From the NCBI GenBank assembly GCA_937922785.1, contig CALAJQ010000012.1, forward strand, positions 1 to 64,000: DNA of 64,000 bases. Direction: 5' to 3'. Within the stretch, counting starts at the first letter, position 1. Each line of letters opens with the position of its first letter. The notes below the pieces were generated by a model. The model did no database searches, had not been told where the DNA came from, and was given only the letters and a program-made list of their open reading frames with translations. This document shows, one piece after another, positions 1 to 64,000 of the stretch. Position numbers and translations under genes: made by a program. The DNA comes from an uncultured Acidimicrobiales bacterium. GTDB taxonomy: Bacteria > Actinomycetota > Acidimicrobiia > Acidimicrobiales > SZUA-35.

Positions 1-123
1 GACATCTTCTCTCGCAGCTACGTCAGTATTGCCGAGGCTGAAGTTGCCTTGGCAGCTGAAAACAGCACTGACGAAGATGACGTAAACGATTGGGATCGGG
101 CTCGATTCCTGGAACACAGCTAG
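1..123 (+). CDS. C-terminal end of an unidentified upstream gene (partial)
   Basis: Frame 1 is open from the first base and gives 40 residues, ending with FLEHS and a TAG stop. The tail is acidic (a run with STDEDDVND). It stops 11 bases before the P450 start, so the two are probably co-transcribed. Too little is present to name a family. Confidence 0.5.
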   Translation, partial: DIFSRSYVSIAEAEVALAAENSTDEDDVNDWDRARFLEHS

Positions 124-134
124 AGGATCAGCAA

Positions 135-1379
135 ATGGCTACAGCGACAACTGCTCCGAACATCACCGACCCCTCGCTTTACCTTGAGGGCATTCCACAC
201 GAGCGATTTGCCGAAATGCGAAACACTCCGGGGATTGTTTGGCACCCGTACAACGACGGTGGCTTTTGGGCTGTTACGCGCCATGCCGACACCAAGACTG
301 TGTCAAAGAACACGGCCACTTTCTCGTCCGCAGTTGGCCACACCAACTTGTGGGACCTTGAGGCTGATGCGTTGGAAGCGCGCCGGTCTCTCATCGACAC
401 TGACTCGCCAGACCACACCCGGTTACGAAGGTTGATCGCTAGAGCGTTTACGCCGAAGAACATCCGCCGCTGGGAAGACACTGTTCGAGAAATCACAGTG
501 GACGTGTTGGAAGAGTTCATGGAGAAAGGCTCCGGCGACTTCGTTGCTGAAGTCGCGGCTCCGATCCCAATCAGAGTCATCCTGACGATGTTGGGGGTCC
601 CGGTCAAGGACGCTGGTTACTTGGTCGAGCTGAGCAACTACCTCGTAGAGGGCACCGGTGAGACACAATCGCTTCCTGCCGATGCCTTTGGTAACACCAC
701 TGAACTTCGGTTGTTGCCATTCAACAGCCCGGCCAGCCACGCCTTGTTTGAATATGGGGAGGCGTTAGGCGAGCAACGGCGCAATGAACCCCAGGATGAC
801 CTTGTAACCACGCTGGTGCAGGCTGAGGCCGAAGACGGAGATCGTCTAAGTGGCTCTGAGTATCGGAACCTGTTCCACCTGCTTATCTTTGCTGGCAACG
901 AAACAACACGAACCGCTCTTAGCCACGGCGCGATGGCTTTGGCCGATCACCCTGACCAATGGGCCCGCGTCTTGGCCGACCCTGAGCTCATCGATTCTGC
1001 AACTGAAGAGGTTCTGCGTTGGTCAACTCCGGTGCTGCACATGCGACGCACCACCACTGAGGAGACCGAGCTTGCTGGCACCAAGATTGGAGCCGGGGAG
1101 AAAGTGGTCATGTGGTACGCGTCGGCCAATCGGGACGAGAGCGAGTTTGAAAACCCCTTCAAGTTCGATGTCGGTCGCGAGCACAACCCTCACTTCTCAT
1201 TCGGTGGTGGGGGCGCTCACCTGTGCCTCGGTGCCTTCCTGGCCAGGCTAGAGATAATCGTCCTGCTGCAAGAAATGGCGAAACGGGGTCTTTCGTTGAA
1301 CCGCACCGGCGAGCCAGTCCGGGCGCCTTCCAACTTCGTCCACGGCGTGCTTTCAGTGGATATGGAAGTAGCCAAATGA
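135..1379 (+). CDS. Cytochrome P450 monooxygenase
   Basis: A soluble bacterial class I P450 of 414 aa, the usual length. Visible landmarks are the I-helix AGNETTR oxygen-activation motif, the K-helix ExxR in EEVLRWS, and the haem loop FGGGGAHLCLG with Cys364 as the thiolate ligand. I start at the ATG at 135 because GAGGA lies 7 bases before it; a TTG further up would only add a stretch with no P450 similarity. The general look recalls the actinobacterial CYP125/CYP142 sterol and CYP124 lipid hydroxylases, but neighbours point to small-molecule catabolism, so the substrate is open. The stop overlaps the next gene, a ferredoxin that is its probable electron donor (ATGA overlap). Confidence 0.95.
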   Translation: MATATTAPNITDPSLYLEGIPHERFAEMRNTPGIVWHPYNDGGFWAVTRHADTKTVSKNTATFSSAVGHTNLWDLEADALEARRSLIDTDSPDHTRLRRLIARAFTPKNIRRWEDTVREITVDVLEEFMEKGSGDFVAEVAAPIPIRVILTMLGVPVKDAGYLVELSNYLVEGTGETQSLPADAFGNTTELRLLPFNSPASHALFEYGEALGEQRRNEPQDDLVTTLVQAEAEDGDRLSGSEYRNLFHLLIFAGNETTRTALSHGAMALADHPDQWARVLADPELIDSATEEVLRWSTPVLHMRRTTTEETELAGTKIGAGEKVVMWYASANRDESEFENPFKFDVGREHNPHFSFGGGGAHLCLGAFLARLEIIVLLQEMAKRGLSLNRTGEPVRAPSNFVHGVLSVDMEVAK

Positions 1380-1588
1380 GCGATTTGGTGAAGCTCAAGG
1401 TCGATACTGAAGCGTGCATCGCTGGTGGACAATGCGAGATGATCGAACCCGACACTTTTCTCGTAGACGATGACACTGCCATAGCGTCGGTGATTGGCAC
1501 AGGGTCCTTGCCTGTCGATCGAGCAGCGGAAGTCATCGACCGTTGCCCTGCCCAGGCGATCTCGATCGTCAACTCTGATTCGGAATGA
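1376..1588 (+). CDS. P450-associated 3Fe-4S ferredoxin
   Basis: A 70-aa small ferredoxin with CIAGGQC near residue 14 and a later CP pair (CPAQAI). This three-cysteine pattern is typical of actinobacterial [3Fe-4S] ferredoxins that pass electrons to P450s. The ATG lies inside the P450 stop region (ATGA), so translation is coupled and the pair probably works together. An alternative long frame starting at 1223 lies inside the P450 gene and is not needed. No ferredoxin reductase gene is seen in this window, so the reductase must come from elsewhere. Confidence 0.93.
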   Translation: MSDLVKLKVDTEACIAGGQCEMIEPDTFLVDDDTAIASVIGTGSLPVDRAAEVIDRCPAQAISIVNSDSE

Positions 1589-1594
1589 AGACAA

Positions 1595-3061
1595 ATGACT
1601 GAGACCTACGACAACTGGATCAACGGAGCGTTCCTAGCTCCACGTGCGGGCAAGCGCATGGTGACTACAAATCCCTACAGCGGCGATGTTTGGGCCGAGG
1701 TAGCCGATGATGCTGACGCTGTTGACCAAGCGGTTCAAGCTGCCCGCAGCGCATTCAACGACGGACCGTGGGCGACCATGAGCGGCCGGGAGAGGGCTCG
1801 GCTGATGCGCAAGCTTGGCGAGCTACTGACCCGAGACGCTGAAGCACTCGCCCAAATAGAAACCCGGGACAACGGCAAGATCATTCGCGAAACAACCGCC
1901 CAAGCTAAGAGCCTTGAAAGCTACCTGGATTATTTCGCAGGAATGGCAGACAAGATTGTTGGCCAACAGATTCCCAGCCCGACACCGAACTTCCTGGTCT
2001 ATACCGAGCGAGTTCCTAAGGGCGTTATCGGTGCCATCATTCCGTGGAACTCTCCGCTTGCCCTGCTTACTTGGAAGCTGGGGCCACTTCTGGCGGCGGG
2101 CTGCACCGCAGTCATCAAACCTTCCGACATCACTCCTGTTACCGCTCTGCTTTTGGCCGAGCGGGCGGCTGAAGCTGGGTTCCCTCCAGGAGTGATCAAC
2201 GTTGTAACGGGCGGCGCCGAGGTCGGTGCTGCCATAAGTTCACACCCCGGTATCGACAAGATCACTTTCACAGGCGGCGGTGCAACTGCCCGTCACGTTG
2301 CCAAAGCCGCTGCGGAGAACCTAACCCCAGCCGTCCTTGAGCTGGGTGGCAAGTCTCCGCAGATCATCTTTTCAGACGCAGACCCTGAGGCTGCCACGAA
2401 CGGCCTGCTTGCCGGCATCTTTGCCGCAAGTGGACAAACTTGTGTGGCCGGCTCGCGGGCCTACATCCATGCCGATATCGCCGAAGACGTCATCAGCCGA
2501 GTGGTAGGTCGAGCCGGCGAGCTAGTTATGGGTGACCCAAGCGACGTGGCCACCGAGATGGGTCCCGCGGCATCAGATGGCCAACGCGATCGAATTCTCG
2601 GAATGATCGATGCCGCCCGAGATGAGGGTGCAACAATCGCTGCCGGGGGAGTGGTTGACCCTGACCTTGGCGGACGATTCGTCCGGCCGACTGTTATCAC
2701 CGGAGTCGACAACCAAAGCTCGATCGTTCGGGAAGAGGTCTTCGGCCCGGTACTAACCGTCATGACCTTCACCGATGAAGACGAAGTGGTGAAGCTGGCG
2801 AACGATTCTGACTACGGCCTTGCTGCTGGCGTTTGGACAAACGACATTCGTCTTGGGCACCGAATGGCCCGCAAGCTTGAGGTGGGCACGGTTTGGATCA
2901 ACACCTACCGCAACGTCAGCTACATGGCTCCCTTTGGTGGGTTCAAGCAATCTGGCTATGGCAAGGACAACGGGCTTGAAGCGCTCGACGGTTTCTTACA
3001 GACCAAGACAGTCTGGGTCGAGCTAGAAGGCGCAACCCGAGACCCCTTCGTAATCGGCTGA
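1595..3061 (+). CDS. NAD(P)-dependent aldehyde dehydrogenase
   Basis: A full-length ALDH-superfamily protein of 488 aa. The general-base glutamate lies in LELGGKSPQ, the catalytic cysteine in SGQTCVAGSR, and the cofactor-binding region includes IIPWNSPLALLTWKLGPLL. It oxidises an aldehyde to an acid. Six bases separate it from the ferredoxin stop, so P450, ferredoxin and ALDH form one operon. A natural reading is that an aldehyde made after hydroxylation, such as a ring-opened hydroxylated amine or a terminal alcohol product, is oxidised here. The gene ends just before a 50-bp perfect palindrome shared with the convergent operon. Confidence 0.95.
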   Translation: MTETYDNWINGAFLAPRAGKRMVTTNPYSGDVWAEVADDADAVDQAVQAARSAFNDGPWATMSGRERARLMRKLGELLTRDAEALAQIETRDNGKIIRETTAQAKSLESYLDYFAGMADKIVGQQIPSPTPNFLVYTERVPKGVIGAIIPWNSPLALLTWKLGPLLAAGCTAVIKPSDITPVTALLLAERAAEAGFPPGVINVVTGGAEVGAAISSHPGIDKITFTGGGATARHVAKAAAENLTPAVLELGGKSPQIIFSDADPEAATNGLLAGIFAASGQTCVAGSRAYIHADIAEDVISRVVGRAGELVMGDPSDVATEMGPAASDGQRDRILGMIDAARDEGATIAAGGVVDPDLGGRFVRPTVITGVDNQSSIVREEVFGPVLTVMTFTDEDEVVKLANDSDYGLAAGVWTNDIRLGHRMARKLEVGTVWINTYRNVSYMAPFGGFKQSGYGKDNGLEALDGFLQTKTVWVELEGATRDPFVIG

Positions 3062-3068
3062 AACACTG

Positions 3069-3118
3069 CTTCTGTCATAGGTTTATCGGGCTATAGCCCG
3101 ATAAACCTATGACAGAAG
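3069..3118. repeat. Long perfect palindrome, copy 1 (bidirectional terminator-like)
   Basis: A 50-bp perfect palindrome with 25-base arms and no spacer, centred on CTATAG. The outer half reads TTCTGTCATAGGTTTATCGG. It sits exactly between the convergent ALDH gene and GS-like gene, 7 bases after one stop and 3 bases from the other. Two further copies lie at 10546-10593 and 13682-13735. As RNA it would form a very stable hairpin from either strand, though no clear U tract follows. Confidence 0.9.
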
Positions 3119-3121
3119 GTT

Positions 3122-4441
3122 CTAGTGGTACATCATGTATTCGTTTAGTTCCCACGCTGTAGGGGGCATTGTGCCGTCGAAGGAACCTTCGGCTTCGACG
3201 TAGCGGTCCCATTCGGCTCGTTTGTTAGCCACAAAGTTGTCGACGACATCTTGTCCAAGTGCCTGTGTGAAGGCCGTGTCGGCCTCGAGGTGATTAAGTG
3301 CCTCGCTTAGACTTCCGGCAGCGCAAACGTCGGTGTTGATTTCTTCGAAACCGTCGCCCGTCTCTGCTGGTGGGCAATCGAGTTGCTTCATGAATCCAAG
3401 TCGGGCTGCGGTAAGAACCGCCGCTGTCATCAGGTGGACGTTTGTGGCCCCGTCGGCGATGCGGCACTCAATTCGGGTGCCAGCGCCACGAGCGGTTGGA
3501 ATTCGAGTGGCGACACAGCGGTGGTCATAACCCCAGTTAGCCCAGTATCCACTTAGCTGTGCTGGCTGAAGTCGGCGATAGGCGTTGACGGTTGGCGCTC
3601 CGATGGCAACAAGAGCTTGGTGGTGTTGGCAAAGGCCGGCGATCGCATTCTTAGCCAATGCTGACAATCCATCATCGGCGTTGCCGTCAGCCAGGGGATT
3701 GTTGCCGTCGCTATCAACGAGTGAGAAGTTCACGTGAACACCGCTGCCACTGATTTCTGCAAACGGTTTACCCAAAAAGGTCAGATCGAGGCCATGAGCC
3801 ATAGCGATTTCGCGCGCCATGACCTTGAACAGGAAGATGTCATCGCATGCCTTAAGGGCCTCGTCATATTCAAGCGTTAGTTCATACTGGGACTCGTCGA
3901 ACTCGGCGTTGATTGACTCGGGCCTGAACCCGCATTCAACCGCGGTCTGCATGATGTCGTCGATAACTCCGTCAGGGTCATTCGTGATCCCAGTTCCGTA
4001 CACCATGGCTCGCGGGTTCTCATATCTGCGCCAATTCTTGTTGTCGTCCAACTCCAGCAGGTAGGCCTCCAGCTCAATCCCGACCTGAGGCTTGTAGCCG
4101 AGCGTTTCCCATTCTGCGATCGCGTTCTGAAGCACCAGTCGAGCAGAGTTGGGGTAGGGCTCTCCCTGAAGTTGAAGGTCAGCTACTGCAACGGCAGTGA
4201 TGTCGTCCTCCCAGCTGGGCATCAGCGTGTTCTCGTCCATGGTTGCGTGAATGTCTATGAGACCTTCAAGTAGGTAAGAACCGGGCGCTGGAATCATGCT
4301 GCGGTCATACCCAAGGCCGTACAACGTAGCGCAGTGACCGGTGCCCTTCGCCGCCAAGTGCTTTGGCAGATACTTGCCTCGCGGAAGTCCTAGGTGATCC
4401 GGAAACATTACGCGGACTCTTTGGATTTGTTCCATATCCAT
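3122..4441 (-). CDS. Glutamine-synthetase-family ligase (GlnA-like, likely catabolic)
   Basis: A 439-aa protein of the glutamine synthetase catalytic fold. Recognisable pieces are GSGVHVNFSL (in place of GSGMHxHxSL), PTVNAYRRL and RIECRIADGATNVHL (the R-x-E-x-R-x-x-D-A-x-N region). It lacks the length and neighbourhood of the housekeeping GlnA and sits last in a catabolic operon, 32 bases after a NicX-like dioxygenase gene. Relatives in catabolic clusters ligate glutamate to amines (gamma-glutamyl-polyamine, -isopropylamide or -anilide synthetases). Mycobacterial cyclic-amine clusters also pair a P450 and ferredoxin with a GS-like gene, as far as I recall. An amine or ammonia-handling role is therefore likely; the actual amine is not predictable. 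Confidence 0.85.
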   Translation of the reverse strand: MDMEQIQRVRVMFPDHLGLPRGKYLPKHLAAKGTGHCATLYGLGYDRSMIPAPGSYLLEGLIDIHATMDENTLMPSWEDDITAVAVADLQLQGEPYPNSARLVLQNAIAEWETLGYKPQVGIELEAYLLELDDNKNWRRYENPRAMVYGTGITNDPDGVIDDIMQTAVECGFRPESINAEFDESQYELTLEYDEALKACDDIFLFKVMAREIAMAHGLDLTFLGKPFAEISGSGVHVNFSLVDSDGNNPLADGNADDGLSALAKNAIAGLCQHHQALVAIGAPTVNAYRRLQPAQLSGYWANWGYDHRCVATRIPTARGAGTRIECRIADGATNVHLMTAAVLTAARLGFMKQLDCPPAETGDGFEEINTDVCAAGSLSEALNHLEADTAFTQALGQDVVDNFVANKRAEWDRYVEAEGSFDGTMPPTAWELNEYMMYH

Positions 4442-4473
4442 GATCAGAGAAAGGTCTTTCTTCTTCGTGTTCG

Positions 4474-5526
4474 TTAGGCCGATAGTTCGTCGACGAGTAT
4501 GCCGTCGATCACCACTGGTGCGTCATCAAGAGTCACAGTGCACGCTCGCATAGGCAAGTCGAAGTGACCTCGACAGAAGCGCTCAGCTACTTCGTTGGCT
4601 CCGGTTGAGTACAAGAAGTTGCCAGCGAATGCTCGTAACTCGGTGCCATTGTGGTCGGCCTTGTCCCACATGGCCATTGCCTCCCAACGAGCCGCTTCGT
4701 TCATACCCCAGCCGACGTGGCTAACTGCATAGGCCTCGGGTTCGTCAAAAGCCGCCAGGTAGGTACGGAAGAGTTCGGCGTCGGTTCCGACTCCATCGAT
4801 GTCTGTGATGTAGTCGTTCTCGATTGTTAGCGTCACTGGATTTTGGAGGTACTGCTTGAACGTCAGGTTCACATCGCCAGGGGCCAAAACAACAGACCCG
4901 CTCACCGACCCCGCTGCAGGAAAGGCCAGCACCAATCCGCCGGGCCAGTGAGCAATCGAGCCAGGTTCTGTGCACCATCCGAATGATCCCGCTCGGAACG
5001 CACCGTCGAGGTTGACGCGTAGGTTGGTTCCCGACGGTGAAGAGACATTCATTACCGAAGCAGCTTCCAGTTTGGCCACGCCCAGATTGACTCGCTCGGC
5101 AAGACCTGGGTCATGGGACCACCGTTCGAAGTTTTCCGGGTGTTCGTTGGAGATCATTAGCACCCGAGCGCCGCTATTCAAGATCGTTCCAAGCTCGGGG
5201 GCGTGGAGCAGACCTTCCACGGTGCAGTCGGCCACGAAGTCAGCGTTAGTTAGTGCTCCAAGGGCCGCCTTGTTGGCTGCGATGGCCTGGGATGCCCCAG
5301 TGGAACGGATCGGCACTGGTCCAGGGTTTGGTGGTGTTGGTAGGACTACCTCAATAACTGAGGCCCCGAGGCTGCCAAGCGCAAGTCGGGCGGTTTCCAC
5401 CAAGCTTGGGCGGCTGCGCGATTCGGACAGGACAACGGCTACGTCTCCGGCTGCGACGGCACATGCCTGGAACTGTTGAGCGAACCTGGCAATCCATTGC
5501 CACTCGGTTCTGAAATCCGGACTCAC
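4474..5526 (-). CDS. NicX-like 2,5-dihydroxypyridine 5,6-dioxygenase family protein
   Basis: A 350-aa protein of the family that contains NicX, the Fe(II) ring-opening dioxygenase of nicotinate breakdown, and is distantly related to M29 (aminopeptidase T) peptidases. The C-terminal half matches what I remember of NicX closely: SHVGWG, ELRAFAGNFLYSTG and GHFDLPMR. The three NicX metal ligands (His265, His318, Asp320 in Pseudomonas putida) correspond to His270, His321 and Asp323 here. Its length equals that of NicX. The start overlaps the stop of the upstream flavoprotein gene by 4 bases. I infer extradiol-type cleavage of a dihydroxy-pyridine-like ring; automatic annotation might call it 'leucyl aminopeptidase'. 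Confidence 0.82.
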   Translation of the reverse strand: MSPDFRTEWQWIARFAQQFQACAVAAGDVAVVLSESRSRPSLVETARLALGSLGASVIEVVLPTPPNPGPVPIRSTGASQAIAANKAALGALTNADFVADCTVEGLLHAPELGTILNSGARVLMISNEHPENFERWSHDPGLAERVNLGVAKLEAASVMNVSSPSGTNLRVNLDGAFRAGSFGWCTEPGSIAHWPGGLVLAFPAAGSVSGSVVLAPGDVNLTFKQYLQNPVTLTIENDYITDIDGVGTDAELFRTYLAAFDEPEAYAVSHVGWGMNEAARWEAMAMWDKADHNGTELRAFAGNFLYSTGANEVAERFCRGHFDLPMRACTVTLDDAPVVIDGILVDELSA

Positions 5527-6734
5527 GCTGGAGACTCAGTACTGTCTGGATACAAGCCTGCTTGGCCGAGTCGTTGAAGACACACTTCAACGCTCCACGG
5601 CAACATGGTTGCCCCGCAGCGGGCGTCTCTGTAGAACTGCTCTAGCCGTGATGGCCTCAAGAGAGAGCGTCCCCCACAGACTCGGAGCGCAGTGGAAGCG
5701 AGTTCAGCGGCTCCTTCCATTGTTGTCACCATCGACGCCCAGGCTCGCCTTATTGCGGCCGGGCTTGGGTCGACTCCGGCTTCACCGAGTACCTGGTAAC
5801 ACAAGGCCCGCGCTCGCTCATAAGTGAGATTCATTTCCGCCCAACCCTGTTGCTTTATTGGGTGGTCTCGCCGAGCCGATGGGCCTCCGTCGCCAATTAG
5901 GTACCTAGAGGTTTCTTCCATGACGCCACCCATTAGGCCAAGGTAGGCAAACGACAGGGTCATGTAGAAGTACGGCCAGCGCTCAGCCGCCTGATCGAAC
6001 AGGCCGGGAGGTATCCACTCGTTCGAGGAGGGAACAAACACGTCTTCCATAACGAGGTTTCGAGAGTCGGTGGCTCTCATACCTAGTGGATCCCACTCGC
6101 CTTCAATGCGAACTCCTTCGCCGTCGGCCGGAATCCCGAGCAGTCGAAGTCGGTCATCTCCGTCAACCATGCAGACCACGTTGTGAACACCGGCAGCGCC
6201 ACTGAGCGAAGCGAAGATCTTCCTGCCACTTACTCGGTATCCGCCTTCGACAGGAATTGCTTTAGTTGAGTAGCCGCTGGTAGCTCCGGCGGAAACGCCT
6301 TCGGAGAACGGCTGGCTATGGATTACGTGATTTTCGATGATGCCTTTGCGGAGCAAAGAACGATTGGCGTGCAGCATCTCGAGGTCGCTCTCGGATAGAT
6401 CCATGTCGTCAGCGATCTCACCCGTTAAGAGGGTGGTCGCTACATGCATATTGAAAGTGAGAGCCGTCGCAGTGCAATGGCGGCCCAACTCCTCAGCAAC
6501 CAACGCGTAGCCAACGAAGTCTCCACCAAGGCCGCCATCTTCAACAGGTATACAAATGCCAAGTAGTCCGGCAGCGGCGAAGTCTGCCCAGTTGTCATAG
6601 GGAAAGCTTGCGTCGGAGTCGTGTTTGGCGGAACGACTAGCCACTGTGGGTCCGAGGTCTCGCATGAGCTGTACCAGCGCAGCCCGTGCCGGGGTAAGGA
6701 TGTTGGGCTGGTTTGGCTCATTGTGTTCAGTCAT
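5523..6734 (-). CDS. Acyl-CoA-dehydrogenase-fold flavoprotein
   Basis: A 403-aa ACAD-superfamily protein. The N-terminal helical domain has AAGLLGICIPVEDGGLGG and VAEELGRHCTATALT; the C-terminal helical domain has RVCGGRSLLRPSRLEQFYRDARC. The usual 'YEGT' catalytic-base segment is replaced by GATMLPWSVEV, so it may be either a dehydrogenase or one of the flavin monooxygenases of this fold (HsaA/DszC type) that hydroxylate aromatic rings with a separate reductase. In this operon a hydroxylase preparing a ring for the two dioxygenases would make sense, but this is inference. The start overlaps the upstream hydrolase by 8 bases and the stop overlaps the next gene by 4. Confidence 0.85.
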   Translation of the reverse strand: MTEHNEPNQPNILTPARAALVQLMRDLGPTVASRSAKHDSDASFPYDNWADFAAAGLLGICIPVEDGGLGGDFVGYALVAEELGRHCTATALTFNMHVATTLLTGEIADDMDLSESDLEMLHANRSLLRKGIIENHVIHSQPFSEGVSAGATSGYSTKAIPVEGGYRVSGRKIFASLSGAAGVHNVVCMVDGDDRLRLLGIPADGEGVRIEGEWDPLGMRATDSRNLVMEDVFVPSSNEWIPPGLFDQAAERWPYFYMTLSFAYLGLMGGVMEETSRYLIGDGGPSARRDHPIKQQGWAEMNLTYERARALCYQVLGEAGVDPSPAAIRRAWASMVTTMEGAAELASTALRVCGGRSLLRPSRLEQFYRDARCGATMLPWSVEVCLQRLGQAGLYPDSTESPA

Positions 6735-7524
6735 GATTTGAACCTTCCAAAAACGATCTGACTAGTCGGTTAAAGCTAGCCGGGTCTTCTGAGGGCGAAA
6801 GATGCCCAACGCCATTAAGCACCACGAACTGTGAATTGGCCAAACCATCGGAAAGTAGCTGGGCGTAGGAGACTGGAGTCTCTTCATCCAACTCACCAAC
6901 GATGACCAACGATTCGTGCGTGATCGAATTTAGGTCGTCTCGAACGTCGTTATGGGGCAAACACTCAACAGCGGCTCTTAAACCGTCTGGCGGTATCCGT
7001 CCGAAGGACTCAATCAGGCTGGCCCTGAGTCCTGGCTCCAGTGCTCTCCCAACGATGGCGTCAAGAACTCCAGGCGCCATGTCTGCCGGCGTAACCCCGG
7101 AGTTAAGCGGCTCCAGGCGGGCTGCTTTCCAGTCTTGGGGTTTGGTGCCGTTCATGCCGAAGGCCGGGCTTGTGTTGGCCAAAATCATTCGTCGCACGCG
7201 GTCGGGGAAGTGGATGGCTGTGTGCAGGGCGTGCATGCCGCCGAACGAAAGCCCCACCAAGTCCGCGCGCTCGATTCGAAGTTCGTCTAGAAGCCCAACG
7301 AGCCGTTCAGCGATGGAGCGATAGGTCAGTTCAGGTTCAGGATCTGCAGCTCCATAGCCCGGCATGTCCCAAGCGATGCACCGCCTAGTATCGGACAAGT
7401 CATCCAACTGCGGACCCCATGAAGCTCGAGTGCCGCCTAGGCCGTGAAGGAAGATCAGTGGTTCGCCAGTACCCGCCTCCCGCCATGCGTGGGGACCGCG
7501 TTTGTGATCAGTCCAGCTAGTCAT
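6727..7524 (-). CDS. Alpha/beta hydrolase (ring-fission-product or deformylase type)
   Basis: A 265-aa alpha/beta-hydrolase with oxyanion motif HGLGG, nucleophile elbow GLSFGG (Ser93), acid Asp213 in ELDEET and base His241 in GVGHLSP. The frame is open further upstream, but that part would overlap the dioxygenase gene by 86 bases, so I start at the ATG at 7524, 7 bases after that gene's stop. Two roles fit the neighbours: a MhpC-like C-C hydrolase following the extradiol enzyme, or a NicD-like N-formylmaleamate deformylase following the NicX-like enzyme (NicD is the same fold and size). Confidence 0.88.
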   Translation of the reverse strand: MTSWTDHKRGPHAWREAGTGEPLIFLHGLGGTRASWGPQLDDLSDTRRCIAWDMPGYGAADPEPELTYRSIAERLVGLLDELRIERADLVGLSFGGMHALHTAIHFPDRVRRMILANTSPAFGMNGTKPQDWKAARLEPLNSGVTPADMAPGVLDAIVGRALEPGLRASLIESFGRIPPDGLRAAVECLPHNDVRDDLNSITHESLVIVGELDEETPVSYAQLLSDGLANSQFVVLNGVGHLSPSEDPASFNRLVRSFLEGSNHD

Positions 7525-7531
7525 TTGAAAA

Positions 7532-8392
7532 CTAGACGTCGAACCAGATGTGGGTCTGCCCCGTGCCAGCGACCGCTTCGTATTCTCCGAACTGGGTTCC
7601 CTGGAGCTTGCAATCACGGCCGCCGAGTGCGCCCACCATTGTTAGATAGTGGCCGAACTTGCCCTCGGGTCCGTGTTGTCGGAACTCCGGGTAGAAGTCG
7701 ATGATCGCGCCGTGATTGCCATCTTTCATCATCTGTATGACGTAGCGATCAGCGGCAGCGGCTTCGGGTGTTCGGATGTGTAGATCTGGGTCTGCGGCTT
7801 CGTGATCTCGGAACTCGCGCAGCGGCCAGAAACGATGGCTTAGGCCCCCGCTGGCAAGAACAACGACCCGTCGGTCAACCTTTGCTATCGCTTCGGCCAA
7901 CAACTCGCCGAACAGCAAAAAGTCCTGAGCGTCAGCGGTTTGGCAGATGCTGGCACTCACCCAATTCTCATCGCCTTGAAGAAACGGGAGCAGATTGAGG
8001 GTGGGGTAGTGGACGGGCAAGTAAGGGTCATCAATGTCGGTGATCCACGTGTCCTCTCGGTCGGTCGACGTACCCGCCCAAGCCTCGGCCAGTTCGCGAT
8101 CGCCTTTCATGTTGTAGACCATTTGTTTCATACCGCGAGGTAACTCTTCGGATGTGTAAATGCCCTCTCGGTGGTCATGGCTAGCAACGATGTGTTCGAT
8201 CGTTGTGTACCAATGGGTGTCGATGACGATCACAGTGTCAGCTTCAATTGGACCCAACTTGTCGGCCCGAAGCTGATGTAGGCCAGCGAACAAAGTGGTG
8301 TCGTCACCGTTGTTCATTTCGCGACGGTCCTCTTCGGGCAACACCAAAGTGGGCACGTGAGAAACCAGGGCTGCTCCAACTATTTTGCCCAT
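7532..8392 (-). CDS. Class III extradiol dioxygenase, HpcB/HpaD-like (LigB superfamily)
   Basis: A 286-aa protein resembling the class III homoprotocatechuate (3,4-dihydroxyphenylacetate) 2,3-dioxygenase of Escherichia coli over its whole length as I recall it: MGK start, SHVPTLVLPE, IDTHWYTT, GIYTSEELPRGMKQMVYN, VVVLASGGLSHRFWPL and GTGQTHIWF at the end. SHVP, DTHW and GLSHR carry histidines expected for Fe(II) binding and catalysis. It would open a catechol-type ring next to a hydroxyl pair. The FAH hydrolase and aldehyde dehydrogenase at 11287-13660 resemble the downstream HpcE and HpcC steps, which supports a meta-cleavage route. One base separates it from the upstream P450. Confidence 0.9.
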   Translation of the reverse strand: MGKIVGAALVSHVPTLVLPEEDRREMNNGDDTTLFAGLHQLRADKLGPIEADTVIVIDTHWYTTIEHIVASHDHREGIYTSEELPRGMKQMVYNMKGDRELAEAWAGTSTDREDTWITDIDDPYLPVHYPTLNLLPFLQGDENWVSASICQTADAQDFLLFGELLAEAIAKVDRRVVVLASGGLSHRFWPLREFRDHEAADPDLHIRTPEAAAADRYVIQMMKDGNHGAIIDFYPEFRQHGPEGKFGHYLTMVGALGGRDCKLQGTQFGEYEAVAGTGQTHIWFDV

Positions 8393-8393
8393 G

Positions 8394-9656
8394 TCAGACG
8401 ACCCTTACCGGTAGATGTTTGATTCCAGAGATGAAGTTTGAGCGTAGGTTCTCCTCTGGGCCAGCTTGTTCGAATCGGTCTACTCGTTTCAGGAGTTCTT
8501 CGAATACAAGCCTCACCTCCATGCGGGCCAACCACGCGCCCAAACACAGGTGGGGTCCGTTGCGGCCAAAGGTCATATGGTCATTTGATTGACGAGCGAG
8601 GTCATATCGGAACGGTGCGTCGAAACGTTCTTTGTCGTGATTGGCTGAGTTGAACCAGATCACCATCTTGTCGCCAGCCTTAATCTGTTTGCCCCGCATT
8701 TCGATGTCTGCGGTGGCCGTGCGACGGAAGTGCATGGTTACAGAGCTGGTTCGGAGCACTTCTTCAACTGCTGTTGTCGTTAGCTCGGGGTCGGCCTTCC
8801 ATGCGTCCCACAGCTGAGGGTGGCGCATCATGGCCCAAAGTCCATGGGTCATGGTGTAGCGGGTCGTGTCGTTTCCTGCCGCAACGATGAGAGTGAAGAA
8901 GTTGTTGAACTCAAGATCGGTTAACGGTTGGCCATCGGTGGTGGGTTCGAGCAGTTGGGAGATGACGTCATCGGTTGGGTTCGCGCGACGTTTGGCTGCC
9001 TGTTCCTGAGCGTATTGGAAGATCTGTATTGATGCCGGACTGCGGAATGGGACCATCCGAAACTCATCGGTGTCAGTTAGATCAACCGGGTAGTCGGTGA
9101 ACTCGGGGTCGGTATTGCCCAGAAGGGCGTCACCCCAGGAAACCAACTTGTGGCCATCTTGGTCGCTTGTGCCCAGCATTCGTCCAAGCATGCGCATCGG
9201 GAGTTGCTCGGCGATTTCGGCCACAAAGTCGAACTCCTTCTTTTGAAGAGCTTCCTCGATGACTTCGATCGCTAGCTCCCGAATTGATTCCTCATATGAC
9301 TCAACTCTGCGCCGGGTGAAGCCTTTGCTCACAAGTCTTCGGTAGCGGGTGTGGTCGGGTGGGTCGAGTTCCATCATTGTGCGACGGGCTTCGGTCTCCT
9401 CTTCGTCCATCTCTTCTAGGCGAATGCCTTTGGAGGAGGTGAAGGTCTTTACGTCTTTGCTAACCGCAATGGCGTCGTCGTAGCGCAGTATTGACCAGAA
9501 TCCAGAACCATCGGACTCTTCTGTCCAATGAACCGGATCTTCTTCACGCAGCTTTGCAAAAGTAGCGTGAGGCACTCCGTTGACGTAGGTGTCGTGACTA
9601 GTTATGTCGGCATCATCAGGGCCAAGATCGTCGAGGTAGTTGTCAACGTAGGTCAT
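8394..9656 (-). CDS. Cytochrome P450 monooxygenase (second)
   Basis: A 420-aa soluble P450. The I helix has VAAGNDTTR, the K helix EEVLR, and the haem loop FGRNGPHLCLG with Cys371. It resembles the first P450 of this window at architectural level (both have PPDHTR/SPDHTR and VPFRSPASIQ/LPFNSPASHA segments), so they are probably paralogues of one subfamily used for different steps. Its start and the stop of the upstream gene share a base (TAATG), so they are translationally coupled. No ferredoxin lies in this operon; the ferredoxin at 1376 may serve both. Confidence 0.95.
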   Translation of the reverse strand: MTYVDNYLDDLGPDDADITSHDTYVNGVPHATFAKLREEDPVHWTEESDGSGFWSILRYDDAIAVSKDVKTFTSSKGIRLEEMDEEETEARRTMMELDPPDHTRYRRLVSKGFTRRRVESYEESIRELAIEVIEEALQKKEFDFVAEIAEQLPMRMLGRMLGTSDQDGHKLVSWGDALLGNTDPEFTDYPVDLTDTDEFRMVPFRSPASIQIFQYAQEQAAKRRANPTDDVISQLLEPTTDGQPLTDLEFNNFFTLIVAAGNDTTRYTMTHGLWAMMRHPQLWDAWKADPELTTTAVEEVLRTSSVTMHFRRTATADIEMRGKQIKAGDKMVIWFNSANHDKERFDAPFRYDLARQSNDHMTFGRNGPHLCLGAWLARMEVRLVFEELLKRVDRFEQAGPEENLRSNFISGIKHLPVRVV

Positions 9657-10477
9657 TAGCCAGCCTCATTTGCCATTGGGTTCGGCCCGGCCCAAACGGT
9701 GGTTCCGCCAGCCATCGAGTTACCAACTTGGCGGTAGTAGGCGCCGATGATTTCGATCTCGCCGAAGCGGGTGAGCTCTTCAGTGGGGGAGTCATGGAGC
9801 TGGAGCTGGGCGTCACCACTAAAGACCGGTCCCAGCTCTACATCGAAGCCGCCCATCGTCACCAACTCATTCAGTGAGTCTCGGCCGTCCATTTCTATGG
9901 CGGGAGTTTGGCGTGTGTGAAGCATCGGATGCCCGTTTACGAACCCGGCGCTATCGGCGCTGCCCGTGATTGTGAACTGCGCGTCGGCGATGCGGCGGCC
10001 AAACGTGCTGAGTGTGCAGCCGAACTTGCCGCCAACTTCGAGTCGAGGGCCCGCCTTGCCAATTGTTACTGGCCGGGTCATCCAGATCTCAGACATCTTT
10101 TTCGGATAGCCCTGCACGTGACCTCGGGCCATTGCAAAGTCTTTGTCGACCCAGATGTAGGCGGCCCGGCTGTAAGTGGTGTCTTGGTATTTGCATCGAA
10201 TAACTACAAACACCTCTTTGTATTGAGCGCGGGCCGGATCCAGAAGTTCTTCGAAGGAGTCGCTGCAGCTTTGCCAATCAGCCCAGATGATCGCCACTGC
10301 ACCAGGGTCATCATCAGCTAGTTCAAGCCCTGCAGGCAGCAGTTCAGCCACGTTGGCTGTGTCGGTTCGAAACTCGATTGTGAGCATTTCTCCGCTGTAG
10401 TGCCACGGCGGTGGGGGCAAGATTGAGCCCGCTCCGGTTGGCGTTCGGGGATACATGAGACCCTTAAGTTCTGCCAT
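9656..10477 (-). CDS. Acetoacetate-decarboxylase-domain protein
   Basis: A 273-aa protein of the acetoacetate decarboxylase (ADC) superfamily: GAGSILPPPPWHYSGE at the N terminus, the central ARGHVQGYPKKMSEIW with the lysine pair expected around the Schiff-base site, and KFGCTLSTFG. ADC-like enzymes decarboxylate or perform aldol/dehydration chemistry on short oxo acids. It is the first gene of the minus-strand catabolic operon. I start at the ATG at 10477 and not at the earlier in-frame start, which would include the operator in the coding region. A TATGCT box 6 bases upstream suggests a leaderless mRNA. Confidence 0.85.
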   Translation of the reverse strand: MAELKGLMYPRTPTGAGSILPPPPWHYSGEMLTIEFRTDTANVAELLPAGLELADDDPGAVAIIWADWQSCSDSFEELLDPARAQYKEVFVVIRCKYQDTTYSRAAYIWVDKDFAMARGHVQGYPKKMSEIWMTRPVTIGKAGPRLEVGGKFGCTLSTFGRRIADAQFTITGSADSAGFVNGHPMLHTRQTPAIEMDGRDSLNELVTMGGFDVELGPVFSGDAQLQLHDSPTEELTRFGEIEIIGAYYRQVGNSMAGGTTVWAGPNPMANEAG

Positions 10478-10483
10478 GGCGAC

Positions 10484-10489
10484 AGCATA
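10484..10489 (-). promoter_or_regulatory. -10 box of the seven-gene catabolic operon
   Basis: On the minus strand TATGCT is followed by 6 bases and the ATG at 10477. This is the spacing of a leaderless actinobacterial transcript. The box abuts the 22-bp operator palindrome, so a bound repressor would cover the promoter. Confidence 0.55.
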
Positions 10490-10510
10490 ATCGTTTGGTA
10501 CCAAACGATT
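10489..10510. promoter_or_regulatory. MarR-type operator 1 (22-bp palindrome)
   Basis: A perfect 22-bp palindrome with core TCGTTTGGTACCAAACGA (10491-10508). It lies directly upstream of the catabolic operon start and next to its -10 box. A near copy (16 of 18 bases in the core) lies at 11207-11224 upstream of the divergent pair. The MarR regulator gene lies between the two sites, so it is the obvious binding protein. Confidence 0.8.
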
Positions 10511-10545
10511 CAAGCGCGAGGCCTCCTGAACGCCCAAAAACATGC

Positions 10546-10593
10546 TTCTGTCAGAGGTTTATCGGCCTATAGACCGATAAACCTCTGACAGAA
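10546..10593. repeat. Long palindrome, copy 2 (terminator-like)
   Basis: A 48-bp palindrome with one mismatched pair (10566/10573), the same sequence family as 3069-3118 and 13682-13735. It lies 15 bases downstream of the MarR stop codon and upstream of the operator of the next minus-strand operon. It would stop MarR transcripts before the decarboxylase-led operon. Confidence 0.88.
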
Positions 10594-10608
10594 ACGAATT
10601 TCGACAGA

Positions 10609-11064
10609 CTAAGAGGAGGCGTTGTTGATAACGATTCTTAGCAGTCGGGCGAGTTCTTGCTTTTCTTCGCTGCTGAGTCCCGCTGACACTTGGCCTTCAT
10701 AGTCATTGAACTTGGGGAACAGTTCTTCGATGGTCTCTTCACCATCGCCGGTCAGACGCACCAAGACCCGGCGTTTGTCTGTTGGTACAACGTTTCTTGA
10801 TACCAGATCTCGCTTCTCAAGAGTTGTGAGCATCCCGGTGAGCGTTCCCTTTGCCAGATCGCATTCTTCGGCCAGCCGGGCGGTTTCCATTTCACCAAAG
10901 ACCCACAGCACCCACAAGATCGTGAAGCCGCCCCAGGAAAGCTTGTAGCCAGCCAAAACGTCGCGTTCCGCTCGGCGCCGAACCCCTGAAGCTGCCCGAT
11001 AAATGTTCGAGACTGCGTTGAGGGCGTCGAAGTCAAGAACGTGGTCACCCAGGCGGGCTTGCAC
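10609..11064 (-). CDS. MarR-family transcriptional regulator of the catabolic island
   Basis: A 151-aa winged-helix protein of usual MarR length. The recognition region reads ARLAEECDLAKGTLTGMLTTLEKRDLVSR, followed by the wing PTDKRRVLVRLT. The only usable in-frame start near the expected place is GTG at 11064; the frame stays open to 11163 without ATG, GTG or TTG. MarR proteins usually repress and release DNA when a phenolic or related ligand binds, and HpaR of homoprotocatechuate clusters is also MarR-type. Two matching operators flank the gene, so it probably controls both catabolic operons and, through operator 2, itself. Confidence 0.9.
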   Translation of the reverse strand: MQARLGDHVLDFDALNAVSNIYRAASGVRRRAERDVLAGYKLSWGGFTILWVLWVFGEMETARLAEECDLAKGTLTGMLTTLEKRDLVSRNVVPTDKRRVLVRLTGDGEETIEELFPKFNDYEGQVSAGLSSEEKQELARLLRIVINNASS

Positions 11065-11183
11065 AAGCCGTTCGGCGGCAAGGCGTTCGCTGGCCTCGTT
11101 CTCAGACGGCGGTTGCTGTGTGGCTGACGGTTCTTTGGCTGACAGGGCGGATTGTGCCTTTCACTTGTTGAGCTAACTCTAGT

Positions 11184-11208
11184 GAATTCATCAGATCATT
11201 ATGAATTC
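11184..11208. promoter_or_regulatory. Second inverted repeat in the MarR/FAH divergent region
   Basis: GAATTCAT and ATGAATTC form a perfect 8-base inverted repeat with a 9-base spacer. It overlaps operator 2 by two bases. It could bind a second regulator or another dimer of the MarR protein; there is no further copy at operator 1. Confidence 0.4.
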
Positions 11209-11224
11209 GTTCGGTACCAAACTA
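11207..11224. promoter_or_regulatory. MarR-type operator 2
   Basis: TCGTTCGGTACCAAACTA differs from the core of operator 1 at two of 18 positions. A TATTCT -10-like box for the plus-strand FAH operon starts at 11223, on the edge of the operator. The site lies in the divergent region between MarR and FAH, so it can serve both autoregulation and control of the FAH-ALDH pair. Confidence 0.75.
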
Positions 11225-11286
11225 TTCTAGTTCTAGACCCGATTATCGGCCAGCTAGAGGCCCAATAGAAGGATTAGTGCCATCCC

Positions 11287-12192
11287 ATGTCTGAGACCCG
11301 AAGAATTCTGTTAGACGGCTACCCGACCGAGGTTCGCCGTGATGGCGATGTTCTTGTTGCCGGCGATGGCCGCCACGTCAAGATCGATGAAGCAGTCCAC
11401 CTTGCTCCGGTTGAACCCACCAAGATCATCTGTATCCACCTGAATTACCAGAGCCGGGTAACTGAGTTCATGGGTAAGTTGCCGCCTGCGCCAACCTATT
11501 TTCACAAGCCAATTACGGCTCTGACCGGCCATGGTTCTGACGTGGTTCGACCCGAAGGGTGCAAGTGGCTGAACTTTGAAGGCGAGATTGCCATCGTGAT
11601 CGGTAAGACTTGCCGCAACATTTCAGCTGATGAAGCTGGTGATTACATCGCTGGCTACAGCGTGGGTAACGACTACGGGCTACACGACTTCCGTGACACC
11701 GATGCTGGTTCGATGCTGCGAGTTAAGGGCAGCGACACCTTGTGTCCGATTGGGCCAGGCCTGGTGACCGACTGGGATTTCCGGGGCAAACAAATCAAGA
11801 CAATCGTTAACGGTGAAGTGATGCAGGATGCCACCACTGACGAGATGGAGTGGGACATGCATTACATCGTTGCTGACCTCGCCCGAACCATCACTTTGGT
11901 GCCTGGTGACATCATCTTGTCGGGTACACCGGCAAATTCACGAACGGTTTACCCCGGAGATGTTGTAACGGTGGAAGTTGAAGGTCTGGGAGCTCTGACG
12001 AACACCATCGTTACTGGCCCAACTCCGATTCGAGCCGACGTTGGGGCACAGCCAAGTGAGTCCGAAGAAGTGCTTTCAACTGCCCAAGGCGGAGACTGGG
12101 AGTTCCGCGGCATTCGCAAACCAATGGGCGCTGGAGCCAAGTTGTACGCCACAACTGTTGGCGAAGGCGAAGCAGATTCTAAGAACGGCTGA
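11287..12192 (+). CDS. Fumarylacetoacetate-hydrolase-family protein (HpcE-like)
   Basis: A 301-aa FAH-fold enzyme. Metal ligands are visible as E98 and E100 in NFEGEIAIVIGK and D129 in GNDYGLHDFR; the C-terminal half has GSDTLCPIGPGLV and LSGTPANS. Members hydrolyse, decarboxylate or isomerise oxo-dienoates from meta-cleavage, such as the HpcE decarboxylase/isomerase. About 45 residues at the C terminus (after GPTPIRADVG) extend beyond the usual domain and are not recognised. GAAGGA precedes the ATG. It is the first gene of the operon that follows operator 2. Confidence 0.88.
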   Translation: MSETRRILLDGYPTEVRRDGDVLVAGDGRHVKIDEAVHLAPVEPTKIICIHLNYQSRVTEFMGKLPPAPTYFHKPITALTGHGSDVVRPEGCKWLNFEGEIAIVIGKTCRNISADEAGDYIAGYSVGNDYGLHDFRDTDAGSMLRVKGSDTLCPIGPGLVTDWDFRGKQIKTIVNGEVMQDATTDEMEWDMHYIVADLARTITLVPGDIILSGTPANSRTVYPGDVVTVEVEGLGALTNTIVTGPTPIRADVGAQPSESEEVLSTAQGGDWEFRGIRKPMGAGAKLYATTVGEGEADSKNG

Positions 12193-12202
12193 GGTGTCTG
12201 CG

Positions 12203-13660
12203 ATGCGAGTTTCTGAAGTCGGGGGAGTGTCTGTCCCTGTTGATCACCTGATTGGTGGCAAGTGGGTTGGTTCGGCCGAAACCTTCGAGTCGAGATCACC
12301 GCTTGATTGGGACGCTGAGCCGCTTGCTTTGGTAGCTCGTGGAGACCAGGCAACCGCCGATGCAGCTGTTTTGGCTGCTCAGGAGGGTTTTTCGGTCTGG
12401 TCCGCATGGACCGCGGCGCAACGATCTGAGGTCATGCATAAGCTTGCAGACCTGATCGAGGAGCACAACGAAGACATTGCCATTGTTGAGTCGTTGGACA
12501 TGGGGTTCATGTATGAGTCCATGAAGGAACGTCTGGTGGCGCGTGGCGCAACCAACTTCCGTCTCTATGCCGACCTGATAGTCGCCCACGAAGAACGGCG
12601 GTGGGACGCAAAGAACATGCACAACGTGGTGCAGTACATGCCTGCTGGGCCCGCCGTTGTGATCACTCCTTGGAACGCCCCGTTCATGTTGAGTACTTGG
12701 AAGTTGGCGCCAGCACTGGCCGCTGGCAACTCAGTGATCCACAAACCGGCTGAGTGGTCGCCGTTGACTGCGGCCTTGCTGGCCGAGCTGACCTTGGAGG
12801 CCGGGTTCCCGCCAGGGGCATACAACTTGGTGCAGGGAATTGGCGAAGAAGTTGGAGCGGCACTGGTTGCTAATCCTGGCGTGCGCCGGATTACCTTCAC
12901 TGGCTCGCCCGCAACCGCTCGTCACATCGGCAAGGCGGCCGCGGAGAATATTGTTCCCTTCACTGCTGAATTGGGCGGCAAAGGACCGCTAATTGTTTTC
13001 GCTGACTCCGATCTAGAGAAGGCGGCCCATCGGGCAGCCTGGCAGTTCGACGATTCGGGGCAGGTGTGTTTGGCCGGAACGCGTTTGCTGGTGGAAGAGT
13101 CGGTGAAGGATGAGTTCATGGAGATCTTCAACCGTCACGCCGACGCGCTTGTACTTGGTGATTCTCGAGAAGACTCGACCGACCTTGGGCCGCTGGTTCA
13201 CCCTGATCATCGGGCCAATGTGCACGGCTTTGTTGAGCGCGCGGCCGCCGCTGGTGACAAGATCATCCGTGGTGGACATCCCGTTGAAGGCAGCCTTCAC
13301 TACGAGCCGACACTGATCGAGCCCGCCTCGAACGATTCCGAAGTTGTGCAGAGTGAGATATTCGGGCCGGTTCTGACCATTCAAACTTTCGCCGACGAGG
13401 CTGAGGCCATCGCATTGGCCAACAGCACAGAGTACGGACTGTCAGCCATGATTTGGACCGGTTCCAAAGACCGAGCTGAACGAGTCGGTCGGGCCCTGCG
13501 AACCGGTCTTGTTTGGGTTAACACCTTCTTGGTGCGAGACCTGACTGCTCCCTTTGGTGGCGTAGGGATTAGTGGCATAGGCCGCGAAGGTGGCGAGCAC
13601 GCCCTCGAGTTCCACAGCGACCTAAAGACGTTGATGGTGTTAGACGACTCAGTGACCTGA
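12203..13660 (+). CDS. Aldehyde dehydrogenase (semialdehyde dehydrogenase, HpcC-like)
   Basis: A 485-aa ALDH with Glu in TAELGGKGP and catalytic Cys in SGQVCLAGTR. The frame is open back to 12041 inside the FAH gene, but that part is shadow; I use the ATG at 12203, with GCTGAGG upstream and 10 bases after the FAH stop. Coupled to FAH and under the same operator as an HpcB-like ring-cleavage enzyme, it is likely to oxidise the muconic-semialdehyde ring-fission product (the HpcC step). It is distinct from the ALDH at 1595. Confidence 0.92.
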   Translation: MRVSEVGGVSVPVDHLIGGKWVGSAETFESRSPLDWDAEPLALVARGDQATADAAVLAAQEGFSVWSAWTAAQRSEVMHKLADLIEEHNEDIAIVESLDMGFMYESMKERLVARGATNFRLYADLIVAHEERRWDAKNMHNVVQYMPAGPAVVITPWNAPFMLSTWKLAPALAAGNSVIHKPAEWSPLTAALLAELTLEAGFPPGAYNLVQGIGEEVGAALVANPGVRRITFTGSPATARHIGKAAAENIVPFTAELGGKGPLIVFADSDLEKAAHRAAWQFDDSGQVCLAGTRLLVEESVKDEFMEIFNRHADALVLGDSREDSTDLGPLVHPDHRANVHGFVERAAAAGDKIIRGGHPVEGSLHYEPTLIEPASNDSEVVQSEIFGPVLTIQTFADEAEAIALANSTEYGLSAMIWTGSKDRAERVGRALRTGLVWVNTFLVRDLTAPFGGVGISGIGREGGEHALEFHSDLKTLMVLDDSVT

Positions 13661-13681
13661 AGCCCTACCCGGCCCCGCTAT

Positions 13682-13735
13682 TGTTTCTGTCAGAGGTTTA
13701 TCGGGCTATAGCCCGATAAACCTCTGACAGAAACA
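13682..13735. repeat. Long perfect palindrome, copy 3 (terminator-like)
   Basis: A 54-bp perfect palindrome with no spacer, centred on CTATAG. It shares the TCTGTCAGAGGTTTATCGG arm with copy 2. It lies 21 bases after the ALDH stop and before the nadC promoter, at the outer border of the catabolic island. Confidence 0.9.
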
Positions 13736-13760
13736 TGTTCCGGGGGTTTTGGGCGGCGTG

Positions 13761-13766
13761 TACAGT
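13761..13766 (+). promoter_or_regulatory. -10 box of nadC
   Basis: TACAGT ends 6 bases before the GTG at 13773, the spacing of a leaderless mRNA. This decides the start choice over the upstream TTG at 13749 and GTG at 13758. Confidence 0.5.
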
Positions 13767-13772
13767 TCTGGT

Positions 13773-14651
13773 GTGCACAGGCCAGACCTACAACCACCCA
13801 CCGCCGACATCGAATTCTTGGTGCAGCGAGCGCTAATCGAAGATTTGACGCCCCTGGGCGACCTAACATCTTCGCTACTTGATCCAACGCTCACTGCCAC
13901 GGCTCACTTCAACGCCCGAGAAGCCGGAGTGCTGGCCGGCTGCAAGTGTGTCGACATGACCTTCACCGCGGTTGATCCTCAGTTGAAGATCGAGTGGAAC
14001 ATGACCGACGGTGACAAGTTGGCAGCCGGCGACATCATCGCAACCGCAACGGGTCCCTTTCACACCATGCTCACCGCCGAGCGCACAGCCCTGAACTTTA
14101 TGAGCCACCTGTCTGGCATTGCTAGCTTGGCCGCCCGCTTTGTCGAACTGGCCGCTGGTCGAGTAATTGTTTGGGACACTCGCAAGACCACGCCCGGCTA
14201 TCGCTCGCTGCAGAAGGCAGCCGTCCGAGCTGGGGGAGCGCGTAACCACCGCTCCAACCTGAGCGACTGGCTGATGCTGAAAGACAACCACCTCATTGGC
14301 ACCACAGTTACAGAAGCTGTGGCCACCACCAGAGACCGCTGGCCTGGCCGCACCGTTCACGTAGAGGCCGATACCGAGGCGCTAATGATGGAGGCCCTCG
14401 AAGCACGAGCCGACATCATCTTGTTAGACAACTTCAGCCCAGCTGAACTTGTTGACCTTGTGGCCAAGGCAGATGCTTGGGCTGCAGCCAACAACGAGCG
14501 TCGGGCCTTGCTCGAAGCCTCAGGAAACATCAGCCTCGAAACCTGTGATGCCTACGCCGCAACTGGCGTTGACCTCATGAGCTCGGGTTCGCTTACAAAC
14601 TCTGCTGGTGTTCTAGACATCGGCCTCGACGTCGTCCCCGACTCTAAGTAG
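13773..14651 (+). CDS. nadC: Nicotinate-nucleotide diphosphorylase (carboxylating)
   Basis: NadC makes nicotinate mononucleotide from quinolinate and PRPP in NAD synthesis. The 292-aa protein has the family signatures DTRKTTPGYRSLQKAAV, GGARNHRSNLSD, HVEADT and IILLDN. Start is GTG at 13773. No nadA or nadB is adjacent. The next gene, lysS, begins 12 bases later, so the two are probably co-transcribed. Its position beside a possible pyridine-ring catabolic island is suggestive, but NadC is a universal housekeeping enzyme and there is a terminator-like palindrome between them. Confidence 0.95.
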   Translation: MHRPDLQPPTADIEFLVQRALIEDLTPLGDLTSSLLDPTLTATAHFNAREAGVLAGCKCVDMTFTAVDPQLKIEWNMTDGDKLAAGDIIATATGPFHTMLTAERTALNFMSHLSGIASLAARFVELAAGRVIVWDTRKTTPGYRSLQKAAVRAGGARNHRSNLSDWLMLKDNHLIGTTVTEAVATTRDRWPGRTVHVEADTEALMMEALEARADIILLDNFSPAELVDLVAKADAWAAANNERRALLEASGNISLETCDAYAATGVDLMSSGSLTNSAGVLDIGLDVVPDSK

Positions 14652-14663
14652 GGCCCGAAAGCC

Positions 14664-16079
14664 ATGACTGACCCAACTGAGATCCCATACCGTTTTGACC
14701 CAACCGCAATGGCGGCCGAACTCATAGAAGCTCACAGCGAAATTGAAGACGGAACCGAGACTGGCGTCCAGGCCACAGTCGCCGGACGCCTCATGCTGCG
14801 CCGAGTTCAGGGCAAGCTTGCTTTTGGCACCCTTCAAGACTCGACCGGCCGCATTCAACTTTTTGCTCCGTCGAAGGTGACGCCAGAATTCGAGGCCTTT
14901 ACCTCACTGAGTCTCGGCGACTGGATAGGTGTCACCGGCGAGGTCATGAAGACCAAGCGTGGCGAGCTAAGCGTTAAGGTCGAAAGCTGGCAACTGCTAG
15001 CCAAGGCCGAGCGCCCATTCCCAGACAAGTTCCACGGGTTGAGCGACACCGATACCCGCTACCGCCAGCGGTACGTGGACCTTTGGGTTACGCCTGAAAG
15101 CCGTGACGCATTCGCCGCACGATCTCGCATTGTTTCTCTCACTCGCCGGTGGCTTGAAGACCAACAGTTCATGGAAGTGGAGACGCCGATCTTTCACCCA
15201 ATTCCCGGTGGCGCATTGGCCAAGCCTTTCACCACTCACCACAACGCACTCGACACCGAGTTCTACTTGCGCATTGCGCCCGAGCTTTATCTCAAGCGTC
15301 TTGTTGCGGGTGGGTTCGAACGCGTATTCGAGATTGGTCGTGTGTTCCGCAACGAAGGACTAAGCACCAGGCACAACCCCGAGTTCACAATGCTTGAGCT
15401 CTATCAGGCCTATGCGGACTACTCAGACATCATGGAACTGGTCGAGAACCTGGTTTCGTATCTGGCCATGGAGATCTTGGGCACTACCGATGTTCCATAC
15501 GGTGACAAGACCATCAACGTGGCCGTCCCGTGGCGCAGAGCGACCATGGTCGATCTGATCGAAGAGCAAATCGGAGTTGCGGTAACTGTTGACACCCCAC
15601 GGGAAGAATTAGTCGAGCTGTGCAACACCCATGACGTCCGTATCAAGGATTCTTACGGCCCAGGCAAGCTAATCCTGGAGCTTTATGAAAAGACTGCTGA
15701 AGCAAACACCTGGCACCCGACGTTTGTGACCGAGTACCCAACTGAGGTTTCACCTTTGTCTCGTGTTCACAGATCAAAGCCTGGCCTTACCGAACGCTTC
15801 GAATGTGTTGTGGCCGGCCGAGAATTGTGCAACGCATTTACCGAGTTGATCGACCCGGTTGACCAGCGATCTCGCTTTGAAGACCAGGCGAAGCTAGCGG
15901 CCGACGGCGACGACGAAGCAATGGTTGTAGACGAGGATTATTTGCGAGCGCTTGAGTACGGTTTGCCGCCAACAGGTGGCCTCGGCATCGGAATCGATCG
16001 GTTGGTGATGTTGTTGACCAACACCCAGACCATTCGCGACGTTGTGCTATTCCCGACACTGAAACCTGAGCAGTTCTAG
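14664..16079 (+). CDS. lysS: Lysyl-tRNA synthetase, class II
   Basis: Attaches lysine to tRNA-Lys. The 471-aa protein has an N-terminal OB-fold anticodon-binding domain (about residues 35-125), motif 2 RVFRNEGLSTRHNPEFTMLE and motif 3 GGLGIGIDRLVMLLTN. It is a little shorter than the usual 490-510 aa because the N-terminal extension is short. lysS lies near clpC in mycobacteria too, which agrees with the actinobacterial origin. Confidence 0.97.
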   Translation: MTDPTEIPYRFDPTAMAAELIEAHSEIEDGTETGVQATVAGRLMLRRVQGKLAFGTLQDSTGRIQLFAPSKVTPEFEAFTSLSLGDWIGVTGEVMKTKRGELSVKVESWQLLAKAERPFPDKFHGLSDTDTRYRQRYVDLWVTPESRDAFAARSRIVSLTRRWLEDQQFMEVETPIFHPIPGGALAKPFTTHHNALDTEFYLRIAPELYLKRLVAGGFERVFEIGRVFRNEGLSTRHNPEFTMLELYQAYADYSDIMELVENLVSYLAMEILGTTDVPYGDKTINVAVPWRRATMVDLIEEQIGVAVTVDTPREELVELCNTHDVRIKDSYGPGKLILELYEKTAEANTWHPTFVTEYPTEVSPLSRVHRSKPGLTERFECVVAGRELCNAFTELIDPVDQRSRFEDQAKLAADGDDEAMVVDEDYLRALEYGLPPTGGLGIGIDRLVMLLTNTQTIRDVVLFPTLKPEQF

Positions 16080-16129
16080 ATTCCCAGAACGTGTGCATCC
16101 GTACCACCTCAGAAGGCGTAGGTGGGAGT

Positions 16130-16792
16130 ATGTCACAGTGGGGAAAACAGTCAGAAGGCCGGCGGGAGAAGGTCTTGGGTTATCCAGCGCGCTTGGTGGC
16201 GGGAATTGCGTTCATAGCGATAGTCGCTGCAGCCTGCGGATCGGGCGACTCCGAATCAGGAACAGCAGCTGTTGACCCCACTGTGGCAACTGAATCCTCC
16301 TCAACTGAGGCGGAGGAGACAACGACCACCGGCGATGTAACAACCAGTACTGAAGAGTCGACCACTACCTCTGAGGAGTCGACGACTACCTCTGAGGAGT
16401 CGACCACTACCGAAGAGCCTTCGACAACTGCTGCACCTACTACAGCGGCTCCGACGACCGCTGCTCCGACTACGGCAGCACCAACAACTGCTGCCCCAAC
16501 AACTGCTGCTCCGACCACCGCAGCACCAACAACTGCTGCCCCAACAACTGCTGCACCGACTACGGCGGCCCCCATAAGCGGTTCTGCATTGTTTGCAAAC
16601 AACTGTTCTCGTTGCCATGGCGCCGACGGTTCCGGAGTAACTGCACCGTCGCTTCAAGGGTCGGGGGCGAAATTTACCTTCGGACAGATGGTTGGTCTCG
16701 TCAACAACGGAAGCGGCGGAATGCCATCGTTTAGTGGAAAGCTAAGTGCGGCCGAGATTGACGCCGTGGTGACCCACGCTCGCACGCTGTAG
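16130..16792 (+). CDS. Lipid-anchored monohaem cytochrome c with Thr/Ala/Pro-repeat stalk
   Basis: A 220-aa exported electron carrier. A hydrophobic signal ends in a lipobox-like VAAAC (Cys36). Residues about 40-100 are Glu/Ser/Thr-rich (repeats of EESTTTS), then ten TTAAP pentapeptides form a stalk, then a cytochrome c domain begins at ISGSALF. CSRCH (Cys159, Cys162, His163) binds haem; the Met in GGMPSFSGK (about 198) is the axial ligand. The start ATG at 16130 has GGTGGGAG upstream. It probably carries electrons at the outer face of the membrane. The partner oxidase is not in this window. The ten repeats use mixed synonymous codons. Confidence 0.9.
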   Translation: MSQWGKQSEGRREKVLGYPARLVAGIAFIAIVAAACGSGDSESGTAAVDPTVATESSSTEAEETTTTGDVTTSTEESTTTSEESTTTSEESTTTEEPSTTAAPTTAAPTTAAPTTAAPTTAAPTTAAPTTAAPTTAAPTTAAPTTAAPISGSALFANNCSRCHGADGSGVTAPSLQGSGAKFTFGQMVGLVNNGSGGMPSFSGKLSAAEIDAVVTHARTL

Positions 16793-16820
16793 TTCAGACA
16801 CCGTTGCCCGAACCCAGAAG

Positions 16821-17555
16821 TTATTTGGTGGCGAAACCCTGACCGTTTAGGTAGCCCTGCATGTGAGGTCGGCTTTCCTTGCCCAACAGCTTTTCCATGT
16901 CGGCGCTCCACGTACGATCAAGCTTGCCGCCCGTTCGTTCTAGGTAGTACTCGCGCATCTTGGCGTCATAGTCCGCCACGCCAGCTTCGTCACCCGTTTC
17001 GTCGTAGCGGTCTTCCTTCAGTGTGACGCTCAGGGGAAGGCGAGGTTTGATTGCTGGATCCTGGTCGGGCCAACCGAGGCAAAGACCAAAGACCGGGAAG
17101 ACTTGCTTTGGCAGTTCAAGCAGCTCGGTGACCTTGGCTGGGTCATTTCTGATTCCGCCGATGTAGCAGATCCCCAAGCCCAAAGACTCAGCTGCGGCAA
17201 CGGCGCTCTGGGCAGCGATAGCGCAATCGGTAGTAGCGATAATCATGTGCTCGGTCATACCGGCGGAGAACTCGCCGCCATTACGCTCGCACACTTCGGC
17301 TGAGCGGTGGAGGTCGGCGCACCAAACAAAGAACGCGCCAGCGGTTTCAACGTAAGTCTGCCCGCCAGCAAGCTCGGCAATGGCAGCGCGGGTTTCAGGG
17401 TTGCGAACGCGTATGACGGTTGTGCCTTGGAGGTTCGACGAGGTCGCCGCGGCCAAGCCCGCGCTGATGATCTCATTCACCATTTCGTCAGTCAGTGGTT
17501 CATCGGTGAACTTGCGAATGGACCGATGACTCTTTAGTAGTTGCACGAATTCCAT
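16821..17555 (-). CDS. NfsA-like NADPH-dependent nitroreductase/flavin reductase
   Basis: A 244-aa FMN-binding nitroreductase-fold protein of the NfsA/FRP group. It has SHRSIRKFTDEPL at the N terminus, GLAAATSSNLQ, ESLGLGICYIGGIRNDP and FGLCLGWP. Such enzymes reduce nitro compounds, quinones or free flavin with NADPH. It follows the PfpI-like gene by 47 bases on the same strand, and may be read through from it. The substrate is not evident from the sequence. Confidence 0.9.
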   Translation of the reverse strand: MEFVQLLKSHRSIRKFTDEPLTDEMVNEIISAGLAAATSSNLQGTTVIRVRNPETRAAIAELAGGQTYVETAGAFFVWCADLHRSAEVCERNGGEFSAGMTEHMIIATTDCAIAAQSAVAAAESLGLGICYIGGIRNDPAKVTELLELPKQVFPVFGLCLGWPDQDPAIKPRLPLSVTLKEDRYDETGDEAGVADYDAKMREYYLERTGGKLDRTWSADMEKLLGKESRPHMQGYLNGQGFATK

Positions 17556-17602
17556 AGGGCGAGGCTAGAGGGTTCAACGTGCCGGTAGCGAAAACGAGGC
17601 CG

Positions 17603-18250
17603 CTAGCTCTTGCCTAACTCGGAGTATTCGATCAGCCGGGCCATCACTTCATCGCCCGCCTTTTCCACCGAGCCTGCGTCGAAGGGAGGCTGAGGGTCAT
17701 ATTCGGTCATCAACTGCATGGCCATGGCTGCGTCGGCGTCGAAGAGCAGCTCACTTAGGCGTAGCGCCATATCGATTCCTGACGAGACGCCAGCCGCAGT
17801 AATGATCCGGTCCTCGATGTGTTCCACGACTCGGTCACCGGTTGGTTCGGCTCCTAGCTTGCGAAGCGATTCGTACGCGCCCCAGTGAGTCGTGGCCGTC
17901 ATGCCTTGTAGAAGTCCTGCCGCCGCCAGAACCAAAGAGCCCGTGCAGACCGAAGTTGTGAAGCGTGTGGTCATGTGGACCTTTGAGATCCATTCAAGCA
18001 AGGCGGATGGCTCACCTGAGGTAAAGGCTCTTGTCCCAACTCCGCCTGGAACCACAACTACTTCTGGCGCCGGGACGTCGTTGAAGGTCGCATCAACGGT
18101 TAACCCCAAGAATCCGTTGTCGGTTCTAATCTCGCCCTTCTCGACGCCCACGAAAACAACAGTCGCGCCCGGAAGCCGTTGAAGAATCTCATAGGGCCCG
18201 ATGGCATCGAGGGCAGTAACTCTGTCGAACAGGGGGATTGCTATTTCCAT
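17603..18250 (-). CDS. DJ-1/PfpI-family protein, isonitrile-hydratase-like
   Basis: A 215-aa single-domain DJ-1/PfpI protein. The nucleophile elbow is TTSVCTGSLVLAAAG (Cys102, Thr103), with Asp15 in LDAIGPYE and the THWGAYESL segment. Cys-Thr plus the N-terminal Asp is the arrangement of Pseudomonas isonitrile hydratase InhA, so hydration of an isonitrile is possible, but many relatives are uncharacterised. It has no AraC-type DNA-binding tail. It lies 16 bases after the response regulator and may belong to the same operon. Confidence 0.85.
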   Translation of the reverse strand: MEIAIPLFDRVTALDAIGPYEILQRLPGATVVFVGVEKGEIRTDNGFLGLTVDATFNDVPAPEVVVVPGGVGTRAFTSGEPSALLEWISKVHMTTRFTTSVCTGSLVLAAAGLLQGMTATTHWGAYESLRKLGAEPTGDRVVEHIEDRIITAAGVSSGIDMALRLSELLFDADAAMAMQLMTEYDPQPPFDAGSVEKAGDEVMARLIEYSELGKS

Positions 18251-18266
18251 GTTCGAACACTATGCG

Positions 18267-18899
18267 CTATTGGATGCCGTGCTCCAGCGCGTAGCGAATC
18301 AACTCTTGCTTGCGGTTGAGGTGGAGCTTGCCCAAGATGTTTCGCACGTGGTTCTCGACCGTCTTCGCCGAGATAAACAGCTCTTCACCAATCTCTTTGT
18401 ATGTGTGGCCGCGGGCGACATGTTGAAGAACCTCCCGTTCGCGTTCGCTCAGGGGCTTCATCGGCCCGGAGTCCTTGCTCATCTTTCGGAACTCGCCCAG
18501 AACCAGTGAAGCCAAAGAGGCGCTGAACACAGGTTCACCTTGAGCGGCTTTCCAGAGGCCGTCGCGCAGTTCATCGGGCGGCGTGCTCTTAATGAGATAG
18601 CCGTTGGCTCCGGCGGCCACTGCGTCTAGAAGGTCGCGTTCGGCCTCGCTTACAGTAAGCATCACAATGTTGGTCTGCTCGCCGCACTCTTTGGCAACCT
18701 TGATCCCGCCGCCATTTGGCATGTTGAGATCGCACACGACAAGATCCGGCTTGTGCTTTCTGATGGCCGCAATTGCCTCGTCGGCGTCGCCAGCTTCGGC
18801 AAGGACCTGAAAGTTCTCACCTAGGTCAGACCGAACACCAGATCTCCAAATCGGATGATCATCAGCCAGCACTACCGTCACGTGACTCTTGAACGCCAT
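18267..18899 (-). CDS. NarL/LuxR-family response regulator
   Basis: A 210-aa regulator with an N-terminal receiver domain (phospho-acceptor Asp57 in LVVCDLNMPNGG, acidic pair ADDH) and a C-terminal LuxR-type helix-turn-helix (SEREREVLQHVARGHTYKEI, ISAKTVENHVRNIL). It lies 22 bases after the histidine kinase gene and is almost certainly its partner. In actinobacteria this type pairs with MacS-like kinases; the target genes are not visible. Confidence 0.95.
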   Translation of the reverse strand: MAFKSHVTVVLADDHPIWRSGVRSDLGENFQVLAEAGDADEAIAAIRKHKPDLVVCDLNMPNGGGIKVAKECGEQTNIVMLTVSEAERDLLDAVAAGANGYLIKSTPPDELRDGLWKAAQGEPVFSASLASLVLGEFRKMSKDSGPMKPLSEREREVLQHVARGHTYKEIGEELFISAKTVENHVRNILGKLHLNRKQELIRYALEHGIQ

Positions 18900-18921
18900 C
18901 AGAACCTCATCTCTAGAATTC

Positions 18922-20094
18922 CTACAACCACAGCTTCACTTCCGCTCCACGTCCGAGGCGGCCATCAACTTCGACCTGGCCACCCAGATTTTGGACTCTT
19001 GCCGTTATCGACCCCTTGATGCCCTGACCTAAGTCTGCGCCTGATAGTTCAAAGCCGGATCCATTGTCCTTCACCGAAACAAAGGCCTCCCACTCTGGTT
19101 CAGGCGCAGGCTCGGCATAGACGGTGACCTTTGATGCGCTTCCGTGCTTGTGAGCGTTGTTCAGCGCCTCGGTAACTGCACCCTTGAGTGCATGAATTCG
19201 ATCAGGTGAGCCTGGTTCTAGATCGGGCGCCGCAATCACCTGGACCGCCATTCCAAACCTTTCCTCAGCTGCTCGAGCCGTTTCGCGTAGGGCTGTCGCC
19301 AAGTCGTCATCGTCTGCGTCGCCGCGGAACAAATATTCGCGCAGCTCTAGTTCTTGAGTTCGAGCGAGTTTCCTCAACTCGTCATCATCGCTGCGTCGCT
19401 GGATGACCGCCAGCGTCTGGAGCACACCGTCATGAAGCGTTCTTGCCACTTCTTCCCTCGCACGGAATGAGGCAATGGCTTTGTCTGATGACACCAGCCT
19501 CTCCAGAAAATATGAGCTGACCCAGGCCGTAACCACAAACAGAACAAATGCCGCAATATGGCCGAGGCTCCAGTTTCCGCTATCGAGACCAAAAACAAAG
19601 CCAACGTAAAGGGCGGCACCAAAACCAAACCCGGTGGCCAGTGATGCCCTCGTTCCGGCTGCCATACCGACAGTGAAGATCGAGGCAATCGGATAGACCG
19701 AAACCAAGGATTGGGCGTGATCGTCAGCCCCATAAACCCAGCTGTCCAACCCCAGAAGTAGAGCACACGCTGCGATTTCGCTGATAACTGCAAACGGTCG
19801 GAGAAGGCGGTCGGGGTTGGTGAAGTAGTACCAGGTGATGTAGCACAGTGTTGCCAATAAGGCTCCAAACAGGACGAAGCCGACTACCGGGTGGGCTACG
19901 GGAACCCGTTCGACCACTCGGTTAGGAAGCAATGACTTGGTTGAGGATCGTTCCCAGACTTCGTAGATGTAGGTGCCGACAATCCAAACCATGGTCAGCC
20001 AGCGAAAGACCAACATGGCGCGGAACAAAGTGTCACGCGAGGGTCGCGACAGCAATGCGGGTCGTAGCGGCCCTACCAGTGGTAAACGCTCCAT
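18922..20094 (-). CDS. MacS-type membrane sensor histidine kinase
   Basis: A 390-aa kinase. The N-terminal ~200 residues hold about six hydrophobic segments (DUF5931-like). The HisKA_3 dimerisation motif is VARTLHDGVLQTLAV (His221), and the ATPase domain has EALNNAHKHG and VKDNGSGFELSGADLGQGI. The signal is unknown; the input is a membrane domain without a large outer loop. The upstream gene is a Ser/Thr kinase (22 bases between them) and the downstream gene is the response regulator, so a Hanks-type kinase and a two-component pair share an operon. Confidence 0.92.
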   Translation of the reverse strand: MERLPLVGPLRPALLSRPSRDTLFRAMLVFRWLTMVWIVGTYIYEVWERSSTKSLLPNRVVERVPVAHPVVGFVLFGALLATLCYITWYYFTNPDRLLRPFAVISEIAACALLLGLDSWVYGADDHAQSLVSVYPIASIFTVGMAAGTRASLATGFGFGAALYVGFVFGLDSGNWSLGHIAAFVLFVVTAWVSSYFLERLVSSDKAIASFRAREEVARTLHDGVLQTLAVIQRRSDDDELRKLARTQELELREYLFRGDADDDDLATALRETARAAEERFGMAVQVIAAPDLEPGSPDRIHALKGAVTEALNNAHKHGSASKVTVYAEPAPEPEWEAFVSVKDNGSGFELSGADLGQGIKGSITARVQNLGGQVEVDGRLGRGAEVKLWL

Positions 20095-20116
20095 TGACCA
20101 AGTATGGCGTTAGTTG

Positions 20117-22477
20117 CTAGAGCTGGGTGGTTTCGGCGGCCGGTGAGATTGGGCTCGTCGGTGGTGTCGAGCTTGTGGGTGCCTCATCGGTCGACGGAAC
20201 TTCCGGTGGCGAGACATCGGTTGACGGCACCTCGTTTGGAGGCACATCGTTTGACGGCACATCGTTCGGAGGCACAGTCGTGGCTTCGGCGGGAGTGCTG
20301 AGTGTTTCGAAGCTGACAGTTTTGGAGTCTGAGCTGGTGCCGGCTTGTGTTCGGGCAGTCACGGTGACGGTGTAGGAGGTGCCGGGAGTCAGCGGATCAG
20401 TTGAGCCGCCGTCGCCTAGGAGGATCCGGTGGGTAATCCAGCACACGTTTGAGTTGGGATAGCCCCGCTCTTGGCCTCCGCCGCCCGAAAGTGTGAAGAC
20501 CGAGCCTGTGCACTGGTCTGTTGTGAATACGACCCTTGCTGTTGTATCGGTGATGTCTTCAACGCTGATCGAGACTATCTCTGGTTTTGCTGGGGCTGGA
20601 GCTGGCTCTTGTTCGGTTGTGAAACTTAGTGATGAGCTTGTGGTCAGCTCGTTGGCTGTGGCCTCGACAAGAACAACGTAGGGGGTGCCTGGCGCAAGGC
20701 TCGTTCCCGAGGCGCCGATCTCGAAGCGGTGACTTTGAGTGCAGGAGTTGATTTCATCGGTTCCGATGATGCTGACAACTACCGACGTAGCGCATAGGTC
20801 GGTGTTGAAGCCGACTACGGCCGTTGTCTGAGTAACTGAGATCACTCTGAGGTCAGACAGAACGGGTGCGCTCAGTGGTTCTGGCTCATCTAGGGCCGGA
20901 GTAGTAAAGGACGTGCCTCCGCTTGAGGAAAGCCCATCAGCGTTTGCGGTTACGGTGACCTCGTAGGTGGTGTCTGGGGCAAGGTCGTCGAAGACAAAGG
21001 AGTGCGAAGTTAGACACGATGATGACTTCAGCGTTTCTGTGCCCTCTCGGCTGTTCAAACGGGTTTCCGACGATGCGCAGTCTGTTGTTTTGAACGTGAT
21101 AGTCGCTGCCGTCTCACTAACCGCCGAAACGCTCAATGCTGAAATAACAGGAGCCTCTGATTGCGGAGCTTGCTCGGTAGCCGGATCTTCGGGTCCCGCT
21201 GCAGGTTCAAGCACAGCGTCGGATCCGCCTGAACTTGATGGCTTGTCAGTGTCTTGGGTTTGCGACGTCGAGGTGGGAGTTTCAGTGGTCGAAGCATCCG
21301 GGACCGAGGTTGTGCTGGCCTCACTGATCGGCGTTACCTCTGATGTGGTTGCGGTGGTCGAGCTTCGGTTTTCAGCGGCAGGGGCGGTGGAGTTGCTGTC
21401 TAGGTTCCACATCGCAAACAAGCCACCGATCAGAACAGTCCCTATGATCGCAACAACGACAGTGTTCGCCGAGGCCAGTCGTGACTTTGAGACGCCGCCT
21501 GCCACTGCTGCCGTTGGCTGAGGGGTCGGGCCGATGGTTCGGTTCACACTGATGCTTCGCAGTGGAACGGGAATTCCTCGGGTGCGATTGGCAGGCTGGG
21601 TAACACTGGTCGGTTGGGTGCCGGGCTGGCTAGCCGACGTCTGGCCAGCTGTTCTGGCTGCTTTAACAGCAACCTTGAGTTCGGACAGAAACGCGGGAAC
21701 GTCCTGCGGACGATCCGCCGGGTCTTTGGCCATTGTCCGTTCGACAAAAGCACAGATCGGGGCCGGAACCGATTCGCGCAGGTCCTCTAGAGGCTGATGA
21801 GCAACGCGATTGATGATCGCCATTACGTTTGGCTTTGCGCCTGTCCCGTGGAACGGCGGCCGACCCGCCAAGAGTGCAAAGAAGGTTGCACCCATCCCGT
21901 AAACATCGACCGTGTGCTCACGTGAGGAGTCCACAAAGACTTCAGGAGGGCTGTAGGCAGGTGTAAAAGTCTGGGCCGTTTGCCGAGTTATCGAGACCGT
22001 GCCGCCGGTCCTCGAGATGCCAAAGTCGGCAATCTTGGGTTGCCCGTTGTCGTGGAGCATGATGTTGGCAGGCTTGATATCGCAGTGGATGATGCCTTGA
22101 TCATGAGCGGCCTTGATTGTCTCGGCTACGGCGGCGATCAAGGCCGTCGCACGTTGCCAGGGCATCGGATCGCTGCCGGCCATTGCGTCAGCCAACGACC
22201 CCTTGGCGTAGTAAGGCATCACCAGGTACGGCTCGCCGGTTTTGGTCTCGCCGGTTGCATAGATGGGCACGATCCCGGCGTGGTCCGACAGCCGGCCCAT
22301 AGCGCGTCGCTCCCGATCAAAACGTTGCTGCACCTCAGAATCCCACGAAGAGTGAAGAACCTTCACAGCAACAATTCGATCGAGGTCGGTCTGGAAGGCT
22401 TTGAAGACGCGAGCCGAACCCCCGCGTCCTATTTCGCTTAGTTGTTCGAAGCCCTCTATTTCGAGGTCAGCACCCAT
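20117..22477 (-). CDS. PknB-like membrane Ser/Thr protein kinase with FN3-like ectodomain
   Basis: A 786-aa Hanks-type kinase. The kinase domain is residues 1-270: IGRGGSARVFKA loop, Lys39, HCDIKPANI (131-139) and DFG (151-153). The catalytic loop has HCD where most such kinases have HRD, so it is a non-RD type. A transmembrane helix spans about 339-358. The outer part has a Ser/Thr-rich linker, three FN3-like repeats (starts near VISALSVSAVSE, VLSDLRVISVTQ and EIVSISVEDITD) and a C-terminal Pro/Asp/Val tail. Each repeat has a cysteine near TTDC and a second about 20-30 residues later, probably disulphides. It has no PASTA domains. It starts divergently from an FHA-domain gene. Confidence 0.93.
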   Translation of the reverse strand: MGADLEIEGFEQLSEIGRGGSARVFKAFQTDLDRIVAVKVLHSSWDSEVQQRFDRERRAMGRLSDHAGIVPIYATGETKTGEPYLVMPYYAKGSLADAMAGSDPMPWQRATALIAAVAETIKAAHDQGIIHCDIKPANIMLHDNGQPKIADFGISRTGGTVSITRQTAQTFTPAYSPPEVFVDSSREHTVDVYGMGATFFALLAGRPPFHGTGAKPNVMAIINRVAHQPLEDLRESVPAPICAFVERTMAKDPADRPQDVPAFLSELKVAVKAARTAGQTSASQPGTQPTSVTQPANRTRGIPVPLRSISVNRTIGPTPQPTAAVAGGVSKSRLASANTVVVAIIGTVLIGGLFAMWNLDSNSTAPAAENRSSTTATTSEVTPISEASTTSVPDASTTETPTSTSQTQDTDKPSSSGGSDAVLEPAAGPEDPATEQAPQSEAPVISALSVSAVSETAATITFKTTDCASSETRLNSREGTETLKSSSCLTSHSFVFDDLAPDTTYEVTVTANADGLSSSGGTSFTTPALDEPEPLSAPVLSDLRVISVTQTTAVVGFNTDLCATSVVVSIIGTDEINSCTQSHRFEIGASGTSLAPGTPYVVLVEATANELTTSSSLSFTTEQEPAPAPAKPEIVSISVEDITDTTARVVFTTDQCTGSVFTLSGGGGQERGYPNSNVCWITHRILLGDGGSTDPLTPGTSYTVTVTARTQAGTSSDSKTVSFETLSTPAEATTVPPNDVPSNDVPPNEVPSTDVSPPEVPSTDEAPTSSTPPTSPISPAAETTQL

Positions 22478-22616
22478 ACTGCGAGCCCTTCAACATGCCC
22501 AACTCGAAGCCTAGATCGACCCTTGTGTCCTTTGGTCCCGAGTGACATATCCAACACTAGGCGCGTGTCGAATCTCATCGCGTTCGCAACACCCGACAAG
22601 CATCAAAGTTTGGGAA

Positions 22617-22622
22617 TAGAAT
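22617..22622 (+). promoter_or_regulatory. -10 box of the FHA-HTH gene
   Basis: TAGAAT is followed by 7 bases and GTG at 22630, the leaderless spacing. A weak CGACAA lies 17 bases upstream as a possible -35. Confidence 0.5.
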
Positions 22623-22629
22623 CAGCTTT

Positions 22630-23319
22630 GTGGATCCGCTGGTCGTTGAGTTTGTCGGCGAGGAGTACTCCGTGCCGTCGACAGCCCAGTTCACGTTCGG
22701 GCGAAACGGTGATCTCGAAATTGACTCGAACCCCTATTTGCACCGTCGCCTTGGTGTGTTTGCTCACGATTCGGACCAGGGTTGGACGCTCTACAACGTC
22801 GGGAGTTCTATAGCCATTGATCTGACTGATTCTTCGAGCACTTCGCGTATGACCGTTGCGCCTGGTTCGTCAGTGGCGCTGTCGTTCGAAGAGACCATCC
22901 TGACCTTTAGTGCGGGTCCCCACACCTATGAACTTTGTGTCGAAGTGCCCGTTTCGCGTGGCGACTTTGCGCTGGAGGATCCGCCAACTGGAACCCAGAC
23001 CATCAGTGTCAGCGACATGTTGTTGACGCCAGATCAGCGGCTGTGTCTTGTTGGTTTGGCTGAAGCGCGTCTGCGTGATCGAGCCGCAGGTTTCGACGCC
23101 ATACCAACAAATCGTCAGGTGGCCGCACGCCTGGGCTGGAAGATCACAAAGTTCAACCGCAAATTGGACAATGTCTGTGACAAGTTCGCCAGGGCAGGGG
23201 TAAGTGGTCTTCGAGGAGACGCAAGCTCGCTAGCAACCAGACGTCGAGAACGTCTAGTGGACCATGCCCTAACAGTAGGAATCCTCACCGAAGCAGATCT
23301 AGACCTATTAAAAGACTGA
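22630..23319 (+). CDS. FHA-domain protein with C-terminal winged-helix-like domain
   Basis: A 229-aa protein starting at GTG. Residues about 1-110 look like an FHA phosphothreonine-binding domain: FTFGRNGDLEI, PYLHRRLGVF, GWTLYNVGS and a beta-rich remainder. Residues about 135-229 look like a helical DNA-binding domain: LTPDQRLCLVGLAEARL, IPTNRQVAARLGWKITKFNRKL. It is transcribed away from the Ser/Thr kinase gene. I infer that it binds a phosphorylated protein, perhaps the kinase itself, and links that to gene control. The FHA serine/histidine signature is degenerate (LHRRL in place of SRxH), so phosphopeptide binding needs proof. Confidence 0.8.
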   Translation: MDPLVVEFVGEEYSVPSTAQFTFGRNGDLEIDSNPYLHRRLGVFAHDSDQGWTLYNVGSSIAIDLTDSSSTSRMTVAPGSSVALSFEETILTFSAGPHTYELCVEVPVSRGDFALEDPPTGTQTISVSDMLLTPDQRLCLVGLAEARLRDRAAGFDAIPTNRQVAARLGWKITKFNRKLDNVCDKFARAGVSGLRGDASSLATRRRERLVDHALTVGILTEADLDLLKD

Positions 23320-23347
23320 AACAGCGCTGCGGCCGCCGGGGATGTGT

Positions 23348-23399
23348 CGATGTTTTGGCCCCCAGGGCCGAAACTCGGTTAGTGAACGAAGTGAACGGC
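23348..23399 (+). repeat. Dispersed 52-bp repeat, copy 1
   Basis: A 52-base segment beginning CGATGTTTTGGCCCCCAGGG. It matches 38755-38806 in the opposite orientation at 50 of 52 positions. It lies just after the FHA gene and runs directly into a copy of the GGCC-rich 25-bp repeat. It contains the hairpin GGCCCCCAGGGCC. Confidence 0.85.
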
Positions 23400-23422
23400 G
23401 GCCTCCGTGGCCGGGGAACGGC
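23398..23422 (+). repeat. GGCC-rich 25-bp repeat, single copy
   Basis: GCGGCCTCCGTGGCCGGGGA followed by ACGGC. The identical 25 bases occur in tandem arrays at 51950-52064 (three copies) and, inverted, at 54587-54784 (three copies). The region 23320-23555 otherwise holds no recognisable gene; the open frame over it is weak. Confidence 0.85.
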
Positions 23423-23555
23423 AGATTGAGATCGGCAGATACTGACAAATCCCGATTGAACCGACAGGGCCGCCGTAGATCTTTCGCGAATTTGGCCCGC
23501 CGGTCAAAACTCGCTCCCTGTCCGCCCGGTTCAATCGGGTTTGTTACACAGAAAT

Positions 23556-24569
23556 TTACTCCGAGGAGCCGGCGGTGGGAATGGGGAGGACTCCCCCTAC
23601 TTCAAGTAGGTGATCGGCCGCTCCGGCCAAGGCTCTTGCTACTTCGTTGTCAGAAACCGATGCCAGCGCTTGTTTTGCTTCGGCAACAAATCCTGAAGCA
23701 ACGTCAAGCGAGTACGCAACGCCCGGACCTGAGCGAACCAATTCGATGGCTGCATGACGATCGTCATGGTTTAGGCCATCAGTTAGCAGCTTCTTCAGTT
23801 CGGCTCCGTTGGAGGAGTCGAGGGTTCGGATAACCGGGAGGCTGTACACGCCTTCGAGCATGTCGTTGCCTGCGGGCTTGCCTAGCTGCTCGTCAGTGGC
23901 AATTACATCAAGCACGTCATCAATTACTTGAAAGGCCATGCCATAAAGACGACCGAATTCGGTAACTGAATCAATCGCATCGCGACCTTGCTCGGAAACA
24001 ATTCCACCAATGCGGCATGCTGCGGCATAAAGCGAAGCGGTCTTGCCTTCGATCGAGGGGTAGTACTGCTTCTCTGTTCGGTCTGTGTCGTAAAGGGTTT
24101 GAAGCTCGCCGACCTGACCTTGGCACAGGTCACCAATTGTGCGAGCAAGAAGGCCCGCAACTTCGGTTCCCAGAGACGCTGCGATCTCCGAAGCCCGGGC
24201 TAACAAGAAATCGCCGGCCAAAATTGCCCTCAAATTGCCCCAACGTGCGTTGACGCTAATTACTTGGCGCCGAATCTGGGCTTCGTCCATGACATCATCG
24301 TGGTAGAGGCTGCCTACTTGAACCAGTTCCACAGACACCCCGCCGCGGATCACATCATCAGAGACTTCAGTTCCATCGGGCAAACACAACGCAGCACATG
24401 CCGCGGTGAATGTTGGGCGAAGACGCTTCCCACCAGCCTTAATGAGGTGTGATGCTATTTCGCTTAGGTATGGGTCGCCATCGATTGAAGTGGCGTCCAA
24501 AAGGGTGCTTTCGATCCTGGTAGAAGTCGAGGAAGCCGTAGGCAGCAGTGCGAGCGGGTTCTTTGCCAC
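23556..24569 (-). CDS. Polyprenyl diphosphate synthase (trans-isoprenyl transferase)
   Basis: Condenses isopentenyl diphosphate with allylic diphosphates to make the long-chain prenyl tail of quinones such as menaquinone. Its first Asp-rich motif is LYHDDVMDEAQIRRQ and the second is FQVIDDVLDVIA; GGKRLRP lies upstream. I choose GTG at 24569 (337 aa) because TACCGT lies 6 bases upstream on the minus strand, as in a leaderless mRNA; a TTG at 24587 is the alternative. It stands alone. Product chain length cannot be read with certainty. Confidence 0.93.
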   Translation of the reverse strand: MAKNPLALLPTASSTSTRIESTLLDATSIDGDPYLSEIASHLIKAGGKRLRPTFTAACAALCLPDGTEVSDDVIRGGVSVELVQVGSLYHDDVMDEAQIRRQVISVNARWGNLRAILAGDFLLARASEIAASLGTEVAGLLARTIGDLCQGQVGELQTLYDTDRTEKQYYPSIEGKTASLYAAACRIGGIVSEQGRDAIDSVTEFGRLYGMAFQVIDDVLDVIATDEQLGKPAGNDMLEGVYSLPVIRTLDSSNGAELKKLLTDGLNHDDRHAAIELVRSGPGVAYSLDVASGFVAEAKQALASVSDNEVARALAGAADHLLEVGGVLPIPTAGSSE

Positions 24570-24575
24570 ACCCCC

Positions 24576-24581
24576 ACGGTA
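24576..24581 (-). promoter_or_regulatory. -10 box of the prenyl synthase gene
   Basis: TACCGT on the minus strand, 6 bases before the chosen GTG start. Confidence 0.45.
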
Positions 24582-24763
24582 TGCCAACTTCGGGTTTTAG
24601 CCTCAACCGAAGACAACTGATGATGATCTCAGAATCGGCTCTTCGCTGAAATTTCCTAGCTTGGCCGAGGGTTTCACTAATCCTTATGGCCTACGGACCG
24701 ATCTGTTAACCCATAGGGCGGTAAGCTAGACCTAGGTCCGTTTTCCACCGATTGGAGACCAAC

Positions 24764-27295
24764 ATGTTTGAACGGTTTACAGACAGAGCACGGCGCGTGG
24801 TTGTGCTTGCCCAAGAAGAAGCTCGACTCCTTAATCACAACTACATCGGCACCGAGCACATCCTGCTGGGTCTGATTCATGAAGGTGAGGGCGTGGCCGC
24901 TAAGGCTTTGGAGTCACTTTCGATCTCTCTTGAGGCTGTCCGTTCACAGGTTGAAGACATCATCGGTCAGGGTGGATCTTCCCCTAGTGGCCACATTCCC
25001 TTCACTCCTCGGGCCAAAAAGGTTCTCGAGCTCTCACTTCGTGAGGCCCTTCAACTTGGTCACAATTACATCGGCACCGAACACATTCTGTTAGGCCTAA
25101 TCCGCGAAGGTGAAGGTGTCGCTGCTCAGGTTCTAGTGAAGCTGGGCGCTGATCTCAGCCGGGTTCGCCAGCAGGTAATCCAACTCCTGAGCGGTTACTC
25201 GGGCCCGTCAGGCTCTGCGGGCGGAGCAGCGCCAGAGGCTGGCGGAAAGGCCTCGGCTACCTCTGGTGGCCAGGGTGGGGAGAACCCAAGTGGATCACTA
25301 ATTCTTGACCAGTTCGGCCGCAACCTGACTCAGGCTGCGCGTGACAAGAAGCTTGACCCAGTAATCGGCAGAGCTCGAGAGTCAGAGCGCGTTATGCAGG
25401 TGCTCAGCCGCCGTACCAAGAACAACCCAGTTCTTATGGGCGAGCCTGGTGTTGGTAAGACCGCAATCGTCGAAGGTATGGCTCAGCTAATCGCTGACGA
25501 CGATGTGCCAGACACATTGCGCGGAAAGCAGCTCTACACCCTAGATCTTGGCGCCCTCGTAGCAGGTTCTCGTTACCGAGGAGACTTCGAAGAGCGCCTA
25601 AAGAAGGTACTGAAGGAAATCAAGACCCGCGGTGACATCATCTTGTTCATTGATGAAATTCACACTCTTGTTGGTGCCGGCGCCGCTGAAGGCGCAATCG
25701 ACGCTGCCAGCATCCTCAAACCAATGTTGGCCCGTGGTGAACTTCAGACCATTGGTGCAACCACCACCGATGAATACCGCAAGCACCTCGAAAAGGATGC
25801 TGCGCTCGAACGTCGCTTCCAGCCCATCAAGGTTGAAGAACCCACTGTTGAGCACACAATCGAGATCCTCAAGGGCCTAAGGGACCGCTATGAGGATCAT
25901 CACCGGGTAACTATTACTGACCAGGCGCTGGTTGCTGCTGCGAACCTCGCGGATCGATACATCGCTGACCGTCACCTGCCTGACAAAGCTATTGACCTCA
26001 TCGATGAGGCTGGCTCACGTCTGCGCATCAAGCGCATGGCCACTCCACCCGCGTTCAAGGAGCTTGAAGGCGAGCTTTCCGAGGTCGTGAGACAGAAGAA
26101 AGAAGCCGTAGACGGCCAGAACTTCGAAGAAGCCGGACGCCTCCGAGATTCTGAAAAGGAACTCTTGGCCAAGAAGGCCGAGATGGAAACCGAGATGAAA
26201 GACTCCGGCGTTGACCTCTTTGACGAAGTCAACGAAGAGTCGATCGCCGAAGTGCTTTCGATCTGGACCGGTATTCCGATCTACAAGCTCACCGAAGAAG
26301 AGACCGAAAAGCTTCTTCGCATGGAAGACGAACTCCACAAGCGGGTTGTCGGCCAGCAGGATGCTATCGAAGCAGTTTCTCGAAGCATTCGCCGTACTCG
26401 TGCCGGGTTGAAGGACCCAAAGCGACCTTCTGGTTCATTCATCTTCCTCGGCCCAACCGGTGTCGGCAAAACCGAACTTGCAAAGGCACTAACCGAATTC
26501 CTATTCGGTGATGACACCGCCTTGATCACCCTCGACATGTCTGAGTACATGGAGAAGCACACCGTTTCTCGCCTAATGGGATCACCTCCTGGGTACGTGG
26601 GTTATGAAGAGGGCGGCCAGCTCACCGAGGCGGTTCGTCGCAAGCCATTCTCAGTGGTCTTGTTCGATGAAATCGAAAAGGCTCACCCTGACGTGTTCAA
26701 CACCTTGCTCCAGATTCTGGAAGAGGGACGCTTAACTGACTCTCAGGGTCGCTCGGTCGACTTCCGAAACACAGTGCTGATCATGACCTCGAACCTTGGA
26801 ACCCAGGATCTCCGTAAGGCGACGCTCGGTTTCGCCAAAAACGATGAGGCTGTCACCTACGAGCGGATGAAGGCAAAGGTTGATGACGCACTAAAGGTGC
26901 ACTTCCGCCCCGAGTTCCTAAACCGCATCGACGAGACCATCGTGTTCCACGAACTGTCTCAAAGCGAAGTCATTGAAATCGTTGACATGTTGATCAAGCG
27001 AACAATTGTTCAGCTTGAAGGACTTGGCATCGGTCTGGAGTTAACAGACGCCGCAAAGACATTGCTTGGCAAGCGTGGATATGACCCAACCATGGGTGCA
27101 CGCCCACTTCGTCGGGCGATTCAGCAGATGGTTGAAGATGTTCTCTCAGAGAAGCTCCTTTACAAGGAATTCCGTGCTGGGCAGATCATTGTGATCGACG
27201 TCGGCGAGATTGATGGTCAAGAAATGCTGACTTTTACCCCGCATGAAGGATTTGAACCCCCCTCAACGCCGGAGTTAGCCGAAGCGGGCGAGTAA
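24764..27295 (+). CDS. clpC: ATP-dependent Clp protease ATPase subunit ClpC
   Basis: The AAA+ unfoldase that feeds proteins to ClpP. In the 843-aa protein I see two N-terminal Clp_N repeats (each with [14 protein letters not shown]), NBD1 with Walker [11 protein letters not shown], a UVR/coiled-coil middle segment ([19 protein letters not shown]), NBD2 with Walker [13 protein letters not shown] and arginine/sensor regions, and an acidic C terminus. The ATG at 24764 has GGAG 6 bases upstream. In mycobacteria clpC1 lies near lysS and radA, as here. It is likely essential. Confidence 0.98.
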
Positions 27296-27304
27296 CCTCA
27301 CGGA

Positions 27305-28810
27305 GTGGATTCTGTTCGCTCCAAGCTATTAGTCCTTTTCGGGCTCGTCGCAGTTGCGCTTTTAAGCGCGTGTGACGTCGCTATCGACGTCGACACGCGC
27401 GTATTCGAAGATGGATCCGGAACAGTAGTAGTAACAGCCACTCTTGATTCAGACATCGCAACAGAACTGCTTGATCTCAGAACCAGTGGTCTAGCGCTGA
27501 CTGATCTCAACGAAGCCGGATGGGTCACCGATGTAGACACCCGCGGCGAAAACGGGTCAACAATCGTCACCGGATCAAAAGCGTTCGGAACCGCCGACCA
27601 GTTCGAAGAGGTCATGGCTGAACTTACCGGTGATGCCGGATTGTTCAGTGATTTCGAACTTGTCCGGACCCCGGGCTTTGCTCAGGTCGACTATTCGGTC
27701 GAGGGCTCGCTTGAACCTCGAGGATTTTCGAGCTTCTCTGATACCGAGTTGGAAACAATTCTTGGTCAGTCCGTCGAATCGATTGCTTCCCGCTATGGCG
27801 GCAGCCCTGCCGATATTGACGTGCGCATGAGCATCACATTGCCCGGGGAGATCAGAACTGATGTCTCCGGGGGGACGCCGCTTCGAGACTTCGACGACAC
27901 AGCCAGATTCTGGACCACGACGGCCGAGGCCAGTCAGCCGATTCCTGTAGCTGTTACCTCACGCACACGAAAAGTAAGCACCTTGGTGTTTCGGGGAGTG
28001 GCAATCATTGCAGCGCTCCTGGCGCTTCTTACCTTGTTAGGCCAACTACTTCGGGTGCTTAGTCCCGAGCGTCGGCGACCACCTCAGAAAGCGCGTCCAA
28101 GGGCAAGAGCAACAGACACTGCCGAGGCGGCGCCCATAGTTATCGACGAACCTGATGACAGTGATCAGCCTGACAATCCAACTGTCGTGGCGCTTGATGG
28201 GATGGGCGTAATCTTCAAAGAAGCCAACGATATTGACAACGTTCTTGTCCCATTTGCCCATGAGACTGGTTCACCGCTGTCAGCCGATGAAATCGTTCTC
28301 CGGGCCCGCGCCTTAAGCCTTGGTCGAATGACTACCGCCCAATTCTGGTCAGCAATTGGGCTGGACGGCTCACCTGAGGAGCTGGACGACGCTTATCTAA
28401 GTCGGTTGTCGCTTAACCCAGGGGTCGTGAAGTTCCTTCGAACCCTTCGAGATCGTGGTGTCAGAGTTGCCTGCATAACCAACGATTCCACTACTTGGGC
28501 GATGAAGTTACGCCAGCGTCACAGTCTTGAAGGGCTAGTTGATCCGTGGGTCATCAGCGGCCAAGTTGGCGTGCGGAAACCGGATAACCCCATGTGGGAA
28601 GTCCTGCGGCGTGTCACGGGTGAAGCTCCGGCGTCAATAATGGTTGTGGATGACGATCTAGATATTCTGGATTCGGCCCGCAAGCTTGGGTTCCGGACAG
28701 CCTGGTATTCACCAGACGGTGAAGCTCCCTTGGCTCGAGGCCACGCGATCCTCCGGAGTTTTGATCTTCCCGCCGCTCAGGAAAAGACAGCGACTCCGGA
28801 GAATGTCTAA
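27305..28810 (+). CDS. Lipoprotein (LppM-like)-transmembrane-HAD hydrolase fusion
   Basis: A 501-aa protein with an unusual build. Residues 1-23 are a lipoprotein signal ending in VALLSAC (Cys23). About 24-215 resemble the LppM/DUF3153 ectodomain (DVAIDVDTRVFEDGSG). A membrane helix spans about 228-250, followed by an Arg/Pro-rich cytosolic stretch (ERRRPPQKARPRAR). About 293-490 form a HAD-superfamily domain: motif I VVALDGMGVIF (Asp298), motif II CITND, Lys425 in VRKPDN and motif IV MVVDDDLDILDSA. Motif I has Met300 where phosphatases have the second Asp, so phosphatase activity is doubtful. The frame has no interruption. It begins with GTG 9 bases after clpC. Confidence 0.88.
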   Translation: MDSVRSKLLVLFGLVAVALLSACDVAIDVDTRVFEDGSGTVVVTATLDSDIATELLDLRTSGLALTDLNEAGWVTDVDTRGENGSTIVTGSKAFGTADQFEEVMAELTGDAGLFSDFELVRTPGFAQVDYSVEGSLEPRGFSSFSDTELETILGQSVESIASRYGGSPADIDVRMSITLPGEIRTDVSGGTPLRDFDDTARFWTTTAEASQPIPVAVTSRTRKVSTLVFRGVAIIAALLALLTLLGQLLRVLSPERRRPPQKARPRARATDTAEAAPIVIDEPDDSDQPDNPTVVALDGMGVIFKEANDIDNVLVPFAHETGSPLSADEIVLRARALSLGRMTTAQFWSAIGLDGSPEELDDAYLSRLSLNPGVVKFLRTLRDRGVRVACITNDSTTWAMKLRQRHSLEGLVDPWVISGQVGVRKPDNPMWEVLRRVTGEAPASIMVVDDDLDILDSARKLGFRTAWYSPDGEAPLARGHAILRSFDLPAAQEKTATPENV

Positions 28811-28905
28811 GCACGTCGAGCTATAGCTCAGATTTAACCTTAAGGCTCCTGTGAGCGCCTCCGATGGTTTCCTATATCCACGTTCATCGCCCCAAGGAGT
28901 CGCGG

Positions 28906-31824
28906 ATGCCATCATTCAAGAAACACAGTTTCAAGCTTGCAACAAAGCTCCTCGTTGCGCTTTTGGTCCCGTTGCTGGCCGTAGGCGTGCTTGCGGCTGT
29001 TCTTGTTGACTCTTTCAGTGAAGAGGCAGAGCAGGCTGAGGCTGAGCTTGTCGAGGTTAGAACCTCAATTGCATTGTCACAGCTCGGCGTAGCGATCCGC
29101 GATGAGTTGAGCGCCATTGCCTTCTTGCCGATTAGCGACACAAGTACTGAGGCCAACCAGCAAGCAACTGATAGGGCCTTTGAAGAGGCGCTGGATATTG
29201 CAGGTTCAGAGCTAACTATCATCCGCACCTTCCAAAGCCGGATCGAGAATTCTCGGGCGCTCATTGGCGACAACCCAGCGATTATCCGTCGTGGTCTTGC
29301 AGCCGAGCTGTTAAGTGGTGAATCCAACGGTCGAGTGTCTCAACAGATTGACCTGTACCGAGACGCCTCAGCCGCGTTTCTAAGGGCCGCGACCTTTGAT
29401 AGCCCAGAGGAGCTGTCTGGTCTGGCCGCAGCTTCATTAGCCACGGTCCAGCTGATTTCGAACTACAACGCCGCCATTCAGTCCGAATACGACGCGTTTC
29501 AAGCATTCAGCAACGTGACAGCTTCCACGGTTGGCCGCCAGGTTCAGACACTCGCACAAGATGTCCGTCTTGCTACTGCAAAGGCTGAAGCCGCCCAGGC
29601 GGCGATCTTTGCCATTGGTTCGTCAGAGCTGCGAAGCGAGCTTTCAAACCTGCGGAATACCCCTGCGTTCGGCGAGACCCTCGAACTACGCCGCATTGTC
29701 AACGTTGACCTCAACGGTGAAGCGCCTTCAGCAGATGAACTTCGGGCTCGAGCCAACGAAGTCACAACCCCTCGACTGACACAGTCAATTTGGGCGATCT
29801 CATCGAGCCTCGACGTAATTCGCTTTGAAGCGGTCACGTCGTTGGAAGAAGGAGCCGTGTCAAGGCGAGACTCAGCTCGTCTTGCTCTTCAAACCACCGC
29901 AACGTTCGCTGGATTGTTGTCATTGTTCGTGATGGGCATCGGGTTCTTCCTGTATCGCTCGATCAGGCGCCCAATCCGGAACTTGACCAAGCAATCACGT
30001 CGAATCGCCAGCCACGAGCTGCCTGAAGTTGTGGCACTGATGCGTGATCAGGGAGTCGACGCAAAGCTACCTAAGATCCGTCCGTTAGAAGCAGAAGCCA
30101 ACGACGAAATCGGTGCATTGGTAACGGCTTTTAACCAGATGCACTTAACTGCGGTTCAGCTTGCTGGTGAGCAGGCAGTCGCTCGTGCGACGGTTGCAGA
30201 CATGTTTGTAAACTTGGGTCGACGAAACCAGAAGTTGCTTCTCCGAGTGCTGAACCACATGGACAGCCTGGAACGAAAAGCGACGAACGCCGACGTATTA
30301 GAAGAGCTCTACAAAGTTGACCATCTGGCCACGAGAATGCGGCGTAACGCCGAGTCTCTGCTTGTTCTGGCTGGCGCTAAGTCGACCCGACACTTTGACC
30401 GGCCTCTGCCCCTAAGCGCCTTGCTCAGAGCATCGCTTTCAGAAGTTGATGGGTATGACCGAGTTCACCTGAACATCGCTGATGACGTACTTGTCGAAGC
30501 CAGCGCCATCGCCGACATCAGCCACCTTGTGGCCGAGTTGGTAGAGAACGCAATTACCTTCTCACCCAAGTCGAGCCGAGTAGAGATTGCCGCCCGACGC
30601 GGTGAGGACAGCCTTCTGTTGGCTATTGCCGATCAGGGCAAGGGAATGACCGAGGCCGAACTCGAAGCGGCAAACGCTCGAATTTCCGAAGCGGCGAACA
30701 ACACCGAGACCCCGTCTCGGTTCCTCGGCCACTACGTGTCGGGCCGATTGGCCGCACGTCACGGTCTAGAACTTGCGCTCATTCCGGGGATGCCAAACGG
30801 CCTAATTTGCCGAGTGCGGATTCCATCGAAGCTGATCATCTCTGAATCAAGTACCCGTCCAAGTATTGACGGATCTTTGGCTTCCCAAGTGGCCACCCAC
30901 CAACGCGAAGAAGAGATTGCAGGAAAGCGAAAGTTGGACTTGGAGACAAGTCCTTTCGTGCCACCTGCGATTGCCCCAATTCCAGCCGCCGCTGCAACTG
31001 AAGATGTTGCCATGGCGTCACTATCTGAAGTTCCGATTCCTGCTCCAACCCCGGTCTCGGCGATTGAACCAGCAGTGGCTCCAGTAGCGCCGGCAGCACC
31101 AGTTGAGGCCGTTCCAGAGCCTGCGTCAGCAGCAGCCGAAGTGCCAGCAGCAGAAGCGCCTGCGCCTGAGGCTGTGCCCGAGGTAGCAGTCGCTCAGACC
31201 CAAGCCCCAGCACACGCAGACTCACCATATGCCCAGGCCCAAGCGGCTTCAGCGGAGGTAAATCCACCAAAGCCTCGTCACCGGGAAAGCCAAAAGGAGC
31301 CAGTGGTTGCCGAGCAGCCTGTTGTAGCCGAGCAGCCTGTCGTAGCCGAACCCGTAGAGGCAAGAATCTTACCGGGCAAGGCGCCTGTGGTAGTCACAAC
31401 GGAAGGCCCTACCCAGGGAGCACTTGCGGGATCACGCCGTCGTGTGCCCACCTCGGAGCGAAACGCAAAGCCCATCGCTACACCGCCGCATCCGGCAGAG
31501 CCGGTTTCAGCAGAGCCGGTTTCAGCAGAGCCGGTGCCAGCGGCACCTGTGAGCCCTGTTGCGCCGACAACAACCGGCGGCCTTGTTACATCAGGTCGAC
31601 GTAAACCAGGCGCCAACATGCCTAAGGGTCTTGAACCTCGGGTCATCCCAAAGACTGAGGCCCAAGCGGCCCAATCAATGGACGAAGCGCTCACCCTTAC
31701 TCGCAGCGCCGATGCAGTGAAGTCCTCGTTTGCTGGATTGCAGTCTGCTTTCCAGCGAGCCGAACGAGATTCCTCAGCTGAATCGCTTGAGGAACCGACA
31801 GAAAGTGCCGAAGGAATACTATGA
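28906..31824 (+). CDS. Conservon sensor ATPase with nitrate/nitrite-sensing-like ectodomain (CvnA type)
   Basis: A 972-aa membrane protein with AAGGAG before the ATG. A first membrane helix (LLVALLVPLLAVGVLAAVLV) precedes a helical NIT-like extracellular domain. A second helix (AGLLSLFVMGIGFFLYRSI) leads into a HAMP region, a helical segment (NLGRRNQKLLLRVLNHMDSLE) and a histidine-kinase-type ATPase domain (LVENAITFSP, ADQGKGMTEAEL). The last ~300 residues are disordered and rich in Ala, Pro, Glu and Val, with small tandem repeats (VVAEQP, EPVSA). In Streptomyces conservons this protein works with the following three gene products as a GPCR-like switch. The ligand is unknown. Confidence 0.93.
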   Translation: MPSFKKHSFKLATKLLVALLVPLLAVGVLAAVLVDSFSEEAEQAEAELVEVRTSIALSQLGVAIRDELSAIAFLPISDTSTEANQQATDRAFEEALDIAGSELTIIRTFQSRIENSRALIGDNPAIIRRGLAAELLSGESNGRVSQQIDLYRDASAAFLRAATFDSPEELSGLAAASLATVQLISNYNAAIQSEYDAFQAFSNVTASTVGRQVQTLAQDVRLATAKAEAAQAAIFAIGSSELRSELSNLRNTPAFGETLELRRIVNVDLNGEAPSADELRARANEVTTPRLTQSIWAISSSLDVIRFEAVTSLEEGAVSRRDSARLALQTTATFAGLLSLFVMGIGFFLYRSIRRPIRNLTKQSRRIASHELPEVVALMRDQGVDAKLPKIRPLEAEANDEIGALVTAFNQMHLTAVQLAGEQAVARATVADMFVNLGRRNQKLLLRVLNHMDSLERKATNADVLEELYKVDHLATRMRRNAESLLVLAGAKSTRHFDRPLPLSALLRASLSEVDGYDRVHLNIADDVLVEASAIADISHLVAELVENAITFSPKSSRVEIAARRGEDSLLLAIADQGKGMTEAELEAANARISEAANNTETPSRFLGHYVSGRLAARHGLELALIPGMPNGLICRVRIPSKLIISESSTRPSIDGSLASQVATHQREEEIAGKRKLDLETSPFVPPAIAPIPAAAATEDVAMASLSEVPIPAPTPVSAIEPAVAPVAPAAPVEAVPEPASAAAEVPAAEAPAPEAVPEVAVAQTQAPAHADSPYAQAQAASAEVNPPKPRHRESQKEPVVAEQPVVAEQPVVAEPVEARILPGKAPVVVTTEGPTQGALAGSRRRVPTSERNAKPIATPPHPAEPVSAEPVSAEPVPAAPVSPVAPTTTGGLVTSGRRKPGANMPKGLEPRVIPKTEAQAAQSMDEALTLTRSADAVKSSFAGLQSAFQRAERDSSAESLEEPTESAEGIL

Positions 31825-32228
31825 GTGCAGCAGATCTAAGCTGGATGTTGTCTCGGTTCGCCGAGGAAACACCTGGTGTTCGCCATGTGCAGACCGTCTC
31901 TTCAGACGGGTTCCATCTGGCTTCTTCAGAGGGTTTGTCCCAGGTTCAGGCCGAGCAGTTTGCAGCCGTGACATCTGGACTGGCCAGTCTTACTGACTCC
32001 GCAGGCGAGATCTTCGGACTGCCCCCCGTTGTTCGCCAGATGATCGAGACTGCTGATGGCTGGATGTTGATTGCCCGTGTTTCACCTCGCGCATCACTAG
32101 CTGTGGTCGCCGAACGAGGCGCAGACCTCGGACTTGTCGGGTACGAGATGACTGTGTTGTCCGAACGAGCCGGTGCAATGCTGTCTCCGGACTTGATTGC
32201 AGAGCTCAAGAACTCGCTGGCGGTATAG
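31821..32228 (+). CDS. Roadblock/LC7-domain protein (CvnB type)
   Basis: A 135-aa roadblock/LC7 protein: DLSWMLSRFAEETPGVRHVQ, SSDGFHLASS and a hydrophobic core VSPRASLAVVAERGADLGLVGYEM. In conservons it is thought to bind or regulate the small GTPase. The ATG overlaps the stop of the sensor gene (ATGA), which indicates stoichiometric translation. Confidence 0.93.
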   Translation: MSAADLSWMLSRFAEETPGVRHVQTVSSDGFHLASSEGLSQVQAEQFAAVTSGLASLTDSAGEIFGLPPVVRQMIETADGWMLIARVSPRASLAVVAERGADLGLVGYEMTVLSERAGAMLSPDLIAELKNSLAV

Positions 32229-32233
32229 ACACG

Positions 32234-32599
32234 ATGCGCTACCAGGATGAAGCCCCCCGAGACAGTAGCGGAGACCAGGTGCGTTCCTTCCTTGTTACGA
32301 AGGGACAGGCCCGGGTCGCCGACGGTGAAGAACTTGCACCAGAAACTCTTGTGGAGCCATCCGCTCAGTCGCGAAGCGTCGTAGAGACGCTTCAGTTCGA
32401 ACGACGCTCCATCGTCGCCGGACTTTCGGGCCCAACCTCGGTTGCTGAAGTCGCCGCACATCTCAAGATCCCACTTCTCACAGCCCAGGTGCTGCTCACC
32501 AACATGGTGGGCGAAGGCCTGTTAAACGCTCAACGTCCTGTACAGAGCATGGACCTAGATTTCCTCTCGACAATTCGAGCGGCAATCACAAACCTCTAG
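32234..32599 (+). CDS. DUF742 protein (CvnC type)
   Basis: A 121-aa DUF742 protein with VRSFLVTKGQARV at the front and a winged-helix-like part LSGPTSVAEVAAHLKIPLLTAQVLLTNMVGEGLL. It is the third member of the conservon and lies 5 bases after the roadblock gene. The family is thought to be an adaptor within the complex; DNA binding has not been shown to my knowledge. Confidence 0.92.
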   Translation: MRYQDEAPRDSSGDQVRSFLVTKGQARVADGEELAPETLVEPSAQSRSVVETLQFERRSIVAGLSGPTSVAEVAAHLKIPLLTAQVLLTNMVGEGLLNAQRPVQSMDLDFLSTIRAAITNL

Positions 32600-32609
32600 G
32601 AGACCCGCC

Positions 32610-33245
32610 ATGGATGATCTATACGGATTCGTCGATGCTCCAGCCCGTCCCACATCAGCAAAGTTTGTAGTTGCTGGTGGATTCGGAGTTGGCAAGACAA
32701 CCTTCGTGGGAGCGGTTTCTGAGATCCCACCCCTTCGCACCGAAGAAACAATGACTGAGGCCGCCGACGGCACTGACGACATCTCCAAAGTCAGTCACAA
32801 GCAGTCAACAACAGTTGCGATGGACTTTGGCAGAATCACCGTTTCGAACAAACTGGTCCTGTACCTGTTTGGGACGCCGGGCCAGTCTCGATTCGCCTTC
32901 ATGTGGGACAAGATCGCTTTAGGCGCCCTTGGTGCAGTAGTCCTAGTTGACACTCGTCGAATCGATGATTCGTTTGGTCCGATCGACTACTTCGAACAGC
33001 GCAACATTCCTTTCATCATCGCAATCAACACCTTTGAAGACAGCCCCCAGGCCACCGTCGAAGAAATCCGAGACGTTCTGGCTGTTCCCGCCGACCTCCC
33101 AATCGTTCCTCTTGACGCACGGGATAAGGAGGGCGTGAAGGTCTGCTTGGTGACTCTGATTGATCACCTCATGACTCAGGTTGCCAACAACGGCGGCCAA
33201 CAAGACCTAAACCGGGCACAGGTGCCCGCTACAGCTTCGCACTAG
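32610..33245 (+). CDS. Conservon GTPase (CvnD type)
   Basis: A 211-aa Ras-like GTPase. The P-loop is GGFGVGKTT, G3 is LFGTPGQSRF and the G4 position reads INTFED in place of NKxD, as usual for this bacterial group. It has no membrane segment. It closes the four-gene operon and is the probable output. Ten bases separate it from the DUF742 gene. Confidence 0.94.
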   Translation: MDDLYGFVDAPARPTSAKFVVAGGFGVGKTTFVGAVSEIPPLRTEETMTEAADGTDDISKVSHKQSTTVAMDFGRITVSNKLVLYLFGTPGQSRFAFMWDKIALGALGAVVLVDTRRIDDSFGPIDYFEQRNIPFIIAINTFEDSPQATVEEIRDVLAVPADLPIVPLDARDKEGVKVCLVTLIDHLMTQVANNGGQQDLNRAQVPATASH

Positions 33246-33349
33246 CGGTCACACCCGCCTCGTTCTAAGGATTTGGCCGCGCAACCGGTCACTTTCGTCG
33301 CTTGAGCGGCCAGAGCTGATCCTGTCATAGGCCATCTTTAGGGTTGGGT

Positions 33350-34708
33350 ATGGCTAAGAATCGAAGAGTTTTTGTATGTAGCGACTGTGGGACCCACCAC
33401 CCTCGTTGGGAGGGGAGATGCAACGGTTGTGGCAGTTGGGCTTCAGTCGCTGAAGCTCCTGTTGAAGTGGCGGTTTCCAAGACTGGTTCCACTGCGACCG
33501 CTACGGATCTGCCGGCACTGGAAGACTTTGGCCTTTCTGGATGTTTGCCGGTGCCTATCGGGTTTGACGAAGTTGACTCAGTTTTAGGTGGCGGCCTCGT
33601 GCCTGGCTCGGTCACTCTGCTCAGCGGCGAGCCGGGCATTGGCAAGAGCACATTGAGCCTTCAGATCGCTATGCACGCCGCTGCGCCGGGTGCCAGCGTT
33701 GTTCTGGTCACTGGCGAGGAGGCACCTGCGCAGGTGGCAGCTCGCGGTGTGCGCACCGGTGAGATTCCGAGGTCGCTATCAGTCTTAGACAACACTTCAG
33801 TTAGCGAAGTCATTGCCACCCTGACCGAAGCCAAGCCCCAACTCGTTGTCATTGATTCCATACAGACACTTCGTTGCGACGATGTAGACAGCGCTGCGGG
33901 CTCGGTCACTCAGCTGAGGTCAGCGGCCGCCCAGTTGGTCAACATGGCCAAGGCTCTCAACGTGACTGTGCTGATTATTGGGCATGTAACCAAGGACGGA
34001 ACCTTGGCTGGTCCTCGTGTTTTGGAGCACCTGGTCGACACCGTGCTCAGCTTCGAGGGTGACCGGATGAACTCCTTGCGTTACTTACGCGTGGCAAAGC
34101 ACCGCTACGGATCAACCACAGACGTTGGGGTATTCGAGATGACGGGCCAAGGTTTGGTCTCAATTCGAGACCCGAGCGACCTGTTCCTGGTGGACCGTCA
34201 CCCGGGCGCGCCTGGGTCGGTGGTCGTTCCTACCATTGAGGGCCGACGGCCGTTGCTCGTGGAGTTGCAGTCTCTTGTGAACCAGTCTCACGGGATGGGC
34301 GCTCATATCTCAACTCAGGGCGTCCCAACGGCCCGGGTTAAGCAGGCAATGGCGCTGCTGTCTCGGTATCTCGATGTTGAGTTCGTATCCACAGAGGTGT
34401 TCGTGTCGGCGGCAGGAGGTGCGAAGGTCAATGAACCCGGCGGCGATTTGGCGCTGGCACTATCGCTGCTGTCAAGCATCCGGAACGTATCGCTTCCGGC
34501 CAATCTGGTGGCCTGTGCTGAGGTCGGCTTGGCTGGAGAGTTGCGCTCGGTGCCCCATATGGAAAGACGGCTCCAGGAGGCCCACCGGATGGGTTTCCAT
34601 CTGGTCATTGTTCCTGAATCGGCGCCCGAGCCTCCGATGGGCTTGAGGTTAGTTAGGGCCAGGTCGTTGTTTGGGGCAGTCGAAGAGATCCAAGCGTTGA
34701 GCGCCTAG
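33350..34708 (+). CDS. radA: DNA repair protein RadA
   Basis: A DnaB-like hexameric branch-migration ATPase of homologous recombination. The 452-aa protein has a C4 zinc finger (CSDCGTHHPRWEGRCNGCGSW), Walker A GEPGIGKST, the RadA-specific motif as KHRYGSTTDVGVF (KNRFG in most species) and a C-terminal Lon-protease-like domain (GAKVNEPGGDLALALSLLSS). I use the ATG at 33350; a TAGGGT box 5 bases upstream allows a leaderless mRNA. disA follows 43 bases later, a common pairing. Confidence 0.97.
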   Translation: MAKNRRVFVCSDCGTHHPRWEGRCNGCGSWASVAEAPVEVAVSKTGSTATATDLPALEDFGLSGCLPVPIGFDEVDSVLGGGLVPGSVTLLSGEPGIGKSTLSLQIAMHAAAPGASVVLVTGEEAPAQVAARGVRTGEIPRSLSVLDNTSVSEVIATLTEAKPQLVVIDSIQTLRCDDVDSAAGSVTQLRSAAAQLVNMAKALNVTVLIIGHVTKDGTLAGPRVLEHLVDTVLSFEGDRMNSLRYLRVAKHRYGSTTDVGVFEMTGQGLVSIRDPSDLFLVDRHPGAPGSVVVPTIEGRRPLLVELQSLVNQSHGMGAHISTQGVPTARVKQAMALLSRYLDVEFVSTEVFVSAAGGAKVNEPGGDLALALSLLSSIRNVSLPANLVACAEVGLAGELRSVPHMERRLQEAHRMGFHLVIVPESAPEPPMGLRLVRARSLFGAVEEIQALSA

Positions 34709-34739
34709 GTAACGTGCGCTGCAAAATTAGACCTTGCAG

Positions 34740-34745
34740 TAGAAT
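34740..34745 (+). promoter_or_regulatory. -10 box of disA
   Basis: TAGAAT is followed by 6 bases and the ATG at 34752, so disA has its own probable leaderless promoter inside the radA-disA gap. Confidence 0.55.
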
Positions 34746-34751
34746 CGAGAA

Positions 34752-35828
34752 ATGGATAACCGGACCACCAACGCAGTCTTGCGGGCACTTGTCCAGGTAG
34801 CACCAGGTTCGCCCCTACGCGAGGGTCTAGACCGTGTACTCCAGTCCGGCCGAGGCGGCCTGATCGTCATTGGTGACAGCCATGACGTTTTGAACATTTG
34901 CTCGGGCGGATTTCTGCTTGATGCCGCTTTCACGCCACAGCGACTGTCCGAACTTGCCAAGATGGACGGCGCAATCATTCTCGCCAACGACGCCAGCCGA
35001 ATTGCTCGTGCGAATGTTCACCTTGTTCCTAATCCCAACGTGCCAACGGCCGAAACCGGCACCCGGCACCGGACCGCCGAACGGGTCGCCCGTTCACTAA
35101 ACGTGCCCGTAATCGCCGTTTCGGAAAGCCGCAAGGAAATCCAGGTTTATGTCGGTGACGAGCGCCACCCACTGGACAGTGTTGGACGGCTCTTGGATCG
35201 TTCAAACCAGGCGATTCAAACTCTTGAACGGTTCCGGAACCGACTTTCTGGTGTCGCCACCAAGCTGACTGCGCTTGAAGTTGAAGACCTTGTGACGCCC
35301 AGGGATGTGCTCGAAGTGCTTCAAAGAACCGAGATGGTGGCCCGAATCTCAAGCGAGATTGAACGCAACCTGATCGAACTTGGTTCTGACGGTCGCTTGG
35401 TTCGGCTCCAAACCGACGAGCTAGTTGGCGGAATGGTGGACGATCGTCGATCAATCATTCGTGACTACTTCTCGCCCGCCCCCGGCGTCACGGTAGATGA
35501 CGCCATGGAAGCGATGAGCGATCTCGATGACGAGACCCTTCTCGATGACGATGTTTTAGCCAAGACTCTTCACCTTCCGGTTCCGAACGGCGAAGTTGAG
35601 CAAAGCCTGAGCCCGCGTGGTTACCGAATCATGTCTCGAATGCCTCGGCTTAGTTCCCAAGACGTGGACGCGCTGGTGGAGAAGTTCGGCAACCTCGATG
35701 CCGTGTTAAGTGCAAGCCGCGACGACTTGGCGTCAGTTCCAGGGTTTGACGAACAAAAAGCCCGAGCAGTCAAGAAGAGCCTGGGCCGTATGGTCGAGAG
35801 AGCGTTAGACCGTTATCAGTCTCGTTAG
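34752..35828 (+). CDS. disA: DNA-integrity scanning diadenylate cyclase DisA
   Basis: Makes cyclic di-AMP from two ATP and scans DNA for branched structures. The 358-aa protein has the DAC-domain motifs MDGAIILANDASRI (DGA at 72-74) and GTRHRTAER (RHR at 105-107), a helical middle domain, and a C-terminal helix-hairpin-helix domain (FGNLDAVLSASRDDLASVPGF). Both catalytic motifs are intact. The 3' end overlaps the convergent Crp/Fnr gene by 4 bases. In mycobacteria carD follows this locus; here it does not. Confidence 0.97.
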   Translation: MDNRTTNAVLRALVQVAPGSPLREGLDRVLQSGRGGLIVIGDSHDVLNICSGGFLLDAAFTPQRLSELAKMDGAIILANDASRIARANVHLVPNPNVPTAETGTRHRTAERVARSLNVPVIAVSESRKEIQVYVGDERHPLDSVGRLLDRSNQAIQTLERFRNRLSGVATKLTALEVEDLVTPRDVLEVLQRTEMVARISSEIERNLIELGSDGRLVRLQTDELVGGMVDDRRSIIRDYFSPAPGVTVDDAMEAMSDLDDETLLDDDVLAKTLHLPVPNGEVEQSLSPRGYRIMSRMPRLSSQDVDALVEKFGNLDAVLSASRDDLASVPGFDEQKARAVKKSLGRMVERALDRYQSR

Positions 35829-36484
35829 GTCGAGCGGATTTCGAGCTGCTTGCGGTTAACGATTGCGTAGCGACGATCTCGTTGTTCGATCCAGCCTAGC
35901 TTCACGAAGCTAGCAATGGCTTTGTTGACACGCTCCCGGCTGGCGCCAACCATTCCGGCTAGTTCTTCCTGAGTAACCGGCAACGCGAACTCGTCACGGT
36001 CCCCAGCTATCTCAAGCAGCCGTTTGGCCGTGCGCCCCGTCACGTCGAGGAAGACTGAATCGGCCAACACGCCGTCCATGTTTCTAAGCCGGCGGGCCAT
36101 AAGCGCAACGGCCTGCCAGAGCTGACTTGGCTGAGCTGCATACAATTCGCGAACCGGGGCGTAGGGAATCACGATTACTTGCGAAGTTTCCAACGCTCGC
36201 CCGTCGGTGGAACGGTCTTGAGAGTCAAACAGCGGCATCTCGCCAAAGAGGTCACCGTCTTCCATCAGCGCAACGACCGATTCTCGGCCATCAACTGATC
36301 GGTTGACCATGGCGATTCGGCCTGAAACTGTCACGAACAGCTCGTCGGGCTCTTCACCCTCGGTGAAGAGAACGTCGCCTCGGCGAAGCTCCCGCATGAT
36401 TGCGCTTTCAGCGATCTTGTCGATCCACTCCTCATCCAGTTCGGAGAACAACGCAACCTGTCTAAGTAAGTCTTTGTCGACCAT
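35825..36484 (-). CDS. Crp/Fnr-family transcriptional regulator
   Basis: A 219-aa regulator with a cyclic-nucleotide-binding-type domain (GDVLFTEGEEPDELFVTVSGRIAM, GDLFGEMPLFDSQDRS) and a C-terminal HTH (VTQEELAGMVGASRERVNKAIASF). The phosphate-binding cassette-like region has GEMPLF and RSTDGRAL, similar to Crp-type proteins of actinobacteria. I use the ATG at 36484; an in-frame TTG lies 9 bases earlier. TAGGTT lies 7 bases upstream on the minus strand. There are no Fe-S cysteines, so it is not a classical FNR. The gene occupies the place where carD is found in mycobacteria. Confidence 0.9.
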   Translation of the reverse strand: MVDKDLLRQVALFSELDEEWIDKIAESAIMRELRRGDVLFTEGEEPDELFVTVSGRIAMVNRSVDGRESVVALMEDGDLFGEMPLFDSQDRSTDGRALETSQVIVIPYAPVRELYAAQPSQLWQAVALMARRLRNMDGVLADSVFLDVTGRTAKRLLEIAGDRDEFALPVTQEELAGMVGASRERVNKAIASFVKLGWIEQRDRRYAIVNRKQLEIRST

Positions 36485-36539
36485 TCTGATCAACCTACAA
36501 CATCAGAACCATCGAGACAGACCCAGTATCGTCAATTAG

Positions 36540-37163
36540 GTGAACATATGGTCAGTAATAGTCGCCGGAGGGTCTGGAACTCGCTACGGCGCAATGAAGC
36601 AACTTGAGATTCTGGGCCATCAGCGTGTTCTTGATTGGGCTATCGAAGCTATGAGTCGGGTTAGCCAGGGCGTCGTCGTGGTGACGCCTGTGGACAGGGT
36701 GGTTGAGATCAAAGCCACCTTGGCCGAAGAAGTCTTAGTTGTTGCTGGTGGCAGCTCGCGGGCGGGGTCTGTCCGTGCGGGGCTAGGCGCAGTTACGTCC
36801 GACGCCACTCATGTGCTGGTTCACGACGCAGCTAGGCCACTGACGCCGCCCGAGCTGGTGGATCGGGTCATAGCGGCGCTAGCTGACGGGGCCGACGGTG
36901 CAATTCCTGTGGTTGGTGTGACCGACACTTTGCGCACTGTTTCTGGCGAAGCAGTGGACCGAACCGAATATGTAGCTGTGCAAACTCCACAAGGGTTCAA
37001 AGTGGATATTTTGCGGGCCGCTCACTCAGGGGGTGGAGAAGCGACAGATGATGCCACACTGGTGAGCCGTAACGGCGCAGTCGTGGTTCATACCCAAGGT
37101 GATCCTCGAAATATGAAGATCACGGTTTCTCAAGACTTGCTAGCAGCTGAGGCTCAACTATGA
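36540..37163 (+). CDS. ispD: 2-C-methyl-D-erythritol 4-phosphate cytidylyltransferase
   Basis: Third step of the MEP isoprenoid pathway: CTP plus MEP gives CDP-ME. The 207-aa protein has AGGSGTRYG near the N terminus, LVHDAARPL and QTPQGF. It starts at GTG, 7 bases behind TATCGT. Its stop overlaps the ispF start (ATGA). The pathway supplies the prenyl synthase at 23556. It is slightly shorter than the E. coli enzyme (236 aa). Confidence 0.95.
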   Translation: MNIWSVIVAGGSGTRYGAMKQLEILGHQRVLDWAIEAMSRVSQGVVVVTPVDRVVEIKATLAEEVLVVAGGSSRAGSVRAGLGAVTSDATHVLVHDAARPLTPPELVDRVIAALADGADGAIPVVGVTDTLRTVSGEAVDRTEYVAVQTPQGFKVDILRAAHSGGGEATDDATLVSRNGAVVVHTQGDPRNMKITVSQDLLAAEAQL

Positions 37164-37669
37164 GTGAGACAATTCCAATGGGCGCTCTCCGAGTGGGGCA
37201 TGGCTTCGACGTGCACCGCTGGTCAGATGACCCGGAGCGGGCGATGATTCTCGGGGGTGTGACCCTAAGCGGTCCCGGACTTGATGGCCACAGTGATGCA
37301 GATGCAGTGACTCACGCATGTATCGATGCCCTTTTGAGTGCAGCTGGGATGGGTGATATCGGTTCGTGGTTTCCCGACACCGATGACAGGTATTCGGGAG
37401 CCAACAGCGTCGAGCTGCTTTCCCAGGTGGCCACGGCGCTTGCTCAAGCCGGCTGGGCGGTCGCCAATGTCGACATCACGGTTATTTGTGATCAACCAAA
37501 GATCGGACCCCACAAGGCTGTGATGCAAAGCAACCTCAGTGCGGCTGCTGGCGCCAGTGTGACGGTAAAGGGCAAGACCACCGAAGGCCTAGCTGGACTC
37601 CAAGGTGGAGTGCAGTGTCAGGCGGTTGCGTTGATAACCCAGCGAACAACACAGATCGGAGCCAGCTAA
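37160..37669 (+). CDS. ispF: 2-C-methyl-D-erythritol 2,4-cyclodiphosphate synthase
   Basis: Cyclises CDP-ME-2-phosphate in the MEP pathway. The 169-aa protein has the zinc-site motifs GHGFDVHRW and DGHSDADAVTH, then IGSWFPDTD and KGKTTEGLAGLQGG. The last segment departs from the common KATTTE.LGFTGRGEG, where the cytidine is held, but the key residues are kept. Coupled to ispD by ATGA and to the next gene by TAATG. Confidence 0.95.
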   Translation: MSETIPMGALRVGHGFDVHRWSDDPERAMILGGVTLSGPGLDGHSDADAVTHACIDALLSAAGMGDIGSWFPDTDDRYSGANSVELLSQVATALAQAGWAVANVDITVICDQPKIGPHKAVMQSNLSAAAGASVTVKGKTTEGLAGLQGGVQCQAVALITQRTTQIGAS

Positions 37670-38685
37670 TGGCCGGTAAAAGAGGCAAGCGGCCCAGTGG
37701 GCCTAGTCGGAACCCCAAACAGCCGGGTCGAGATCCTAAACAACAGAGCACCGGCGGTCGAAGAGGTGCCTCCCAGGCGCGCCGTGCGGCCGAAGGCGCC
37801 TCTGGCCCCAAATCTGGCGGCCCGAAGTCCGGCCCAAAGGGCGGCGGCCCAAAGTCTGGGTCCAAAGGCGGTGGCCCTAGAGCTGGTGGAGCTAGGCCGA
37901 ACTCAGGAGCCAAGGGTCAAGGTGGAACCAAACGCGGCCGCCCAAAGGGCCTTGGAGGCGACCATGTAGAAGGCCGCCAGGCCGTTCGTGAGTTGCTGCT
38001 TGCCGGTAATCGTCGAGTTCACGAGGTCTTGATGATCGAGGATCTGGACCCTGCCGGGATCCTCGAAGACATCACAGAGCTAAGCATTGAAATGAACCTG
38101 TCGTTCAAGCTGATGAACCGGCGCCGGTTTGAGTCAGAGGCGTTGACACAAAGCCACCAAGGGGTCATGGCGCGGGCTCAGCCATTGCCCGAAGCAGAGC
38201 TTGACGATCTAGCTCTGGCCAAGGGGGCGTTTCTATTGGTCCTGGACGGGGTGACTGACCCCGGGAACCTCGGGGCGATGCTTCGAACCGCCGAATGCGC
38301 CGGAGTAACCGGCGTAGTCATGCCCAAGCATCGGGCAGTACACATAACTCCTACAGCCGCCAAGAATGCAGCCGGGGCAATCGAACACCTGCCAATGGCC
38401 CTTGTTGGCGGGATCCCTCGTGCGATCGCGCGGATGCAGGAACTTGGCGTCATAACTATCGGCCTCGATGGCGGAGGCGACGACTCGCTTTTCGATCTCG
38501 AGCTGCCAAGCGACGTTGGCGTTGCTCTGGTTATGGGTTCTGAGGGCGACGGGCTAAGCCAGCTAGCGGCCAAGCGAGTGGACTACTTGGCCAACATCCC
38601 AATGAAGGGCCGTCTAAATAGCTTGAATGTGGCCATGGCCGGGGCCGTTGCCTGTTTCGAAGTAGTGAGGCGAAGGTCTGCCTAA
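37669..38685 (+). CDS. rlmB: SpoU-family 23S rRNA (guanosine-2'-O)-methyltransferase RlmB
   Basis: A 338-aa TrmH/RlmB methyltransferase. Residues 1-100 are a basic, disordered Lys/Gly/Pro tail with repeats like KSGGPKSGPKGGG, probably RNA-contacting and longer than usual. Then come a substrate-binding domain (HVEGRQAVRELLLAGNRRVH) and the knotted catalytic domain with motifs LDGVTDPGNLGAMLRTAE, VMGSEGDGLS and IPMKGRLNSLNVAMAGAV. The start overlaps the ispF stop by one base; an earlier GTG at 37615 is shadow. Mycobacteria have cysS between ispF and rlmB, but it is missing here. Confidence 0.95.
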   Translation: MAGKRGKRPSGPSRNPKQPGRDPKQQSTGGRRGASQARRAAEGASGPKSGGPKSGPKGGGPKSGSKGGGPRAGGARPNSGAKGQGGTKRGRPKGLGGDHVEGRQAVRELLLAGNRRVHEVLMIEDLDPAGILEDITELSIEMNLSFKLMNRRRFESEALTQSHQGVMARAQPLPEAELDDLALAKGAFLLVLDGVTDPGNLGAMLRTAECAGVTGVVMPKHRAVHITPTAAKNAAGAIEHLPMALVGGIPRAIARMQELGVITIGLDGGGDDSLFDLELPSDVGVALVMGSEGDGLSQLAAKRVDYLANIPMKGRLNSLNVAMAGAVACFEVVRRRSA

Positions 38686-38686
38686 A

Positions 38687-38738
38687 CCGTTCTGGCTGTG
38701 CCAGCAACCGGATTCGGTTCCCGACACAGCCAGAACGG
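38687..38738 (+). terminator. Cruciform-like hairpin after rlmB
   Basis: CCGTTCTGGCTGTG and CACAGCCAGAACGG form a perfect 14-bp stem. The loop contains a second small stem (AACCG/CGGTT). It starts 1 base after the rlmB stop. There is no strong U tract, so a terminator or mRNA-stabilising role is inferred. Confidence 0.6.
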
Positions 38739-38740
38739 CG

Positions 38741-38851
38741 TATTTGGGGCCCGAGCCGTTCGCTTCGCTCACTAACCGAGTTTCGGCCCTGGGGGCCAAA
38801 ACATCGCTCCTGCGCACTTCAGACGGTAACTCGCCCCTATTTGGGGCCCGA
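38741..38851. repeat. Duplication of the tRNA-Thr 3' end bracketing a small repeat
   Basis: TATTTGGGGCCCGA occurs at 38741-38754 and again at 38838-38851, where it is the 3' end (acceptor and CCA) of tRNA-Thr with its flank. The two copies are identical over 14 bases and start 97 bases apart. Between them lies the dispersed 52-bp repeat. This is an att-like arrangement on a very small scale. Confidence 0.7.
38755..38806 (-). repeat. Dispersed 52-bp repeat, copy 2
   Basis: Inverted copy of 23348-23399 with 50 of 52 bases identical. It lies within the duplicated tRNA 3' ends and carries the GGCCCTGGGGGCC hairpin. Confidence 0.85.
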
Positions 38852-38918
38852 AAAGGGACTCGAACCCTTGACCTGCTGTTTACAAGACAGCTGCTCTAGC
38901 CAACTGAGCTATTCGGGC
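38842..38918 (-). tRNA. tRNA-Thr (anticodon UGU)
   Basis: The minus strand folds as a cloverleaf: acceptor GCCCGAA/TTCGGGC, D stem GCTC/GAGC, anticodon stem GCTGT/ACAGC with loop CTTGTAA (anticodon TGT), and T stem AAGGG/CCCTT with loop TTCGAGT. CCA is encoded at the 3' end (38844-38842) after a C discriminator. Length is 77 including CCA. Confidence 0.97.
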
Positions 38919-38978
38919 ATTGCTAGTAGGATAGTTGCTTGACGCGGTTCTAGGCGCTCAAAGTGCTAGAACCTCTAA

Positions 38979-39014
38979 GAAGAACCTAGCTTTTGAGAAG
39001 AACCTAGCTTTTTC
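38979..39014 (+). repeat. 18-bp direct duplication upstream of the LytR_C gene
   Basis: GAAGAACCTAGCTTTT occurs twice with a period of 18 bases, followed by two looser repeats of CTTTTAATAACAACTGC. The area is AT-richer than its surroundings and lies between tRNA-Thr and the LytR_C gene, so both promoters may be here. Confidence 0.6.
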
Positions 39015-39074
39015 ACTACCACTCTGCTTTTAATAACAACTGCGCTTTCAATAACCACTGCGGGAGATTTAACA

Positions 39075-39668
39075 ATGACAACAGGTGCACATAACGCCGG
39101 AGGTTTCACCAAGTCGGCGGGAGCCAGTGCAATTAGGGGCATTTTGGTAATTGCCGCCGCTGTTGTTGTTGGCGTCTTGTTGATGGGTAGAGGCCTTTCT
39201 GACACCAACATTGAGGCTGCTGCGGCGGAAAAGACCGAGACCACACTGCCTGAAAGCGGCGCCGAAGGTGACGGCGGCGAGGGAGAAACCACAATCCCGC
39301 CAACAACCGAGCCAACCTCGACCACCGAAGCACCTCCGGCCGAGCCTGAACTACGGGATCCAAGCATGGTTGCTGCACTGGTTCTGAATGCCGCTGAAGG
39401 CAAGCCTGGTATTGCGGGCCGTGGTACGGACGTGCTTAAGCCGCTTGGTTACGTCACCCTCAAGCCCGAGAACGCAACTGTTGACGGCCCGACCGCAATT
39501 CTGTTCGCCGAGGGTTACGCCGCTGAAGCGGCTGCTGTCGCCGAGGCATTTAGCCTTGATCCCACCACTTTCGTGAAGCCGCTCGATCCGGCAAACCCGC
39601 CAGTTGAGGACACCCAAGCCGCAAACGTGATTGTAATCATCGGTGTCGACGGGGCCATTGACATCTAG
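39075..39668 (+). CDS. Membrane-anchored LytR_C-domain protein
   Basis: A 197-aa protein. One N-terminal membrane helix (about residues 20-37, GILVIAAAVVVGVLLMG) is followed by a Thr/Glu/Pro linker and an outer LytR C-terminal-type domain (MVAALVLNAAEGKPGIAGRG, LKPLGYVTL, NVIVIIGVDG). It lacks the catalytic LytR-CpsA-Psr domain. Such stand-alone LytR_C proteins are common in actinobacteria and are thought to act at the cell wall. GGGAG lies 8 bases before the ATG. The stop overlaps the next gene. Confidence 0.85.
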   Translation: MTTGAHNAGGFTKSAGASAIRGILVIAAAVVVGVLLMGRGLSDTNIEAAAAEKTETTLPESGAEGDGGEGETTIPPTTEPTSTTEAPPAEPELRDPSMVAALVLNAAEGKPGIAGRGTDVLKPLGYVTLKPENATVDGPTAILFAEGYAAEAAAVAEAFSLDPTTFVKPLDPANPPVEDTQAANVIVIIGVDGAIDI

Positions 39669-40659
39669 TCAGCGGGTAGTTCTAGCCTTTGACAAGTTTC
39701 GCGGCACGGCGTCGGCTGATGATCTAGTACAGGCGTGTTCTGACGCCCTTGAGGGCCTCGATTTTGAGCCAATCGGAATTCCTCTCGCCGATGGGGGAGA
39801 GGGTTCGCTGTCGGTAGTTGGCGGACCGAACAAAACAACCACAGTCACTGGCCCGCTTGGCGATCCTGTGGATGCACGATGGCGGCTTGAAGGCCGCACT
39901 GCGTTCATCGAAATGGCGGCTGCGTCGGGCCGAGATCTGGTTGGCGATGACAACGACCCGCTGGCCGCAGACACTCTTGGCACCGGAGAGCTGATCTCAA
40001 CTGCGGTAGAGCTTGGGGCACGAACCATTTTTGTGATGGTTGGAGGTTCGGCCACTACCGACGGGGGCTACGGGGCGATACGTGCGCTACCACCCGCCCC
40101 CCGATTCAAAGAGATAGATCTTGTGGTCGCTTGCGACGTTGACACCGCATTTGTAGACGCGGCCGCAGTATTTGGCCCCCAGAAGGGTGCGACTCCCGCT
40201 CAAGTCAAATTGCTGACCGGCAGACTCGAGAGACTTGTGCAGGTGTATGAGGAGAGGTTCGGAGTGGACGTCTCCAAAATCAAAGGAGCTGGTGCCGCGG
40301 GCGGTCTGGCCGGAGGTTTGGCCGCCGTTGGTGGGCGGCTCGAAAGCGGCTTTGAGATACTTGCCGAGCATGCACAGCTGGACATTGCCCTAAAGGACGC
40401 CGCATTGGCCGTTACTGGCGAAGGACTGCTGGACGACATGAGCTTTCAGGGCAAGGTCGTTGGAGGAGTGTCCAGGTGGGCCGCAGCGGCGAAAGTGCCC
40501 ACGTTGGCAGTGGTTGGGGACGTCGCTGAGGACGTCTCAATTCCGACCAACGTTACGGTTGTCTCTCTGGCCGAGCGCTTTGGCGTGGATGCTGCGTTTG
40601 AGAAAACGGTGGAGCTGGTGGTTCAAGCCGTTGTGTCGTCGCTGCCAGCCAAAAACTGA
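39643..40659 (+). CDS. Glycerate 2-kinase (GK-I/GlxK family)
   Basis: Phosphorylates glycerate with ATP, usually to 2-phosphoglycerate. Family segments are VVLAFDKFRGTASADDL at the N terminus, IPLADGGEGSL, GGSATTDGGYGA, GAGAAGGLAGGL and VTGEGLLDD. The start is uncertain: GTG at 39643 overlaps the previous gene by 26 bases, and TTG at 39658 is an alternative. Its neighbour 40848-41735 is a glucosyl-3-phosphoglycerate synthase, so the pair links glycerate, phosphoglycerate and glucosylglycerate. Confidence 0.9.
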   Translation: MSTGPLTSSQRVVLAFDKFRGTASADDLVQACSDALEGLDFEPIGIPLADGGEGSLSVVGGPNKTTTVTGPLGDPVDARWRLEGRTAFIEMAAASGRDLVGDDNDPLAADTLGTGELISTAVELGARTIFVMVGGSATTDGGYGAIRALPPAPRFKEIDLVVACDVDTAFVDAAAVFGPQKGATPAQVKLLTGRLERLVQVYEERFGVDVSKIKGAGAAGGLAGGLAAVGGRLESGFEILAEHAQLDIALKDAALAVTGEGLLDDMSFQGKVVGGVSRWAAAAKVPTLAVVGDVAEDVSIPTNVTVVSLAERFGVDAAFEKTVELVVQAVVSSLPAKN

Positions 40660-40838
40660 TAGCCGACCCACAGCACCGCAGCCAAGATCGCGAGAAACAG
40701 GAACGACTTGATCAGCGTCAGCACAAACCCAAATATCAGCCGGGCCACGATCAGAGCAATGACGGCTCCGCCCACCATTACTGCGCCTCTTGCTACCGGA
40801 GAACTTGAAGTTTGTGCGGATAGGTCATTGCGAGCCAT
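40623..40838 (-). CDS. Small membrane protein of unknown function
   Basis: A 71-aa protein with two closely spaced hydrophobic stretches (GAVMVGGAVIALIVARLIFGF and LIKSFLFLAILAAVLWVGY) and short polar ends. It follows the GpgS-like gene on the same strand by 9 bases, so it is probably in that operon. The 3' end overlaps the convergent glycerate kinase gene by 37 bases. No known family was recognised. Confidence 0.7.
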   Translation of the reverse strand: MARNDLSAQTSSSPVARGAVMVGGAVIALIVARLIFGFVLTLIKSFLFLAILAAVLWVGYQFLAGSDDTTA

Positions 40839-40847
40839 GGCTCCACG

Positions 40848-41735
40848 CTAGTCGTCCAAGTAGCCGTCTAGGGTGGCGACCGGTGGCCGATCTCCCAATC
40901 GAACTGTCGCGTTGCCCATGTGGGGGCGCACAAGTTCCAACTCAGGTGGAATGTTGGTTAGACCGGCACGACGAAGCGCCATTCCGAGAATCGCTGCACT
41001 TTGCGGGCCCAACTCTCGCAAAGGACGGTTGCGGTGAACGCGTGTGCCAAGATCGACCTGGGCGATTACGTCGGGCCCATGTGCGGCAACCAGGTCGATA
41101 AGCATCGCTAGGTCAACTGCGTAACCCTGGCTGAAATGGATGGCCTCAAGAAGGCTTCGCCGGCCACCGAATTCACCTGACAGAGGCTGGACAAGGCCGC
41201 CGAGTTCAGGGAATAGCGACGCGATAATCGGGCGAGCCATTAGCTCAGTCACCCGGCCGCCTCCTTCACCGTCGTCACGCAACGGCCTCTGGTAGAAGCC
41301 CTTTACGAAACCGATCTCACTGTTGGTTAGCAGCGGCCCGATTATGCCGAGAATAAAGCGGTTGTCATAGTTGCGAATGTCTGCGTCGCACCATGAGATC
41401 ACCTCTCCCGAGCTTGCATACAGCGACTTCCACAACGCTTCGCCTTTTCCGTGCCCCTTGCCGTGCTCAGCCAAGATGTCTGCCGCAGACAAGACGATTG
41501 CGCCTTCCTCAGCGGCGATGTGGGCCGTTTCGTCTTCGGAATGGTCATCGATAACCAGTAGTTCATCAACGAGGCCATGTTTGAGCACAAGCTCGGTGTG
41601 AATGGCCGACACAATCGGCCCGATCGTTGCGGCTTCGTCTTTGGCGGGCAGGGCCACCGTGACGGTGGTATCTCCCTTCAAACCCGCTAATTCAGCGGGA
41701 TCAAACTGGAGATAGTCATAAGTTGCGATGGGCAC
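40848..41735 (-). CDS. gpgS: Glucosyl-3-phosphoglycerate synthase (GT81-like)
   Basis: A 295-aa GT-A-fold glycosyltransferase resembling mycobacterial GpgS, which moves glucose from a nucleotide sugar to 3-phosphoglycerate, the first step to glucosylglycerate and methylglucose lipopolysaccharides. Seen are VTVALPAKDEAATIG, the metal-binding WCDADIRNY, GFVKGFYQRP, GRVTELMARP, GGLVQPLSGEFGGRRSLLE and YAVDLAMLID. The phosphatase (GpgP) is not adjacent. The symbol is given because the family motifs are clear; activity is inferred. Confidence 0.9.
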   Translation of the reverse strand: MPIATYDYLQFDPAELAGLKGDTTVTVALPAKDEAATIGPIVSAIHTELVLKHGLVDELLVIDDHSEDETAHIAAEEGAIVLSAADILAEHGKGHGKGEALWKSLYASSGEVISWCDADIRNYDNRFILGIIGPLLTNSEIGFVKGFYQRPLRDDGEGGGRVTELMARPIIASLFPELGGLVQPLSGEFGGRRSLLEAIHFSQGYAVDLAMLIDLVAAHGPDVIAQVDLGTRVHRNRPLRELGPQSAAILGMALRRAGLTNIPPELELVRPHMGNATVRLGDRPPVATLDGYLDD

Positions 41736-41862
41736 AGTAGGTCTCTCGAAGCCGGTTTTGAGCCGTCCGGCTCATGGATAAACGCCGACAGTTTCCGAAT
41801 TTAGAAGAGTACGCGGTCAGAACAGAAACCGGCGCAAAGTTCAGCGGGAACCAAGGCACTCG

Positions 41863-41885
41863 GCCAGCGATTTCAAATCGCTGGC
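41863..41885. terminator. Hairpin in the gpgS-fdhD divergent region
   Basis: GCCAGCGAT and ATCGCTGGC pair around TTCAA, followed on the plus strand by TGTTGCCGTTTTT. This resembles an intrinsic terminator although no gene ends just upstream on that strand. It could be an attenuator-like leader structure before fdhD. Confidence 0.4.
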
Positions 41886-41948
41886 TGTTGCCGTTTTTGG
41901 GTGCTGTACAGTTGCGCGGATGGTTAGCCAAATCAATCTCCGGGTCTG

Positions 41949-42749
41949 ATGGTCCGCACTCGAAGCGAGTCCTCGCTAGTCAGGCGGCTTAGCGAGGATG
42001 GTTCTGGTCGGCGACCCGATGACCTTGTAGTGGAGGAGCCTCTTTCGGTTCTTCTCGATGACATTCAGATCAGTTCGACGATGCGAACGCCTGGACACGA
42101 TTTTGAGTTGGCGGCGGGGTTCTGCCACACCGAAGGCGTTCTAGACGGGGCTCCGATTGTTGGCATCCGCTACTGCGGAACAGGGCGCCCAGCGGACTCA
42201 GACTTCAACGTGGTGTCGGTGGACACCGATGGCAAAGCGCCCGCTCCAACACCGAGGTTGGGCTCAACTTCGTCATCGTGTGGACTTTGTGGAGCCGAGG
42301 CCATTGGCGAGCTGACTGAACGATTGCAGGTGCTTGCCGAATACGAACCATGGTCAACCCAGATGCTCCTCTCACTACCGGGTCGAGCTGAGACCCATCA
42401 AGATCTTTACACAGCAACTGGGGCAACTCACTCGGCTGCAGCATTCACCCGAGATGGGGAAATGCTTGTTCTCAGGGAGGACATCGGTCGGCACAATGCC
42501 GTAGACAAGGTCATCGGCCGATTGCTGATGGACTCTCAATTGCCGGCGACTGACCTTGCGCTGTTTGTAAGCGGTCGGGCATCGTTCGAAATGGTGCAAA
42601 AGGCTTGGGCTGCTGGGTTTACTGCGCTGGTAGCGGTTAGCGGACCATCGTCGTTAGCGGTCGCCACCGCCAAGCAAGCCGGAATGACCGTGATCGGATT
42701 TGCGCGAGGGTCAAACGGCACCCTCTACAGCCCGACAGAGGCGCTTTAG
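41949..42749 (+). CDS. fdhD: Formate dehydrogenase accessory sulfurtransferase FdhD
   Basis: FdhD transfers sulphur from a cysteine desulphurase to the Mo-bisPGD cofactor of formate dehydrogenases. The 266-aa protein has the STSSSCGLCGAEAIGEL motif with the reactive CxxC cysteines, LREDIGRHNAVDKVIG and FVSGRASFEMVQKAW. The start at 41949 is an ATG without a strong SD. No formate dehydrogenase is in the window, but the gene implies one in the genome. Confidence 0.95.
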   Translation: MVRTRSESSLVRRLSEDGSGRRPDDLVVEEPLSVLLDDIQISSTMRTPGHDFELAAGFCHTEGVLDGAPIVGIRYCGTGRPADSDFNVVSVDTDGKAPAPTPRLGSTSSSCGLCGAEAIGELTERLQVLAEYEPWSTQMLLSLPGRAETHQDLYTATGATHSAAAFTRDGEMLVLREDIGRHNAVDKVIGRLLMDSQLPATDLALFVSGRASFEMVQKAWAAGFTALVAVSGPSSLAVATAKQAGMTVIGFARGSNGTLYSPTEAL

Positions 42750-42756
42750 GAAGTCC

Positions 42757-42762
42757 TAGGCT
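42757..42762 (+). promoter_or_regulatory. -10 box of hemQ
   Basis: TAGGCT is followed by 7 bases and the ATG at 42770, the leaderless spacing. Confidence 0.45.
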
Positions 42763-42769
42763 GGGCGGT

Positions 42770-43450
42770 ATGAACCCAGCATCACCTTCAGAAGGACTTG
42801 GCGTCCTCCACTTGTTTTATGCGGTGTCGCCGCTGGCGGATCGAGACGCCATTCTTGGCGCCGTGAAACAAGCAGAAGCAGACGGCGATCAGGTAGTCAC
42901 GGTTGCAATGTTGGGCCACAAGGCCGATCTAGCGGTCATGGCATTAGGTGATGATTTGTGGCGCCTGCGCCGACTCCAGACATCACTAGCCCAAGCCGGT
43001 CTCACGCTGACCGATTCCTATCTTTCGCTCACTGAGGTTTCTGAGTACGCAAAGACTGTTCCAGACGAGGCCAAGCAAGCGCGGTTGTACCCAGTGCTTC
43101 CGCCAGAAGGAAAGCCAGCATGGTGCTTCTACCCGATGAGCAAGATTCGCGAGGGCTCGGAGAACTGGTTCACACTTGATTTTGAACGTCGCAAGGAGCT
43201 GATGTTCGAACACGGTATGTCGGGTCGAAAGTTCGCTGGCCGGCTCACCCAGCTGATCACTGCCTCTACTGGGCTTGATGATTTTGAGTGGGGTGTGACC
43301 CTGTTTGCTCAAAAGCCCGATGACCTCAAAGAAGTCGTCTACACGATGCGATTTGACGAAGCATCGGCTGTTTATGCCGATTTCGGCACTTTCTACACCG
43401 GCGTAGTTGCCGCTCCAGCAGAGGCCTTAACCGCTGTTGGCGTTGTTTAG
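42770..43450 (+). CDS. hemQ: Coproheme decarboxylase HemQ (chlorite-dismutase family)
   Basis: The last enzyme of the coproporphyrin-dependent haem pathway of actinobacteria and firmicutes; it decarboxylates coproheme twice. The 226-aa protein has WCFYPMSKIREGSENWF with the catalytic Tyr region, ELMFEHGMSGRKFAG with the proximal His, TGLDDFEWGVTLFA and FDEASAVYADFGTFYTG. It lacks a signal peptide and does not show the Arg region of true chlorite dismutases, so the haem role is preferred. It supplies haem for the cytochromes in this window. Confidence 0.93.
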   Translation: MNPASPSEGLGVLHLFYAVSPLADRDAILGAVKQAEADGDQVVTVAMLGHKADLAVMALGDDLWRLRRLQTSLAQAGLTLTDSYLSLTEVSEYAKTVPDEAKQARLYPVLPPEGKPAWCFYPMSKIREGSENWFTLDFERRKELMFEHGMSGRKFAGRLTQLITASTGLDDFEWGVTLFAQKPDDLKEVVYTMRFDEASAVYADFGTFYTGVVAAPAEALTAVGVV

Positions 43451-43489
43451 GCACCCTAAGTTGAGCTGACGTAACCCTCACCTGGGGTT

Positions 43490-43495
43490 TAGTCT
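43490..43495 (+). promoter_or_regulatory. -10 box of the S1-domain gene
   Basis: TAGTCT is followed by 6 bases and the ATG at 43502. Confidence 0.45.
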
Positions 43496-43501
43496 CTCAA
43501 T

Positions 43502-44638
43502 ATGACTGATGTGAAGCCAGACGCTGAGGTCCCAAAACCATCTATCGGTGACGTAGCTAAGCCCTCAATTGGCGATTCAGCTGCTGCTGGTCCTGCTGGG
43601 TTACCGGTGCCTCCTCCAACGACCCCTAAGGCAGACTCAGCCACAGGCATGGTGGTGGCGGGAACCGTCACTGCAATCACCAAAGACGAGGTGGAGCTGA
43701 CGCTCGAAGATGGCCGGCCCGCAGTCATCAGACGCGAGAACTTTGACGCAGCTGGAACTGACCCGACCACTGTGTTGTCTGTGGGCGATGGGGCTGAAGG
43801 TGCGGTGCTTGCCCGTGAGGATCCAAAGGGTCGGGTTGTTCTAAGCCGAACTTGGGCACTCAAGCGTAAGGCCTGGGCCAACCTAAGTGAGGCCCAAGCC
43901 AGCGGAGAGACCATTACCGCAAAAGTCACCGGCGCTTCAAAGAAGGGCCTCGTAATTGATGCTGGAGTTCGTGGGTTTGCTCCAGCGGCTCATGTTGAGC
44001 TTGAACCGTCGGGCGACCTAAGCCCGATGGTCGGTGAGGTGCTCGAGTGGCGGGTCTTGGAGGCCAATCCGTCAAAGGATCGACTGCTACTTTCTCGTCG
44101 ATCAATCTTGATGAAGGCCGAGCGACAACGCGCGCAGGAGAGACTGTCTTCGCTCAAGGTAGGAGACGTCGTCACAGGCAAAGTCTCATCCCTAACCAAC
44201 TACGGCGTCTTTGTTGACATCGGCGGAATGAACGGTCTCGTTCATATTTCTGAGCTGTCTTGGGACCGAGTTCGAAAGCCAAGTTCGGTGGTGAAGGTCG
44301 GCCAAGAGGTCGAGGTGAAAGTTGTCGAGGTCAAGGTCCGGAAGCGGAGGGTCGGTTTGTCGATTCGCCAGCTGCAACCTGACCCGTTGAGCAGCTTGCC
44401 TATCGGCGAAGTAGTGCCAGGCAAGGTAACAAGACTTGTCGACTTTGGAGCGTTTGTAGACGTCGGCGGAGGGGTGGAAGGACTGGCTCATCTGTCTGAG
44501 CTGGCCGAGTTCCGCGTGACCGCACCCGAGGAAGTAGTCATGCCCGGCGAAGAGTTGCGGGTGAAGATTCTGGGTGTTGACTTGAAGCGCCGACGTGTTG
44601 AGCTTTCGGTTCGTCAAGCTGTGTATGACTTCGGCTAG
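43502..44638 (+). CDS. S1-domain RNA-binding protein (RpsA-like)
   Basis: A 378-aa protein with a disordered Pro/Ala N terminus (about 1-45) and four S1-type OB folds. The last two are clearest: KVGDVVTGKVSSLTNYGVFV with GLVHISELSW, and IGEVVPGKVTRLVDFGAFV with GLAHLSELAEF. The first two are more divergent. It may be the ribosomal protein S1 of this organism or a paralogue; the N-terminal tail and weak first repeat favour a paralogue. It stands alone, with probable own promoter. Confidence 0.87.
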   Translation: MTDVKPDAEVPKPSIGDVAKPSIGDSAAAGPAGLPVPPPTTPKADSATGMVVAGTVTAITKDEVELTLEDGRPAVIRRENFDAAGTDPTTVLSVGDGAEGAVLAREDPKGRVVLSRTWALKRKAWANLSEAQASGETITAKVTGASKKGLVIDAGVRGFAPAAHVELEPSGDLSPMVGEVLEWRVLEANPSKDRLLLSRRSILMKAERQRAQERLSSLKVGDVVTGKVSSLTNYGVFVDIGGMNGLVHISELSWDRVRKPSSVVKVGQEVEVKVVEVKVRKRRVGLSIRQLQPDPLSSLPIGEVVPGKVTRLVDFGAFVDVGGGVEGLAHLSELAEFRVTAPEEVVMPGEELRVKILGVDLKRRRVELSVRQAVYDFG

Positions 44639-44711
44639 CTAGCAATGGGCCGACCCTAACGGTTTGATGAGAATGGGTTGATATTTCGATCTAAACCGGC
44701 ACGCTAACTAG

Positions 44712-45173
44712 GTGGATGAAGAAGCGACGCTGAAGGACCTTGCTGCAGAATTGGCTGATGCTTTCGCCCGTTCGTTGGCCCCTTGGGTCCTGCGAGCTAT
44801 CGAGCTTCGACACAGCGGCCCACTACCGGCTGAGGTGGCGAGTGATGCAGCGGCAGCTGCAGCAGAAGCATCAACTCGGATCGCCACTGAAATTCGTGAA
44901 CTCCTAGAAACCGATATTGACTCTCAGTGGACGTCACCGCTGGCGCTCGCCCGTCAGGTGGTTCCGCTCGTAACTGCGGTTCTTAGCCGGGCCGGTGTTG
45001 CTCCGGTGCCAAGAGACGCTGATGCAAAGCGACTTCACCCAGGCGACATGTATGACATCACGCCTGGCACGTTTCTTGATTTTGGCTCGGACGTGCATGA
45101 GCACGGCATCTCGTGGGGTGCAGCCAAGGCCTTTGTCCACCTAAACCGGCGCAAGGCTGAAGGACGCAGATGA
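44712..45173 (+). CDS. Conserved-looking hypothetical protein upstream of glnD
   Basis: A 153-aa protein starting at GTG. The first ~100 residues are Ala/Glu/Leu-rich helices; the end has HPGDMYDITPGTFLDFGSDVHEHGISWGAAKAFVHL, which is not low complexity and may be the conserved core. No family recognised. The stop overlaps the next gene (ATGA), which in turn overlaps glnD, so three proteins are translated in series. Confidence 0.7.
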   Translation: MDEEATLKDLAAELADAFARSLAPWVLRAIELRHSGPLPAEVASDAAAAAAEASTRIATEIRELLETDIDSQWTSPLALARQVVPLVTAVLSRAGVAPVPRDADAKRLHPGDMYDITPGTFLDFGSDVHEHGISWGAAKAFVHLNRRKAEGRR

Positions 45174-45502
45174 CCAAGTCTCAGACCCCCGCTGGAGCTA
45201 GCTCAAAACGCGTGGCCGCCTTCGTGCCAAACCTGATGGATCGAAGCCGCTTCGACGGCTCTAAGGTGGCGTTTGTGTCGTCAGCAACCGCAGTAGGCGA
45301 AACAGCCGCGGAGCTAGTCATTGTTGATATCGATCGATGCGATGATCCAGCGCCATTTCGCCTAGACGGTGTAACCGTCATAGGGTTTGGATCCCATGTT
45401 GATGTGGAATCTGCCAACACCGCGAGAGAAGCTGGCTATGACGAAGTCTTGGCGCGCTCAGTATTCTTCCGCAGGCTTGGCAAAATCGTGGACGGTTTCT
45501 AA
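45170..45502 (+). CDS. Small receiver-like hypothetical protein coupled to glnD
   Basis: A 110-aa protein with an alternating strand-helix pattern: VAAFVPNLMDRSRF, VAFVSSATAVG, ELVIVDIDRCDD, VTVIGFGSHVDVESANTAREAGYDEVLARSVFFRRL. The order (hydrophobic strand, acidic end of the third strand, G-rich fourth strand, late helix) resembles a response-regulator receiver fold, but the N-terminal acidic pair is missing. Start and stop overlap both neighbours (ATGA and TAATG). A role next to PII control is a guess from context only. Confidence 0.7.
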   Translation: MTKSQTPAGASSKRVAAFVPNLMDRSRFDGSKVAFVSSATAVGETAAELVIVDIDRCDDPAPFRLDGVTVIGFGSHVDVESANTAREAGYDEVLARSVFFRRLGKIVDGF

Positions 45503-47796
45503 TGGCGCCGGTTAAGGCTCGCCCGCTCCTCGAAGCTCCCCATCTTGGGGGACGTGCCTACTTGAAGGCTCACAGCTTCGCCGCAGACGATTTCTTGGCC
45601 AACCTGTTGGCCGAGATGGTTGATGACACCGAGGGCTTGGCGTTAGTCGCTGTAGGTGGGTACGGCCGTCAACAGCTATACCCCAAGAGCGACCTAGACC
45701 TGATCCTGGTTCACAACAAACGCAGAGATATTGCCGAGATCGCCCAAGCGATTTGGTATCCGATTTGGGATCGAGGCTTGAAGCTCGGGCACGGAGTGTT
45801 TACGGTCAGCGAGGCAGTCAATATTTCTAAGACCGAGTTGGAGCGCGCCACTAGCTTCCTCACAACTCGACTGATCGGCGGTGATGACGAGCTCCACGCG
45901 CAGTTCGATCGAAAGATCGTGGATCTCTGGCACAAAGACACCGAGTCAATGCTCGACAAGCTCGCACGGTCGGTGCACGATCGCCAGAGCAAATACGGCG
46001 AGGCGGCCTTTCAGATTGAGCCCGAGCTCAAGGAAGGAAAGGGTGGCCTTCGTGACCTGCACTCACTTGTCTGGGCCGAGCGGGCCAAGGAAGGGTTTTC
46101 CTACCCTTTCTATGAAGAAACTAGACCCCATTCTGAAACCCTCGCTGCAGCCAGAGTGGAGCTTCATCGACTGACTGGACGTCCGGGCAATCGGGTCACG
46201 TTGGATGACCAGGACGAAATGGCCGCAGCGCTCGGCTATCCCAGCGGCCAGGATCTCATGCTTCGTATCGCCCAGGCTGCCCGAAAAATTGCTTGGAACA
46301 CTGACGAGGCCTGGGACCGCTGGCAGCGAGGTCGATCCCGAAATCGTCGAATGACTGACCGGACTTCAATCACTGACCAGCTTGACATGGTTGCTGGTTG
46401 GCTCGAGTTAAGTGTTGACCCCGCAGATGATCCAATCAGTTTGCTGGTCTTTGCCGAGCACGCCGCCCGAACCGGTTTACCGATGGGACGGATCACGCTG
46501 TCGAAACTCGCCGAGCGCGGCAGGCCACTTCCAGAACCGTGGCCTGAGAAGGCTCGCGAGCTTTTTGCTGGACTATTCATGGCCGGAAGTTCTGCCATCG
46601 ATGTTGTTGAAGACCTAGATCACTTTGGCTTGATGGAACGCTTGATTCCCGAGTGGGCTGCTGTGCGATGCAAACCACAACGCAACGTCCTTCACACCTA
46701 CACCGTCGACCGCCACTTGTGCGAGGCAGCCGTCTATGCCGCCTCGTTGGTCGACAAGGTGGTACGCCCTGACTTGTTGGTTGTGGGCACTCTCCTTCAT
46801 GACATCGGCAAGGGATACCCCGGAGACCACACCGAGGTCGGCGTCCGTCTTATCAAAGACATTGGTTCCCGGATGGGCTACTCGGCGCAAGATGTTGGAG
46901 TGCTGGTTGATCTGTGTCAGCAGCATCTCCTTCTTCCCGATGTAGCGACCCGACGAGACCTTACCGATCCGGGAACAATCCGGGCCGTCGCTGCTGCTGT
47001 TGACTCGGTTGAGTTCTTGGATCTGCTTGCGGCGCTGACTGAAGCCGACAGTGTTGCCACCGGCCCCGCAACGTGGGGTGAGTGGAAGGCCGGCTTGTTA
47101 GGAGAATTGGTAAGACGCACGACGCAACTGCTGGAAGGGGGAGAGCTGATTGACCACGAAGGCGCCTTCCCTACGGCTGACATCATCGACCTGATGAAGA
47201 CTGGCCAGCGCACAATTGTGGCTGGCAAAGATCGGCTCACCCTGGTGGCGCCGGATGAGCCGGGATTGCTTAGCCGTCTGGCTGGCGTAATGGCGGTTAG
47301 TGGCTTGGATGTGCTCGAGGCCCATTCATACTCCGACAGCGAGGGCATGGCTGCGAACCAGATTGTTGTTCAACACGCTTCGGGGGCACCCGTGAAGTGG
47401 GACGCCGTTGGCGAGCTGGTGGAGAAGGCGCTTAACTATCGCGTAGCCCTGGCCGCTCGCGTTGAGGAAAAGTCGAGGGCCTACCGCAAGTACAAACGGA
47501 GGCTGTCGGCTGCGCCCCCTAGGCGGATGGTCACTGTCGATAGCGAGATTTCAAACGTCGCCACCGTGGTTGACGTGCATGCGCCCGACTCAATAGGCCT
47601 GCTGTATCGGGTGACCCGAACCATGGCCGAATTCAGACTCAACATCACCCAAGCGAAGGTTCAGACCCTTGGTCCTGAGGCTGTCGACAGTTTTTATGTG
47701 ACCGACGCCGAAGGTAACAAGCTTGACCAGAACCTTCTTGATGAGTTGGAAGTAGCCATACGACACGCAATGGAGCCCCCTGGTGACGAAAGCTAA
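45502..47796 (+). CDS. glnD: Bifunctional [protein-PII] uridylyltransferase/uridylyl-removing enzyme
   Basis: The nitrogen sensor that modifies PII proteins. The 764-aa protein has a nucleotidyltransferase domain (VAVGGYGRQQLYPKSDLDLI), a GlnD PII-UTase linker, an HD domain (HTYTVDRHLCEAA, GTLLHDIGKGYPGDH) and two C-terminal ACT domains (LTLVAPDEPGLLSRLAGV, VVDVHAPDSIGLLYRVTRT). It is shorter than the E. coli enzyme (about 890 aa). In actinobacteria GlnD may adenylylate rather than uridylylate GlnK. glnB/glnK and amtB are not adjacent. Confidence 0.94.
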   Translation: MAPVKARPLLEAPHLGGRAYLKAHSFAADDFLANLLAEMVDDTEGLALVAVGGYGRQQLYPKSDLDLILVHNKRRDIAEIAQAIWYPIWDRGLKLGHGVFTVSEAVNISKTELERATSFLTTRLIGGDDELHAQFDRKIVDLWHKDTESMLDKLARSVHDRQSKYGEAAFQIEPELKEGKGGLRDLHSLVWAERAKEGFSYPFYEETRPHSETLAAARVELHRLTGRPGNRVTLDDQDEMAAALGYPSGQDLMLRIAQAARKIAWNTDEAWDRWQRGRSRNRRMTDRTSITDQLDMVAGWLELSVDPADDPISLLVFAEHAARTGLPMGRITLSKLAERGRPLPEPWPEKARELFAGLFMAGSSAIDVVEDLDHFGLMERLIPEWAAVRCKPQRNVLHTYTVDRHLCEAAVYAASLVDKVVRPDLLVVGTLLHDIGKGYPGDHTEVGVRLIKDIGSRMGYSAQDVGVLVDLCQQHLLLPDVATRRDLTDPGTIRAVAAAVDSVEFLDLLAALTEADSVATGPATWGEWKAGLLGELVRRTTQLLEGGELIDHEGAFPTADIIDLMKTGQRTIVAGKDRLTLVAPDEPGLLSRLAGVMAVSGLDVLEAHSYSDSEGMAANQIVVQHASGAPVKWDAVGELVEKALNYRVALAARVEEKSRAYRKYKRRLSAAPPRRMVTVDSEISNVATVVDVHAPDSIGLLYRVTRTMAEFRLNITQAKVQTLGPEAVDSFYVTDAEGNKLDQNLLDELEVAIRHAMEPPGDES

Positions 47797-48472
47797 CCCG
47801 AACGCCTCAGCACAAGACATGGAGCGTTGGTCTCAGACGTTGGCGGGCATCGCCCGCACCGGGCTGGCCTTCACTGAAAGCTCATATGAGATCGAGCGCT
47901 ACAACGAGATTCTTCAGGTAGCGGGCGACATTAAGGCCGCGTCTGAGGGTGTGGGTTCAGCTGCTGAGTTCCACGGCGAATGGCTAAAGACCGTCGGTTC
48001 GGGGATCCCCGGTTACGTGACACCCAAAGTTGCTGTGGGAGCGGTCGTCGGAGACGACCAGGGTCGCATCCTTTTGATTCAACGTGCGGATTCCGGTGTC
48101 TGGTTTTATCCGACCGGTTGGGCCGACATCGGCTACTCACCAGCCGAGGTTGCTGTGAAAGAGGTCCAAGAAGAAACCGGCATTACGTGTGAAGTCGTGC
48201 GGCCAATCGCAATTCAAGACGGAATGCGTCTGGGATTTACTAAGCGAGCCTTGTACTCACTGGCATTTCATTGCCAAGCGACCGGGGGCGAGCTGAGCCA
48301 CCATCCCCAAGAGTGCCTCGATGCTGGGTGGTTCCACCGGGACCAGCTGCCGCAAGGCACCGCCGGCGCTGAGCGGTGGGCAGAGATGGCATTTGCTGCC
48401 ATCGACGGTGAGGACCGGCCGGTGTTTTTCGACCAGCCTCGGAATCAGGTTTGGCGGCAGCCCAACGGCTGA
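47783..48472 (+). CDS. Nudix hydrolase with N-terminal helical domain
   Basis: A 229-aa protein: residues 1-65 form a helical N-terminal Nudix-associated domain (MERWSQTLAGIARTGLAF, YEIERYNEILQVAGDI) and the rest is a Nudix fold. The box reads GWADIGYSPAEVAVKEVQEETGI, with Lys for the usual Arg and Tyr for the first Glu. Relatives act on ADP-ribose or similar nucleotides. The GTG start overlaps the glnD stop by 14 bases. Confidence 0.9.
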   Translation: MTKANPNASAQDMERWSQTLAGIARTGLAFTESSYEIERYNEILQVAGDIKAASEGVGSAAEFHGEWLKTVGSGIPGYVTPKVAVGAVVGDDQGRILLIQRADSGVWFYPTGWADIGYSPAEVAVKEVQEETGITCEVVRPIAIQDGMRLGFTKRALYSLAFHCQATGGELSHHPQECLDAGWFHRDQLPQGTAGAERWAEMAFAAIDGEDRPVFFDQPRNQVWRQPNG

Positions 48473-48498
48473 TGCGGGCTAACAAATAGCCCATCGAG

Positions 48499-49341
48499 TT
48501 ACTGGTCTCGCAGAAACTGTTCGAGTTCTGAGATCAGGGCTTCGCCCGAACCGGGACCCACTGCTTCGTCATATCGGGCCTCAAGCTCGGCTACATACTC
48601 TTGAGTTTCGAGATCATCAGCCACCAAGTCGGTGATCTGCTTCTCATAGACCTGGCTGCTGCTCTTGAGTTGGTCAACTGGAATCTTGATGTCGACCAGC
48701 CGAGCAACCCTATTGACTAAGGCCATAGCCGCCTTGGGTGACGGAGCGTGGGGGACGTAACTGGGAACGGTGCCCCATAACGAGACCGAGCCCATGTCTG
48801 CCCGATGGAAGGCATCGTGAATAACGCCAACGATTCCTGTTGGGCCCTCGTAACCAGAAGGCTCAAGGTCAAGCTCTTCACAGAGAGCACTGTCATAGCT
48901 TGCACCGTAGATAGTGGTAGGCCGTGTGTGCACAACGTCGGCAATGAGCGCACCCAGACTGACTACGAGGCTTACATCATGTTGGCTTGCCAGCTGCACA
49001 ACTGCTTCGCAGTAAGTGCGCCATCTCAGCTGGGGCTCGGTGCCGGTGAGAATTATCATGTCCCGATCAGAGTCGGGCATTTTGGCCGCGTAGAAGTCGT
49101 TGGTTGGCCAGCTGATTTCGCGCTTGCCTTCGGCGTTTAGACGCACCATCGGGCGAGTGTTGGTGAAGTCATAGAACGGCTCAGGATCAAGGGAAGCAAA
49201 CACTTCTGCCCCCAACCGCTCCGCAATGTGATCGGCTGCGGTAGTCGCCGAATCGCCGGCGTCATTCCAGCCTTCGAAGGCCATCACCAGCACGGGTCGG
49301 CGCAGTTGGGGTACGGGACCCTGGGGTCTGATCAGATCCAT
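48499..49341 (-). CDS. PAC2-family protein
   Basis: A 280-aa protein of the PAC2 (proteasome-assembly-chaperone-like) family found widely in actinobacteria: VLVMAFEGWNDAGDSATTAADHI, EPFYDFTNTRP, IILTGTEPQLRWRTYCEAV, LGALIADVVHTRP and PTGIVGVIHDAF. Its role in bacteria is poorly known. It is divergent from the GNAT gene with 48 bases between starts. Confidence 0.9.
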   Translation of the reverse strand: MDLIRPQGPVPQLRRPVLVMAFEGWNDAGDSATTAADHIAERLGAEVFASLDPEPFYDFTNTRPMVRLNAEGKREISWPTNDFYAAKMPDSDRDMIILTGTEPQLRWRTYCEAVVQLASQHDVSLVVSLGALIADVVHTRPTTIYGASYDSALCEELDLEPSGYEGPTGIVGVIHDAFHRADMGSVSLWGTVPSYVPHAPSPKAAMALVNRVARLVDIKIPVDQLKSSSQVYEKQITDLVADDLETQEYVAELEARYDEAVGPGSGEALISELEQFLRDQ

Positions 49342-49389
49342 CTCCCACCACGGTATCGGGACTGTGCTTTGGCGTGTGATACTTAGCTT

Positions 49390-49815
49390 GTGGAAATCGT
49401 TGAAGTAACCGAAGTAACGCAGGCTCTAATTGACGCATTCGTCAAGCTGACTCCCCAACTTTCGTCGTCGAATCCGCCGCCGAGTCCGGAGGTTTTAGCT
49501 GAGATCGTCGAGGCGGGATCGACTGTGTTGTTTGCCGCGATACACGAGGACCAGATCGTAGGAGCGTTGACTTTGGCTACTTATCGCATACCGACTGGCT
49601 TGCGGGCTCACATTGAAGATGTTGTTGTAGACGGCGATGCCCGTGGCATGGGCGTGGGAAGGGCTCTTTCAGAGGCCGCACTTGACAGTGCCCGAGCCCA
49701 AGGCTGCAGCACAGTTGACCTGACCAGTCGGCCCTCTAGAGAGGCTGCAAACCGCCTCTACCAGCGAATCGGCTTTGTTCAGCGCGAGACCAACGTGTAC
49801 CGCTACACGCTTTAG
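49390..49815 (+). CDS. GNAT-family N-acetyltransferase
   Basis: A 141-aa single-domain acetyltransferase. The acetyl-CoA loop is VVVDGDARGMGVGRALSEAALDSA and the end has ANRLYQRIGFVQRETNVYRY. It begins with GTG 6 bases behind GATACT (leaderless spacing). The substrate is unknown. Confidence 0.92.
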   Translation: MEIVEVTEVTQALIDAFVKLTPQLSSSNPPPSPEVLAEIVEAGSTVLFAAIHEDQIVGALTLATYRIPTGLRAHIEDVVVDGDARGMGVGRALSEAALDSARAQGCSTVDLTSRPSREAANRLYQRIGFVQRETNVYRYTL

Positions 49816-49985
49816 TTTGAACCGACACCAGTCTTTTTTAGGTCGATAATTGTGGCGATGGCGTCAAGTGACAGTTCACGTCGCATTGCCCAGGCGCCAG
49901 GCGGCAACATCGCCATCGAGCGACGAACCTGCTCCCACTCTTCGATTGTTTCTGGTGATTCGAAAGGGTTCTTTGATGGTGTCAT
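49812..49985 (-). CDS. Small hypothetical protein (57 aa)
   Basis: A 57-aa minus-strand frame with good composition: MTPSKNPFESPETIEEWEQV, then RRSMAMLPPGAWAMRREL and a short helix DAIATIIDLKKT. GGATGAC lies before the ATG. The stop overlaps the convergent GNAT stop by 4 bases, and it explains an otherwise empty 240-base gap better than the plus-strand frames there. No family recognised. Confidence 0.5.
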   Translation of the reverse strand: MTPSKNPFESPETIEEWEQVRRSMAMLPPGAWAMRRELSLDAIATIIDLKKTGVGSN

Positions 49986-50057
49986 CCAACAAACCTATCG
50001 AACATATGTTCTGGTTTGCGACGTCTGGGTCGCCGAAAGTTCGAACTCGACCGTCGA

Positions 50058-50723
50058 TTAACCCTTAACGATTATGTAGGCGATGATTGCTGCGAGTGCT
50101 CCGGCTGCAGGTAGGAAACGCTTAAACACAGCGCCACCGGCAGCATCCATAAGGTCTAGCGCTTCAACAGGTTCAGCTGGCTTAGCTGGCTGTGAAGCCG
50201 TCGTCGCTGGCGCATCAGCCGCTGACGTTTCGGTTGCTGAAGCTGAGGCGCTTGCGACCGCGTCGACGGTTGCTCCACTGTCATCTTCGAGCTTGGTCTC
50301 AACGCACTGAACGAACTGATCAATCAGCTTCTTAGAGACGTCGCCGATGACGCCCTTGCCAAACTGAGCTACCTTGCCAGCGATCTTTAAGTCGGTGTCG
50401 ATCACTACTCGAGTGCCGTCACCTTCGCTGGTCATGGTGGCGGTGATCAAGGCAGAGGCGTTGCCTGAACCGCGGGCGTCGCGGCCCTTTGCATCAATTA
50501 CCACTTTGTGGTTGGCCTGATCCTTTTCAACGAATTCTGCGGACCCGGCGTACTCGGCGGTGATTGGCCCGACCTTGATCTTGACCTTGCCTTGGTGGGT
50601 GTCACCTTCGGAACCAGTGAGCTGTGCGCCCGGCATACACGGTGCAATTGTGGGGATATCGGTTAGTACTTCCCAGGCCCGCTCAACGGGGACCTTTACG
50701 TGAAAGTCATTTTCTAGCTTCAT
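50058..50723 (-). CDS. CoxG-like SRPBCC protein with C-terminal membrane anchor
   Basis: A 221-aa protein. Residues 1-150 are a CoxG/SRPBCC lipid-binding-like domain (VPVERAWEVLTDIPTIAPCMPGAQLT, GKVKIKVGPITAEYAGSAEF). Then comes an Ala/Ser/Thr-rich linker and a hydrophobic C-terminal helix (LPAAGALAAIIAYIIVKG). CoxG anchors CO dehydrogenase to the membrane in Oligotropha, but no coxLMS genes are here, so it is a stand-alone relative of unknown partner. Confidence 0.87.
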   Translation of the reverse strand: MKLENDFHVKVPVERAWEVLTDIPTIAPCMPGAQLTGSEGDTHQGKVKIKVGPITAEYAGSAEFVEKDQANHKVVIDAKGRDARGSGNASALITATMTSEGDGTRVVIDTDLKIAGKVAQFGKGVIGDVSKKLIDQFVQCVETKLEDDSGATVDAVASASASATETSAADAPATTASQPAKPAEPVEALDLMDAAGGAVFKRFLPAAGALAAIIAYIIVKG

Positions 50724-50770
50724 TAGACGCCTCTGCTTTGTGGGGTTGATTTCAAACTAGTCTCATCGGG

Positions 50771-51217
50771 GTGATCAGTCATCTTAGGGAGCGGCTTAGA
50801 GCACTGCTCGGTGACAGCGAAGGTCCTGTGCTGCGATACCTCGCAGTTTCGGTAATCAATATCTTTAATCACCAGACGCTGCTTTTTGTCGCTCACGCCG
50901 TTTGGGGCTGGGGTGGGGGCTGGGCCAACGTGTTTGCTGCCACCGTCAGCGCCGTGCCTGCCTATTTCTTAAGTAGGGCGTGGGTTTGGAAGCGAACTGG
51001 AGGTCACTCGTGGCGGTCAGAAGTGGTTCCATTTTGGGGCATTGCCCTCGTTGGTCTAGTGGTTTCCACCACAACAGCCGAAGTTGCCGATCGAGCCTTT
51101 GAATCCACAGTTGCGGTTCAGGTTGCTTCTCTGATCGGCTATCTAATCGTCTGGATTGCCAAGTTCTTCCTACTTGACCGGCTCTTCACCGACCGAGCAG
51201 AAGAGATGGCGATATGA
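50771..51217 (+). CDS. GtrA-like membrane protein
   Basis: A 148-aa protein with four hydrophobic segments (LRYLAVSVINIFNHQTLLFVAHAVWG, FAATVSAVPAYFLSRAWVW, PFWGIALVGLVVSTTTAEVA, ASLIGYLIVWIAKFFLLDRLF), the GtrA pattern. GtrA proteins help move polyprenyl-linked sugars across the membrane. It starts at GTG with TAGTCT 7 bases upstream. Its stop lies at the start of a 17-bp tandem repeat that leads into the methyltransferase gene. Confidence 0.88.
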   Translation: MISHLRERLRALLGDSEGPVLRYLAVSVINIFNHQTLLFVAHAVWGWGGGWANVFAATVSAVPAYFLSRAWVWKRTGGHSWRSEVVPFWGIALVGLVVSTTTAEVADRAFESTVAVQVASLIGYLIVWIAKFFLLDRLFTDRAEEMAI

Positions 51218-51218
51218 A

Positions 51219-51303
51219 CCAGCCCAGATATGAGACCAGCCCAGATATGAGATCAGCCCAGATATGAGACCAGCCCAGATATGAGACCAGCCCAGATATG
51301 AGA
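51219..51303 (+). repeat. 17-bp tandem repeat (five copies) across a translation start
   Basis: CCAGCCCAGATATGAGA is repeated five times in a row, with one C-to-T change in copy 3. Each unit contains ATATGAG, so each holds an ATG with an overlapping TGA in another frame, like the GATATGAA junction at the end of the GtrA gene. The last unit supplies the ATG at 51298 of the methyltransferase gene. Confidence 0.92.
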
Positions 51304-51930
51304 CCAGCAGAGCAGGCAGCAGCAGAATCCGCTCGGGGATTTATGCCGCCAGATGAAGGCTTGGCTCTGTGGCGCGCTGCGTCGAAGGCGATAAGTGGGC
51401 CGATGCTCGAGGTGGGCAGCTACTGCGGCAAGTCGGCCTGTTACATCGGTCCTGCAGCCCGCGATGCAGACACGGTGTTGTACTGCGTTGACCACCACCG
51501 AGGCTCGGAGGAGAACCAATCGGGATGGGAGCATCACGAACCTGACCTAGTGGACCCTGAAATCGGCAAGATGGATACGCTTGCGATCTTCCGTCGGACG
51601 GTTTATGACGCAGGACTAGAGCGCAACGTTGTTGCCGTCGTCGGCGAAACAAAGGTGGTTGCCCCGAATTGGCAGACCCCGCTTGGGTTCTTGTTTATTG
51701 ATGGTGGGCACGGCGAAGAGCCGGCAGCTGATGACTACCGGCTCTGGACTCCGAAGGTTCGTGTCGGAGGGACACTTGCTATTCACGATGTGTTTCCTGA
51801 TCCGGCCGACGGAGGTCGACCGCCCTTCGAGCAGATCTACCTGCCGGCCCTAGAGTCAGGTGAGTTTGAAGAACGTAGTGCTACTGGGTCACTAAGAGTC
51901 TTGGTAAGGACTAGCCGCGGCGACGGGTAA
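51298..51930 (+). CDS. Class I SAM-dependent methyltransferase (Methyltransf_24 type)
   Basis: A 210-aa Rossmann methyltransferase: PMLEVGSYCGKSACYIGPAA (SAM-binding loop), VLYCVDHHRGSEEN, LGFLFIDGGHGEEPAADDY and GGTLAIHDVF. The start is uncertain because the gene begins in a tandem repeat with several ATGs; the ATG at 51298 is the first that stays in frame with the domain. It follows the GtrA gene and may be coupled to it. Confidence 0.85.
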   Translation: MRPAEQAAAESARGFMPPDEGLALWRAASKAISGPMLEVGSYCGKSACYIGPAARDADTVLYCVDHHRGSEENQSGWEHHEPDLVDPEIGKMDTLAIFRRTVYDAGLERNVVAVVGETKVVAPNWQTPLGFLFIDGGHGEEPAADDYRLWTPKVRVGGTLAIHDVFPDPADGGRPPFEQIYLPALESGEFEERSATGSLRVLVRTSRGDG

Positions 51931-51949
51931 CAAGTCCCGCGTGACGCGG

Positions 51950-52064
51950 GCGGCCTCCGTGGCCGGGGAACGGCCAGCGAGACCCGTAAGTCAGGCGGCC
52001 TCCGTGGCCGGGGAACGGCCAGCGAGACCCGTAAGTCGGGCGGCCTCCGTGGCCGGGGAACGGC
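51950..52064 (+). repeat. Tandem array of the GGCC-rich repeat (three copies, 45-bp period)
   Basis: The 25-bp core GCGGCCTCCGTGGCCGGGGA+ACGGC occurs at 51950, 51995 and 52040, with a 20-base linker (CAGCGAGACCCGTAAGTCGG type). The copies are identical in the core. They lie between the methyltransferase stop, where a CCCGCGTGACGCGGG hairpin lies at 51936-51950, and the convergent small gene. Confidence 0.9.
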
Positions 52065-52067
52065 AAG

Positions 52068-52301
52068 TCAGCTGCGGCGACGGCGGCGCTGAGCGTCGGT
52101 TCGGCGTGCTTGGTTAATTACTTCATCCAGGCTGACCTGGAACGGAGTGTCGGGCGATGACTTTAGGGCTGGTGCCAGCGACTCTAGAAGTGCGCTAACA
52201 CTTGCACCGTTTTCGGCGGCGAAGTCGTGCCATGAGTCGTGTGCATCTTCGCTTACGTAAGCGTGAAGTGCCTTGCGTTGGTTTCTTACTGCGGTGGTCA
52301 T
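52068..52301 (-). CDS. Small ribbon-helix-helix-like protein A
   Basis: A 77-aa protein with AGAGGAAT before the ATG at 52301. The N terminus RKALHAYVSEDAHDSWHDFAAENGASVSALLESL reads as strand-helix-turn-helix, the layout of ribbon-helix-helix DNA-binding or antitoxin proteins; the C terminus is Arg-rich (TDAQRRRRRS). It is clearly a paralogue of the gene at 52381. No toxin gene lies next to it, so an antitoxin role is unsupported. Confidence 0.75.
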   Translation of the reverse strand: MTTAVRNQRKALHAYVSEDAHDSWHDFAAENGASVSALLESLAPALKSSPDTPFQVSLDEVINQARRTDAQRRRRRS

Positions 52302-52320
52302 GATTCCTCTATTCCTTTCA

Positions 52321-52356
52321 AGCCTGAGGCTTGGTTCTTCCAAGCCTGACGCTTGG
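52321..52356. repeat. Twin short hairpins between the RHH-like genes
   Basis: CAAGCCTGAGGCTTG and CCAAGCCTGACGCTTGG are two small stem-loops seven bases apart. They lie upstream of the first and downstream of the second RHH-like gene, so they may terminate or may bind these proteins. Confidence 0.5.
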
Positions 52357-52380
52357 CTTTAATTTGTCGGTTCGACAAGC

Positions 52381-52650
52381 TCAACTGGTTTGTTGTGCCT
52401 TCTCGACCGTTCTTTGGGCGATTGCCTTTCGGCGGGCTCGACGCTTATCGCGTTCATCGTCTTTGGCCTGAGAAATGATTGCCTCAAGCTTTTGACCTGT
52501 TGTCATCTCGGAAGGATCGCTCAGGGCGGGGCCCAAAGCGGTCAGTACAGCACTAAGGCTGACTCCGCATTCCTCGGCAAATCTGTGCCAGGTCTCATAC
52601 GCTTCTTCACTCAAATATGCGTGTAGAGCTTTTCTTACATGTGCAGTCAT
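52381..52650 (-). CDS. Small ribbon-helix-helix-like protein B
   Basis: An 89-aa paralogue of the protein at 52068: VRKALHAYLSEEAYETWHRF, GVSLSAVLTALGPALS, then a charged tail (DDERDKRRARRKAIAQR). The shared RKALHAY.SE.A...WH.FA.E.G.S.SA.L..L.PAL pattern shows a tandem duplication followed by divergence. The 168 bases between it and the next gene hold no recognised feature. Confidence 0.75.
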   Translation of the reverse strand: MTAHVRKALHAYLSEEAYETWHRFAEECGVSLSAVLTALGPALSDPSEMTTGQKLEAIISQAKDDERDKRRARRKAIAQRTVEKAQQTS

Positions 52651-52818
52651 CTGTGTACGTGGTCCTAAGAGATGCGTCTAAACGATTACGTCGTTGTCGG
52701 TGATATGACGTTACCGACGGGTAATAAGTCGCGAAAAAGTACGGACAAACCACAGATTTTTACCTAGCACTGACTTCAAGACTGTTTTCAGCAAACTAAA
52801 AGACGTCGCCAAAAACGT

Positions 52819-53832
52819 TCAGGTGTGGTCAGAAAACAGCTTGCTGGTGGGGTTTTTGCCGTACAGGCAATCTGCAGCGAGGACCACCGCGGCTGCTGTA
52901 TAGGTGCTTCTTTCTGCATCAGGAAAATGAACCAGTTCGGGGTAAACCAGACCGGTGAAATACCGGCCGTCAGGATCTCTCAACGATTGCGCCCACTGAA
53001 AGATCGCATGGGCCCGGTCTAGGTCTCCTGCCGCGGCGTAGGCCATAACACATTCACAAGTCTCAGCAGCGGTAACCCATGGCCGGTCGCTAACACATCT
53101 GACTCCTTTGTCTTCCATCACAAAGGCATCGTGCTTGGCGGCCATCATTTCCGTTGCTGCAGCCCCCACAACAGCACCTGTAAGGACTGGGTAATACCAG
53201 TCCATGGCCCAGCGCTCCTTGGGTTCAAATGCGTCGGGCTGGTTGGCTATTACTGAAACCAACTTGTCTCTGCCCGCAATCCATTCGGGCCGTTCATGGC
53301 CAAGTTCAGCCGCTATTAGAGACGCACATCTCAAGCTATGGCTAATTGAGGATGAGCCCGTCAGCAGGGCATAACTCCAAGGCATCCCGTCGGCGTGCCG
53401 GGCCCAGACGATTTCGCCCCGTTTGGTCTGAAGGTCCAGGACGAACTCAATTGCCTTGTCGACTACGGGCCAGTAAGTGTCAAGAAAGCCACGATCGTCA
53501 GTGGCCAGCCAGTGATGCCATATGCCGGTTGCGATGTAGGCAATGCAATTAGCGTCGAGCTTCGCATCTTCGATTCCATCAGCGGTGTAGTAGTTGTGCC
53601 AAGATCCGTCGCCTCGCTGAATTTCGGCGAGCCATCGATAGCCGTGCTCTGCTTCATCGGTCAGACCACATGTTGCCAAGGCCATCGCGGCCTCGACGTG
53701 GTTCCAGGGGTCGGCATGGCCGCCAGGGAACCACGGCAACATTCCCGACGGCAACTGCCACTCAGCAATTGTTGCGGCCGTCGTGTGGACCTGCTCGGCG
53801 GTCAGAATGTTCTCAACGTGGGGGTTTCTCAC
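52819..53832 (-). CDS. Alpha/alpha-barrel protein (prenyltransferase/squalene-cyclase-like)
   Basis: A 337-aa helical-repeat protein with LPSGMLPWFPGGHADPWNHVEAAMAL, WLAEIQRGDGSWHNYY, TYWPVVDKAIEFVLDLQ and DPDGRYFTGLVYPELVHFP. The QRGDGSW-type turns are those of (alpha/alpha)6 barrels such as terpenoid cyclases and glycosidases; the cyclase DxDD motif is not seen. It is coupled to the methyltransferase (4-base overlap) and follows a glycosyltransferase, so a part in glycan or glycolipid processing is likely. Confidence 0.75.
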   Translation of the reverse strand: MRNPHVENILTAEQVHTTAATIAEWQLPSGMLPWFPGGHADPWNHVEAAMALATCGLTDEAEHGYRWLAEIQRGDGSWHNYYTADGIEDAKLDANCIAYIATGIWHHWLATDDRGFLDTYWPVVDKAIEFVLDLQTKRGEIVWARHADGMPWSYALLTGSSSISHSLRCASLIAAELGHERPEWIAGRDKLVSVIANQPDAFEPKERWAMDWYYPVLTGAVVGAAATEMMAAKHDAFVMEDKGVRCVSDRPWVTAAETCECVMAYAAAGDLDRAHAIFQWAQSLRDPDGRYFTGLVYPELVHFPDAERSTYTAAAVVLAADCLYGKNPTSKLFSDHT

Positions 53833-54578
53833 GATGGCTTGTCGGCCTTCGGTTTGTCGGCCTTCGGTTTGTCGGCGTAGACCACAAGGCTCTTGCCAAG
53901 AATCGGGTTAAGAGCCTGGTCAGCCAACCGCGTGACTTTAGGGGCCTTGACGATGTCCCAAGTAAGGAATCGCAGGTATGCCTTCACCAAGGGGTTGTTT
54001 TCGTTGTCAAGGCCGACTGCGCATTTAAGCCACCAGTAGGGACTGTGAAGTGCGTGGGCTCGATGATCCTGCTGGAACACGAATCCGTTGTTAACCAGGC
54101 GTTCCTTTAGCTGGTCTTTCTTGTAGATACGGACATGGCCACCCACAGCTATTGGAGCGTGGTAGGCCTCATTCAGCTTCCAACAAATCCGTTCTGGGAA
54201 CTCGGCTGGAATCGTGGCGGCAAGCCGTCCACCCGGAACCAAGACTCGTAGAAGCTCGCCCATAACCGATACATCATCGGGAACGTGCTCGAGGATTTCC
54301 GAAGCGATTATGCAGTCGAAACTGTTGTCTTCAAACGGCAGGTCTAGTCCGTTGGCCTGGATCACTGTGGTGCTAACTTCGGCCGGAATTTCATCGGCTA
54401 GATACATGGCAGCAAAGGTGTCCTTGGTGGCAGACATCTCGTCCATGGCGAGGTCAGTCGCCACCACATGGGCACCTTGGCGCGCTGTCTCGAACGCGTG
54501 GCGACCAAAACCGGCACCAAGATCAAGCACTCGCATGCCGGGCTTCAGGCCCAACTTTTCATAGTCAACGGTAAGCAT
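53829..54578 (-). CDS. Class I SAM-dependent methyltransferase (Methyltransf_11 type)
   Basis: A 249-aa methyltransferase: GMRVLDLGAGFGRHAFETA (motif I), VVATDLAMDEM, FDCIIASEILEHVPDDVSVM and LLRVLVPGGRLAATIPAE. The C terminus ends in a KADKP tandem repeat. I start at the ATG at 54578, whose A is shared with the TGA of the small repeat ORF upstream (TGATG). Earlier in-frame starts would extend into the GGCC repeat. Probable substrate is a sugar or lipid made by the glycosyltransferase. Confidence 0.88.
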   Translation of the reverse strand: MLTVDYEKLGLKPGMRVLDLGAGFGRHAFETARQGAHVVATDLAMDEMSATKDTFAAMYLADEIPAEVSTTVIQANGLDLPFEDNSFDCIIASEILEHVPDDVSVMGELLRVLVPGGRLAATIPAEFPERICWKLNEAYHAPIAVGGHVRIYKKDQLKERLVNNGFVFQQDHRAHALHSPYWWLKCAVGLDNENNPLVKAYLRFLTWDIVKAPKVTRLADQALNPILGKSLVVYADKPKADKPKADKPS

Positions 54579-54775
54579 CAGTCTTTGCCGTTCCCCGGCC
54601 ACGGAGGCCGCGCTGGTCTCGGTTCGGTGGTTAGCTCACGCATTGCTGTTTTGCCGTTCCCCGGCCACGGAGGCCGCGCTGGTCTCGGTTCGGTGGTTAG
54701 CTCACGCATTGCTGTTTTGCCGTTCCCCGGCCACGGAGGCCGCGCTGGTCTCGCTTCGGTGGTTAGCTCACGCAT
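54578..54775 (-). CDS. Possible 65-aa repeat ORF between glycosyltransferase and methyltransferase
   Basis: An uninterrupted frame made of three 22-residue repeats (MRELTTEPRPARPPWPGNGK, then TA). Its ATG overlaps the end of the glycosyltransferase gene by 8 bases and its TGA overlaps the methyltransferase ATG, so it is positioned like a coupled gene. It is, however, entirely composed of a DNA repeat that also occurs in non-coding places. Translation may serve only to carry ribosomes to the next gene. I rate it as possible. Confidence 0.35.
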   Translation of the reverse strand: MRELTTEARPARPPWPGNGKTAMRELTTEPRPARPPWPGNGKTAMRELTTEPRPARPPWPGNGKD

Positions 54776-54784
54776 TGCTGTTTT
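54587..54784 (-). repeat. Tandem array of the GGCC-rich repeat (three copies, 66-bp period)
   Basis: Units start at 54587, 54653 and 54719; each begins with GCCGTTCCCCGGCCACGGAG (the inverted 25-bp core) and has a 41-base linker with GGTGGTTAGCTCACGCATTG. Copies are identical except for one base in the third. The period is a multiple of three, unlike a random expansion needs to be, and keeps one frame open. Confidence 0.92.
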
Positions 54785-56042
54785 CTTCGGCTCTTATGGC
54801 CAATACCTCGCGGTATTGGGCCACGGTGTTTATTGCGGTCTGGCGCCAGGTGTAGAGCTCACTAACTCGGTTGCGCCCAGCCGCCCCGATTCGATCACGA
54901 AGCTCTGGGTCATCAAACGCACGGCGGATCGCCCGTGCCAAGTCTTCGGCGTTCCCCGGCTCGCACTGCAAGACGGTCTCGCCATCGGTGCCGGTCACCT
55001 CTAAAAGGGCACCGCCAGTAGTTGAAACTAAAGGAGTCTCCGATGCCATTGCCTCAACAGCGGGAAGTGAGAACCCTTCATAAAGCGAAGGAACTACCGC
55101 AACCTCGGTCTCGGAATACAACTCCACGATTCGCTCGTCGGGCACGCCAGACACAAAGGTGATGTGATCTTCAAGGTTCAGCTCTTTGATTAGCTTTTCC
55201 GAAGGTCCGCCCTTCTTGGCCCTTCCAATCAGCGTCAGCGTTGCGTCGTAACCCTCCGAACGCAACTGGGCCATGGCCTGAAGCAAGAACTTGAGGCCCT
55301 TCATCTCGGCGTCGGCGCTAGCGGTAGTAAGCAGGCTGCGAGGCTTGCGAACCTTCCCCGGCAGCGGCCTAAACAGATCTGGATCAACACCAACGTGAAC
55401 CAGTCTCATCCGATCGCGTTCGACCTTCATGTCGTTGTGGATGTCATCAATCGAGTTCTCGCTCACCACAACAATTCGGGGCATTCTCTGCGCCACCCGA
55501 CCTTGCATCTTCACAAAGTTGTACCAGCGGCCCACACTGATTCGCTTACGCCAATTAGGAGCGGCTTCCATCTCGAGACGTCGATCAACCGTTATCGGGT
55601 GGTGAAGAGTGACCAGGGTTGGAATGACCTTGTGGACCGCCAAGATTCCATACCCGAGACATTGATTGTCATGTACTAAATCAAACTCATGGGCCCGATC
55701 CTTCAGCTCGGCGTGGGCGCGGAGGCTGAACGCCAGCGGCTCTGAGAAGGTGCCAGTGGAGAACTGAAGAACCTCGGCCAAATCGGGCAGGGTTTTGATC
55801 TCCCAGTAGGCGGGCATGCGGCCCGGGAACTGGTCATTAAAGATGTCCAGACTGGGCAGCTTGGTCAGCTTGATCCGTTCATCAAGAACTGGATAAGGCT
55901 GACCGCTTAGAACCTCAACCGAGTGGCCAAGGTCAACCAGGGCCTTGGTCAGATGGCGGGTGTAAATCCCCTGACCACCGACTGTGGGCTTGGAACGGTA
56001 AGAGAGGTATGCCAAACGTAGTGGCTTGTCTTCGATTGACAC
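54768..56042 (-). CDS. GT4-family glycosyltransferase
   Basis: A 424-aa GT-B glycosyltransferase of family 4: LAYLSYRSKPTVGGQGIYTRHL at the N terminus, LVHDNQCLGYGILAVHK, VHVGVDPDLFRPLPG, ITFVSGVPDERIVELYSETEV and the donor-binding VVPSLYEGFSLPAVEAMASE. It begins with GTG 7 bases behind TAGCCT. It is the first gene of a glycosyltransferase-methyltransferase-barrel operon similar in outline to actinobacterial glycan clusters. The acceptor is unknown. Confidence 0.93.
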   Translation of the reverse strand: MSIEDKPLRLAYLSYRSKPTVGGQGIYTRHLTKALVDLGHSVEVLSGQPYPVLDERIKLTKLPSLDIFNDQFPGRMPAYWEIKTLPDLAEVLQFSTGTFSEPLAFSLRAHAELKDRAHEFDLVHDNQCLGYGILAVHKVIPTLVTLHHPITVDRRLEMEAAPNWRKRISVGRWYNFVKMQGRVAQRMPRIVVVSENSIDDIHNDMKVERDRMRLVHVGVDPDLFRPLPGKVRKPRSLLTTASADAEMKGLKFLLQAMAQLRSEGYDATLTLIGRAKKGGPSEKLIKELNLEDHITFVSGVPDERIVELYSETEVAVVPSLYEGFSLPAVEAMASETPLVSTTGGALLEVTGTDGETVLQCEPGNAEDLARAIRRAFDDPELRDRIGAAGRNRVSELYTWRQTAINTVAQYREVLAIRAEENSNA

Positions 56043-56049
56043 TCTGATA

Positions 56050-56055
56050 AGGCTA
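56050..56055 (-). promoter_or_regulatory. -10 box of the GT4 operon
   Basis: TAGCCT on the minus strand, 7 bases before the GTG at 56042. Confidence 0.45.
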
Positions 56056-56111
56056 GGCCCAACTATCGCTTGCCCAGCCCGGCAACGATTCCAGGCCTTT
56101 TGGCTGGGTGA

Positions 56112-57266
56112 TCAGGGCAGCCTTGTTTCAGCGTCTGGCGACACATACAGAAGCTGCCCAGAGCCAATTGTCATCATCACATCCAGCTGCGGATTCAAAA
56201 TCACTACATCGGCGGGCGCGCCTTCGGTGAGGCCTGCTTGTGTCGCCAAGTTCATAACTCTGGAGGGAGTCAGCGATGCGCTTGTAAGAGCGTCGCCCAG
56301 GAAGCAACCGGTAAACTCGACCAGGTTCTTCACTGCCTGCTCCATCGTCAGATTGCTTCCCGCGAGGGTGCCATCTGAGTTGCGAACGCCTGTTTTGTCA
56401 ACGGTCACGGTGGCTGAACCCAGGTTGAACTCAGCCTCGTCGGCCCCCATCGCCGCAACTGCGTCGGTTACAAGCGCGATTGAGTGCGGCCCCTTTGCTT
56501 GCCAGGCGGCGGCGACTGCCACAGGGTCCACGTGAATCCCGTCCACAATCAACCCACCGACGATTTCGTTGTTCGCCAATACTGCCCCGGTGATGTTTGG
56601 TTCGCGGTGGGCGAAAGGAGCCATCGCATTAAAGAGGTGGGTGACCATCGTGACTCCAGCTTCGAAACCGGCTTGGGCCTGCTCGCTAGTGGCCTCGGTG
56701 TGTCCGGCTGAAACTGCGATACCTCGACCCGTAAGCCGGCGAATGATGTCTAGGGCACCCTCCAGTTCCGGTGCCAGGGTTACCAACGCCACGCCCGAGT
56801 CTCGGGTCCAGCTTTGGACCAGCGGGATGCTAGGTGCCATGAGGTGCTGCTCGCTGTGCGCTCCACGACGGGCCGGGTTCAACATTGGGCCCTCTAGGTG
56901 GAGCCCAGCCAGATGGGCGCCGGAGTAGTCGGTGGGTCGCTGGGCGAAAGCGGCAAAGGCCGCCTCAATGCGGTCTTGAGGAGAGGAAATGAAGGTAGGG
57001 AAAAAGGACGTAACGCCGTGCTGGGGGAGCATCGCTCCGAGCCTCCACATGCCTTCGGGTTTAGACAGCAGGTCGATACCGAAGCCGCCGTTTATCTGGA
57101 GGTCAACAAATCCTGGGGCGACAATCAGCCCAGTCGCGTCGATGCTCTGCCCAAAGCTTGGCCGCTCGGATGGACCATCAACTAAGCCTGCTGAAAACGA
57201 AAGGCTTTTCTCGACCAGATCGCCCTCTGTCAGTACAGAGCCACCAATCACTCCTGAAATTTCCAT
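56112..57266 (-). CDS. nagA: N-acetylglucosamine-6-phosphate deacetylase
   Basis: Removes acetate from GlcNAc-6-phosphate in amino-sugar recycling. The 384-aa amidohydrolase has VAPGFVDLQINGGFGIDL, LHLEGPMLNPARRGAHS, VSAGHTEAT, VTHLFNAMAPFAHREPN, LIVDGIHVDP, LVTDAVAAMG and the end ADVVILNPQLDV. Metal-site residues Glu and His are present. nagB is not adjacent. A TAAGAT box lies 6 bases upstream of the ATG. Confidence 0.95.
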   Translation of the reverse strand: MEISGVIGGSVLTEGDLVEKSLSFSAGLVDGPSERPSFGQSIDATGLIVAPGFVDLQINGGFGIDLLSKPEGMWRLGAMLPQHGVTSFFPTFISSPQDRIEAAFAAFAQRPTDYSGAHLAGLHLEGPMLNPARRGAHSEQHLMAPSIPLVQSWTRDSGVALVTLAPELEGALDIIRRLTGRGIAVSAGHTEATSEQAQAGFEAGVTMVTHLFNAMAPFAHREPNITGAVLANNEIVGGLIVDGIHVDPVAVAAAWQAKGPHSIALVTDAVAAMGADEAEFNLGSATVTVDKTGVRNSDGTLAGSNLTMEQAVKNLVEFTGCFLGDALTSASLTPSRVMNLATQAGLTEGAPADVVILNPQLDVMMTIGSGQLLYVSPDAETRLP

Positions 57267-57272
57267 CGCAGG

Positions 57273-57278
57273 ATCTTA
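57273..57278 (-). promoter_or_regulatory. -10 box of nagA
   Basis: TAAGAT on the minus strand, 6 bases before the ATG at 57266. Confidence 0.5.
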
Positions 57279-57365
57279 GACCAACGGATGCGTCCACCAT
57301 CGTTGTCGCTCCGACACTTAGGGCGTTCGCTGAATCTCTGCCAATTGTTTAAGGTCATATTCACA

Positions 57366-59522
57366 ATGGCTGCTGATGAGGGGAATGCTAACGGGGGCGA
57401 CCTGACCACCAAAGCGCGTTCCTGGTCCGGATTTGGACCCGCGGCAGCGCTCGGCGTGATGCAAACCGGTTCGGCGGTTTCGATTGCAGCGTTGGTCTAC
57501 ACCGGAAGCGCAAGTAGCCATTTGGGCCGGGGCGTGACGGGTTTCATTATTGGCAGCGCGTTGGCGTGTGCGATCTTGGCCTGGTTCACATCGTTTGAAG
57601 TGGTCGTAGCGGGTGCTCGCAGCAACATCACAGTGGTGGTAGCCGCCCTAGCTGCGGGGGTCGCCAGCGGTGGTGGGTCAGATTCGGCACTCTCGGTTGC
57701 GGCGTTTGTCCTCGTAGCGGTCTTTTCTTGTGGCGTCCTGATGTACCTGATGGGCTGGTTTCGTCTGGGGTACCTCGTTCGATTTGTGCCATATCCGGTT
57801 ATGGGGGGTTACGTAGCTGGCACCGCGTGGTTGATGATTCGTGGTGGTCTAAGCGTGACCATCAACGACAGCGTTCGGTTGGTAGAGGTCGACGAGTTGT
57901 TCCGAAACGGCCTGATCAAATTCTGGCTGCCGGGCCTGCTGCTAGGCACAATCGTCGCGTTCTTGTCCGGAGCGAACCGCCAGTCGTTGGTGATCATCGG
58001 CTCGATCCTCGGCTTCCACGTTGCTGTTCAGATCGCTAGCAATCTGGGGGCAGTCGAGGCCGACGGATGGCTAATCGGACCGTTCCCCGAGGGCGGCGGA
58101 GTCAGCTTTCTGACGCCCTCAGAACTTGGTCAGGTCGACTGGGCGGGGATCGTTTCGGGGTTGCCAGGGCTGCCTGCTGTTGCTCTGGTCTCAGTCATCG
58201 GTCTACTTCTGAACATCACCGGCGTTGAGTTTGCTACCAGTGAGCGTGTCGACCTGGACAAGGAACTGAGGGTGTCGGGAGCCGCTACGGCCGCCTCGGC
58301 CCTAGTCGGCGGGACCATTGGATTCGTAGGCATTGGTCAGACCGTGTTGGCTAAGAGGTTGGGTTCGTCATCAAAGCTGGTGGCCAGCGTTTTCGGTGCC
58401 ATTGTGTTGCTGACCGTTGTGTCAGGACCTGATCTGATCGGACTGATGCCCCGCTGGGTCGCAGGCGCCTTAGTGATGGGCCCTGGCATTGGATTGATGC
58501 GCAAGTGGATCGTCGACTCTGTGCTTCAAGGGCCAATCTCTGATCGGCTGCTGACCATAGTGATCCCGCTGACCGTTGTTTTCTCGGGCGTGCTGGCTGG
58601 AGTTGGCCTAGGTGTTGTGATTTCTGCTGCGCTGTTCGTCTGGCGATACGCCACGCTTGACCCCATTCGGCACCGAACCACCGGAATTGCAATGCGAAGC
58701 AGCCTTGACCGGTCCCAAACCGAGACCGCCACGCTTGATTCTTGCGGTGGCGAGATCGTCGCTATGCGGCTTGAGGGTTACCTGTTCTTCGGATCGGTGG
58801 CCAGAGTCGGTGCGAGAGTACGCGCTCTACTAGACAACGAGTCTCAACCGGGGCACATCGTGCTGGACTTCCATCACGTTTCCGGACTGGATTCGTCGGC
58901 TTTGGTAGAGCTGCACTCCTTAGCCGAAGTTTGCAAGCAACAGGGCGTGCGGCTTCGCTGTGCTGACCCCCCTCCAGCTCTGCGAACCTCGTTTGATGAA
59001 TCCGAGCGAGCAGGACTGTTTGCACCCGATCTGGATCACGCCCTTGAAATGGCCGAAGCCGACTTGCTCCAACAAAATTCAAACTCAGCGTCGGTGGCGG
59101 AGGTTGCACCAGTTTTGGGCGCGCTCGGCGACCTCGAACCAGCCTTAGTCAATTGCTTCACCAAGCAAAGCGTTGAGGCTGGCGAGAGTCTGATGGAGGC
59201 TGGTGACGACAGCAGCGGCCTTTACCTCGTGCAGGTTGGAACCCTGACAGTCTGGGCCCCGATCGAGGGTTCGTCACGCCGATTGAGACGCGTCGGCCCT
59301 GGAGCGTTCCTGGGTGAAGTTGGATTCTTCGCCAAAGAAGCAGCAACAGCAACCGTGATTGCGGACAAGCCGGCAACTGTCTTGCTGTTGTCTCGTGAAT
59401 CATTCGAGAACCTCAGAAAGAGCGACCCCGACCTCGCTCTAAAACTGACTCAAACGGTCTTGGCCCTCACCGCGCAACGACTTAAGGTCACGAACGCTCT
59501 TGTTGGCGACCTAATGCGCTAG
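57366..59522 (+). CDS. SulP-family transporter with STAS and cyclic-nucleotide-binding domains
   Basis: A 718-aa anion transporter fused to two cytosolic domains. About residues 20-430 hold 10 or more membrane segments with SulP features (FVPYPVMGGYVAGTAWLM, GFVGIGQTVLAKRLG). A STAS domain follows (EIVAMRLEGYLFFGSVARVG, IVLDFHHVSGLDSSALVEL), then a cNMP-type domain (SVEAGESLMEAGDDSSGLYLVQVGTLTVW, GAFLGEVGFFAKEAATATV). The ATG at 57366 is chosen; the frame is open 26 codons further upstream. The cNMP domain has a GEVGF phosphate cassette, so ligand control of transport is plausible. The substrate may be sulphate, bicarbonate or another anion. Confidence 0.9.
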   Translation: MAADEGNANGGDLTTKARSWSGFGPAAALGVMQTGSAVSIAALVYTGSASSHLGRGVTGFIIGSALACAILAWFTSFEVVVAGARSNITVVVAALAAGVASGGGSDSALSVAAFVLVAVFSCGVLMYLMGWFRLGYLVRFVPYPVMGGYVAGTAWLMIRGGLSVTINDSVRLVEVDELFRNGLIKFWLPGLLLGTIVAFLSGANRQSLVIIGSILGFHVAVQIASNLGAVEADGWLIGPFPEGGGVSFLTPSELGQVDWAGIVSGLPGLPAVALVSVIGLLLNITGVEFATSERVDLDKELRVSGAATAASALVGGTIGFVGIGQTVLAKRLGSSSKLVASVFGAIVLLTVVSGPDLIGLMPRWVAGALVMGPGIGLMRKWIVDSVLQGPISDRLLTIVIPLTVVFSGVLAGVGLGVVISAALFVWRYATLDPIRHRTTGIAMRSSLDRSQTETATLDSCGGEIVAMRLEGYLFFGSVARVGARVRALLDNESQPGHIVLDFHHVSGLDSSALVELHSLAEVCKQQGVRLRCADPPPALRTSFDESERAGLFAPDLDHALEMAEADLLQQNSNSASVAEVAPVLGALGDLEPALVNCFTKQSVEAGESLMEAGDDSSGLYLVQVGTLTVWAPIEGSSRRLRRVGPGAFLGEVGFFAKEAATATVIADKPATVLLLSRESFENLRKSDPDLALKLTQTVLALTAQRLKVTNALVGDLMR

Positions 59523-59538
59523 CACGGTCGCCTAGGTG

Positions 59539-59572
59539 GCAGCCAGCCAAGTAATGCAGCCAGCCAAGTAAT
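59539..59572 (+). repeat. 17-bp exact direct duplication in a promoter
   Basis: GCAGCCAGCCAAGTAAT occurs twice in direct succession. The end of the second copy forms, with the next bases, the TAATAT box of the following gene. Confidence 0.85.
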
Positions 59573-59574
59573 AT
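59569..59574 (+). promoter_or_regulatory. -10 box of the MDMPI-like gene
   Basis: TAATAT is followed by 7 bases and the ATG at 59582, the leaderless spacing. Confidence 0.55.
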
Positions 59575-59581
59575 TGCACCC

Positions 59582-60199
59582 ATGTCGACCCTGTCCAGTA
59601 CTGAACTCGCCTCTGCCTATGCTGACCTTCGGGAGCGGTGTATCACCATTGGACGTTCGCTGACTGACGAAAAGGCAAACGCTAAGACCGATTGCTGCCC
59701 TGACTGGTCGGTGAAGGACACACTTGCCCATCTGTCGGGAATCAACGCTGACATCTTGTCCGGTAACACTGAGGGAGCAGCCACCGAGCCTTGGGCCGAC
59801 GCTCAAGTGCAGGCCAGGACTGCGCTTTCGGTCGAAGAGGTCTGTATCGAGTGGGAGTCGAACGCCCCGGCGATCGACGAGCTATTGGGGGCCATGGCCG
59901 ACAAGATGCCTGCGCCGTTTTTCCTGGACGCATGGACCCATGAGTGGGATATTCGCCAGGCCACAGGAATTGGCGCCGACCCGGACATGCGTTTCGTCGA
60001 TCACACTTGGGACGAGTTGATGGCCAGGATCACCGAGCTAAACAATGGACCTCTCCAGGTAGAAATTGATCGCTTCGAGATGGCGCGAATCGCGATGGGT
60101 CGGCGGAGTCGGTCACAAATCGAGGCGCAGGGTTTTAGCCCCGAATCGGTAGTGATCTGGACGCCAAACAAATTGGACATCACTGACGCCGCTCACTAG
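59582..60199 (+). CDS. Maleylpyruvate-isomerase-family (DinB-like) protein, probably mycothiol-dependent
   Basis: A 205-aa DinB/MDMPI four-helix protein: DCCPDWSVKDTLAHLSGINADI with the first metal His, and DAWTHEWDIRQATG with the second. Members include mycothiol-dependent maleylpyruvate isomerase and mycothiol-S-transferases, which fits an actinobacterium. A second, C-terminal domain is short here. The function is otherwise open. Confidence 0.82.
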   Translation: MSTLSSTELASAYADLRERCITIGRSLTDEKANAKTDCCPDWSVKDTLAHLSGINADILSGNTEGAATEPWADAQVQARTALSVEEVCIEWESNAPAIDELLGAMADKMPAPFFLDAWTHEWDIRQATGIGADPDMRFVDHTWDELMARITELNNGPLQVEIDRFEMARIAMGRRSRSQIEAQGFSPESVVIWTPNKLDITDAAH

Positions 60200-60289
60200 G
60201 ACGATTAGTGCGAACGTCGAACCCTATATAGGCTTCGGTTCACCGGCCAAGGCCGAATAGAACCGGCAATCGAAGCGGAGTAGACACGA

Positions 60290-61702
60290 ATGACCAGAGG
60301 CATCATCGGCTACGGGGCATATGTGCCTTACCACCGTCTTAAGCGCAGCGCGATCGCTGATGCCCTTGGTAGCGGCGGAGGCAAGGGGACTAGAGCAGTT
60401 GCCTCTTATGACGAGGACGCCACCTCGATGGCTGCTGAGGCCGCCCGCAAGATGCATCAATCTTCTCAGCTCCCTACGCCAGCAACCATCACCTTCAGCT
60501 CGGCAACGCCTCCGTACCTCGACAAGACCAACGCAAACGCTATCCACGCGGTGTTGGACTACCCGAGTGACGTGTTAGCGGTTGACATGGTCGGCTCTGG
60601 CCGGAGCGTGCACGGTGCAATCCAAGCCGCCCTCCATGATTCACGGGTAGCTGCAGTGACCGTCGGTGAAGTTCGAACCGGCCGGCCCGCAAGCGGCGAT
60701 GAAGCCACCTTGGGCGACGCTGGTGCGGCCCTAATGATCGGTTCGGACAGTGATGGCCCGGTGTTGGCCGAGTGGATCGGAGGTGCATCAGCGACAGGTG
60801 AGTTCTTGGACCGCTGGCGTCAACCGGGCTGGAACTATTCACGAGTCTGGGAGGAACGATTTGGAGAAGCCGCTTACCTTCCTCTGGTAACCGAGGCTGT
60901 AAACACAGCATTCAAAAACACCGAAGTCTCCGCCGCCGACGTGGACCTGGCGATTATCACTGGGCTCCATTCACGAGCTGTTCGAGTTGCCCCCAGCGCC
61001 GCCGGGTTGAGCGCAGTGCCTGCAGCCCCAGACCTGATCTCATCCATTGGTAACTGTGGAAGTGCCCACAACTTGGTGTCGTTGTGTAATGCGTTGGACA
61101 CTGCTTCGGCTGGTCAGGTCTTGATGCTGGTCAACCTGTCCGATGGTTGCGACGTCACGTTGTTCCGCACTACCGACGCAATCGACTCATACAAGTCAAG
61201 CTCTCCGGTGGCCACACAGATCGAAGCTGGGAACGACAATCTCCCATACTCGATGTTCTTAACTTGGCGCGGCTATCTCGATCGTGAACCGCCTCGTCGG
61301 CCCGACCCAATTCCGCCTGCCGCTCCGCCAACTCTGCGGTCAGTGCCTTGGAAGTATTCCCTAAAGGCGTCCAGAGATCGTTCCAGCGGTGCTGTTCATA
61401 TGCCCCCGATGCGGGTTTCGTTGAAGGGCGGCGCAGTTGATGACATGGAGTTGATCTCAATGGCCAACACCCCCGCAACCGTGGCCACCTACACCATCGA
61501 TCGTCTGGCTTATTCGCCGTCACCGCCGACGATCGGCATTGTTATCGACTTTGATGGTGGTGGGCGATTCACCAGCGAACTAACTGACGCCAGCCCCGAC
61601 GAAGTCGAAATCGGGATGAGGGTACAGATGACATTTCGCCGATTCTTAACTGCAGATGGCGTGCACAACTACTTTTGGAAAGCCATCCCAATTCGGGACT
61701 AG
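60290..61702 (+). CDS. HMG-CoA-synthase-like (thiolase fold) protein fused to an OB-fold (DUF35-like) domain
   Basis: A 470-aa protein. Residues 1-320 resemble 3-hydroxy-3-methylglutaryl-CoA synthase/KAS III (GIIGYGAYVPYHRL, GDAGAALMIGSDS, SIGNCGSAHNLVSL). Where the catalytic Cys is expected, it reads DMVGSGRSVHGA, so the nucleophile seems lost. Residues about 350-470 resemble a DUF35 OB fold (VDDMELISMANTPATVATYTIDRLAY, EIGMRVQMTFR); the cysteines of its usual zinc ribbon are absent. The thiolase gene follows. In archaea a thiolase, HMG-CoA synthase and DUF35 protein form one complex; the pair here recalls that layout. Confidence 0.82.
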   Translation: MTRGIIGYGAYVPYHRLKRSAIADALGSGGGKGTRAVASYDEDATSMAAEAARKMHQSSQLPTPATITFSSATPPYLDKTNANAIHAVLDYPSDVLAVDMVGSGRSVHGAIQAALHDSRVAAVTVGEVRTGRPASGDEATLGDAGAALMIGSDSDGPVLAEWIGGASATGEFLDRWRQPGWNYSRVWEERFGEAAYLPLVTEAVNTAFKNTEVSAADVDLAIITGLHSRAVRVAPSAAGLSAVPAAPDLISSIGNCGSAHNLVSLCNALDTASAGQVLMLVNLSDGCDVTLFRTTDAIDSYKSSSPVATQIEAGNDNLPYSMFLTWRGYLDREPPRRPDPIPPAAPPTLRSVPWKYSLKASRDRSSGAVHMPPMRVSLKGGAVDDMELISMANTPATVATYTIDRLAYSPSPPTIGIVIDFDGGGRFTSELTDASPDEVEIGMRVQMTFRRFLTADGVHNYFWKAIPIRD

Positions 61703-61758
61703 AGATCAAGACCAAAGATCAAAGATCAAACCTATAGATCAAACTAAAGATCAAACAG
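61702..61758 (+). repeat. AGATCAAA microrepeat in an intercistronic gap
   Basis: AGATCAA is repeated five times with small spacers (for example AGATCAAGACCAAAGATCAAAG) between the stop of the OB-fold fusion and the thiolase RBS. The stretch is A-rich and would be unstructured RNA. Confidence 0.75.
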
Positions 61759-61769
61759 AACAGGACATC

Positions 61770-62969
61770 ATGGGACAAAGAGGAATCAAGGATCAGGTCG
61801 CAATAGTCGGAATGGGTTGCACCAAGTTCGGCGAACACTGGGATCGCTCGGTTGATGACATGGTCATCGAGGCTGCCCACGCTGCTTATGACTCGGCTGG
61901 AATTGTGCAGGACGATGTGGACGCTTTCTGGGTTGGCACCTTGGGGTCCGGAACGTCTGGGCTCACCATTTCTAAGCCGCTTAAGATCGACTACAAACCG
62001 GTGACTCGTGTCGAGAACATGTGCGCCTCGGGCTCGGAAGCCTTGCGCAACGCCGCTTACGCAGTTGCCTCCGGAGCCTTTGACGTTGTGATGGCAATCG
62101 GAGTCGAGAAGCTGAAAGACAACGGAATGTCAGGTCTCACTGGCAGTCCTCTACCTGATGACGGAACAAAGACTGAACTTTCTGCACCGGCGTCGTTCTC
62201 GTTCCTGGCCCCGGCTTATGCCAAGAAGTACGGGCTTTCCGAAGATCAGATGAAGGATGTGCTCACTCGAATCGCCTGGAAGAACCACTACAACGGCGCC
62301 CGCAACCCACGGGCCCAGTTTCAGAAAGAAGTGAGCCAGGACAAGATCCGCAACGCACCCCTTATCGCCGGCCAGCTAGGCGTCTTTGATTGCTCTGGTG
62401 TCAGCGATGGATCGGCTGCAGCCATCATGTGCCGGGCTGAAGATGCCCACAAGTACACCGACAACCCGCTGTATGTGAAGGCGCTCTCGTTTACCTCTGG
62501 TCCTGGCGCCGGTCCGATTGATTCTGACTATGACTACTCAACTTTCACCGAGGTTGAACGCTGCGCAACTGACGCCTACGCCCAGGCAGGGGTAACCGAT
62601 CCTCGCAAAGAGATTGCGATGGCTGAGGTCCATGACTGTTTCACTCCAACCGAGCTGGTCTTGATGGAAGATCTAGGTTTTGCCGAACGCGGCACGGCAT
62701 GGCAAGAGGTCATGGATGGCACTTTCGACCTGGACGGCGAACTGCCGGTCAACCCTGACGGCGGCCTAAAGAGCTTCGGGCACCCGATCGGCGCGTCCGG
62801 TCTTCGGATGTTGTTTGAGTGCTGGCTCCAGTTGCGAGGCGAAGCGCCCGAAGATCGTCGGATTACTTCCCTCACCAACGAGCGCAAGCTGGCCATGACT
62901 CACAACCTTGGAGGCCGACCTGGCGAATGTGTAAGTTTCGCCTCAATAGTCGGAGCCGAACTCGGCTAA
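61770..62969 (+). CDS. Thiolase (acetyl-CoA acetyltransferase / SCP2-thiolase-like)
   Basis: A 399-aa thiolase: VAIVGMGCTKFGEHWDRS at the start, ENMCASGSEALRNAA with the nucleophilic Cys, AEVHDCFTPTELVLMEDLG, FGHPIGASGLRMLFE with the catalytic His and NLGGRPGECVSFASIVG with the second Cys. All active-site residues are present, unlike in its upstream partner. CAGGA precedes the ATG at 61770. Direction (cleavage or condensation) and acyl chain cannot be told. Confidence 0.92.
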   Translation: MGQRGIKDQVAIVGMGCTKFGEHWDRSVDDMVIEAAHAAYDSAGIVQDDVDAFWVGTLGSGTSGLTISKPLKIDYKPVTRVENMCASGSEALRNAAYAVASGAFDVVMAIGVEKLKDNGMSGLTGSPLPDDGTKTELSAPASFSFLAPAYAKKYGLSEDQMKDVLTRIAWKNHYNGARNPRAQFQKEVSQDKIRNAPLIAGQLGVFDCSGVSDGSAAAIMCRAEDAHKYTDNPLYVKALSFTSGPGAGPIDSDYDYSTFTEVERCATDAYAQAGVTDPRKEIAMAEVHDCFTPTELVLMEDLGFAERGTAWQEVMDGTFDLDGELPVNPDGGLKSFGHPIGASGLRMLFECWLQLRGEAPEDRRITSLTNERKLAMTHNLGGRPGECVSFASIVGAELG

Positions 62970-62989
62970 AGACGCTCTGCTCCCACCTT

Positions 62990-63039
62990 CGAACTGACCT
63001 GGCTACCAGTCAAAAAATCCGAACCGACCTGGCTACCAG
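62990..63039 (+). repeat. 20-bp imperfect direct repeat after the thiolase gene
   Basis: CGAACTGACCTGGCTACCAG and CGAACCGACCTGGCTACCAG lie 30 bases apart; 19 of 20 bases agree. The 148-base gap to the next gene holds nothing else recognised. Confidence 0.7.
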
Positions 63040-63117
63040 CCGGGTTTGACTGGGTACACCGCCAGTACGGAAATCGTGACTGTTTCCCAGGTCAGAACGG
63101 TGGATTCGATCGCACGG

Positions 63118-63954
63118 TTACTCCGAAGTGGGTCCGTTGCTGAAGTCTGGAGCGCGCTTCTCCTTATGGCTAGCTAGACCTTCGGCAGCATCGGGACCCA
63201 TAAATCCTAGGAACTCATAGGCCACCGAGGCATCAAACGACGGTTCGAACATGCGGTAAGCGTTGTTTAGCGTGCGCTTGGTCCAGCGAATTGCCTGCTG
63301 GGCCCCGTTGGACAACTCAACAGCAACCGCAAGCGCTTCTTCCAGCACTGGTTCGGGGCCGTCGGTGTCATCGATGCACAAAGAAACCAGACCGATTCGT
63401 TCGGCCTCTGCCCCGGACAAGTCCCGACACGTAAGCAAGTAGTACTTGGCCTTGGCCATGCCGCACAACATTGGCCAGCAGATTGCTGCGTGATCACCGG
63501 CAGCAACACCCAGTCGGGTGTGTCCATCTATTATCCGAGCGTTCGAACCAACCACCGACACATCGGCCAGCAGGCCAGCAACAAGGCCAGCGCCCACCGC
63601 GGGCCCCCACATTGCCGAAACAACAGGCTTGGAACAGTTGATGACGTTAAGCACCAAGTCTCGGGCCTCGCGAAGAACTTCAAGACTGCGGCCGTAGTCA
63701 CTCATCATCGAGTCGATCAGCTCGAAGCTGCCGCCAGAGCTGAATCCTCGGCCCGAACCTGTCAGCAACGCAACTCGAACGTCGGGGTCTCGATCGATCT
63801 TTAGCCACACATCGGCCAAGTGGCGGTGCTTGTCTGGCCCAACCGAGTTGAGGCCCGGTCCTTCAAGCGTGATCTGCAACACGCCGTCCGCAGGACTGGA
63901 AAAAGTGAGACTGTCGAATTCTGATTCGTATTTCTCGATGATGTTTTCGGGCAT
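63118..63954 (-). CDS. Enoyl-CoA hydratase/isomerase-family protein
   Basis: A 278-aa crotonase-fold protein: [34 protein letters not shown] (oxyanion hole region), [23 protein letters not shown] and [21 protein letters not shown]. The usual second catalytic Glu segment (GLxPGxGG) is altered to GVAAGDHA, so the reaction may not be simple hydration. ATG at 63954 is used; a TTG lies 6 bases upstream. It follows the end of an SDR gene by 2 bases, so both belong to one acyl-CoA operon. Confidence 0.88.
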
Positions 63955-63956
63955 GA

Positions 63957-64000
63957 TCAACCTGCCATTGTTAGGCCGCCGGAAACCGACAGCGTTTGTC
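63957..64000 (-). CDS. C-terminal end of a short-chain dehydrogenase/reductase (partial)
   Basis: The minus-strand frame ends with [13 protein letters not shown] and TGA. GQTLSVDGG-type tails are typical of the last strand of SDR enzymes. Only 13 residues are in the window. The next gene starts 2 bases after the stop. Confidence 0.6.

Follow-up and report, generated by a model that had tools for sequence, protein, structure and literature searches.

A putative MarR-type regulon for aromatic-amine catabolism couples an HpcB-like and a NicX-clade dioxygenase in an uncultured Acidimicrobiales bacterium

An island in a 64,000-nucleotide stretch of DNA from an uncultured Acidimicrobiales bacterium (the window) encodes two unrelated ring-opening dioxygenases, one HpcB-like and one of a NicX-like clade, and a palindromic operator precedes genes of both arms in the window or its relatives. 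With a probability of about one half we read this island as the central part of a regulon under MarR-type control that serves aromatic-amine catabolism and to which the NicX-clade arm is accessory. The GS-like ligase would gamma-glutamylate the amine, the cytochrome P450a would hydroxylate the ring of the protected amine and the HpcB-like enzyme would open it, whereupon ALDH2, FAH and perhaps the ADC-like enzyme would take the product onward by a homoprotocatechuate-like route. A tyramine- or dopamine-like substrate would thus give pyruvate and gamma-glutamyl-aminobutyraldehyde, and the latter would be converted via ALDH1, PuuD and GabT to GABA and succinate. The NicX-clade enzyme, an ACAD-fold monooxygenase and a hydrolase would form the accessory second ring-opening arm, sharing GS and regulator; for both arms we infer all substrates. 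The complete proposal, an undescribed route leading from gamma-glutamyl-protected aromatic biogenic amines through homoprotocatechuate-type opening to GABA and coupled by MarR to a NicX-clade enzyme acting on a new ring, is tentative. If true, it would provide the first function for the NicX-like clade, as far as the open-licence literature shows, and it predicts aromatic amines as nitrogen and carbon source in mostly uncultured actinobacteria. As a preliminary description of this DNA had supposed, no described pathway using both dioxygenases was found in that literature.

Gene order and a shared operator

The genome is incomplete and the window opens with base 1 of its contig C12; the left flank with P450b (135..1379, plus strand) and ALDH1 (1595..3061, plus strand) is therefore cut by the assembly. 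ALDH1, for which BADH/aminobutyraldehyde dehydrogenase-like models score best but below cut-off, is a candidate oxidiser of the gamma-glutamyl aminoaldehyde. All genes named in the preliminary description lie as open reading frames where it placed them and belong to the families given there, but the minus-strand operon has eight genes instead of seven, the first encoding a MarR-family regulator (10609..11064). It is followed by the genes for an ADC/MppR-like enzyme (9656..10477), P450a (8394..9656), a LigB-type extradiol dioxygenase of the HpaD_Fe/HpcB-like kind (7532..8392), an alpha/beta hydrolase (ABH, 6727..7524, with 7524 as the most likely start), an ACAD-fold flavoprotein of the monooxygenase kind (5523..6734), the NicX-clade Fe(II) ring-cleavage dioxygenase (4474..5526) and, as the last gene, the GS-like ligase (3122..4441), which has its own operator in relatives. 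Once the starts are corrected, the spacing of neighbouring genes from ADC through NicX is -8 to +7 bp, NicX and GS are 32 bp apart and the 131 bp between MarR and ADC contain an operator. The most likely ADC start, judged from sequence, is 10477 rather than 10543, because 9 of the 24 rows listed have a stop codon inside the operator or right after it; the supposed N-terminal extension is the stretch filled by the operator. Divergent from the eight-gene operon is the adjoining FAH-ALDH2 operon on the plus strand, reported previously and confirmed here, with an HpaG-like FAH-family gene (11287..12192, HpaG-C being the second-best model) and ALDH2 (12203..13660).

The operator AATCGTTYGGTACCRAACGATT occurs twice in the window, as the palindrome AATCGTTTGGTACCAAACGATT before the ADC operon (10489..10510) and between MarR and FAH (11203..11228), with no match in 100 shuffles. 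Its core GTTNGGTACCNAAC is present at three places in the 4.91-Mb genome (reversed control: 0), namely before the ADC operon, before FAH and directly upstream of a GABA-transaminase-like gene with 4-aminobutyrate transaminases as best models; another operator site outside the window lies between PuuD and an ABC transporter. A weight-matrix scan of 96 sequences gave 78 matches, compared to 0 in the reversed and 0 to 2 in five shuffled sets, at a threshold of 14 that was set after the null at threshold 12 (60-base block shuffling) had yielded three matches, one scoring 29. Training sites were counted apart, and 57 of the 61 other sites are located at pathway-gene starts, in zones that make up 8.1% of bases and whose size is the control for a target list drawn from the same neighbourhoods. 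The first 14-mer with up to two mismatches was matched 37 times versus 7.3 times in shuffles. A slightly longer pattern matched in 20 of 32 genome handles (31 genomes, as G273 and G322 are the same) and not in 12, with one control match each in two handles; the 30 loci listed from this search cover 22 of the matching places, of which 18 lie at pathway genes and four do not, and none of these 30 combines operator and GabT, which was seen only in the source genome. An inverted repeat, GAATTCAT, was dropped as operator candidate as it is absent among the repeats listed for the other sequences compared.

In relatives the operator precedes ACAD-NicX, ABH|PuuD, GS, HpcB, P450a, FAH, ALDH2 and transporters. 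Because genes of both arms are among them, both ring-openers fall into one regulon, with MarR as the presumed reader of the palindrome; lack of co-regulation had been named earlier as grounds for giving up the combined catabolic island, and the genes do share an operator. The resulting regulon is testable; its operator measures 22 bp and its genes number roughly 15 to 20, some of them putative members.

The HpcB-like arm and the amine-type genes

In the protein previously called a full-length HpcB-like class III extradiol enzyme, H12, H60, H186 and E243, which we take to be the LigB-family metal ligands and base, are kept in 43 of 43 rows. The enzyme class thus stands as far as these residues go, but the score against the HpaD_Fe equivalog model (TIGR02298) is 137 bits at a cut-off of 316. 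HpaD is its best model, as are HpaE for ALDH2 and HpaR for MarR (55 of 121 bits), all below cut-off. The island shares with the homoprotocatechuate (hpa/hpc) pathway the joint presence of HpaD_Fe-, HpaE-, HpaG- and HpaR-like members, and at locus L120 a type I homoprotocatechuate-dioxygenase-like protein (at L127 its cluster-mate) adjoins the same genes instead, HpcB not being found in the genomes of these two loci. It differs from the pathway in that all counterparts stay below the curated cut-offs, isomerase, hydratase and aldolase (HpaF, HpaH, HpaI) are absent among the island's genes, and an ADC/MppR-like enzyme and a P450 are added. It is a guess that the ADC-like enzyme fills one of the missing steps.

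The GS-like ligase is, by its sequence, a candidate gamma-glutamyl-amine synthetase. GS-, ALDH-, C26-peptidase- and GABA-transaminase-like genes are also shared with the Puu pathway (PuuA, PuuC, PuuD, GabT), and the Puu-like GS, PuuD and GabT carry the operator in the source genome or in relatives; in contrast to that pathway, the island's genes include no PuuB-type oxidase and have aromatic ring-opening genes in its place. PuuD-like genes were found at 14 loci and GATase-like genes at eight, both also in the source genome, and the PuuD-like member of L076 matches Pfam Peptidase_C26. The GabT-like gene reaches 470 bits against TIGR00700 (cut-off 507) and GABA transaminases take the first six places among its models. 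Several findings count against the amine reading: GS resembles known amine ligases no more closely than glutamine synthetases, the PuuD-like proteins reach only 78 to 90 bits against NF008471 (cut-off 266), the nearest solved relatives of P450a are steroid/lipid hydroxylases (CYP125/CYP124-like), and the HpcB of G223, from the window's own family, groups among NicX-less rows in a tree from which the duplicate rows L092 and L096 had been removed beforehand.

Contig C41 carries a second GS-like gene together with a transporter, ACAD5 and PuuD, and its end probably adjoins the window start, judging from synteny with L074, L076 and L079, where a second GS-like gene and an ABC transporter precede P450b. 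This arrangement would suit two parallel arms for two amines under one regulator, one using GS, P450a and HpcB and the other the second GS, P450b, ALDH1 and NicX. We regard such a division as quite unlikely, because in the window, as in many relatives, one operon contains both NicX and the first GS, and C41 is only presumed to adjoin C12.

The NicX-clade arm

The NicX-like protein has no match to Pfam or NCBIfam in profile searches and was recognised via the solved NicX structure (TM 0.91 to 7cn3). The ligands His270, His321 and Asp323 described before were confirmed and Ser307 is the fourth iron ligand, all four being kept and corresponding to His265, Ser302, His318 and Asp320 of NicX from the nicotinate pathway of Pseudomonas putida, for which the consulted part of PMC7910607 describes the iron ligands including the serine. 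An M29 aminopeptidase fits far less well (TM 0.54 to 0.57, rmsd 7.9 to 8.8). A peptidase, which would have undone the ring-cleavage assignment, is thus rejected on fold and iron ligands, and clade members labelled 'peptidase M29' in plasmid records are NicX-type dioxygenases. Arg293, Glu308 and His105 (NicX numbering) are present in 28 of 28 clade rows and His189 in 27, whereas the substrate-holding Glu177 is absent in all 28, where an alignment with the solved NicX places Ser (24), Val (2) or Gly (2), S181 in the window. By eye Glu177 is kept in two annotated NicX, whose clusters contain NicD-, NicE- and NicF-type genes. The island has no NicC-, NicD-, NicE- or NicF-like genes, and the clade is accompanied by an ACAD-fold monooxygenase, a different hydrolase and GS. 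From these sequence features the clade probably cleaves a ring other than 2,5-dihydroxypyridine, which would then probably not be the substrate of this arm either.

The catalytic Glu of acyl-CoA dehydrogenases sits in a YEGT-type motif; it is missing in the ACAD-fold flavoprotein, which shows RDARCGATMLPW instead (24 rows), with Leu378 in at least 90% and Pro379 and Trp380 in 24 of 24, so that a function as acyl-CoA dehydrogenase is out. The modelled fold by itself does not decide the ACAD-type identity, since acyl-CoA dehydrogenases and monooxygenases are tied within Z 1 to 2. Flavin reductase genes adjoin ACAD relatives at L132, L135, L171 and L172, and the flavoprotein belongs to another family than NicC. 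An ACAD-fold two-component monooxygenase (IifC) is also part of the iif/ipo indole pathway, which has anthranilate-type neighbours in common with some relatives of the island; in the parts consulted of two papers on it no NicX-like protein appears (PMC9871250, 'dihydroxypyridine' 0 times; PMC12538310, 'NicX' 0 times). The best solved relatives of the alpha/beta hydrolase are meta-cleavage-product hydrolases, and with 25% identity over 109 aa to the NicD-types of annotated NicX clusters it was rejected as NicD deformylase.

That two ordinary pathways lie side by side, a nicotinate-type one for 2,5-dihydroxypyridine using NicX and one for homoprotocatechuate using HpcB, agrees with the NicX fold and its complete set of iron ligands. 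Elsewhere the genome also encodes relatives of an isochorismatase-type (45% identical) and an Asp/Glu-racemase-type protein (33% identical) of the BYT-5 NicX cluster, presumably NicF-like and NicE-like. The loss of Glu177, a hydrolase that is not NicD and the mixing of both arms' genes within operons under one operator make this very doubtful. The preliminary description had left the choice between a two-step opening of an N-heteroaromatic with a fused or side ring and one family having taken a new substrate. We favour the new substrate, because Glu177 is lost, the hydrolase is no NicD, the flavoprotein is not of the NicC family, and the HpaD-, HpaE- and HpaR-like proteins sit together with gamma-glutamyl-amine-type genes.

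Occurrence of the two arms in relatives

The same gene set, suggested earlier as a search in other Acidimicrobiia, is present in many related genomes. HpcB was found in 39 of the 50 NicX-clade genomes searched (50 of 80 loci entered the count) versus 30 of 296 in the class, and a further count gave 6/6 versus 24/290 (Fisher p 6.7e-7), the genomes being related and the counts thus not independent. Each arm is also seen without the other: 24 genomes of the class have the HpcB cluster but no member of the close NicX clade, and an annotated Ensifer operon (NicX-ACAD-ABH-GS-flavin reductase-permease, its GS-family gene 25% identical to the window's GS) has no second ring-opener. For this reason parallel or alternative arms fit better than a sequential ring opening in a fused or linked N-heterocycle. 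There, the ACAD-fold monooxygenase and NicX would first open the N-ring (e.g. indole-type) to an N-formyl aryl amine, the hydrolase would free the aryl amine, and P450a and HpcB would open the benzene ring. According to the consulted part of PMC7910607 NicX does cut next to the ring nitrogen to an N-formyl product, and the NicX module, at loci that do not belong to the HpcB group, adjoins other carbocycle/anthranilate-type genes, such as a 3-hydroxyanthranilate dioxygenase at L093 (and, by cluster, L089), a salicylyl-CoA-5-hydroxylase-type monooxygenase in the same operon at L113 (and, by cluster, L115), kynA at L135, a kynB-like Cyclase gene at L132, and a two-cupin protein with FAH upstream in Aminobacter (L172). 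Among the structures nearest to the ACAD model, moreover, indole-bound TdsC comes third, level with acyl-CoA dehydrogenases. Given the separate occurrence of the arms, the hydrolase not being NicD, and PuuD and GabT in the regulon, which fit a simple aryl-ethylamine better, we consider a sequential opening unlikely. A search of the open-licence literature found no supporting paper for kynurenate or p-aminobenzoate and none naming 5GJ7 or 5Z8T.

Genes for a tryptophan 2,3-dioxygenase-like protein and a PLP decarboxylase lie next to a few loci, and relatives of them are present at other places in the source genome; they were not counted in the regulon because the matrix scan found no operator-like site in the respective source-genome stretches (L168, L169, L170). 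At L098 and L099 the decarboxylase gene lies behind a MarR gene that is preceded by an operator-like site.

Gene layout and family assignments

The genome comprises 4.91 Mb in 45 contigs, with base 1 of contig C12 being the window start. The minus-strand operon of the island (135-13660) encodes, in order, MarR, an ADC-like protein, P450a, an HpcB-like protein, the alpha/beta hydrolase ABH, an ACAD-fold flavoprotein, a NicX-like protein and a GS-like protein, with FAH and ALDH2 on the opposite strand. The families assigned in the preliminary description match Pfam and NCBIfam for all island genes except the NicX-like protein, which had no match in either. The best NCBIfam models were HpaD_Fe for HpcB (137 bits, cut-off 316), HpaE for ALDH2 (503 bits, cut-off 638) and HpaR for MarR (55 bits, cut-off 121), while FAH matched the generic FAH model first (225 bits, cut-off 444) and HpaG-C second (192 bits, cut-off 276). 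Thus four island proteins resemble the homoprotocatechuate pathway and none of the four reaches its cut-offs.

Contig C41 of this genome (C41:1-8770, L185) starts within a second GS-like gene, which ACAD5, a Liv-type ABC transporter and PuuD precede. As the counterpart of this GS is followed by P450b (in the window within 1-1379) in the relatives' loci L074, L076 and L079, reversed C41 probably adjoins the window's left end. A lipoprotein-like reading frame at 16091-16792 contains a long APTTA repeat and a cytochrome c-type CSRCH motif.

The NicX-like protein and the flavoprotein

The NicX-like protein matched the NicX structure 7cn3 at 3.5e-53 (phmmer), and its AlphaFold2 model (pLDDT 92) gave a TM score of 0.91 to 7cn3 versus 0.54 to 0.57 to M29 peptidases. 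The iron ligands H270, S307, H321 and D323 as well as R298, E312 and H108 are kept in all 28 NicX-clade members, and H193 in 27 of 28. In NicX, Glu177 and His189 together hold a substrate oxygen, according to a passage of PMC7910607. The position equivalent to Glu177, located by counting along the alignment of the window protein with NicX, is S in 24/28, V in 2/28, G in 2/28 and E in none of the 28 members. Judged by eye, Glu177 is kept in the annotated NicX of Pseudomonas sp. BYT-5 and Azospirillum ramasamyi, which in contrast to the island's protein have NicC-, NicD-, NicE- and NicF-type genes as neighbours; ABH was ruled out as NicD (25% over 109 aa). Because of the absent Glu177, these different neighbours and the lack of a NicD, we file the protein as a NicX relative set apart from 2,5-dihydroxypyridine dioxygenase.

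The closest solved relatives of the flavoprotein by sequence are 5z8t (‘Flavin-containing monooxygenase’) and 5gj7 (‘putative Acyl-CoA dehydrogenase’). It carries RDARCGATMLPW at the catalytic-Glu position of acyl-CoA dehydrogenases, placed by their catalytic-Glu motif, and flavin reductase genes adjoin the genes of its relatives.

One operator for both arms

Within the window GTTNGGTACCNAAC occurs only at positions 10493 and 11209 (0 in 100 shuffles), and elsewhere in this genome at one place, C29:21551 (reversed control 0); the gene downstream of C29:21551 is matched best by 4-aminobutyrate transaminase models. An operator at GabT was found in this genome alone. The window and L066 to L160 together hold 17 exact matches, each at the start of a pathway gene, and the complete site is AATCGTTYGGTACCRAACGATT. 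Since a stop codon lies inside the operator or immediately 3' of it in 9 of 24 rows, the site at ADC is most likely non-coding. A weight matrix trained on the 17 exact sites gave 78 matches of at least 14 in 96 sequences; the reversed sequences gave 0, and the five shuffles between 0 and 2 each. From the 61 non-training matches, 57 fall at -70 to +160 from a pathway-gene start, and these zones cover 8.1% of the bases. These sites stand at the starts of ADC, FAH, GS, PuuD, ABC transporter, P450a, HpcB and ALDH2, at ABH (7) and at ACAD (2 new and 6 training), and in L185 of this genome a further one, scoring 27.6, separates PuuD from the ABC transporter. With a slightly longer strict pattern, 20 of 32 handles from 31 other genomes (two handles identical) were positive and 12 negative, the control giving one match each in 2/32; the 30 returned loci represent 22 places, of which 18 are at pathway genes and 4 elsewhere. 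Co-regulation of the HpcB arm (GS, P450a, HpcB, ALDH2, FAH) and the NicX arm (NicX-clade enzyme, flavoprotein, ABH), implied by the preliminary description, is supported by this common predicted operator.

Distribution of the arms and a proposed pathway

A scan of named genomes gave 357 relatives. In the best 80 of these loci tblastn (1e-10), with paralogues pooled and many loci short, detected ACAD in 75, ABH in 56, GS in 36, P450a in 28, ADC in 24, HpcB and ALDH2 in 16 each, FAH in 13 and MarR in 7. Genes of both arms are intermixed, as in the window order HpcB-ABH-ACAD-NicX-GS, in L074, L076 to L080 and L083 (ACAD-NicX opposite ADC-P450a-HpcB, PuuD opposite ABH-GS) and in L098, L099, L106 and others (ALDH2-ACAD-NicX). 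Of 50 NicX-clade genomes searched in full, 39 carried HpcB, versus 30/296 genomes of the class; the close NicX clade (at least 59% identity) occurs in 6/296, all six with HpcB (Fisher p 6.7e-7, relatedness ignored). A tree of 41 HpcB rows, in which the close NicX clade accompanies 18 and is missing from 23, requires 3 changes of the NicX-clade label versus a mean of 13.6 to 13.7 in 500 shuffles, and 15 of the 18 rows form one group (support 93), with L040 and L041 (same family as the window) and L098 outside it. The catabolic island with two ring-opening dioxygenases was correctly observed and exceeds chance. Adjoining HpcB, L098:16336-17718 encodes a group II PLP decarboxylase, whose relative in this genome (C23:165621-166928) has one stop codon inside the matched stretch.

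The arms were also found apart. HpcB without the close NicX clade occurs in 24 class genomes of the 296 sampled; in the five loci read from these (L150, L153 and L155 to L157) it is accompanied by P450a, GS, PuuD, MarR, FAH, ALDH2, ADC and an amino-acid permease. NicX-ACAD-ABH-TetR-GS, together with flavin reductase and an APC permease, was found on plasmids of Ensifer adhaerens and Aminobacter aminovorans; as the Ensifer GS is just 25% identical to that of the window, this suggests GS recruitment on more than one occasion. A second ring-opener is possible in Aminobacter, since a two-cupin protein, FAH and a carbon-nitrogen hydrolase are encoded upstream. On the Rhizobiales plasmids L171 (12375-13667) and L172 (12377-13666) the hydrolase carries a fused N-terminal Polyketide_cyc2 domain. 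A type I (VOC) homoprotocatechuate-dioxygenase-like protein at L120:4397-5326, and by cluster membership at L127:4415-5350, has FAH, ADC, ALDH2, permease and ACAD-NicX as neighbours and occupies the gene context held elsewhere by HpcB, which a genome-wide search of both genomes did not find.

Besides the common operator, the analysis established intact catalytic ligands and family membership, and we propose that GS would form a gamma-glutamyl amide, P450a would hydroxylate it and HpcB would open the ring, with ALDH2, FAH and perhaps ADC performing later steps by homoprotocatechuate logic. By carbon count, gamma-glutamyl-dopamine would yield pyruvate and gamma-glutamyl-aminobutyraldehyde, an intermediate of the Puu pathway, and this expected product would explain the presence of ALDH1 (1595..3061), PuuD and GabT. 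The NicX arm would have GS and the regulator in common with the HpcB arm. From the two interpretations offered in the preliminary description the new substrate is supported, and two successive ring openings of a fused-ring substrate are a less favoured possibility, kept because of neighbours in other loci, namely 3-hydroxyanthranilate dioxygenase (L093; L089 by cluster membership), a salicylyl-CoA-hydroxylase-like gene (L113; L115 by cluster membership), kynA (L135) and a kynB-like gene (L132). The 3-hydroxyanthranilate 3,4-dioxygenase at L093:12813-13394 exceeds its equivalog cut-off, and its gene converges on a NicX-ABH-ACAD set and a LysR gene. L084:14083-15898, L086:6057-7872 and C16:66155-67078 of this genome hold a divergent tryptophan 2,3-dioxygenase-like gene together with an HSL-type hydrolase; a second, more distant match to the dioxygenase lies at C16:208386.
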